25,857 nt of DNA, taken from IMG/VR virus record IMGVR_UViG_3300030109_003902, positions 1-25,857 of that record; one strand, 5' to 3'. Below the pieces are notes generated by a model, which was not told the origin of the DNA, did not search any database, and was given only the letters and a program-made list of their open reading frames with translations. This document shows positions 1 to 25,857 of this stretch, piece after piece (positions within the stretch are counted from its first letter, which is position 1; every line of letters begins with the position of its first letter). Made by a program: the position numbers and the translations under genes. Source of the stretch: a virus.

Positions 1-162
1 TCTGCGTTAGGAATGGGCGTGAGCATGAACCAGAAGAGCGAGGTGAACTATATTCCAGAAAAAACGTCCTTCTTGGTCAGTTCAATGTTTAGCGCGGGCG
101 CGATTGCCATCGATGATGGTTCGTCCGGCGGCATTGTCAAAATAACCTGCAGAGAGGCTTAG
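1..162 (+). CDS. Probable major capsid protein, C-terminal end (partial)
   Basis: An open frame enters from the left edge and stops with TAG at 160-162, giving the last 53 residues of a protein. The tail contains the motif PEKTSFLVSSMFSAGAIAID followed by a short beta-like end (GGIVKITCRE). From memory this resembles the C-terminus of major capsid proteins of marine T7-like podoviruses. The place, directly before a small virion protein and the tail adaptor and nozzle genes, is where T7-like phages keep their capsid gene. The 5' end is outside the window, so the fold cannot be checked. A different head protein is possible. Confidence 0.55.
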   Translation, partial: SALGMGVSMNQKSEVNYIPEKTSFLVSSMFSAGAIAIDDGSSGGIVKITCREA

Positions 163-164
163 AT

Positions 165-449
165 ATGGCTTTTGCAAGATCAGGATTCGGGAGCTACGGC
201 GGGCAGTCAACGCGTGGCTCTTTACCTCAACTCTTCATCTACACCAGCACGGATGCTCACACCGCCATTGACGCGGCGGGGTACTTCAATGACGTATCCG
301 ACGAGGTGGACGTTGGAGACATGATAATCGTACACGGCGCTACCGGCGGAACCAGAACAGTTACGATGCACATTGTTGTCAGTAACGCTTCTGGCGTTGT
401 CGATGTGTCTGACGGCACAACCATCGGGGCGGTAAGCGACTCCGACTAG
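165..449 (+). CDS. Small accessory virion protein, possible capsid decoration protein
   Basis: Encodes 94 residues. The ATG lies three bases after the capsid stop and is preceded by a purine-rich AGAGAGG site. The N-terminus (FGSYGGQST) is followed by a compact beta-type sequence with DAAGYFNDVSDEVDVGDMI and a repeat-like ending of Val-Asp-Val-Ser and Ile-Gly-Ala-Val. I recognise this as a small protein often found directly after the capsid gene in marine podoviruses and prophages, but I know of no proven function. Decoration or head completion is inferred from position and size only. A strong terminator follows it, so capsid and this protein probably form the end of one transcript. Confidence 0.6.
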   Translation: MAFARSGFGSYGGQSTRGSLPQLFIYTSTDAHTAIDAAGYFNDVSDEVDVGDMIIVHGATGGTRTVTMHIVVSNASGVVDVSDGTTIGAVSDSD

Positions 450-456
450 CATTTTC

Positions 457-491
457 GCGGGGGGCTTTCGGGCTCCCCGCACTCTTTTTTT
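457..491 (+). terminator. Rho-independent terminator after the capsid cluster
   Basis: A 9-bp stem (one G-U pair) is formed by 457-465 and 472-480 with a six-base TTTCGG loop. The outer arms are GCGGGG and CCCCGC. A run of seven T follows at 485-491. It lies between the small virion gene and the tail adaptor gene, so it probably lowers read-through from the highly expressed capsid genes into the tail genes. Confidence 0.85.
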
Positions 492-501
492 GGGGGCGCT
501 A

Positions 502-1125
502 ATGGCGACCGGCGACACCAAGCTATCCATTTGCAGCGATGCACTAATCATGCTGGGGGCAAGCCCCCTCTCTTCATTTTCAGAAGGTTCGGACGCAGCA
601 CAGATTTGCGACCGGCTCTACGACGACATTAAATCCACATTAACAGTTATGTACCCCTGGGGCTTTTCGCAGAAAAAAACCCAGTTGGCACGTTTATCTG
701 ACGCGCCGGCCAGTGAGTGGGAATACGCATATGCGCTACCAGCCGACAATATCGGGTCCGGTGTAGTTGCGCTTTTTACCAGCAGCGCGGCAGGCTCTCG
801 GCCTGTGGCTGATGGTTGGGAAATTTACGAACGTAACGTGCTTACAAATCACACTGAGGTGCATGTTGACTACCAATTTGACGTAAGCGAAGGCGTGATG
901 CCCTCTTACTTTGTGCAGCTTTTGAAATACTGGATGGCGTGGCACATTGCTGAAACGGTCACTGATCAGATTAGCAAGGCACAATATTATCAGCTGCAGG
1001 CCTGCGGCAATCCGAGCGAAAATATGCGCGGTGGTATGTTCCGCGTGTGCTGTCAAATTGACGGCGGGGCAAAGCCGCCACAAACGATTGAAGATTTTGA
1101 CCTGATAAGTACGAGGCTTTCGTGA
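502..1125 (+). CDS. Tail adaptor / tail tubular protein A-like (T7 gp11-like)
   Basis: Encodes 207 residues, close to the 196 of T7 gp11. The ATG at 502 is chosen because the longer frame back to 490 runs into the terminator T-tract and adds only a few residues. The sequence has the features of the gp11 adaptor family: an N-terminal helical part beginning SICSDALIMLGASPLSSF, a YPWGF motif, a YALPAD motif, and a C-terminal helical segment with YFVQLLKYWMAWHIAETVTD. The protein would form the ring joining the portal to the tail nozzle. Its stop overlaps the GTG of the nozzle gene by four bases (GTGA), the usual arrangement for gp11 and gp12. Confidence 0.8.
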   Translation: MATGDTKLSICSDALIMLGASPLSSFSEGSDAAQICDRLYDDIKSTLTVMYPWGFSQKKTQLARLSDAPASEWEYAYALPADNIGSGVVALFTSSAAGSRPVADGWEIYERNVLTNHTEVHVDYQFDVSEGVMPSYFVQLLKYWMAWHIAETVTDQISKAQYYQLQACGNPSENMRGGMFRVCCQIDGGAKPPQTIEDFDLISTRLS

Positions 1126-3326
1126 GCCGGGTCGTTAGAATACAGACAAATTTTTCGAGCGGAGAAATAGATCCATTGCTGCGGTCGCGCATTGATTTGC
1201 AGCAATATTATAACGCCCTCGAAACGGCTGATAATGTGTTCTGCCTTCCTCAAGGCGGGGTGAAGCGGAGGGACGGATTAAAGTTTGTGTATCAGCTGCC
1301 GAGCGCCGCTAGCCCGCAGTCTGGTGTGCGTACAATCCCTTTCGAGTTCAGCGCGTCCGACTCTTATATGTTTGTGCTGACGGCAGGCCGAATATATGTG
1401 TTTCGGAATCAGGCTTTGGTTACAAACATCAACGGGACCGGAAACGACTTCATAGCGGCAACTTCAATCACCGGCGCTATGTTGAGCAAAATTCGTTATG
1501 CACAGTCTGCCGACACCATGATCCTGGTGCATGAGGATCTACCGCCGCAAAAAATTGTGCGCGGAACGGACCACGATAAATGGACAATCTCAACGCTCAG
1601 TTTTACCAATCCGCCTAAACATGCGTTCACGCTGAACACAACAAATCCGGCGGCAGACATTACCCCGGACGCAGCGGTGAACACGATCAAGGTTACAGCC
1701 AGCGCGTCAATCTTCCACAGCGGCGAAACAAACACCGCGCAGGCCGGCGCGTCTGCGACAATTACACTTCACTCGGGCGCAAGCGCCACAAATGACATTT
1801 ACAATGGCTCGACCATACGCATAACCGGCGGAACCGGCAGCGGGCAAAAGCGCATCATTAGCGACTATGTGGGCTCGAGCAAAGTGGCCACGGTGAGCGT
1901 TGCCTGGGCGACCCAGCCGGATGCGACCAGCACCTTCACAGTCGATAGCCACGTTGGGCAATACATCAATGTAAACGACAGCTTTGGGCGTTTGCGAATT
2001 ATCGCAGTTGACAGCGCAACCGTTGTTAGGTGTTTTGCTGAAATCGGTTTGTTTGATACCACCGCCGTTACCAATGGCAACTGGGAGCTTGAACTCGGCT
2101 ATGAAGACGCCTGGAGCAGCGACCGGGGCTACCCAGTAAGCACCACCTTTCACGAGGGCAGGCTGTTTTTCGCGGGCAGCAAAGGATTGCCCACAACATT
2201 TTGGGGCTCTGTAGTAAACAACTTTTTCGATTTTGAGCTTGGCGAAGGGTTAGACGACCAGGCGCTGATCGCGTCGATCACTACCGCTAGCCTTAATCAA
2301 ATTGTTGATATTTTCGCCGGTCGTGACTTGCAGATTTTCACCACTGCAGGCGAGTTCTTCATTCCGCAATCAGCGCTTGACCCAATCACGCCATCAAATC
2401 TTGCGGTAAAATCGGGAACTCGTAACGGCACAAAATCCGGCGTCCCTGTAGTTGGTCTAGATTCCGGCACAATATATGTGCAGCGCCTTGGTAAGACATT
2501 AAATGAAATGGTGTTTACGGACGCGGAACTTAGTTACACAACCGCAGCTGTTTCCATGCTGAGTGGTCATTTATTAAAAACGCCAATTGATATGGCAATC
2601 CGCCGCGCAACAAGTACGGAAGAAGCCGACAGACTATTCATCGTCAACGGCGGCGATGGCACAATGACATGCTTTAGTTTGTTGCGGTCGCAGCAAGTTG
2701 TGGCGCCAAGCAGCCTAACAACGACCGGGCAATTTCAATCCGTTGGTGTCGACGTTGATACAGTCTACACGGTGGTCAAGCGAACCGTTAATAGCGCTGA
2801 TGTGTACTATGTCGAGGTCTTTGACAACACGCTGCACACCGACAGTGCCGTCTATTCAGCGTCTGTCGCCTCAACGGGCGCAGCAACGCACCTCGAGGGT
2901 GTAGCCGTCGATGTAATCGTTGATGGCAATGTACAATCTCAAAAAACCGTTGCTAGCGGATCGATCACATTTGATCGTGCGTCGGCTAGCAATTTTGAAA
3001 TCGGTATTCCTTTTGAGATTACTGTCAAGACAATGCCCTGTGAGCCGCGCCTGGCGTCTGGAAATTTAAAGGGTTTCAAGAAACGGATCCTCGAGGTCAA
3101 CGCGGAAGTATTTCAGAGCCAGGCGATGAGCGTCAATGGTCAGCTAGTAGCGTTCAGACAGTTTGGCGAGGATGTGCTGGATAGTTCTGTATCAAAATTT
3201 ACCGGGGTGAAAAAGGTCGGGCCGTTACTTGGCTTTACCGATGAGGGCGCAATAACGGTGGGCCAGACTGTGCCCCTCGATCTAACGCTGCTGGCCCTGG
3301 ATTATAAAGTGAGTGTAGGCCAATGA
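1122..3326 (+). CDS. Tail nozzle / tail tubular protein B-like (T7 gp12-like)
   Basis: Encodes 734 residues; T7 gp12 has 794. It starts with GTG overlapping the stop of the adaptor gene. The N-terminus (QTNFSSGEIDPLLRSRIDLQQYYNALETADNVF followed by GGVKRRDGL, here given in two parts) is the hallmark of this family. The rest is a long beta-rich protein, with YEDAWSSDRGYPVSTTFHEG and the downstream RLFFAGSKGLPTTFWGS segment also typical. It would form the distal tail tube of the short podovirus tail. Around residues 190-260 lies a Ser/Thr/Ala-rich insertion with beta-repeat character. Expression is probably coupled to both neighbours, since both ends overlap (the 3' end through ATGA). Confidence 0.85.
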   Translation: MSRVVRIQTNFSSGEIDPLLRSRIDLQQYYNALETADNVFCLPQGGVKRRDGLKFVYQLPSAASPQSGVRTIPFEFSASDSYMFVLTAGRIYVFRNQALVTNINGTGNDFIAATSITGAMLSKIRYAQSADTMILVHEDLPPQKIVRGTDHDKWTISTLSFTNPPKHAFTLNTTNPAADITPDAAVNTIKVTASASIFHSGETNTAQAGASATITLHSGASATNDIYNGSTIRITGGTGSGQKRIISDYVGSSKVATVSVAWATQPDATSTFTVDSHVGQYINVNDSFGRLRIIAVDSATVVRCFAEIGLFDTTAVTNGNWELELGYEDAWSSDRGYPVSTTFHEGRLFFAGSKGLPTTFWGSVVNNFFDFELGEGLDDQALIASITTASLNQIVDIFAGRDLQIFTTAGEFFIPQSALDPITPSNLAVKSGTRNGTKSGVPVVGLDSGTIYVQRLGKTLNEMVFTDAELSYTTAAVSMLSGHLLKTPIDMAIRRATSTEEADRLFIVNGGDGTMTCFSLLRSQQVVAPSSLTTTGQFQSVGVDVDTVYTVVKRTVNSADVYYVEVFDNTLHTDSAVYSASVASTGAATHLEGVAVDVIVDGNVQSQKTVASGSITFDRASASNFEIGIPFEITVKTMPCEPRLASGNLKGFKKRILEVNAEVFQSQAMSVNGQLVAFRQFGEDVLDSSVSKFTGVKKVGPLLGFTDEGAITVGQTVPLDLTLLALDYKVSVGQ

Positions 3327-3928
3327 GTGGATTAGAGACATCAACCATACTTATGCTTGTTGGCGCTGGAAGCACGGCGGCGGGCGCTGCCAGCACAATA
3401 CGGGCCGGGCATCTTCAATCCGCCATGTACGGCGCCCAAGCTGACCAAACCCGCGCACAAGGGCGGTCCCAGGTTCTTAAAGCCCGGCAAGAGGCTTTGC
3501 AGCACCGGGAAAAGGGCCTGCAAGTGCTTGACCAGATGCGGCGAACCGGAGCCACAATCAATGCCCGTGGCGCAGCAAATGCCATAAATCCGTTTGCCGG
3601 ATCCACTGGCAATCTAATGACCGTCAACCTCAAGGAAGGCTTTGAGGACTTCTCGACGACAAAAACCAACCGTCTGATCGCCGAGGATAATATGGTGATT
3701 ATGCAGAAGTCTGCAGAGCGCCAGGCCTCTATCTACGGACTAGCCGCAGGACAGGCAAAGTCTAGCGCGTATGCGTCGGCATTCATGCAAATCGCGCAAA
3801 GCGCAGCCATGATGGGCATGAGCGGTTTCGGTGGCGCAAATTCGTTAGCCGGACCCACGACAGGCGTACCAGGCGTACCAGTAAGCACCGGCCAGGGCGG
3901 CTATACCCCCACTTCGGCGGTAATTTAA
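3323..3928 (+). CDS. Internal virion protein B-like (T7 gp14 position equivalent)
   Basis: Encodes 201 residues; T7 gp14 has 196. It overlaps the nozzle gene by ATGA. The N-terminus carries a small-residue hydrophobic stretch (LMLVGAGSTAAGAASTI, about residues 10-26). A long Gln/Arg/Ala-rich helical region follows (about 35-130), and the C-terminus is rich in Gly, Met and Pro. This matches the architecture of gp14-type ejection proteins, which form a pore in the host outer membrane at DNA entry. Assignment is from size, composition and order between nozzle and a gp15-like gene rather than a catalytic motif. Confidence 0.65.
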   Translation: MSGLETSTILMLVGAGSTAAGAASTIRAGHLQSAMYGAQADQTRAQGRSQVLKARQEALQHREKGLQVLDQMRRTGATINARGAANAINPFAGSTGNLMTVNLKEGFEDFSTTKTNRLIAEDNMVIMQKSAERQASIYGLAAGQAKSSAYASAFMQIAQSAAMMGMSGFGGANSLAGPTTGVPGVPVSTGQGGYTPTSAVI

Positions 3929-6115
3929 ATGGCTATTTATCCAACATACAAGCGGCAGCTAATTACGAATGCCAACATTGCTGCGCCTTCCAATATTGAT
4001 TTTGCCGCAACGCGAGAAGCAATCCGAGGGGCAAACCAAACCAAGGAGGCAGCGGCCCGCGTCACGAATTTTGCATTACGCAAATACGATGAATCAATGC
4101 AGTTTGCCGGCGCTCAAGCTGGCGCCGAAGCCCCGCAAGAAACTTTAAAATCAATGCGCGGCAGTACGCCTATAACAACTTTCGATAGGGCTGCGTATGC
4201 TTCGGCGGTCCAGGTTGGTTCTGTGCAGATTGAGGCAGAAGCCCGGGAAACATTTACCAAGCTGCATTTAGACGCAAAGAAAAACAAGACTCCGCCGGAT
4301 GTTTTGCAAAGTCAAATACAATCCGTAATTGATGGCTATGGTAGCTCATTAAATGACCTAGACCCTTTAGCAGCTGAAAAGCTACAAGCGAGACTTTCCG
4401 GTTTAGGTCGCGGCATATTTTTAGACCGCAGCGACGACTATCTAAAAGAACAGCAAAAAATATTAGACGGCAAAGCGGTGAGTTTGCTTGACAGTTACGT
4501 CGAACAAGCGGCCAGACTAGGATCCGGCAATTCGGCAACTAAAGAAAAAGACCATACGAAGCTGCGAGAAGATCTAACCGAAAACTTAAAATTGTTTGGC
4601 ACTGATCCGGTCAAAATACAAAGGAGCCTTATACAACTTAGTGACTCTTTTTATAAATCCCGTGTGTTTAACAACATGGAACGCGCTCAAGAAAAAGGAA
4701 CGCTACCGCAGTATTTAAAAAAGTTTAAAGCTGATGCTCGTAAAGGCGCAGGCCTGGCTAAAGGATTAACCACAAATCAAATTCAATCACATATTAGAAG
4801 CGTCAACGTTAGAATAAATAACGAAGGAGTTTTGCAACGTAGAGCCGCCGCAAACTTGAAAAAAGAACTGACGGCAGCGGAAAACATTTTAGAGAAAGGC
4901 GGTAATGTTAGCGACAGCGATTTAGAACAACTGAGCAATGTTGCCAAAGGTTTGGGCGATGGGCAGCTTGTGAAAGCAGCTAAAGACTTGCAGGCATTGC
5001 AAGCGGCTGTCAAAGACATCACAAAGGACGGGCTTTCAGCGACAGATACTTATGCCAATATGTTAGAGGTAATAAGGAACAGAGATAAATTAGAAAATAA
5101 AACTACAGATCTATTTAACCTAAAACTTGAAAAATTATTGCGCCGATCCGCCACGGCAATAGAGCAAAAAATCCTTAAAGATCCTTTAGGGTTTTCGTAT
5201 GGGCAAAAGGGCCAATTGCCCCCGCGTGTAGATGTTTTTGATGTAGACTCACTAAAGGAGCATTTTGCAGAAGTTGCGGAAATACAACTTTTCAATGGTG
5301 TGCCTGTGACGCATGTAGGCAAGCAGTTAGCGGATAGCCTCAAGCCGTTATTCGCTAGTCAAAATTTAAATGATCTCGAAGGCCAAACCCAAGTATTGCA
5401 AAACATTGCGACGGCGGTTGGCCCTCAACAAGCCAGCAATGTTTTTAAACATTTAGACATTGGGCCAGATTCACGCGAACTATCAAATGTAACCGTTTTA
5501 GGCAATGTAGACCTCACAAGAGAATATTTAATCGGTCGTTTTGCATTCAAAGAAGGGGCGCGACTTGATGAAATCGCAGAGAAAAAGCAAGATTTTGATT
5601 TAGGGTTTGGCAAAGCATTTAGCAAACGCCCCGCAGATGCTGCCGCTGTTTTTGAAGCATCAATGAAAATTGCAATTGCAAGAGGAGTGGCGCAAGAAAA
5701 TAGTATTTCTAAGTCAGACAAAATGTTGACAGATATACAACACGAACTTGTCGGCGGCTCGACAAATAACGGTGTAGAGTATGGCGGTTTTGTTGAGGCA
5801 GATAGTTCGCAAGGTGGGCAAGTTTTAATTTTACCGTCTACTATGAAACGCAACAAGGCGGCTTTAGAAGAAAGAATGGACAATCTGCAGCCCGAAGATA
5901 TTGGCTTGGCAGGGGCTGCGCCTATAGGTGATCCTGATGATTTGCCGGGCGTGTTTCCTATTTATGAGACAAGCACGGGGCCGAAGCCGATGCAGATCGA
6001 AGATGTCCGAGATGCTACTTTGATGCCGTATCTGGACGGCCGCTACTTTATAAAGGTTCGTGGTATCTCCGTAGTAAATAATCTCGGCGAGCCCTACGTT
6101 CTTGACCTCCGATGA
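3929..6115 (+). CDS. Internal virion protein C-like (T7 gp15 position equivalent)
   Basis: Encodes 728 residues; T7 gp15 has 747. The ATG directly follows the stop of the gp14-like gene. The protein is almost wholly alpha-helical by composition, with long charged heptad-like stretches (about residues 100-440) and no catalytic motif that I can see. The N-terminus (AIYPTYKRQLITNANI) contains a short polar motif. It is probably one of the core proteins ejected into the cell envelope with the genome. The coding sequence is visibly richer in A and T than the genes before it, and Lys and Asn codons are common. This may reflect composition demand or a different history. It overlaps the next gene by ATGA. 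Confidence 0.6.
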   Translation: MAIYPTYKRQLITNANIAAPSNIDFAATREAIRGANQTKEAAARVTNFALRKYDESMQFAGAQAGAEAPQETLKSMRGSTPITTFDRAAYASAVQVGSVQIEAEARETFTKLHLDAKKNKTPPDVLQSQIQSVIDGYGSSLNDLDPLAAEKLQARLSGLGRGIFLDRSDDYLKEQQKILDGKAVSLLDSYVEQAARLGSGNSATKEKDHTKLREDLTENLKLFGTDPVKIQRSLIQLSDSFYKSRVFNNMERAQEKGTLPQYLKKFKADARKGAGLAKGLTTNQIQSHIRSVNVRINNEGVLQRRAAANLKKELTAAENILEKGGNVSDSDLEQLSNVAKGLGDGQLVKAAKDLQALQAAVKDITKDGLSATDTYANMLEVIRNRDKLENKTTDLFNLKLEKLLRRSATAIEQKILKDPLGFSYGQKGQLPPRVDVFDVDSLKEHFAEVAEIQLFNGVPVTHVGKQLADSLKPLFASQNLNDLEGQTQVLQNIATAVGPQQASNVFKHLDIGPDSRELSNVTVLGNVDLTREYLIGRFAFKEGARLDEIAEKKQDFDLGFGKAFSKRPADAAAVFEASMKIAIARGVAQENSISKSDKMLTDIQHELVGGSTNNGVEYGGFVEADSSQGGQVLILPSTMKRNKAALEERMDNLQPEDIGLAGAAPIGDPDDLPGVFPIYETSTGPKPMQIEDVRDATLMPYLDGRYFIKVRGISVVNNLGEPYVLDLR

Positions 6116-9100
6116 CAATTTTAGCGCCAGCCGAGGGCGACCTTGTAAGAACTGATTTTAGGCCTATCACTGGCCCAGAAACCGGCTTTCTCAAAAATTA
6201 TAGAGTAGCCCGTGAGCGCACGGCGCTGGCCGGGGGGCCGGGCATGGTTTTAGAAATATTGACCAGGCAAATAAACCCATTCGTAAAAGCCTATGAAGAG
6301 CGTACCGGCAAAAAGGTGCGGAGGGGCGTAAATAAAGAGCCGAAATTTGAAAGGGGTGAAGATGGCGTTTTTTACGTTTCAAACGAAAATTACGAGTATC
6401 AAGCCCTGCAAGATACGGTAATAGAATTGGGTAAAGAAGATCCGAATATGCTTACTTGGGAAGAGATTACCGAAAATATACCTAAAATGATGCGTGAGGC
6501 CGAGGCGCAATATTTCGACACCGTGGGCCGGCAAACAACTTTAGGCCTTATAGGAGAGATTTCGGGAGACGTTGTTGAAGACATTAACCAGCTAAAATAT
6601 GCTCCAGCAGAATTGGCGTTTTGGCTAATAGGAAAAAGAGCGGGCCCTGGTTTTAAACCATTAGTTAAAGCGGCAATGATGGACAGTGCTGCAGCGGCTA
6701 TGGCCGTTGGATCACGGCAGCCGGCAATAAAATATTTTAGAGAAAAACATGGCCTCGAATATACAACTGAGACAGCGTTAAAGAATGTTGGCGGTGCGGC
6801 GCTTGCAGCGTTTGGGTTGCGCGTCGGAGTGCAAGGAACGGCAAGAGGTGTGCGTCGGGTAGGTGGTGCAGCCACTGATGCCGGGATGCGGCGGTTTGCC
6901 CCGAGCGCAGCGTTTGGGCGCGAACTAAATAAGGCTATTAACGGCGCAGACATGGCAGCCGTTGATGAAGTTTTGCGGCGGGCAAGTTCTCGGGATTTGT
7001 TTAACATGCAAAAATCGCTTGAGGACTCGGGAGTACAGTTTACCCCAGAGATTAAAGGTGCAGCCCAGTTACTAGAGCGCGATGCCGATATTGTGGAAAG
7101 CAACCCATTTCGCGATGATCAAGACATTGCCGCTGTAGCAGAACACGAGCAAAGAATGGACGCTGCAATTGATGCACACCTCAATAATACCAATCAAGTT
7201 GATTTACCGCCTTCTTCGTTGCCCGTTAAAGAAACCGGCGTTCATCATTTCGATAATTTAAACGGCACGCTCCAGCGCATAGACCTAGACAAAGTCGAAG
7301 TTGACGCAAAGCTGTTTCAATTTAAAGAGGGCGGCGATGAGTTCGGTGTCACTGATCGCCTTGCTGGCGTGGAAAAATGGGATCCAATCAAGGCGGGCAC
7401 TGTAACAATTTACGAATTTATGAATGGGCGGCAGTTTATTGCCGATGGGCATCAGCGGTTGGGGCTAGCGAAAAGCATACGATCAAAGGACCCTGCCCAA
7501 GACGTAAACCTTTATGGCTTTGTTTTGCGAGAAGCTGATGGGATTTCGCCGGATCAAGCGCGGGCTATTGCGGCTATGACCAATATAGCACAGGGCACAG
7601 GCAGCTATCTCGACGCTGCAAAGGTGTTGCGCGTCAATCCCTCTGCAATATCCGAGCTACCACAACAATCGCAGCTAGTGCGAGTAGCGGGCGATTTAGT
7701 CGAATTAAGTGATGAGGCGTTTGGCTTAGTAGTTAATGACGTTGTAAAGCCTACCTATGCCGCGATTGTCGGACGCCTAGAAAAAGACGCCGCCAAGCAA
7801 ATGGCTATCATGCGCCTCATAGCAAAGACAGAGCCTGCAAACATTACTCAGGCCGAGGCCATAGTACGCCAGGCGCGAGATATAGAATTCACAAAAACGA
7901 CACAAGACTCGCTATTTGGCGAGGAGGTCATGTTGGAAAGTTTGTTTGCTGAACGGGCCAAGGTGCTTGATGAGGCATTGAAAATTTTGCAGCGCGATCA
8001 AAACACGTTTGCAAACCTTGTGCGGAACGAAAAGACCATTGCCGAGGGTGGCAACAAACTCGAAACCGAAAGCAACAAGCAAAGGGCAGAAACCAATGGC
8101 CAGGCGAAACAGATCATACAGACGCTCTCAAGCAGAACGGGAGCTATCTCGAGCGCTCTCAGCGCAGCGGCTAAACGATTTAAAGAAACCGGAAAAGCAG
8201 CGCCCGCCGCTCGGGACTTCGCTGAATTTGTCAGAGGAGGAATTGAACGCGGCGATTTCTCTAGGGTATCAGCTGAGCCACCAATCCGCACTTTCGAGCC
8301 TCCAGCGCAAAATGATCAGTTGGCAGCAGGGCCAGCAGCGGAACAAATAGACGCCTTTGCTACCCCTATTGGGCCAAAGGCCGATGCAGCTTTAGACCGC
8401 TTAGAGAATGAGTTTGTAGAAAGCATCACGGCGCAGTTAAGCGCTGACACAAATCGAGAGGTTGCAGCAGAGATCGCGCAAAAGAACGCGCAAAAGATTG
8501 TAGAGATGGGACCAGGCGCGAAGAAAAAGCGCTTAGTGCTAGCACAAGATCTAAGCGAGGCGGAGCTTGAAAACCTTGCTAGCATACTTCATTCGCGCCA
8601 GGCGTATGCGTCTATCGACGATATCATGGCCCGCAATGAAGCATTCAACGTCGAGCTAAATGCAGCGGTGCAGAAAGCCGCTGGCGAACATAAGGTTGAT
8701 TATTTCGCGGGGCCGCTTAAAACGCGAGATCGAGTTGAGGCAAAGATTAATGATAAATACGTCGGTGAATTAAATCGCATTTCCGACGCATCACGGGCAA
8801 CGATTGCGGTATCAACGCCAGACGAAGCCGACGCGTTTATTAAGTCACTTGCAAAAAAATATCACGTTGTTGATGAGGGATATCAAGCAGCCGGCACGAC
8901 TTCATATTTCGACAAAAAATTAATGGTGATCGATAAAGACGGCACTGTTGGCGAAGTAAAAATTATTGAACGCAATCTGTATGACGCAAGCACAATGCAA
9001 GGTGGGCATGGCCTTTATAAAATTGAGCGCGGCGATCTTGACACAGCCGCCATAATTGCAGAATTGCCGGATCCAGAAATGCGGGCGCGGCTTGAGCGTT

Positions 9101-9639
9101 TAAGCGGTGATGAGCTTATTGAGGCAGCAAATCGAGAACAAGCGCAACTATATACCGCTGCCCGCGCTCAAATGGGTTCGGAGTTTTCAGAAATTGCCGA
9201 CAGCGTACTAGGCTCAATGCCCGCTACCACAAGGCGCGTTTCAAATTCGGATGCGGTAAGCTCTGGTGTGCGCGTATCTGCTAAAAGCTCACGCGCAGAC
9301 ATTTCGGCCCAGGATTCCCGTGTATTAGACCAGGAAAACGCCTTGCCGTCATTGCGTAGTACGGCGGGAAATCTGCCCTCAAGTGAAAAAAATCTCATAG
9401 ATGAAACCTCTACTACTAATGAGAAAATTGCAAGAGAAATAGTCGAGTCAGGCGAACAATTCCTTGACGAAGGCGGCGGCGCAATGGACATGGTTCGCGC
9501 TCAAAATACTTTGCTCGAGGCTATGGTTCCAACTGGCCGAGTGGTTGATGGCGAGGCCGAACGTGTAACGGCCCGCAGCTTGTTTGAAGAAATTGAGAGC
9601 GACAAATCAATGCTAAATAGACTTAAGGATTGCGTCTGA
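6112..9639 (+). CDS. Large multidomain ejection/polyvalent protein with ParB-like and RelA/SpoT-like domains
   Basis: Encodes 1175 residues in the slot of the T7 gp16-type large internal protein. Residues 1-330 are helical with a short Ala/Gly-rich stretch near 225-245. Residues about 380-540 look like a ParB/DdrB-type nuclease fold: an IDLDKVEVDAKLFQFK entry, then FIADGHQRLGLAKS near residue 445 (the DGHxR motif), then a helical segment. Residues about 860-975 resemble the RelA/SpoT synthetase fold: GPLKTRDRVEAKI, DASRATIAVSTPDEA, then GEVKIIERN and a late GGHGLYKIER. These domains are known from phage polyvalent proteins that enter the host with DNA (Iyer, Burroughs and Aravind). Activity is inferred; a complete set of (p)ppGpp synthetase residues is not obvious. 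The last 150 residues are low-complexity and charged. It overlaps the next gene by one base (TGATG). Confidence 0.65.
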   Translation: MTILAPAEGDLVRTDFRPITGPETGFLKNYRVARERTALAGGPGMVLEILTRQINPFVKAYEERTGKKVRRGVNKEPKFERGEDGVFYVSNENYEYQALQDTVIELGKEDPNMLTWEEITENIPKMMREAEAQYFDTVGRQTTLGLIGEISGDVVEDINQLKYAPAELAFWLIGKRAGPGFKPLVKAAMMDSAAAAMAVGSRQPAIKYFREKHGLEYTTETALKNVGGAALAAFGLRVGVQGTARGVRRVGGAATDAGMRRFAPSAAFGRELNKAINGADMAAVDEVLRRASSRDLFNMQKSLEDSGVQFTPEIKGAAQLLERDADIVESNPFRDDQDIAAVAEHEQRMDAAIDAHLNNTNQVDLPPSSLPVKETGVHHFDNLNGTLQRIDLDKVEVDAKLFQFKEGGDEFGVTDRLAGVEKWDPIKAGTVTIYEFMNGRQFIADGHQRLGLAKSIRSKDPAQDVNLYGFVLREADGISPDQARAIAAMTNIAQGTGSYLDAAKVLRVNPSAISELPQQSQLVRVAGDLVELSDEAFGLVVNDVVKPTYAAIVGRLEKDAAKQMAIMRLIAKTEPANITQAEAIVRQARDIEFTKTTQDSLFGEEVMLESLFAERAKVLDEALKILQRDQNTFANLVRNEKTIAEGGNKLETESNKQRAETNGQAKQIIQTLSSRTGAISSALSAAAKRFKETGKAAPAARDFAEFVRGGIERGDFSRVSAEPPIRTFEPPAQNDQLAAGPAAEQIDAFATPIGPKADAALDRLENEFVESITAQLSADTNREVAAEIAQKNAQKIVEMGPGAKKKRLVLAQDLSEAELENLASILHSRQAYASIDDIMARNEAFNVELNAAVQKAAGEHKVDYFAGPLKTRDRVEAKINDKYVGELNRISDASRATIAVSTPDEADAFIKSLAKKYHVVDEGYQAAGTTSYFDKKLMVIDKDGTVGEVKIIERNLYDASTMQGGHGLYKIERGDLDTAAIIAELPDPEMRARLERLSGDELIEAANREQAQLYTAARAQMGSEFSEIADSVLGSMPATTRRVSNSDAVSSGVRVSAKSSRADISAQDSRVLDQENALPSLRSTAGNLPSSEKNLIDETSTTNEKIAREIVESGEQFLDEGGGAMDMVRAQNTLLEAMVPTGRVVDGEAERVTARSLFEEIESDKSMLNRLKDCV

Positions 9640-12149
9640 TGAGCCTGCGAGAGTGCATAATTAACGGTGTAAAAGAAGGCGCAATTACTGAAGCGCGAGG
9701 CAAAGAGGCAGAAGATCTATTTGATGATTTCCTCGCCCGCAGCGCCGGCGATGAAGCTGCTGCAGCCACAAAGACTTTTGATCAATTGAAGCACCAGGCC
9801 GCTCGACGACGCCATCTAAACATGCTGCGCGTCAAGACGTTCAATAGAGCCCGCACAGAGATGGGCAATTTTGTGCCGACATTCCGAGCATTAATGCTTA
9901 AAGGAAAAAAGCTAACTTTGGCGGATGTTCCGCGTCCAGGCAAATATATGCAAAGCCTCGTAGAAGGTGGCGAAGGCACTGCAAAAATAACTAAAAATTT
10001 ATACGGAGTTTACCACGCAACTCGTAGCAATGCCCTGGCAATGTTTGATGAGGGCTTGTACCAAAACCGGCAAAAGATTTTTACGCGAAAAGGTAAGGCC
10101 GGCGCACATCACCTTCTTATGGAGGTGTTTGGCGAAGACAGCGGCAATGCGGCGGCTAAAGTTGTTGCAGACCAATGGAGGCAGACCTCTGAATATTTGC
10201 GCCTACGCGCCAACCAGGCAGGCATGGCTATACCTACGCGAATAGATTGGCACCTACCACAGAGCCATGACGCTGTTTTAGTATCGAAGGTTGGGGCCAA
10301 AGGCTGGAAAGACGCAATCCGCGAGGATCTCGATTTAGATAAAATGATCAACGAGCAAACTGGCAATAAGTTTACTCCAGAGGAACTAGAGTTTGCACTT
10401 AATGAAGTTTATCGAACCATCACCGAAAATGGCCTTAACAAAATGAAAGAGGGCATGACCGGCGCAGGCAAGGCTCTGGCAAATCGCCGCCAGGATCACA
10501 GGTTTTTGGTTTTTGAAACTCCAGAGGGCTGGATGCGCTACCAGGAGCGATTTGGCGACCCTGATGTGTTCGGCACAATGATGAGCCATATCGAAACCAT
10601 GAGCCGCGACATTGCGATGCTCGAGGTGCTAGGGCCAAACCCAAACACAACAATCTCAGCGCTTAAAATTGAGGCGGAAAAAATGGCGCGGCAGCACAAT
10701 GTGAAAAATGCGAACACACGCGCCACAGACATGCTCGGCAATGATCTCGCAAGGTTTGAGTCGATGCTTGATATTTTCACAGGCGAAGCCATGACCGTTG
10801 CCAATGTTACGCTTGCCAATACAGCATCAGGATTACGCAATTTAGGAACAGCCTCACTGTTAGGGTCCACCGCTCCTATAGCTTTAGCAACTGATCTAGG
10901 CACAATGCGAATGGCAGCACAGATGATTGATATGCCTGTTGCCAAAATTATGTCTGGGCTGTTTAAACAATTAAAAGATGTGAAAAAGAAAGAACGCGCA
11001 AGGTTTGGTGTGCGCCTTGGTATAGCTGCCGAGAACTGGATAAGCCGCAGCCACGCGCAATCTCGATATTTTGGCGAAGTAGTCGGACCAAATCTCTCAA
11101 TATTTGCGAGTGATTCGGTGCTGCGGGCTACTGGTTTAAGTAGTTGGACCCAAGGAGCCCGCCAAGTATTTGGCATAGAATTTTTAGGGCATTTAGGGGA
11201 TCTAAAAACTAAAAAATATAATGCTCTTCCGGCGCACACTCGAGACACTTTAAAAAAGTATGAAATTACTGAAGACCGCTGGAACATTATCCGCAAAACC
11301 GAAATGGAAGTTTATAAAGGCGTTGATTTTGTGCGGCCTTTAAATATTGAAGCTAGAGATGATCTAGCACCGGGTTTAGGCAGGGAAATTAGCGTTGCAC
11401 TGCAAACATTAATTCACAACGAAACGAACCGGGGCATACCGCAAGCCACTATTAGGTCGCAAAGCACGCTGAAGGGTAATGCAAAACGCGGAACTTTTTC
11501 GGGTGAAATGATTAACAGTGCAGCACAATTTAAAAGTTTTCCCGTGAGTATCATGCAGGGAAATTTACTCCGCTACATGAGCGTAGAGGGTTGGGCAAAC
11601 AAAGCGAGATGGACAGCAGACTTTTTAATAACGGCCACAATTGCAGGCGCTCTGGGTTATCAAGCCAGGCAAATTGCCTCTAATCGGGATCCCGAAGACA
11701 TGACCACCAAAGAATTTTGGGCTAGGGCTATGCTAACCGGCGGCGGTCTTAGCATTGTGGGTGATTTTATGTTTGGAAATGTCAACCGTTATGGAGGTGG
11801 GCTAGCAACCACTTTTCTAGGGCCGTCAGTTGGCAGCCTTGATATGTTCCGAAATTTAACAGTTGGCAACGCGCTGCAAGCTGCGTCTGATGAGTCAACT
11901 AACTTTAATCGAGAGCTAATAGATTTTGTGGTTCGTAATTTACCGGGCCAAAATATGTGGTTCTCGAGAGCAGCCTTTGATCGCCTGGTAGTAGATCAAC
12001 TCAAAATTGCTGCAGATCCGCGCTCCTACAGAGAATTTAGGCGCAAGGAGCGGAGGCTATATAAAAACACAGGGCAGCGATTGTGGTGGCGTTCCGGTAA
12101 TATGTCACCTGATCGCTTCCCAGATTTCGGCGCAGCGCTCGGACAGTGA
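9639..12149 (+). CDS. Second large internal virion / ejection protein
   Basis: Encodes 836 residues. The ATG at 9639 overlaps the previous stop and has an AAGGA site about 10 bases upstream, so it is preferred over the non-ATG start at 9630. The protein is largely helical. Conserved-looking stretches are RIDWHLPQSHD (about residue 200) and the FLVFETPEGWMRYQERFGDP region (about 290). A more hydrophobic area lies near residue 390-420 (LANTASGLRNLGTASLLGST) and another near 665-685 (ADFLITATIAGALGYQA), possible membrane-inserting segments. I see no lysozyme or transglycosylase active site, unlike the N-terminus of T7 gp16. Probably it works with the 1175-residue protein in DNA ejection. Assignment rests on order and size; the precise family is not recognised. 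Confidence 0.55.
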   Translation: MSLRECIINGVKEGAITEARGKEAEDLFDDFLARSAGDEAAAATKTFDQLKHQAARRRHLNMLRVKTFNRARTEMGNFVPTFRALMLKGKKLTLADVPRPGKYMQSLVEGGEGTAKITKNLYGVYHATRSNALAMFDEGLYQNRQKIFTRKGKAGAHHLLMEVFGEDSGNAAAKVVADQWRQTSEYLRLRANQAGMAIPTRIDWHLPQSHDAVLVSKVGAKGWKDAIREDLDLDKMINEQTGNKFTPEELEFALNEVYRTITENGLNKMKEGMTGAGKALANRRQDHRFLVFETPEGWMRYQERFGDPDVFGTMMSHIETMSRDIAMLEVLGPNPNTTISALKIEAEKMARQHNVKNANTRATDMLGNDLARFESMLDIFTGEAMTVANVTLANTASGLRNLGTASLLGSTAPIALATDLGTMRMAAQMIDMPVAKIMSGLFKQLKDVKKKERARFGVRLGIAAENWISRSHAQSRYFGEVVGPNLSIFASDSVLRATGLSSWTQGARQVFGIEFLGHLGDLKTKKYNALPAHTRDTLKKYEITEDRWNIIRKTEMEVYKGVDFVRPLNIEARDDLAPGLGREISVALQTLIHNETNRGIPQATIRSQSTLKGNAKRGTFSGEMINSAAQFKSFPVSIMQGNLLRYMSVEGWANKARWTADFLITATIAGALGYQARQIASNRDPEDMTTKEFWARAMLTGGGLSIVGDFMFGNVNRYGGGLATTFLGPSVGSLDMFRNLTVGNALQAASDESTNFNRELIDFVVRNLPGQNMWFSRAAFDRLVVDQLKIAADPRSYREFRRKERRLYKNTGQRLWWRSGNMSPDRFPDFGAALGQ

Positions 12150-12212
12150 AATGATATTACATGGCCTTTTTTTTCATTTTGAATTATAAATACCAGACCG
12201 GAGTATTGATAA

Positions 12213-14339
12213 ATGGCAGACTATAGTATAACAGCGGTGGATCGCCGCGTTGTGTATGATGGCAGCGCGGGTACCGGGCCGTATGCCTTCAGCTTTCCAA
12301 TTTTAACTACCACCGATATTGCGGTTTTTAAGGACAGCACAAGGCTAACCGAGGGCTCTGGCTCAAGCCAGTACCAGGTTACAATAAGCTCAAGCAACGG
12401 TACGGGTTCCGTTACGCTCGGAAGCGCGGCGTCTGCTAGCAACACCATTACAATCACCGGCGCAAGGACGATTGAGCGCACAACGGACTTTGTGACGGCT
12501 GGCGACCTACTCGCATCCAGCCTCAACGTAGAGCTAGATAGTCAAACGATTTTCGCGCAACAGGTTAGCGAGGATGCGGCCAGGGCAATCAGGGCCCCAG
12601 TGACTGATCCAACATCGATTAACATGGAATTGCCGGCAAAGGCAGATCGTGCAGATAACCTCTTATCATTTAACTCATCAGGCGATCCGACCGTTACATC
12701 TGTCAGCGGCCTGGCGACGGTGGCTGCAAGTCTGCAACGCACAGTGGATGTATTCTCAGGAAACGGATCCACCACAAGTTTCACATTATCTGTTGCGCCT
12801 GGTCGCGAAGAAAATTGCCAGGTATTTTTTGATGGCGTTCATCAGGCGCACTCAACCTTTACCGTGAGCAATACAACCCTAGCTTTCAGCACAGCACCGC
12901 CGTCAGGCACTAACAATATTGAAGTCGTCCACGGTGCGGCTCTGGCAGAGGCCGGGCCACAAGGTGCGACGGGCAGTCAGGGCCCAGCCGGCCCGCAGGG
13001 TCCACGGGGCCAAGGCGGTGTTGAGTATAATTTTGAGAGTACGACGACAGACACCGATCAAGGAGCCGGCAAGGTATTCCTTAATAATAGTACAGTGGCT
13101 AGCGCGTCGGTGCTGTACCTAGATGACCTCGATGCTAACGGTGTCAATTTAAATACATTTATCGATACGTTCGATGATAGCAGCACCACATCGTATCGCG
13201 GCTCTATACACCTGGTTGAGATTGCTGATCCCAGCAACTACGCCATCTTTGCCGTGAATGGCAGCGTTATTTCAGCTTCGACATATAGTAAAATCCCGGT
13301 CGCGCACCAGGCCAGCGGTGGATCCTTTACCGATGGAAATGCAATGTCGGTGCTATTTGTCAGAACCGGCGACACGGGAAGCGGATTGGCTAGCGTAGTG
13401 GCGGACACGACACCTCAACTCGGTGGCGACCTCGACATGAATGGAAAGAATATAGACTTTCCGACCACGGCTAATGTCAGCGACGTTCTGAATGAAAGCA
13501 ACATGGCCAGCAATAGCTCAACCAAACTGGCCACGCAGAGCAGCATTAAGGCATACGCTGATTTAAAGGCGACGAAAGGCGCAAACTCCGACATCACCAG
13601 CCTTTCCGGGTTGACCACTGCATTGTCGGTAGCGCAAGGCGGGACCGGGGCGACGAGTTTGACGGACGGCGGGGTATTATTAGGCTCCGGCACAGGGGCC
13701 ATCTCGGCCATGTCGGCCCTTGGGGATGGGCATATCATTGTCGGAGACGGATCTGGCGACCCCGTAGCTCTAAGTGCTTTTTCAAGTAGCACGGGCAACC
13801 TTCTTGGGACCAAGGGCGGCGTAATCGGGCAGCAAACGATTTGGGTGCCAGCGGGAGCTATGGAGCCTGCCGTGTCAACGGCACCCGCCGTCAGCAACGC
13901 GGTGGAGATAGGCACAAGCCTTTTTGCCGCACGGACGATGGATTTCGCCGACGGCAGCGATTTGTATTGCTACTTTGGTATTCAAATGCCTAAGTCGTGG
14001 GATGCAGGAAATTTAGTCTTGCAGTTCGTGTGGAGCGCTACCGGCACCAACGCGAACACGGTGGCCTGGGGTGCAGCCGCAATATCACTGGCAGACGACG
14101 AAGCGCTCACAACCGCTTTCCCTGCTCCCACCGTAGCAACAGCCGATACAAACTCCACAACCGCCGATGATCTGATGATTTCAGCGGAGGTGTCTTTAAC
14201 CGTTGGCAGCTCACCAGCGGCTGAAAACTATGTGATGTTTGAAATTATGCGCGATGTGTCTGCTGACACTTTGGCAGAGGCCGCTCGTCTCCACGGCATC
14301 AGGATTCACTACACAGTAAACACGGGGATTGATACCTAA
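12213..14339 (+). CDS. Tail fibre protein with T7 gp17-like N-terminus and collagen-like repeats
   Basis: Encodes 708 residues. The ATG follows a GGAG site by ten bases. Residues 1-150 match the T7 gp17 N-terminal attachment domain: ITAVDRRVVYDGSAGTGPYAFSFPI, shown here only in part, then RTIERTTDF and LNVELDSQTIFAQQ. This domain docks the fibre to the tail. Residues about 175-240 form a beta domain (VFSGNGSTTSFTL, FDGVHQ). Residues 248-269 contain about seven Gly-X-Y triplets of collagen type. A fibre-typical AQGGTGATS motif occurs near 475, and a C-terminal beta domain from about 545 probably carries receptor contacts or trimerises the shaft. The 63 bases before the gene hold a T-rich tract but no clear terminator hairpin. 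Confidence 0.85.
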   Translation: MADYSITAVDRRVVYDGSAGTGPYAFSFPILTTTDIAVFKDSTRLTEGSGSSQYQVTISSSNGTGSVTLGSAASASNTITITGARTIERTTDFVTAGDLLASSLNVELDSQTIFAQQVSEDAARAIRAPVTDPTSINMELPAKADRADNLLSFNSSGDPTVTSVSGLATVAASLQRTVDVFSGNGSTTSFTLSVAPGREENCQVFFDGVHQAHSTFTVSNTTLAFSTAPPSGTNNIEVVHGAALAEAGPQGATGSQGPAGPQGPRGQGGVEYNFESTTTDTDQGAGKVFLNNSTVASASVLYLDDLDANGVNLNTFIDTFDDSSTTSYRGSIHLVEIADPSNYAIFAVNGSVISASTYSKIPVAHQASGGSFTDGNAMSVLFVRTGDTGSGLASVVADTTPQLGGDLDMNGKNIDFPTTANVSDVLNESNMASNSSTKLATQSSIKAYADLKATKGANSDITSLSGLTTALSVAQGGTGATSLTDGGVLLGSGTGAISAMSALGDGHIIVGDGSGDPVALSAFSSSTGNLLGTKGGVIGQQTIWVPAGAMEPAVSTAPAVSNAVEIGTSLFAARTMDFADGSDLYCYFGIQMPKSWDAGNLVLQFVWSATGTNANTVAWGAAAISLADDEALTTAFPAPTVATADTNSTTADDLMISAEVSLTVGSSPAAENYVMFEIMRDVSADTLAEAARLHGIRIHYTVNTGIDT

Positions 14340-14340
14340 C

Positions 14341-14733
14341 ATGACAAAATACGCAAGGATTACCTCCTCGACTGGAGATATTATAGAAGAAAAAGACGAG
14401 GCTGAGTTTCGCGGTGGGAAGCCGCCGCCTGCTAACACTGCCAAGGATTGGGAATGGCTGCCGGTTACGGTTGAAAAGCCTAGCTACAACATTAAAACCG
14501 AGGTGCTTGAAGGCCCGAAAGATGTTGTGACGGCTGAAAAAATCACACGCAAATGGACGGTTGCGAAGTTAAGCGATAAGGAAATCGATGACCGCAAGGA
14601 TTTACAAATACCTCGCACTGACAGCGTTCAATATAAAATCATGTTTGATCAAGAAAACCGAGTGCGGAAACTTGAGGGTTTGAGTGCCACTACACACGAC
14701 GAGTTTCGCGTTTTGTTAAGGAGTAAGGTGTAG
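14341..14733 (+). CDS. Small tail-fibre-associated protein, possible fibre assembly factor
   Basis: Encodes 130 residues from the ATG two bases after the fibre stop; an in-frame ATT upstream is not needed. The sequence is charged, with a Pro-rich GGKPPPANT segment, a WEWLPV motif and a region TAEKITRKWTVAKLSDKEID that resembles the Trp-containing linker of phage tail fibre assembly or tail-accessory proteins. No enzyme motif is seen. The position between two fibre genes suggests a chaperone or connector, but that is inference. The stop TAG shares its G with the GTG of the next gene. Confidence 0.45.
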   Translation: MTKYARITSSTGDIIEEKDEAEFRGGKPPPANTAKDWEWLPVTVEKPSYNIKTEVLEGPKDVVTAEKITRKWTVAKLSDKEIDDRKDLQIPRTDSVQYKIMFDQENRVRKLEGLSATTHDEFRVLLRSKV

Positions 14734-15335
14734 TGTTTCAGGCCACAAACCTTATTGGATTTGGTGCGGGTCCCAGTAGTGCGGGCGGCTACACATTTAC
14801 TCAGTCGGCGGAAAGCGAGTGGTCGGGAACCTTATCTCACTACGATTTCAATGGGAGCCATATCGAAAGCAGCCAAACACAAAATTTCGGCATTCGTTCC
14901 GACGACACTTTTTCAGGAGACATGGCCTTTGATCTCACCTGGAAGGTCGACATTCCCGACAGCCAAGCTGCATGTGGTGTCTTTAATAATGCTGAACCTA
15001 CAGCATCGTGGTCCGGCTCCGCCCTAAATGGCAACATGGGCTCGATGGGAACGAACAATGCTTTTTGGTGGCAGGCGACAAGCAGCACTAATTTGCTTGT
15101 GTATAGCGGCGGCACGCTAGACGGAACGGTGGATATGCCTGACGTGAACGATGTTATGAGGATTCGTCGGGCAGGCGAGGTCTGGACTCTTGAGTATGAC
15201 GACGGCGGTGATGGAAATTTCGGGGTGATTCAAACATTTTCAGGAACAAATAGTAGCGCAACCTTTAGGCTGCATGTCTGCCTGTATCAAGCGAACGACG
15301 ACATCAATTCCGTGCAATGGGGACCAGCGGCGTAG
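14733..15335 (+). CDS. Putative tail / receptor-binding protein
   Basis: Encodes 200 residues, starting with GTG overlapping the previous stop by one base and preceded by AAGGAG. It is rich in Ser, Gly, Asn and aromatic residues with alternating polar and hydrophobic beta-like pattern. Features such as YTFTQSAESEWSGTLSHYDF, VMRIRRAGEVWTLEYDDGGDG and a C-terminal FRLHVCLYQAND suggest a concanavalin/lectin-like jelly-roll sheet, as seen in many tail spike or fibre tips. No family can be named with certainty. Its location in a run of fibre genes supports a role at the host surface. Confidence 0.45.
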   Translation: MFQATNLIGFGAGPSSAGGYTFTQSAESEWSGTLSHYDFNGSHIESSQTQNFGIRSDDTFSGDMAFDLTWKVDIPDSQAACGVFNNAEPTASWSGSALNGNMGSMGTNNAFWWQATSSTNLLVYSGGTLDGTVDMPDVNDVMRIRRAGEVWTLEYDDGGDGNFGVIQTFSGTNSSATFRLHVCLYQANDDINSVQWGPAA

Positions 15336-15344
15336 GAGCAAAAA

Positions 15345-15977
15345 ATGGCAACGACTAAAGTAAGTTCTAGTGTTATTGGCGACAACGAAGTTAAAACAGT
15401 CAATATTTTGAACGCGAATGTGACGGCGGATAAAATAGCGTCAAACGCGGTGACGACTGTCAAGATAAATAACGCTGCGGTCACGGCTGATAAGCTTGGG
15501 TCGGCTTCCGTGACGGCTGTGAAGCTTGGTGCCGGTATAACCACCCGTGCATACGCGGAAGACACGACCAGAAAATTAGCTACCACACTTATGGTTGCTG
15601 ACGATACCATTCCTCAACGAACCGAGGGTGATGAAATTTTAACCTGCGCGATAACGCGGTTAAGCGCGAGTAGCCGGCTCCGCATTCGGGCACATTGCCC
15701 GTTTAGCGTGAACGGCTCAATGGCCGTTATACTTGCTCTGTTTCAAGACACTACCGCCAATGCGCTGGCTGCGGTCAGCACGTCGACAGGCGACGACGAT
15801 GAAATGAACCACATGACTCTCGAGCATGAAATGGCGTCAGGCTCGACAGGTAGCACAACATTTAAATTGCGGATTGGCCCAGTGAGCAGTGCCAACGTTA
15901 GAACAAACGGTATCAGCACAGGCAGGCTATTAGGTGGCGTTATGAAAACGACACTCACCGTCGAAGAAATTCTTTAA
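15345..15977 (+). CDS. Tail fibre-like protein with short N-terminal repeats
   Basis: Encodes 210 residues; GGAG lies seven bases before the ATG. Residues about 8-62 consist of imperfect repeats of roughly 10 residues of the form (N/S)AVTxxK(I/L), for example NANVTADKI, NAVTTVKI, NAAVTADKL and SASVTAVKL. Such repeats form trimeric shafts in phage fibres and in many virion proteins. The C-terminal 120 residues are a beta-type domain with RLRIRAHCPFSV and SGSTGSTTFKLRIGPVSS, probably the head of the short fibre. A role as secondary fibre or tail-tip attachment protein is inferred. Confidence 0.6.
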   Translation: MATTKVSSSVIGDNEVKTVNILNANVTADKIASNAVTTVKINNAAVTADKLGSASVTAVKLGAGITTRAYAEDTTRKLATTLMVADDTIPQRTEGDEILTCAITRLSASSRLRIRAHCPFSVNGSMAVILALFQDTTANALAAVSTSTGDDDEMNHMTLEHEMASGSTGSTTFKLRIGPVSSANVRTNGISTGRLLGGVMKTTLTVEEIL

Positions 15978-15993
15978 TGCAATACGGTTACTA

Positions 15994-16290
15994 ATGACAC
16001 GCGCACTCGCAATACTGCTGATATTGATTTGCGCCACGGCGCAGGCAGAACCGCTAGCGCCTAAAGCATACTATGATTTGCGCGGCCCCTGCTACGAACC
16101 CCGTGATGCGCTGAACAACCTTAAAGAGAATGATTTCGAGCTTGTGGTGACTTCAACATTTGTAAACACAATAGGATTTGAGGCCGACGTTTACATTTTC
16201 CGGGCCGGTGCCGCGTTTGTTGTTGCGGTCACACATGCGGATTTGTTGTGTGTACTGGTGACAGCTGACGGTATGAATTTCGGGGTGTAG
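15994..16290 (+). CDS. Small exported protein of unknown function
   Basis: Encodes 98 residues. The N-terminus has an Arg, a hydrophobic core (ALAILLILICATAQA) and a likely signal peptidase site after residue 18 (AQA before EP), so it probably enters the periplasm. The mature part of about 80 residues contains two Cys residues (GPCYEP and the late LLCVLV) that might form a disulphide. No family is recognised. It opens the block that carries the endolysin and holin, so a role in envelope modification or lysis control is possible. The ribosome site is weak. Confidence 0.55.
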   Translation: MTRALAILLILICATAQAEPLAPKAYYDLRGPCYEPRDALNNLKENDFELVVTSTFVNTIGFEADVYIFRAGAAFVVAVTHADLLCVLVTADGMNFGV

Positions 16291-16291
16291 G

Positions 16292-16654
16292 GTGGACGGT
16301 TCAATCGATATCCGTCTAGTGATGACGGTCCTTGGAATGGTCTGCAGTGTTGCCGGCGCCGCCGCAGTCGCCAGGGTACAGATCAGAGAGATATCAGCGA
16401 AGCTACAGGACATTGAAATACGGCTGCGGCAGATGGATAGCCGTGCCGATAAGCTATGGACAATTACAGAAACACAAGAAACCAGGCTGGACGTTCTGGC
16501 AAAAATGGCCGCGCCGGAGCTTTTGAGGCGTGACCACATGGCTATGGCCACGCTGCAATCCGATGTGCGCCAATTGAGGAAGGATGTTGACCACCAGCTA
16601 CATATCCATAATTCCAAACATATCCCCGTTTCAGATACGAGAGTAGGTGATTAA
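16292..16654 (+). CDS. Membrane-anchored coiled-coil protein, possibly spanin-like
   Basis: Encodes 120 residues from a GTG just after the preceding stop. One transmembrane segment lies near residues 8-28 (VMTVLGMVCSVAGAAAVARV). A charged heptad-patterned helix follows (about 30-105), and the C-terminus is His-rich (HQLHIHNSKH). A single N-terminal anchor plus a long coiled coil fits inner-membrane spanins, and other small phage membrane proteins look the same, so the role is inferred from the lysis-block context. Its stop TAA overlaps the ATG of the endolysin gene by one base. Confidence 0.5.
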   Translation: MDGSIDIRLVMTVLGMVCSVAGAAAVARVQIREISAKLQDIEIRLRQMDSRADKLWTITETQETRLDVLAKMAAPELLRRDHMAMATLQSDVRQLRKDVDHQLHIHNSKHIPVSDTRVGD

Positions 16655-17052
16655 TGTCTAAACACTTCAAACTCGAGGAATTCGCGTGTAGCAGCAGCGG
16701 CCTTTCGCTAATGAACGAGCAATTTCTACAGGCGCTCGAGGAGATCCGCGAGAGGCTTGGCGAACCAATGGTAATCACTTCCGGCTATCGCTCAGACCAG
16801 CACCCGATTACTCAGGCAAAAATTGCCAAGGGCGCAAAGCATGGTGGCGCTCATCACCTGGGCCTTGCCGCTGATGTCGGATGTGCCGGCCCAAAGGCAA
16901 TGAAGATTCTTGCGCTGGCAATTCAGAACCCGGCGATCACTGGCGTAGGAGTTAAGCAAAACGGCCCGTGGAATAGCCGCTTTATCCATATAGACGCCGT
17001 GCCTCGCGACAACAATTTCGGGCTTACCCGCCCAGCACTATGGAGCTATTAG
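16654..17052 (+). CDS. Endolysin: M15 family peptidoglycan peptidase
   Basis: Encodes 132 residues, the normal length of a single-domain M15A peptidase. An AGGTGA site precedes the ATG. The zinc-binding and active-site signatures are present: SGYRS at residues 43-47, the HxxGxAxD motif with His67, Gly70, Ala72 and Asp74, and HxD at His112-Asp114. Family members cut D-Ala or L-Ala/D-Glu bonds of the peptidoglycan stem peptide. There is no signal peptide, so release should need the holin encoded directly downstream. This is the phage lysis enzyme by motif and place. Confidence 0.9.
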   Translation: MSKHFKLEEFACSSSGLSLMNEQFLQALEEIRERLGEPMVITSGYRSDQHPITQAKIAKGAKHGGAHHLGLAADVGCAGPKAMKILALAIQNPAITGVGVKQNGPWNSRFIHIDAVPRDNNFGLTRPALWSY

Positions 17053-17053
17053 G

Positions 17054-17473
17054 ATGATAGGAGCAATACTACCAATCGTAGCGCCTCTGATCGGCGATGT
17101 GGTGAAACGCATTTTGCCGGAGGATAAAGATAAGGCCGCCGATATCGAGCGCGAACTTAACATGGCGCTGATGCAAAACAATGCGGCGATTGAGCAGGCG
17201 GCTGCGTCGGTCATTAATGCGGAAGCAAAATCCGAGCACAAAATTACCGCGACCTGGCGCCCAATTTTAATGCTCACAATAACTGCCATCGTGGGCTGGA
17301 ATTTTTTAGTCGCGCCCTTAGCGGAGCTTGCTGTTCGATTAACGACTGGCAGCGACTTACCTTTGAGCATCCCATTACCAGAACAACTTTGGAACCTATT
17401 AATGATTGGCGTCGGCGGCTATGTGGTCGGCAGAAGTGGAGAAAAAATTGCAAAGAATTTCGGCGATAAGTAA
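17054..17473 (+). CDS. Holin, GTA-type three-TM family
   Basis: Encodes 139 residues; GGAG lies eight bases before the ATG. An N-terminal hydrophobic helix (AILPIVAPLIGDVV) is followed by a charged helical region with DKDKAADIERELN. Then come the TWRPILMLTITAIVGWNFLV segment and a last helix LWNLLMIGVGGYVVGRSGE. The WRP and VGGYVVGRSGEK features are those of the GTA_holin_3TM/Phage_holin_3 family common in alphaproteobacterial phages and gene transfer agents. It would permeabilise the inner membrane to release the M15 endolysin encoded one base upstream. Confidence 0.85.
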   Translation: MIGAILPIVAPLIGDVVKRILPEDKDKAADIERELNMALMQNNAAIEQAAASVINAEAKSEHKITATWRPILMLTITAIVGWNFLVAPLAELAVRLTTGSDLPLSIPLPEQLWNLLMIGVGGYVVGRSGEKIAKNFGDK

Positions 17474-17714
17474 ATGTTTGACTGTAATCATCCTGGCCTT
17501 ATCCGCTGGCGGATGTCTGCCGTTCACTGTCTTGAGCGCAGTAAGTGGTTTGTATCACACCCACCAAATCAATGAGTTGTCCGAGCAAATCGAGCGCAGT
17601 GCAGAAGGGCCGGGTGGGGGAACTCATAACCATGGCGTCTATCGAGCGTATGGGGGGACACGTCGCAGCATCAATTGGCGGGACACCGGGCTTCGACCTT
17701 ATATGTTACGTTAA
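17448..17714 (+). CDS. Candidate small lipoprotein overlapping the holin gene (o-spanin-like)
   Basis: A different frame from the holin, overlapping its last 26 bases, can encode up to 88 residues from a TTG at 17448. GGAG sits six bases upstream. The N-terminus is Lys/Arg-containing, followed by a hydrophobic core and LALSAGGC, a lipoprotein signal with an imperfect lipobox (Ala-Gly-Gly before Cys23). The later part (HQINELSEQIERS) is a short amphipathic helix. The last 39 codons overlap the next gene, so the C-terminal end may be fortuitous. Size, lipobox and overlap with lysis genes fit outer-membrane spanins (Rz1-like). Longer starts at 17406 or 17421 are possible. Function is inferred. 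Confidence 0.4.
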   Translation: MQRISAISKCLTVIILALSAGGCLPFTVLSAVSGLYHTHQINELSEQIERSAEGPGGGTHNHGVYRAYGGTRRSINWRDTGLRPYMLR

Positions 17715-18009
17715 TCAGAACTGGCACCGCGTCGAAGTAAAAAGCCGCAGCCATGCCGATAAGCGAAACAGCTATCAGTTCATGACGAGCAAAGGCCTTG
17801 AGGGCCGACGCATGATAAGCCAAAAAGACTGCGATATAATTGCGCTTTGCGCCCTCGATCTTCGACTGTGCCAATATTTTAATGTATCAGAAATCCGGGT
17901 GCTGCGCCGGCGCGTGGCAAAATCACAGTTTACTCTGGCCGCCGAAGCCAGGACTTTCCAGTCTGCGTTTGCGCTCTTAACTCCTCAATCTCATCCGCCG
18001 CAATGTTAA
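17599..18009 (+). CDS. PD-(D/E)XK nuclease-like protein
   Basis: Encodes about 136 residues from a GTG at 17599. This start gives the family-typical opening KGRVGELITMASIERMGG, with Glu8 in the first helix. GTPGFDLI supplies Asp33 and HRVEVKSR supplies Glu46 and Lys48, together the PD-(D/E)XK metal site. Such proteins occur in phages as resolvase-like or restriction-like nucleases. Starts upstream at 17545 or 17572 are possible but add Cys/Ser/Lys-rich residues that do not look conserved. No strong ribosome site is seen. The 3' end overlaps the convergent winged-helix gene by 80 bases, so the two transcripts would be antisense. Confidence 0.65.
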   Translation: MQKGRVGELITMASIERMGGHVAASIGGTPGFDLICYVNQNWHRVEVKSRSHADKRNSYQFMTSKGLEGRRMISQKDCDIIALCALDLRLCQYFNVSEIRVLRRRVAKSQFTLAAEARTFQSAFALLTPQSHPPQC

Positions 18010-18268
18010 AGAAATTTTCCTCAGGTGATGCCTTGTGTCCGTGATGCCGGAGCCAGGCCACAACGTCAAACCTGTTTGCGTCAGAGCGATGTGCCCACAG
18101 AGAAAACCCATTTTTGCGGAGCCGCTCAAGCATTAAATATGCAGACTGTCGGTCAACGCCAACCTCATCAGCTAGCTCTTGGCAAGTAGGATTGCGGCCA
18201 TTGGTTTGGTAATATTGATCGATGACATCCAGATAATGTTGTTGCCTGGCCGTTGGTTTATTTTGCAT
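17930..18268 (-). CDS. LexA-like winged-helix DNA-binding protein
   Basis: Encodes 112 residues. The ATG at 18268 has an AAAGGAG site seven bases upstream and is preferred over TTG at 18274. Residues about 5-62 resemble the DNA-binding domain of LexA-type regulators: TARQQHYLDVIDQYYQTNG, then PTCQELADEVGVDRQSAYLMLERLRKNG, quoted only in part. The C-terminal half (VVAWLRHHG and NFFNIAADEIEELRAQ) lacks the LexA Ser-Lys protease, so it cannot self-cleave in that way. The start overlaps the end of the exonuclease gene by 11 bases, suggesting coexpression. It may regulate the recombination/lysogeny block; targets are unknown. Confidence 0.65.
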   Translation of the reverse strand: MQNKPTARQQHYLDVIDQYYQTNGRNPTCQELADEVGVDRQSAYLMLERLRKNGFSLWAHRSDANRFDVVAWLRHHGHKASPEENFFNIAADEIEELRAQTQTGKSWLRRPE

Positions 18269-19241
18269 CACCAAACTCCTTTAGCCGCAGGGATTTGCTC
18301 CGCGATGCTGGCCGTGCAGCGACGGTATATTCTTTGCGCCCAGAAGACATGCCCCAGGTTACTTGCGTCCGTACCGCGCCATCCTCGTCACGCACATAGG
18401 CCTTTTCGTGTGGCCCCATCGCTTGCATGATGCTGGTTTGAAGTTCGCCAATTAATTTAGTGACGGACTTTTTAGCTTGTTGCGCGGCGGCAAGATCCCC
18501 AACCAGTTCGCTGGTGATATCATCCAGGTCGATAGTCTTTTCTGTTTCCAGGTTCGCAAATGTTTCCGCCGCGTCGTTCTCGCTGAACACCGGATAATTT
18601 TCAAGCTCACCTGTTAGCCCATACATATCGATCCGACGTTGAAAATCACAAACATCATCCTCAATTTTTTTGATGATTGCCGGCTCTGGCTCATACAAAA
18701 ATATTCGCAAGGTCGAGCCTTGATATAATACGCCAATAGCGGCCCACTTATATCCGCCGCAGGCCATCAGGCCTTGCACCTGTATCGGCCCCCTATAATC
18801 GGCAGGCTCATCTTCTGCAAAAGCATTCGTGCTTTTAGCTTCGAGCACACCCATGCCATCCAGCGTGATTTGATCTTGGCCTACCACATAGATGCCGCTG
18901 TTAATGTCTGTGGTAAATGTCAAGTCGTTACCATCGGCGCGGCCATCTAGGCTGCCCTCAAGCTGCACAGTGGGATGGATCAGCGGCTCGGTGATCTCGA
19001 GTTCCGCATCGCGCACCTTTAACCTGTTGACCATTTCATTGAGGATTGCGCCCTCATGGACGTTGCCCCAGGCGGCTTGCTCTGACGGCGCGAAGTCACT
19101 GCGCTTTTCACCATCGCCGGCCCTGATTGATTTACGGAGTTCATCGTTTGGAGTGCTCCAGTTTGATTTGCCCATTAGTGCAGGCAATCTGGAGCAACTC
19201 ATCTTTGCGTCATCGGTAATTTTGCCTATATAATCTTTCAT
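18258..19241 (-). CDS. YqaJ/lambda-exonuclease-like viral recombination nuclease
   Basis: Encodes 327 residues. The ATG at 19241 is chosen over GTG at 19250 because it lies one base after the stop of a small upstream frame (TGA-C-ATG), which suggests coupled translation. The YqaJ signature is present: WGNVHE with Glu63, LEGSLDG with Asp99, VLEAKST with Glu134 and Lys136, and IQVQGLMACGG with Gln154/Gln156. These enzymes resect double-stranded DNA ends to give 3' tails for single-strand annealing. The C-terminal part (about residues 210-327) is helical and charged. A partner annealing protein is not seen; the SSB-like protein near 24358 is the nearest functional companion. Confidence 0.8.
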   Translation of the reverse strand: MKDYIGKITDDAKMSCSRLPALMGKSNWSTPNDELRKSIRAGDGEKRSDFAPSEQAAWGNVHEGAILNEMVNRLKVRDAELEITEPLIHPTVQLEGSLDGRADGNDLTFTTDINSGIYVVGQDQITLDGMGVLEAKSTNAFAEDEPADYRGPIQVQGLMACGGYKWAAIGVLYQGSTLRIFLYEPEPAIIKKIEDDVCDFQRRIDMYGLTGELENYPVFSENDAAETFANLETEKTIDLDDITSELVGDLAAAQQAKKSVTKLIGELQTSIMQAMGPHEKAYVRDEDGAVRTQVTWGMSSGRKEYTVAARPASRSKSLRLKEFGDAK

Positions 19242-19242
19242 G

Positions 19243-19335
19243 TCAGGCACCGAATGCGATTAGATATAGAACTAAAATAAACATGCAGCCAGCGAAGGCT
19301 GTCGTCTCTGCAAGGATTGTTAAAAATCGTTTCAT
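19243..19335 (-). CDS. 30-residue membrane peptide upstream of the exonuclease
   Basis: A short frame starts with ATG at 19335, about ten bases after GGAG on the minus strand, and ends one base before the exonuclease ATG. The peptide begins MKRFLTILAE and continues with one hydrophobic helix containing FAGCMFILVLYLIAFG. The positive N-terminus and single helix fit an inner-membrane microprotein. No homologue is known to me. It may be a real peptide or a translational leader whose reading delivers ribosomes to the exonuclease start. The start codon lies against one copy of the CTGTAGTCACT repeat. Confidence 0.4.
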   Translation of the reverse strand: MKRFLTILAETTAFAGCMFILVLYLIAFGA

Positions 19336-19519
19336 CTGTAGTCACTCCATAGTTAAACATGATTAAAACTGATGAGGTTTTAGTGACTACAAACTAGATA
19401 AGTGGTTGTTTTTACTGGGTTGTTACAGTCCTACCGGGGTCGCCACTACCCTAATATTACTTAATAAAAACAACGCATTAGTATTCTGTAGTCACTTTGT
19501 TGTTTTAGCTGTAGTCACT
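19336..19519. other. attP: Probable attP region with integrase arm-type repeats
   Basis: The segment at the 3' end of the integrase gene holds four copies of an 11-bp motif CTGTAGTCACT or its core. Direct copies lie at 19336-19346, 19486-19496 and 19509-19519. An inverted nine-base copy (AGTGACTAC) lies at 19382-19390. The last copies overlap the end of the integrase coding region and include its TGA. They flank the tRNA-like core described separately. Repeated short sites on both sides of a core are the known layout of tyrosine-integrase attP sites. That these are bound by this integrase is inference. Confidence 0.6.
19428..19445 (+). other. Candidate att core resembling a tRNA 3' end
   Basis: The 18 bases GTCCTACCGGGGTCGCCA read as the end of a tRNA: two T-loop bases, five T-stem bases (CCTAC), seven acceptor bases (CGGGGTC), discriminator G and CCA. 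The bases just upstream (GGGTTGTTACA) do not pair to make a T-stem, so this is not a whole tRNA. Phages that integrate into tRNA genes carry exactly such a 3' fragment in attP. I cannot name the tRNA. The reading depends on the host carrying a tRNA with acceptor 5' strand GACCCCG. Confidence 0.45.
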
Positions 19520-20604
19520 TTTAGTTTTGCAAGCCCTCCTATTGCAAGTTTTTTGTTGTCTGCCATCTCTGTGTAAAGTTGCGCGGTGGCCGTATCATTC
19601 CAGCCAAATATAGCTAGCAACTCTTTTTCCGTCGCGCCGTTTTCTGCGAGCATTGCCGCGCCTGCCTTACGCACTCCGTGAGGAGATAGCCCTGCCGGCA
19701 TATTTGCCGCTCTGCAAATCTTTCTAAACCAATTCCCAAAACTATCTGGGCTTTCAAACGGCTTGCCACTTCGGGTAGCTAGCCAGGTTAATCCGACAAT
19801 GGTGCTAGCTTCTTGGTATGCCTCAATGGCTTCAGCCAACTCAGGTCGCATTGGTATAATTATGGTTTTAGGATGCGCCTGGCCGGCGGCGTCAACCTTA
19901 TCGCGGTTCTTCTTTTGAACGAAAGTGATAAGCCCATCTTCTACATTTCTCGGACCTAAATAAATAACATCGCTGCGTCTTGCGCCTGTACAAATCAATA
20001 ACATCATTGCCAAATACTCTCGGGTGCCAAGCGGATAAAATTCTAAAAACTGTTGCCGCTCAGTTTCCGACCAGGTTCTATGCCCAGTGCTGCCATCTGG
20101 TTTTGTTTTGATTGGCATTTTAGAAACGCCCGCGCATGGGTTATGTCTTATAATTTTTTGCTGAACCGCCCAATTGAATAAAGCATGTAAATCCTTCAGC
20201 CGGTTATTGGCTGCTGATGGTAGGTTGCGTTTTTTATCTCTGATTCTTTCGACGCCAATTGCATCAAGCTGGTCAATGTTCAAATGTCCTACGCTATCGA
20301 GGTACTGCTCAAAGCGTTTTTGCTTGTTTGTTTTTGTGACCGGGGCAAATGCTGACCACCTATCTGATTGCTTATATTTTGCATACAACCAGTTTAGGCT
20401 TCGCTCCAAAACAATACCCGTCTCCGCGCTTAGTTCCGCTTCTTGTTTCATTTGAGCGGCAGCATACTGCATCATAAACTCGGGGCTGTTCACTGGCCGC
20501 GCGGTCAACTCGATACCCTTCAGCTTGCGGTTTCTGCGATAATAAATTTTGAGATTGCCGCGCCGGTCTTTGTACTGATTTAAATATTTTAGCTCTACCT
20601 TCAT
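19492..20604 (-). CDS. int: Tyrosine recombinase (phage integrase)
   Basis: Encodes 370 residues with the full tyrosine recombinase layout. The N-terminal part (about 1-65) contains an arm-binding-like beta region (KYLNQYKDRRGNLKIYYRR). The core-binding domain spans about 65-160. In the catalytic domain, Arg209 lies in TGARRSD, a Lys at 231/232 in FVQKKN, His309 and Arg312 in SPHGVRKA, Trp335 in FGWND, and the nucleophile Tyr344 in LYTEM. All catalytic residues are present, so the enzyme should be active. The start ATG overlaps the stop of the excisionase-like gene (ATGA). It is expected to recombine attP, just beyond its 3' end, with a host site. Confidence 0.92.
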   Translation of the reverse strand: MKVELKYLNQYKDRRGNLKIYYRRNRKLKGIELTARPVNSPEFMMQYAAAQMKQEAELSAETGIVLERSLNWLYAKYKQSDRWSAFAPVTKTNKQKRFEQYLDSVGHLNIDQLDAIGVERIRDKKRNLPSAANNRLKDLHALFNWAVQQKIIRHNPCAGVSKMPIKTKPDGSTGHRTWSETERQQFLEFYPLGTREYLAMMLLICTGARRSDVIYLGPRNVEDGLITFVQKKNRDKVDAAGQAHPKTIIIPMRPELAEAIEAYQEASTIVGLTWLATRSGKPFESPDSFGNWFRKICRAANMPAGLSPHGVRKAGAAMLAENGATEKELLAIFGWNDTATAQLYTEMADNKKLAIGGLAKLKVTTAKTTK

Positions 20605-20825
20605 ATGGTGTGCCAGGGATTACCCGCTGGCTCTCCTCGTTTGGGCAAGCGATCAAAGCAATCATCGATCTCGGACCGATCCCAAACCACGCGGTTGCGG
20701 CTGGCTTGCCGAGGCTGAGGCATTTGACGCAGACTAACCAGGCGGTCAAATGTGCTTGGGCTGACGCCTAAATATAAAGCGGCGTCTGTTCTGGATAGGC
20801 CTCGCGGTGTGATGTTTGCTTTCAT
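20601..20825 (-). CDS. Excisionase-like helix-turn-helix protein
   Basis: Encodes 74 residues from the ATG at 20825. A longer frame to 20999 would run through the palindrome array and is rejected. The sequence is a MerR/AlpA-type HTH_17 domain: GLSRTDAALYLGVSPSTFDRL, quoted in part, a turn, then RVVWDRSEIDDCFDRLP, the common RxxWxRxEID ending. Small proteins of this kind next to an integrase act as recombination directionality factors or as regulators of int. Its stop overlaps the integrase start, so the two are cotranslated. The ribosome site before the ATG is weak. The palindrome array begins 36 bases upstream. Confidence 0.75.
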   Translation of the reverse strand: MKANITPRGLSRTDAALYLGVSPSTFDRLVSLRQMPQPRQASRNRVVWDRSEIDDCFDRLPKRGEPAGNPWHTI

Positions 20826-20860
20826 GCTTGCTAAGTTAATATAAAAATTGCATTTGTGAA

Positions 20861-20919
20861 GCGTCACGTTGGCACTTTGGTTGCGCCACCGTGGCACCTT
20901 GGTTGCGCCACCGTGGCAC
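20861..20919. repeat. Palindrome array, cluster A (three 15-bp sites, 22-bp period)
   Basis: Three 15-base imperfect palindromes start at 20861, 20883 and 20905: GCGTCACGTTGGCAC, then two identical copies of GCGCCACCGTGGCAC. They are separated by seven-base spacers TTTGGTT and CTTGGTT. The full unit repeats every 22 bases, about two DNA turns, so bound dimers would lie on the same face. The cluster is directly upstream of the excisionase-like gene. Confidence 0.9.
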
Positions 20920-20992
20920 AATAGTTGAAAATGTGTGTTGTTAGTTCTCAATCGGTTAGCCGTTTCGTCAGTGCATTCATAGTATGTTTTTT
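20920..20992. promoter_or_regulatory. Spacer between the two palindrome clusters, candidate promoter region
   Basis: This 73-base segment separates clusters A and B and has no palindrome copy. The start-to-start distance between clusters is 132 bases, exactly six 22-base units, so the register is kept. On the minus strand it contains TTGAGA near its middle followed at a long 19-base distance by AACTAT, a weak sigma70-like pair aimed at xis and int. Calling a promoter here is tentative. Confidence 0.3.
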
Positions 20993-21051
20993 GTGCCACC
21001 GTGGCACTTTGGTTGCGCCACCGTGACGCTTTGGTTGTGCCACGGTGGCGC
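20993..21051. repeat. Palindrome array, cluster B (three 15-bp sites, 22-bp period)
   Basis: Three more copies start at 20993, 21015 and 21037: GTGCCACCGTGGCAC (a perfect palindrome around its centre base), GCGCCACCGTGACGC and GTGCCACGGTGGCGC. The spacers are both TTTGGTT. The cluster ends five bases from the stop of the winged-helix gene. Together the six copies form an operator-like or iteron-like array between that gene and xis/int. Confidence 0.9.
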
Positions 21052-21056
21052 TAGCT

Positions 21057-21716
21057 TTATTTTTTTTTGTGATCATCGTCGACCAGCTGGAGCATCGTAT
21101 GTAACCGGCTTGGTTTGGCGCGGCGAAATTTTTCGTCGTCTTTTTGGAGAAGCGCCGTGTCGAGTAAGCTATAAAAGGAGTGCAGCATCAAATAGAGCTG
21201 GTAGGTTTGTTCGTTTAATAGCAAACGATGCAGATTTTCGAGCTGATGATGCAGGGCTGCCTGTGTGTATTCATAAACGCCTTTTTTCGTCTTGGTAAAA
21301 ACACCTTCTCCCACGGCGTCAACAAAATACCGATTCAATGTTCTTTGGCTGATTTCAAATTTTTCTGCTTGTTGCAAAACCGAGCCAGCGGTGATTTCTT
21401 CATCTTCGCAATACATCATCAATATAACGCGGCTGATCGTAAGAAATTTTGTATTCCGGCCCGCGAAACTCATAAATTTATTAACTGGTGCATGTCTCCG
21501 GCGTTGTGCGACCGACAAATTATAGCTTGTGGTTGCATGGTGCATCTTCCATCTCAGCTTTTTAACAATAGCAAAGATTTCCGCCAGATGATCGTTGTCA
21601 ATATCCGCATATTTGTTTGGCATTTCCACGCTGTTAAGCAAAGCTTCGCGGGCTTCCACCCCGGCCTTCTTTTTTAACAGCTCACTCATCACTCCATCAG
21701 TAATCTTGTCACTCAT
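21057..21716 (-). CDS. Winged-helix DNA-binding protein next to the palindrome array
   Basis: Encodes 219 residues. The ATG at 21716 overlaps the serine recombinase stop by ATGA and is preferred to an upstream frame starting at 21782. Residues about 92-155 look like a MarR-type winged helix: LTISRVILMMYCEDEE, a recognition-helix region EISQRTLNRYFVDAV, then a wing with GVFTKTKKGVYEY. Residues 1-90 are basic and helical (QRRRHAPVNKFM), and the C-terminal 65 residues are helical, probably a dimer surface. It ends in a Lys tract. A dimeric winged-helix protein five bases from six palindromic sites is a natural candidate to bind them, as repressor, partition or replication factor. That link is inference; the family is not firmly recognised. 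Confidence 0.6.
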   Translation of the reverse strand: MSDKITDGVMSELLKKKAGVEAREALLNSVEMPNKYADIDNDHLAEIFAIVKKLRWKMHHATTSYNLSVAQRRRHAPVNKFMSFAGRNTKFLTISRVILMMYCEDEEITAGSVLQQAEKFEISQRTLNRYFVDAVGEGVFTKTKKGVYEYTQAALHHQLENLHRLLLNEQTYQLYLMLHSFYSLLDTALLQKDDEKFRRAKPSRLHTMLQLVDDDHKKK

Positions 21717-22426
21717 TTGATTTTCCTTCCTATCAATTTTTCGTACCTGGTAATCACGTTTTTGACGTTCGACGGGTGCCACTCAGTGTTTTTCCTCGCC
21801 GTCTTCTGGCCTCGGGCCATCAGGCCTTTGGCAATTTGCTGTAGGGTTTCGCACCCATATTTTTGCAATTCCTCGATAAGCGGACCAACCTCAAGCGCGA
21901 ATTTATCAGCCTTGGCTATGCGTTCTTTGCTTGCCAGCTTGCTAATCTTTTTCGGATCCCGGGCGCCCAGCTTGACGCCTCGCGCTTTCGCCGCAGCCAA
22001 CGCGTCTTTTGTCCGTGCCCCGATAATGTTGGCCTCATACTCGGCAACATTCGCCATCAGCTGTAGAATAAATTTATTCTGGGCCGGGTTGGACATCTGC
22101 GGAATGTCACAGAAAATAATGTCGACATTGCTGTCTAATATTCGCGTCAGGAAACCCAGGTTACGGGTGATCCGGTCAACCTTCGCCGCGACCAGGGTGG
22201 CCCCCTCGGCCTGGCACACCTCGATTGCCTTTTGAAGTTCGGGCCGGTCGCGCATAACTTTTCGGCCAGACTCTATTTCCGTGAACTCACCGATTAGCTC
22301 CCAATCGCCGCCGTTTAAATGCTGCCTCACGGTTTCCTGTTGCGCCTCGAGGCCAAGGCCTGATTGCCCCTGGCGCTGCGTACTCACGCGGTAGTAGGCA
22401 ACGAATTTCCCGCTATGTGGTGTCAT
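21713..22426 (-). CDS. Serine recombinase (resolvase/invertase family)
   Basis: Encodes 237 residues. The N-terminal catalytic domain is complete: YYRVST with Arg13 and the nucleophile Ser15, then AAKVDRITRN with Asp84, Arg85 and Arg88. A conserved long helix follows (QLMANVAEYEANIIGARTKD, about 120-145). The C-terminal part carries ARGQKTARKNTEWHPSNVKNVI, shown partly, which matches the Gly-x-x-T...W-x-x-x-x-V DNA-binding tail of this family. The enzyme could resolve multimers, invert DNA, or act on the host genome. No pair of crossover sites is identified in the window. It is coupled to both neighbours by ATGA overlaps. Confidence 0.88.
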   Translation of the reverse strand: MTPHSGKFVAYYRVSTQRQGQSGLGLEAQQETVRQHLNGGDWELIGEFTEIESGRKVMRDRPELQKAIEVCQAEGATLVAAKVDRITRNLGFLTRILDSNVDIIFCDIPQMSNPAQNKFILQLMANVAEYEANIIGARTKDALAAAKARGVKLGARDPKKISKLASKERIAKADKFALEVGPLIEELQKYGCETLQQIAKGLMARGQKTARKNTEWHPSNVKNVITRYEKLIGRKIK

Positions 22427-22620
22427 TCGCTTGCCCCCGTTTCTTCCCGGTGAATAAGATCAATTGCGTCTTCTCGACTGTCACAAATTTCAATTACAGT
22501 GCCACCGTCAGGCGCAGCGTTTCCGTATCCGTCAAATGCGCTTAACACCACCCAAGAAACCTTGCCGTCTATTCCAGTTATCCTTTCAAGTAGGCAATCT
22601 TTAATTTTTTCTTTAGCCAT
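22423..22620 (-). CDS. Small protein of unknown function (65 aa)
   Basis: Encodes 65 residues from the ATG at 22620, preceded by a GGGGG-type ribosome site; a longer start at 22647 would overlap the protease gene and is less likely. The sequence is acidic and compact with a beta-like centre (KVSWVVLSAFDGYG) and a terminal helix (SREDAIDLIHREE). I do not recognise it. It sits between the metalloprotease and the serine recombinase in a tightly packed operon. Confidence 0.6.
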   Translation of the reverse strand: MAKEKIKDCLLERITGIDGKVSWVVLSAFDGYGNAAPDGGTVIEICDSREDAIDLIHREETGASE

Positions 22621-22630
22621 AATTCCCCCT

Positions 22631-23260
22631 TTAGGCTGCCGCTGCAAAGAGCGGCAAACCGATTAACTCTAATGGTGCGCGTGTCTTTTTGCTAGGTAGC
22701 GGCACAATCTTTGCCACTGGCTTGTATGCGCCCGACGCAACGTAGGCATTCCGCAGCACTCTATATATAGCCTGCCACCTCTTACCGTGAACGCGGTCGC
22801 CGGTGCCATACTCTATGCCGGCAATCGATACCGCGCCGGCGGTGAAATCAATGGCGTGAGCAATTTCGTGGCAAAGCAATGCCGCCATCGGTGCCCGCGT
22901 GTCGCTAGGATCGCCTAGCAGTCTGCCAATCTCGGGGTCATCGTTGATGCTTGCATATTCTTCCCAGGTTGCAAGCCCCGCGTCGGCGTTCTTGAGCCGC
23001 TGCAAAGCCCGAGTTCGCCTTGGGCAAGGCCGGCTTTGCTCCCAGGACTTAACAGCTTTAGCGGTGACATCATCCGGCGTTGTGTCCCAGCCGATACCCA
23101 ACGGGATACTGATGAACGGATAGCCACCGCGCTTGCCGCCGCAAGGGATACCACGGCCATTCCGCAACTTCACTTTAAGCTTGCCGGGCCAGTCGCTATC
23201 GACCAGCCCCTTCGCTACGGCAATATTAGAAATGCTTCGGATCATTTTGTTAATGTTCAT
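22631..23260 (-). CDS. SprT-like zinc metalloprotease-family protein
   Basis: Encodes 209 residues. CHEIAHAIDF supplies the HExxH zinc site (His131, Glu132, His135), and HGKRWQAIYR (His158) is the probable third ligand, as in SprT/Spartan-like zincins. The domain spans about residues 100-172. The N-terminal 60 residues are basic and Gly-rich, and the C-terminus is Pro/Lys-rich. Phage proteins of this type have no settled role. In this operon, next to DNA-binding and recombinase genes, cleavage of a DNA-bound protein or a repressor is possible but unproven. The start shares one base with the previous stop (TAATG). Confidence 0.75.
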   Translation of the reverse strand: MNINKMIRSISNIAVAKGLVDSDWPGKLKVKLRNGRGIPCGGKRGGYPFISIPLGIGWDTTPDDVTAKAVKSWEQSRPCPRRTRALQRLKNADAGLATWEEYASINDDPEIGRLLGDPSDTRAPMAALLCHEIAHAIDFTAGAVSIAGIEYGTGDRVHGKRWQAIYRVLRNAYVASGAYKPVAKIVPLPSKKTRAPLELIGLPLFAAAA

Positions 23261-23544
23261 TACGCGGCCCCCGCTTTTTCGATTGCCGCTAAAGTTGCCC
23301 GTGCGCTTGGGCAGATTCTTATTTTAGTCCCTTCACAAAACCCAAAATTTTCTGAGTAATAATGGGCGCGAGAAATGAAATCTCCCATCGTTTCCTCGGC
23401 GGTTTCCCCCTCACAATAATACTCATTAGCAGCCTTGCTGGTGTCGATGAAGTAGTGTGCTTTCGTCTCCCTAATGATTGGCGGAACTAATGTCTCGCAC
23501 ATTACGCAATCATCATAGAAAACTTTTGGTATACGAATAATCAT
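23260..23544 (-). CDS. Hypothetical protein (94 aa)
   Basis: Encodes 94 residues with four Cys (CVMCETL, YYCEG, FGFCEG, RICPS, five Cys in all counting both in the first motif), a beta-type N-terminus (MIIRIPKVFYDD) and an acidic middle (EGETAEETMGDF). CxxC in the first motif could bind a metal, but no full zinc motif is evident. No family is recognised. It overlaps both neighbours by one base (TAATG), which supports a real gene in the operon. Confidence 0.55.
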   Translation of the reverse strand: MIIRIPKVFYDDCVMCETLVPPIIRETKAHYFIDTSKAANEYYCEGETAEETMGDFISRAHYYSENFGFCEGTKIRICPSARATLAAIEKAGAA

Positions 23545-23675
23545 TACGCGGCCTCCTTCGTTGTTTTTTTGCGCCTTCCCTTCAAAAGCCTGTGTATTAA
23601 CTTGGCCTCCTTACCCTTTATCCGGGGATCTCTTTCAATTGCTTTATCAACTGCCTCTTTGTTGTATTTGACCAT
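23544..23675 (-). CDS. 43-residue basic protein, first gene of the minus-strand operon
   Basis: A short frame starts with ATG at 23675 after a strong AAAGGAGG ribosome site eight bases upstream, and ends in TAA overlapping the next ATG by one base. The peptide is strongly basic and helical, with KYNKEAVDKAIERDPRIKGKE, quoted in part, and KGRRKKTTKEAA at the end. The good ribosome site and coupling argue for a real gene. Nucleic acid binding is plausible from charge, and no family is recognised. Confidence 0.7.
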   Translation of the reverse strand: MVKYNKEAVDKAIERDPRIKGKEAKLIHRLLKGRRKKTTKEAA

Positions 23676-23699
23676 TAGGCGGCCTCCTTTCATTGATGT

Positions 23700-23799
23700 T
23701 TACAAAATATATATAGAGATACGTTTGATGGTTGTAAAGTGCTTTTGTAAGTATTTTTTTCATTCATTAAACGTTATAGTGCTGGGATTGTAATTGCAA
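23700..23799. promoter_or_regulatory. Candidate operator region between divergent operons
   Basis: The motif TTGTAA occurs at 23732-23737, 23745-23750 and 23788-23793, and inverted (TTACAA) at 23700-23705. One copy overlaps the -35 box of the minus promoter. The copy at 23788 is part of a near-palindrome TTGTAATTGCAA. Short repeated half-sites of this kind suit a ribbon-helix-helix repressor, and such a protein is encoded by the next gene on the right. A weak plus-strand -10 box (TATAGT, 23775-23780) may serve that gene; I see no matching -35. Confidence 0.4.
23710..23738 (-). promoter_or_regulatory. Sigma70-type promoter for the minus-strand operon
   Basis: On the minus strand TTTACA (23733-23738) and TATATA (23710-23715) are separated by exactly 17 bases. 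Transcription would begin near 23703 and run into the 43-residue gene with its AAAGGAGG site. This is the best bacterial promoter I can see in the window. Confidence 0.7.
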
Positions 23800-23819
23800 A
23801 AGCCTGGAGATGCCCAGAA

Positions 23820-24017
23820 ATGCACGGAAAAAAGGTACGAAAAACCACACTCGAGATCGATGTTTTTGTTCTCGATGCGCTGAAAAAAGAAGCCATTCGG
23901 TGCAATCGAAGCATGACTCAGCAATGTGAGTACCTGTTAAAAAAGGCATTGTTTCCGACAGATGATCGCCTAGCCCGGGTTTTACAAGCATCAGACCGAG
24001 TGAAACATGAGCAGTAA
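23820..24017 (+). CDS. Ribbon-helix-helix DNA-binding protein
   Basis: Encodes 65 residues. GGAG lies ten bases before the ATG. A beta-strand region KKVRKTTLEIDVFVLDALKK, partly quoted, is followed by a helix and AIRCNRSMTQQCEYLLKKALF. This is the Arc/MetJ-type fold, in which the N-terminal strand pairs between subunits and reads the major groove. The last 20 residues are charged. It opens the plus-strand replication operon and is transcribed away from the minus operon, so it may control both through the TTGTAA sites upstream. It overlaps the next gene by 11 bases. Confidence 0.75.
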   Translation: MHGKKVRKTTLEIDVFVLDALKKEAIRCNRSMTQQCEYLLKKALFPTDDRLARVLQASDRVKHEQ

Positions 24018-24354
24018 ATCAAAGCGCAAGGGCTCAGGCTATGAGCTTGAAGTCGTAAAAGCCCATCTAGGCCTGGGCGTAAACGCATTTAAACAGCCCC
24101 TATCTGGCGCACTGGGCGGCAAATATGCTGGAGATGTGCAGATTGCCGGGATGATTGGTGAATGTAAACGGCGCAAGAAGGGATTCACAACATTATACAA
24201 GGCGCTCGAACAAGGCGGCGGCAGCGACATGCTGTTCGTTCGCGACGATAACCAGGAGACGCTTGTGGTGCTTCCCTGGGAAACCTGGACGCAGATAATT
24301 GGCTGGCTGCGCTGGGCTGAAATACATCCAGCCGAAACGCAAAATGGAGAATGA
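24007..24354 (+). CDS. PD-(D/E)XK resolvase-like nuclease
   Basis: Encodes 115 residues. The motif order is KGSGYELEVVKAH (Glu in the first helix), KYAGDVQIAG (Asp), and IGECKRRKKG (Glu-x-Lys), the PD-(D/E)XK catalytic set as in Holliday-junction resolvases of phages. A C-terminal WETWTQIIGWLRW region is helical and Trp-rich. Resolvase activity during replication or packaging is the usual role, inferred here. The start lies within the end of the ribbon-helix-helix gene. It is distinct in sequence from the nuclease at 17599-18009. Confidence 0.7.
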   Translation: MSSKSKRKGSGYELEVVKAHLGLGVNAFKQPLSGALGGKYAGDVQIAGMIGECKRRKKGFTTLYKALEQGGGSDMLFVRDDNQETLVVLPWETWTQIIGWLRWAEIHPAETQNGE

Positions 24355-24357
24355 AAA

Positions 24358-24891
24358 ATGCTAGACGTATTGGATCAAGGATCAAGTAACGAGTATTTTG
24401 CCTGGAAGCCATCCGAGCAAACTTTTAAAATTGATGGGCAGGCCTGCGATGTGACCAAATTCGCAATCGACCCCCAAAGTTTACAAACTGGATGGGGCAA
24501 GCTGGCGAAAGGCGAGGCCCCTGATTTTTGCTGGTCGCAAGAAGCAGGCACATCAATCCCGCGCCCATCTGATGATCATAAAACTGCATTTATGTTAAAT
24601 GTGTTTGTGAGCCAAAAAGGTGGAGCACCGGAGAACGGCTGGCGCGAGTGGCGAGAGATCGGTGCAGGCGCAAAAGACGGGCTCAAAATGGTATGGCCTG
24701 AGGTTGAGAAAAAAGCCGAAGCTAACAAGCTAGTCGTCGTCGAGGTGACAGAGAAAAAGCCGGTCAAAATTGGCATGGGGTCTTCTGTCGTCCCAATAAT
24801 GAAAGTAGTTGGCCTTGTCGATAAACCGGCGGAAGAGCCGGCACCGGCACCGGCACCGGCACCGGCAACCACAGACGATGAAATATTCTAA
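24358..24891 (+). CDS. Probable single-stranded DNA-binding protein
   Basis: Encodes 177 residues starting three bases after the nuclease stop. The body is a beta-rich domain with FKIDGQACDVTKFAIDPQSL and QTGWGKLAKGEAPDF as notable segments. A Pro/Ala linker (about 159-170, encoded by a hexamer repeat) leads to the acidic end TTDDEIF. An acidic tail ending in Phe is the hallmark of SSB proteins, including T7 gp2.5, which use it to bind partners. Place between a nuclease and the primase/helicase fits replication. The OB fold itself is inferred. Confidence 0.6.
   Translation: MLDVLDQGSSNEYFAWKPSEQTFKIDGQACDVTKFAIDPQSLQTGWGKLAKGEAPDFCWSQEAGTSIPRPSDDHKTAFMLNVFVSQKGGAPENGWREWREIGAGAKDGLKMVWPEVEKKAEANKLVVVEVTEKKPVKIGMGSSVVPIMKVVGLVDKPAEEPAPAPAPAPATTDDEIF
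24838..24867 (+). repeat. Hexanucleotide repeat in the SSB linker
   Basis: Five exact tandem copies of CCGGCA encode the alternating Pro-Ala linker before the acidic tail. Such tracts can change length by slippage without breaking the frame, since each unit is six bases. Confidence 0.9.
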
Positions 24892-25857
24892 ATGTCCGAG
24901 TTTCCCAACCTCATGCAGGCAGTAGCCACCAGACTGCTTGGCGAACCTAATAAAGCGCACTCCAATCCCACCCAAATGCGCTTTGGAAATCACGGTTCGC
25001 TGTCTATTGATCTCGAAAAAGGGGTCTACCATGACCATGAGCTTGGCGAAGGCGGCGGTGTTCTGGATTTAATCATAACTAATGTCCCCTCGGTTAAATC
25101 TAGTTTGGAGGCGCGGAAATGGATTGAAAGAGAATTCGATTCTGCGCCTTCTCCCGTTGCAAATGGTGCGCTAAATATAAAGCGGCCATCGGTTCGTACA
25201 GAGGTGGGGCGTTACGAATATTTGAATGCAGACAAAACGACGGCTTATACCATTGTGAAATACGAGCAGAATGGTGAAAAAACGTTTAGGCCTTTTTTAC
25301 CTGGGGCCAAAAACCCAGGCCTCGGCGATGTTAAAAAAATACCTTACAGACTGCCCGAGTTGCTTGCCGCCGACTTGGAGCAGCCGGTGTATATCTGCGA
25401 AGGTGAGAAGGACGTTGATCGCTTAATGTCGGAGGGCTTGCTTGCCACATGTAATTCTGGCGGCGCTGGTAACTGGTATCCGGCGATGAATGAGGTGCTA
25501 GCAGGGCGCGATTTTATAACAATATTACCCGACAATGATGAACCGGGGCGGCGACATGCGGCAAAGGTGCAATCGAAGGTGGGCGGCAAGGTTGTGGAGT
25601 TGCCAGGCCTCGCACATAAGGGCGATGTCAGCGACTATTTGGACGCAAATACAGTAGATGATTTGATAGCGGTTTGTGAGTCCGAAAATGAGTCCACAGA
25701 CGGCTATAAAGCTATCCGGGCATCTGAGTTCACGGCAAGCGCTATGCGCTCTGTACAGCCGCGAAAATGGCTCTACGGGCGGCATCTGATCGAGGGCTAT
25801 GTCAGCGCTACAGTTTCCGCCGGCGGCGCAGGCAAAACGACCCTGGAATTGATCGAG
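24892..25857 (+). CDS. Primase/helicase, N-terminal part (runs off window)
   Basis: The ATG directly follows the SSB-like stop and the frame is open for all 322 codons to the edge. Residues about 30-65 hold YHDHELGEGGGVLDLI, a motif seen at the N-terminus of phage and plasmid primases. A Toprim domain follows: VYICEGEKDVDRL near 166 (catalytic Glu) and ILPDNDEPGRRHA near 211 (DxD). At the very end AGGAGKTTL (about 310-318) is a Walker A motif opening a RecA-like or RepA-type helicase domain. A fused primase-helicase, like T7 gp4 in role, is indicated. The ATPase domain lies outside the window. Confidence 0.85.
   Translation, partial: MSEFPNLMQAVATRLLGEPNKAHSNPTQMRFGNHGSLSIDLEKGVYHDHELGEGGGVLDLIITNVPSVKSSLEARKWIEREFDSAPSPVANGALNIKRPSVRTEVGRYEYLNADKTTAYTIVKYEQNGEKTFRPFLPGAKNPGLGDVKKIPYRLPELLAADLEQPVYICEGEKDVDRLMSEGLLATCNSGGAGNWYPAMNEVLAGRDFITILPDNDEPGRRHAAKVQSKVGGKVVELPGLAHKGDVSDYLDANTVDDLIAVCESENESTDGYKAIRASEFTASAMRSVQPRKWLYGRHLIEGYVSATVSAGGAGKTTLELIE

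Follow-up and report, generated by a model that had tools for sequence, protein, structure and literature searches.

A putative gp16-slot ejection protein of a short-tailed phage joins a ParB-like core to an exchangeable enzyme cassette

We interpret the 1175-residue product of one gene in a 25,857-nucleotide stretch of viral DNA (the window) as the large ejection ('core') protein in the gp16 slot of a probably temperate, short-tailed phage, carrying exchangeable enzymes which arrest the host, and we regard this reading as rather likely. It draws on folds, motifs, cassette exchange, gene order and the lack of an adjacent immunity gene, all of which are supported by the sequence and the structural model. 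The synthetase in this protein appears to be one of several interchangeable cassettes, a point missing from the first-pass annotation of the same DNA. The wider proposal, in which temperate and related marine podophages use an ejection protein made of a ParB-type clamp for handling the genome on entry and a swappable host-arresting enzyme, exchanged by recombination and without an immunity gene, we hold to be about evenly poised between right and wrong.

The gene is an open reading frame with an ATG start (6112–9639, plus strand, as are all features of the protein given below), its start is overlapped by the stop of the preceding gene and the next gene begins inside it, at 9630. Residues 1–370 (6112–7221) are mostly helical by prediction (low-confidence AF2 model) and less conserved (conservation profile), and form a putative structural or ejection part. 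They are followed by a ParB-like N-domain and helix-turn-helix (HTH) at residues 383–593 (7258–7890), a conserved helical stretch at residues 594–760 (7891–8391; AF2 model and conservation), an exchangeable cassette at ca. residues 771–1120 (8422–9471), which is of the synthetase type in this virus and is replaced or missing in relatives, and a conserved C-terminal tail at residues 1126–1175 (9487–9639), which the tail alignment shows to be kept after every cassette type. A profile of this tail finds phage SI2 at E 1e-7; a by-eye likeness of the tail to SPN1S gp18 was no better than that of shuffled sequences (E 4.1) and was dropped. Neither the ParB-like nor the synthetase domain has a relevant Pfam or NCBIfam family match, so both would be missed by annotation pipelines. 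The PHROGs match names neither domain and is confined to residues 392–708 (phrog_10691, unknown function, E 7e-60), and phrog_21, which is named portal protein, matches the ParB part and helical stretch at its own C-terminal end (E 2e-22). A full-length AF2 model built from seven sequences was too poor (pLDDT 48.7) and was replaced by a model of residues 366–1015 built from 62 sequences, with a mean pLDDT of 76.4 and values mostly of 80–94 in the synthetase part.

The placement of this protein in a gp16-like slot, as first proposed, is supported by synteny. Reading along the plus strand, the window encodes a tail protein of the tube B type (phrog_376, 1122–3326, E 8e-133), a gp14-like internal virion protein (3323–3928) with weak matches to phrog_418 (E 6e-4) and Pfam T7_gp14 (E 3e-4, below the cut-off), a gp15-slot protein (3929–6115) assigned by position with no family match, the 1175-residue protein, a phrog_684 virion structural protein (9630–12149, E 1e-154) which overlaps the 3' end of the gene, and a fibre. 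Of 82 loci, 76 have tube B upstream and 70 have phrog_684 downstream, a comparable gene order is found in phages SI2, P-SCSP1a and SPN1S, and homologues of the phrog_684 gene occupy the equivalent place in SPN1S and SI2. This position within an ejection-protein operon points to a gp16-slot, ejected virion protein. T7 gp16 itself leaves the particle together with the core, and published work locates its large C-terminal part in the cytoplasm of the host, with DNA binding there (PMC8954989); the likeness lies in the position after gp14- and gp15-slot genes, in size and in the expected cytoplasmic DNA binding. In contrast to T7 gp16, the 1175-residue protein carries an enzyme cassette, has no recognised transglycosylase domain and shares no detectable sequence similarity, and it was matched by none of the family models for T7 gp16. 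Similarly, no similarity was found to SPN1S gp18, which sits in the equivalent slot.

The label 'T7-like' is loose, as both the virion gene that follows and the integrase are similar to those of temperate podophages of the SPN1S/epsilon15 type. The integrase is a tyrosine integrase at 19492–20604 on the minus strand; together with a serine recombinase-like gene, also in the window, it suggests a possibly temperate virus. Two counterparts, gene 21 of Prochlorococcus phage P-SCSP1a and DVVG_00008 of Dunaliella viridis virus SI2, carry this ParB-like core in the equivalent slot, the former in a protein of 2571 residues and the latter without a cassette. Gene 21 of P-SCSP1a is unannotated, and its authors merely speculated that it might encode an internal virion protein (PMC9860041).

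The first-pass annotation had proposed a ParB-type DGHQR motif near residue 445 and a RelA/SpoT-like region at about residues 860–975, and had allowed that the folds might turn out unrelated to ParB and RelA or the stretches unconserved. That did not happen, both folds are as proposed and both stretches are conserved. DGHQR lies at exactly residues 445–449 (7444–7458), inside the predicted ParB/Noc N-domain, and none of its five residues varies among the 62 sequences aligned. Compared with the GERR-type CTP-binding motif, the stretch reads ADGHQRLGLAK and resembles the DGH-R forms of ParB-like proteins. Residues 383–593 are the most conserved part of the family in the conservation profile, and in the AF2 model their top Foldseek match against the PDB is Noc (7nfu, E 3.7e-5). 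VIA-align gives Z 9.8 for 4umk and 9.5 for 7nfu, with several Spo0J, Noc and ParB chains at Z 8–10 over the same residues, in alignments that take in the N-domain as well as the HTH domain; some of these show high rmsd, presumably owing to domain arrangement. The predicted model thus combines the N-domain and HTH DNA-binding domain of the ParB/Noc superfamily. As the ParB part models in this way, like ParB/Noc clamps, a DNA-nicking activity, for which an assay had been suggested, seems less likely. We have not filed the protein as a DdrB-like ParB; the curated ddrB-ParB family model was unmatched, with no Pfam family at E 1, and one BFVD structural match carries the name DdrB-like (E 2e-9). 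Some synthetase cassettes of relatives (L036, L038, L060, L083) are preceded by a 'DGNST' stretch, which the window lacks; the idea that this stretch is a second ParB-like domain found weak support (hhalign P 0.02; Spo0J E 0.004) and was set aside.

The RelA/SpoT-like region is real, and its limits are now residues 831–1015 (8602–9156; core 831–963) from profile and structure matches. The closest PDB sequence match, over residues 834–951, is Tas1 (6ox6), a (p)ppApp synthetase, with E 0.0016 when the whole protein is the query, 1.2e-4 for residues 791–1020 alone (phmmer) and 4.1e-6 for a six-sequence profile; the second-best PDB matches, to a proteasome beta subunit, are chance. In Foldseek against the PDB, Tas1 (E 1e-4) comes just after Noc, and ParB and RelA/SpoT chains come next. 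VIA-align of residues 831–1015 places an exported small alarmone synthetase first (8vx3, Z 12.3, rmsd 2.8, 159 residues aligned), with Tas1 at Z 11.8, RelP and RelQ at about 11 and CapRel at about 10, and the AF2 model thus shows the small-alarmone-synthetase fold of the RelA/SpoT homologue superfamily. Given this fold, the lack of a match to Pfam RelA_SpoT at E 1 suggests divergence and not absence. Of the solved structures, Tas1 (Apk1), a Pseudomonas aeruginosa T6SS effector, lies nearest in sequence and is one of the nearest in fold, yet it is delivered by the T6SS with a PAAR domain and the identity is only about 20%.

Five syn motifs, including the Asp and Glu predicted to bind metal, are present and follow one another from syn1 to syn5, the order seen in RelA/SpoT enzymes and in the alignment with Tas1. 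Across a diverse set of 15 synthetase cassettes, K870 and K878 of the syn1-like motif K870-x-R-x-R-x-x-x-K878 (8719–8745) are invariant, while R872 and R874 vary in L060, L083 and L056. Also invariant in the 15 are the syn2-like D892-x-x-R895 (8785–8796; the Asp is the predicted metal ligand) and the syn4-like E948 in GEVKI (8953–8955; the Glu is the predicted metal ligand). The syn3-like YFDKK at residues 932–936 (8905–8919) reads YFD[RK]K in 15/15 aligned cassettes, and in the syn5-like H966-G-L-Y969 (9007–9018) the Tyr is invariant and the His is found in most. In published enzymes, syn3 reads SxH in (p)ppGpp synthetases and GxN in (p)ppApp synthetases (PMC12226406). The DxK found here is neither, and the product therefore cannot be named. 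Where the (p)ppApp signature has RxT, syn2 reads RAT in the window (compare RNT in Tas1) but RGG or RTG in relatives. The cassette of the window is probably a Tas1-like 3'-pyrophosphokinase using ATP, whose acceptor may be an adenine nucleotide or another 3'-OH, for example that of tRNA. Its dN/dS is ~0.3 against the nearest relative, with dN 0.14 and dS 1.2 to the next relative, indicative of purifying selection.

Relatives of the ParB core number at least 504 in viral contigs, and none was found in plasmids. Past the core (from about residue 770) their sequences diverge fully, then reconverge on the conserved tail, and a common ending of ca. 50 residues was seen in the complete proteins examined. 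Of the 96 distinct proteins compared, a Zeta-toxin kinase occupies this place in 43, a synthetase like that of the window (subtype A) in 34 and a second synthetase (subtype B) in eight; ten have no cassette at all and one is truncated. Subtypes A and B are homologous to each other (P 2.7e-6), and the Zeta type is unrelated to both. The Zeta cassettes match Pfam Zeta_toxin at E 4e-16 to 2e-18, above the 22.3-bit cut-off (4/4 tested), and PezT in the PDB at E 0.002; a Walker A motif, G[PA]PA[AS]GKS, is present in the relatives' Zeta sequences that span the region, and D-x-D is also kept.

The core tree requires at least 20 changes of cassette label, and pairs of near-identical phages differ only in the cassette. 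For example, L058 (Zeta) and L065 (synthetase B) share 97.9% DNA identity over 7.7 kb upstream and 98.7% over 4.2 kb downstream, whilst L055 (Zeta) and L057 (synthetase A) share 97.4% over 8.0 kb upstream and 95.9% over 3.4 kb downstream, and in neither pair was a DNA match found across the cassette. The pattern is one of modular exchange and not of slow divergence. Single pairs could be mimicked by assembly chimaeras, yet every cassette type recurs across many independent samples.

Core proteins are large and variable and the cassette is dispensable, being absent from ten of the 96 proteins, and the ParB-like and synthetase-like domains could on that account be inactive structural leftovers which fill the particle core. 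We find this very improbable, as the predicted catalytic residues are invariant across divergent cassettes, the Zeta cassettes retain Walker A and D-x-D, and selection on the cassette is purifying.

The combination of a constant carrier with a variable effector also resembles polymorphic toxins such as MuF/Apk2 (PMC12226406), and the cassette might be a true toxin of that kind, made late or released on lysis and aimed at rivals (co-infecting phages or neighbouring cells), with its immunity encoded elsewhere. Against this, no adjacent immunity gene was found, the next gene (phrog_684) overlapping in 69/70 loci with SI2 as the exception; the overlap is ~10–13 bases in 68 of the 70 placeable loci and an estimated larger one in L060, and SI2 has a gap of 128 bases. 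With the stop codon lying inside the gene that follows, there is no space for an adjacent immunity gene. Nor was a second exchanged region found within the common flanks of L058 and L065, and we judge this explanation to be quite improbable. The phage MuF (p)ppApp synthetase domains are toxic to E. coli (PMC12226406) and share with our protein a phage structural carrier and a C-terminal domain of the (p)ppApp-synthetase type; by contrast, the 1175-residue protein has neither a recognised MuF domain nor iapK/aph1-type immunity genes next to it, its cassette is followed by a conserved tail, and its syn3 differs. The likeness to polymorphic toxin systems at large is therefore one of modularity, a constant carrier and a variable module, here with a conserved tail after the module, putative toxicity and no adjacent immunity gene, and we have not filed the protein as one.

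We favour instead a gp16-slot ejection protein which delivers a host-arresting enzyme, and infer its virion location, cytoplasmic delivery, catalysis, acceptor and benefit. A few copies would be ejected with the genome. By analogy with T7 gp16, the N-domain/HTH module of the ParB-like core would then bind the entering phage DNA, probably gripping it in the cell, with the cassette lying exposed to the host cytoplasm. There the synthetase or Zeta kinase would arrest or redirect host growth at entry. Phages trade by recombination a synthetase, the second subtype, a Zeta-type kinase or nothing.

The precedent of polyvalent proteins, to which the first-pass annotation had appealed, is borne out by the literature: phage polyvalent proteins include DdrB-like ParB and RelA/SpoT domains, and Zeta-like kinases are reported in conjugative elements and as MuF fusions in phages (Iyer et al. 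2017, PMC5512222). The likeness is that of a large phage late-gene protein joining ParB-superfamily and RelA/SpoT domains; the 1175-residue protein differs in that it sits in a podophage ejection slot, its ParB part is modelled together with an HTH in the manner of ParB/Noc, neither a peptidase nor any further polyvalent domain is recognised, and a clean cassette is exchanged between near-identical viruses. An early role in countering host defences has been proposed for polyvalent proteins (PMC5512222), and CapRel-type synthetases, to which the synthetase domain aligns in fold (Z 10), belong to phage–host conflict. The cassettes might accordingly be counter-defence or metabolic tools which cause host immunity to fail at entry by flooding or depleting a nucleotide signal, as the first-pass annotation had suggested of the domains. 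We consider this unlikely: no defence-related partner or target was seen, and this part of the annotation found no evidence here. What takes the place of the synthetase in sister viruses is a toxin kinase of the Zeta type, and the known relatives of that kinase block the synthesis of the cell wall (PMC5512222); this speaks for arrest of the host and fits growth arrest better.

ParB, RelA/SpoT and Zeta domains are thus already known from phage polyvalent and MuF proteins, and the arrangement described here appears to be a new variant. A full-text literature search, outside which most subscription papers lay, did not turn up any account of a podophage ejection protein with exchangeable enzyme cassettes. 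If delivery of a host-arresting enzyme is correct, the particle of a widespread phage type would serve to deliver enzymes, with a payload that changes hands over short evolutionary times, and a ParB-type clamp would be suggested in genome entry. Near-identical phages with a synthetase, a kinase or nothing would also offer a natural experiment on the role of virion-delivered effectors within minutes of infection, and the reading offers a guess at function for core proteins, hundreds in number, that now carry no annotation beyond 'hypothetical', those of Prochlorococcus phages among them. Flavobacteriaceae are a doubtful host, and the one contig bearing on this may be a misbinned virus contig: L020, from a Flavobacteriaceae metagenome-assembled genome, encodes a protein identical to that of the window.

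The C-terminal end of phrog_21, a PHROGs family annotated as portal protein, matches the ParB core of the putative ejection protein (window 7291-8190, residues 394-693), a sequence match which suggests that portals in other phages are fused to the same module. The core is also shared, at 45% identity, by a 3912-residue protein of Ruegeria phage 45A6 (locus L022, 9805-21543), and a protein identical to that of the window is encoded on PANU01000051.1 (L020), a 12.4-kb contig of a Flavobacteriaceae MAG, from which Flavobacteriaceae are a doubtful host assignment. Among the relatives carrying the core, loci L036, L038, L060, L083 and L031/L035 have ~95 residues with the sequence LLDGNSTYAIA preceding the synthetase, possibly a second, degenerate ParB-like domain; the window protein differs cleanly from these in lacking the ~95-residue stretch.

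The window virus, with its T7-like virion genes, is probably temperate, because it carries both a tyrosine integrase (19492-20604, minus strand; phrog_1, E 2e-34) and a serine recombinase/DNA invertase-like gene (21713-22426, minus strand; phrog_125, E 9e-32). A holin of the GTA_holin_3TM type (17054-17473; Pfam E 2e-16) is adjoined by an endolysin-like gene (16654-17052).

Follow-up and report, generated by a model that had tools for sequence, protein, structure and literature searches.

Six palindromes on a 22-bp grid beside a winged-helix gene: a candidate replication origin in a phage

What is the role of six short palindromes set on a strict grid between the gene of a DNA-binding protein and the xis/int module of a phage? 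The window, that is, the whole stretch of DNA analysed here (25,857 nucleotides), contains such an array, for which an earlier sequence-only reading had offered two explanations, an operator controlling integration or an iteron/centromere of a plasmid-like prophage. We favour the iteron option, as the core and spacing of the array recur inside phage initiator genes. With moderate confidence, we regard the palindromes as iterons at which the phage starts replication and to which the 219-residue winged-helix protein encoded alongside binds.

Checking the sequence bore out the coordinates previously given for the six 15-bp palindromes (Table 1), as well as the 22-bp grid, on which units 0, 1, 2 and 6, 7, 8 are occupied and a three-unit gap separates the two triplets, and the placement between the winged-helix gene (stop 21057) and xis (ATG 20825). 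Over the whole window, the consensus GYGYCANNNTGRCRC (GYGYCA-NNN-TGRCRC; half-site GYGYCA) has six exact sites versus 0.04 expected, a number of sites (at least six) reached in none of 100 dinucleotide shuffles of the window, and nowhere in the window outside the array is there a fit of at least 11/12. This consensus describes the array better than the narrower one initially proposed, GYGCCACCGTGGCRC, which is exact in three copies (20883, 20905, and 20993) and inexact in the other three. Similarly, the YTTGGTT spacer follows four of the six copies and differs after the two copies that end a triplet. As for the claim that all units share one helical register, it holds on the base-pair grid only: the DNA helical repeat being 10.5 bp per turn, successive units rotate by ~34 degrees each, and the outermost units, at a distance of 176 bp, are offset by about a quarter turn.

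Table 1. Location of the array and of neighbouring features in the window
Feature	Position	Strand	Remarks
Palindrome u0	20861..20875	.	GCGTCACGTTGGCAC; 12/12 fit to GYGYCANNNTGRCRC
Palindrome u1	20883..20897	.	fits GYGYCANNNTGRCRC
Palindrome u2	20905..20919	.	fits GYGYCANNNTGRCRC
Palindrome u6	20993..21007	.	fits GYGYCANNNTGRCRC
Palindrome u7	21015..21029	.	fits GYGYCANNNTGRCRC
Palindrome u8	21037..21051	.	fits GYGYCANNNTGRCRC; 5 bp from winged-helix stop codon
Central spacer between triplets	20920..20992	.	73 bp, 34% GC; candidate melting region
AT-rich stretch	20826..20860	.	26% GC; beyond u0, before xis ATG
Winged-helix protein, 219 aa	21057..21716	-	proposed array binder, initiator-like; ATG overlaps recombinase gene end
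xis-like protein, 74 aa	20601..20825	-	PHROG 66 excisionase, E 4e-7; PHROG 597 DNA binding protein, E 3e-10
Tyrosine integrase, 370 aa	19492..20604	-	PF00589, E 1.9e-12
Serine recombinase	21713-22426
Probable attP	19337..19519	.	between int and exonuclease gene, 3' of int

Comparison with a related phage provides information on the constraints acting on these sites. Queries of viral_contigs with the winged-helix protein, with int, and with the exonuclease led to the same single locus, L005 (5,057 bp), the sole relative found in this collection, in which a single-protein query detects close relatives only. The winged-helix protein of L005 is 94% identical to the one studied here, and its array has the same 3+3 layout and the same spacings. 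The sequence-only reading had named homologous loci that keep the protein and lack the array as evidence against it; L005, the one relative available for this comparison, keeps both. The two phages show 12 base differences within the palindromes, all of them at positions 2, 4, 7, 8, 9, or 14. Over the 12 copies, positions 1, 3, 5, 6, 10, 11, 13, and 15 are invariant, and positions 2, 4, 12, and 14 keep their pyrimidine or purine class. Differences restricted to degenerate positions are as expected for DNA recognition, not for RNA hairpins, and the symmetry of the constraint supports, at the level of sequence, the dimer-type binding suggested earlier. In addition, positions 2 and 14 are unpaired (C-A) in five of the 12 copies, and positions 4 and 12 in two, so it is probably the symmetry of DNA contacts that is conserved, and not RNA pairing. 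RNA hairpins or terminators were thus rejected, as C-A pairs at 2/14 and 4/12 fit pyrimidine/purine recognition in DNA; six terminator-like matches are listed in 20500-21800 (1.7 expected), three of which are formed by the palindromes.

Differences from L005 are unevenly distributed, with 13/59 in the left triplet versus 3/59 in the right triplet and 3/73 in the spacer, and the left triplet also stands above the winged-helix gene (80/660) and int (30/1113). In L005, the pair u8-u7 and the pair u2-u1 share the same 15-mers, which looks like exchange between repeats. Both the site constraint in two phages and these homogenised-looking copies argue for an origin.

The main evidence comes from the occurrence of the same core and spacing in other phages. 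We searched viral_contigs (2.9 million contigs) for the core GCCANNNTGGC (GCCA-N3-TGGC) at a 22-bp period and recovered 85 stretches (L006-L090). With a core scrambled but identical in composition (GACC-N3-GGTC, 22 bp) the number was 12, and with the original core at 28 bp it was 22; this excess argues for the origin reading. At least three near-copies (at least 7/8 core bases, in any register, within 250 bp) are present in 62 of the 85 loci, some of which will be chance (tail sheath and terminase ORFs are included), and 23 loci have a pair only. One ORF was tested per locus, the longest over the pair. PHROG 678 and PHROG 391 ("replication initiation O-like") each match in 32 of the 62 multi-copy loci and PHROG 428 and PHROG 270 ("replication initiation protein") in 31 each, the PHROG counts covering these 62 loci only, while HTH_36 is found in 29 of them versus one of the 23 pair-only loci. 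These matches also argue for an origin; against it counts that, in roughly half of the multi-copy loci, the ORF over the pair has no O-like match. Some contigs of the set are near-duplicates, and the distinct domain stretches number 35, including one (L046) that was mis-picked. With a model built from 18 of these ORFs, the pair is covered by an O-like ORF in 44 of the 85 loci, versus 0/22 for the 28-bp control and 2/12 for the scrambled core; this model is partly circular, unlike the Pfam and PHROG counts. It also scores the xis frame where this continues through the array (20604-21050; E 0.0058), so its score can be raised by translated repeats alone, a caveat that does not touch the domain-only model. 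In genome contigs, the GCCACNGTGGC pair occurs in nine stretches, none of which has an O-like ORF over it.

In O-like genes, the array typically lies mid-gene, after the winged-helix coding region, and in the window it begins 5 bp past the winged-helix gene, a correspondence which also argues for an origin. We read the arrays in O-like genes as probable lambda-type origins. That one core and one period recur across many phage initiator genes is the broader finding; as the same word and spacing are found inside the replication-starter genes of many phages, the array of the window is most likely a replication start. Among the papers listed by our literature searches, we saw none on this core and period, which does not show that the pattern is new to the literature.

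Several side observations were made during these searches. In L048, the winged-helix ORF ends ~60 bp past the array, which is also overlapped by an ORF that runs on in another frame; the layout may be partly split there, and a frameshift within one gene would look identical. Two matches of the scrambled-core control (GACC-N3-GGTC; L215:3129-4238 and L218:3261-4139) lie in O-like ORFs, so the 22-bp grid may persist while the core changes. Finally, among the matches listed in a free-spacing triple scan (L097-L193), many contigs have GCCANNNTGGC copies at 15- or 30-bp spacing, which are possibly coding repeats.

The spacer and flanks of the array are AT-rich (34%, 26%, and 21% GC versus 50% for the window), which again argues for an origin; they are not the most AT-rich stretches of the window, in which 40-mers go down to 17.5% GC elsewhere. 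For 30 O-like arrays, mean lag-12 identity is 0.398 downstream versus 0.278 upstream, lag 12 having been picked after inspecting lags 5 to 24. Here, lag-12 identity is 0.31 in the spacer and 0.38 after u0, the latter value being borderline (the 95% point of the window is 0.365). This lack of a clear 12-bp repeat counts against an origin, as do the GC skew, which tracks gene direction and shows no sign of an origin, and the detection of one relative only.

The protein encoded next to the array is less easily classified. It matches no initiator family of PHROG, NCBIfam, or Pfam at E up to 0.1; PHROG and NCBIfam gave no row of any kind, and its sole Pfam row (E 0.088) is far below the family cut-off. 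The structure predicted for it is poor (mean pLDDT 58.5), and the rows obtained with this model are MarR/SarA-like (SarA, Z 7.2 over 103 residues, rmsd 5.1; a MarR chain, Z 6.3 over 93 residues, rmsd 4.0), the best Z of 7.2 being at a level that may mean only a common arrangement. Foldseek returned no match to PDB or BFVD at E <= 0.001. Among the structure matches listed (best 50 per search), no replication initiator was seen, which does not exclude one, and a replication terminator protein is present (Z 6.0 and 5.7). The recognition helix SQRTLNR (SRRTLNR in L005) fits the R-[ST]-x-x-R pattern of O-like domains, whose presence in these domains is by construction since a looser form of it was used to pick them. 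When the window is scanned with a model of the O-like DNA-binding domain, the winged-helix protein ranks first among 209 ORFs (E 0.014); this rank and the recognition helix may also speak for an origin. Aligned to the O-like profile with hhalign, the protein scores 28.1 (E 1.7e-4, single comparison), a value reached by none of 100 column shuffles (best shuffle 20.6). The helix-turn-helix protein xis scores 22.3 against the same profile (E 3.6e-4), so part of the score is generic. The lack of an initiator-family match, the weak and unspecific hhalign match, and the poor MarR/SarA-like fold model all count against the origin reading.

No relative of the winged-helix protein was found in 50,697 phage records or in 72,556 plasmid records, and none was confirmed in genome_contigs. 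A profile search of 754 genomes (385 + 369) gave four matches at E up to 0.01, two of them in ORFs resembling SpoT and the other two weak and with internal stop codons. As exact GCCANNNTGGC is absent from all four loci, these matches were taken as chance.

How does this arrangement compare with known systems? Lambda iterons are themselves inverted repeats. Lambda O/ori-lambda and the O/ori of Stx phages associate a phage-coded DNA-binding protein with a short repeat array and AT-rich DNA (PMC7466680). The locus studied here likewise has a DNA-binding protein gene beside a short repeat array and AT-rich DNA; its O-like origin features are six symmetric sites starting 5 bp after the gene of the putative initiator and an AT-rich region alongside. 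Unlike in lambda O/ori, the array lies outside the gene (past the stop codon at 21057, and not inside the initiator reading frame), is split 3+3 around a 73-bp spacer, and has another site sequence; unlike lambda O, the winged-helix protein has no family-level match to O. A family match and in-gene iterons were both looked for and neither was found, so we do not claim lambda-O-like membership, and the position outside the gene is a further point against an origin. The O-like/HTH_36 class with GCCA-N3-TGGC sites shares with this locus the core, the 22-bp period, and the place directly after the winged-helix coding region, the match in core and period being by construction, as the class was found by that pattern. 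Unlike here, most initiators of that class are longer and contain the array in frame, followed on average by 12-bp phased DNA. Another point of comparison is the PLE satellite, whose RepA_N initiator has a dimeric N-terminal domain and whose iterons are needed for replication (PMC7145576). By analogy, both would be mobile elements with a putative initiator and iterons; the PLE initiator belongs to the RepA_N family (structure 4RO3), unlike the winged-helix protein with its lack of family match.

In coding order on the minus strand, the neighbourhood comprises a SprT-like gene, a small ORF, the serine recombinase, the winged-helix gene, 5 bp, the array, xis, int, and a RecE-like exonuclease. 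The SprT-like metallopeptidase candidate (22631-23260; PF10263, E 0.0012, below the family cut-off) belongs to the same gene run. A 177-residue protein without family match (24358-24891) adjoins a RusA-like gene (PHROG 244) and ends in TTDDEIF, which we take to resemble the acidic tail of single-strand-binding proteins. Among eight proteins scanned in window 1-18000, there were matches to tail, internal virion, tail-fibre, and endolysin proteins; in all 18 window proteins scanned, neither a polymerase nor a helicase was detected (the record being 25.9 kb). The xis frame stays open across the entire array (20604-21050, minus strand), and a 132-codon GTG-start ORF (20601-20999; L005 1902-2300) covers part of the array in both phages. 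As the array part of this ORF often changes amino acids, the ATG at 20825 was taken as the xis start.

The attP candidate carries four TGTAGTCACT arm-type words (at 19337, 19382 (inverted), 19487, and 19510), inner inverted 10-mers (19405-19414/19465-19474), and, by eye only, a tRNA-3'-end-like stretch (19427-19445); this tRNA-like core had no match in the two genomes in which it was sought. The candidate is located 1.3 kb from the array, and the array as attP or attP arms was rejected in view of this separate region with its own arm words.

The main rival to a replication origin is an operator array, on which MarR-like winged-helix dimers would control the downstream xis and int genes, perhaps via looping between triplets; we consider it possible, if somewhat doubtful. 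The array is directly upstream of xis/int, which also counts against an origin, and the MarR/SarA-like rows of the predicted fold are consistent with such a role. MarR/SarA-type dimeric regulators have a winged helix between long helices, as in our low-confidence model, and, to our knowledge, an array of six copies on a fixed grid would be unusual for them. A promoter-like match on the minus strand (20867-20838) has its first hexamer inside u0, but the promoter count is at chance (one found versus a mean of 1.7 in shuffles). Six phages (L091-L096) have related, only 26-33% identical integrases, and three of them also have a xis homologue, but none has the array: the 1.0-1.7 kb upstream of int contain no family of at least three direct repeats (one two-copy pair is present in L092), and the loci show no site cluster, with isolated 11/12 or 12/12 sites in L091, L092, and L095. 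Int/xis modules of this kind are therefore not usually accompanied by the array. This absence, together with the probable attP on the other side of int, led us not to favour the integration operator of the sequence-only reading, against which also stand the recurrence of core and spacing in initiator genes and the lack of any site elsewhere in the window, for example at 23.5-24.0 kb where gene direction changes.

Two other explanations appear much weaker. A role in partition or copy control for a plasmid-like prophage (centromere or incompatibility repeats) is improbable: centromeres can show iteron-like geometry, and xis has a match to TIGR03453 (plasmid partitioning RepA, N-terminal part; E 0.012) at 14.4 bits, far below the cut-off of 348, but no ParA-type family is found among the 18 window proteins scanned, and the tyrosine integrase and probable attP point to integration. 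A recombination site, consisting of attP arms for the tyrosine integrase or a res-type site for the serine recombinase (21713-22426), is very improbable. Both recombinase genes are nearby and the symmetric sites are arranged 3+3 around a spacer, but the attP candidate has its own arm words 3' of int, and the palindromes are odd-centred, unlike serine-recombinase crossover sites, which have a 2-bp even centre.

If the array is instead a replication origin, as we favour, dimers of the winged-helix protein (21057-21716) would occupy all six 15-bp palindromes, the 73-bp spacer having three to either side, and would bend or wrap the DNA. Binding would help to melt the AT-rich spacer or the stretch 20826-20860, a helicase would be loaded onto the melted DNA, and replication would start here. 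The locus would work like lambda O/ori-lambda, except that the iterons, instead of lying within the gene, come after its end. The array itself, its sequence constraint, the recurrence of core and spacing inside initiator genes, and the neighbouring winged-helix gene are observed; binding by this protein, melting, and initiation of replication are inferred. A broader proposal, which we put forward as speculative and rather unlikely, is that of one iteron code shared by many phages, in which GCCA-N3-TGGC sites on a 22-bp grid and 12-bp phased melting repeats would be read by R-[ST]-x-x-R winged helices; the phage studied here would have an initiator reduced to a stand-alone winged-helix protein and an origin outside the gene, directly upstream of xis/int, and the array would be both origin and xis/int switch, as initiator bound there could time excision too.

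If the replication-origin reading is true, this locus would provide a temperate phage with an origin and with an initiator, a protein that has no family match. It would also be a natural version of the lambda-O design split in two, so that binding module and origin can be tested separately. More generally, the core, the period, and the 12-bp repeats would constitute a simple DNA pattern for locating replication origins in viral contigs.
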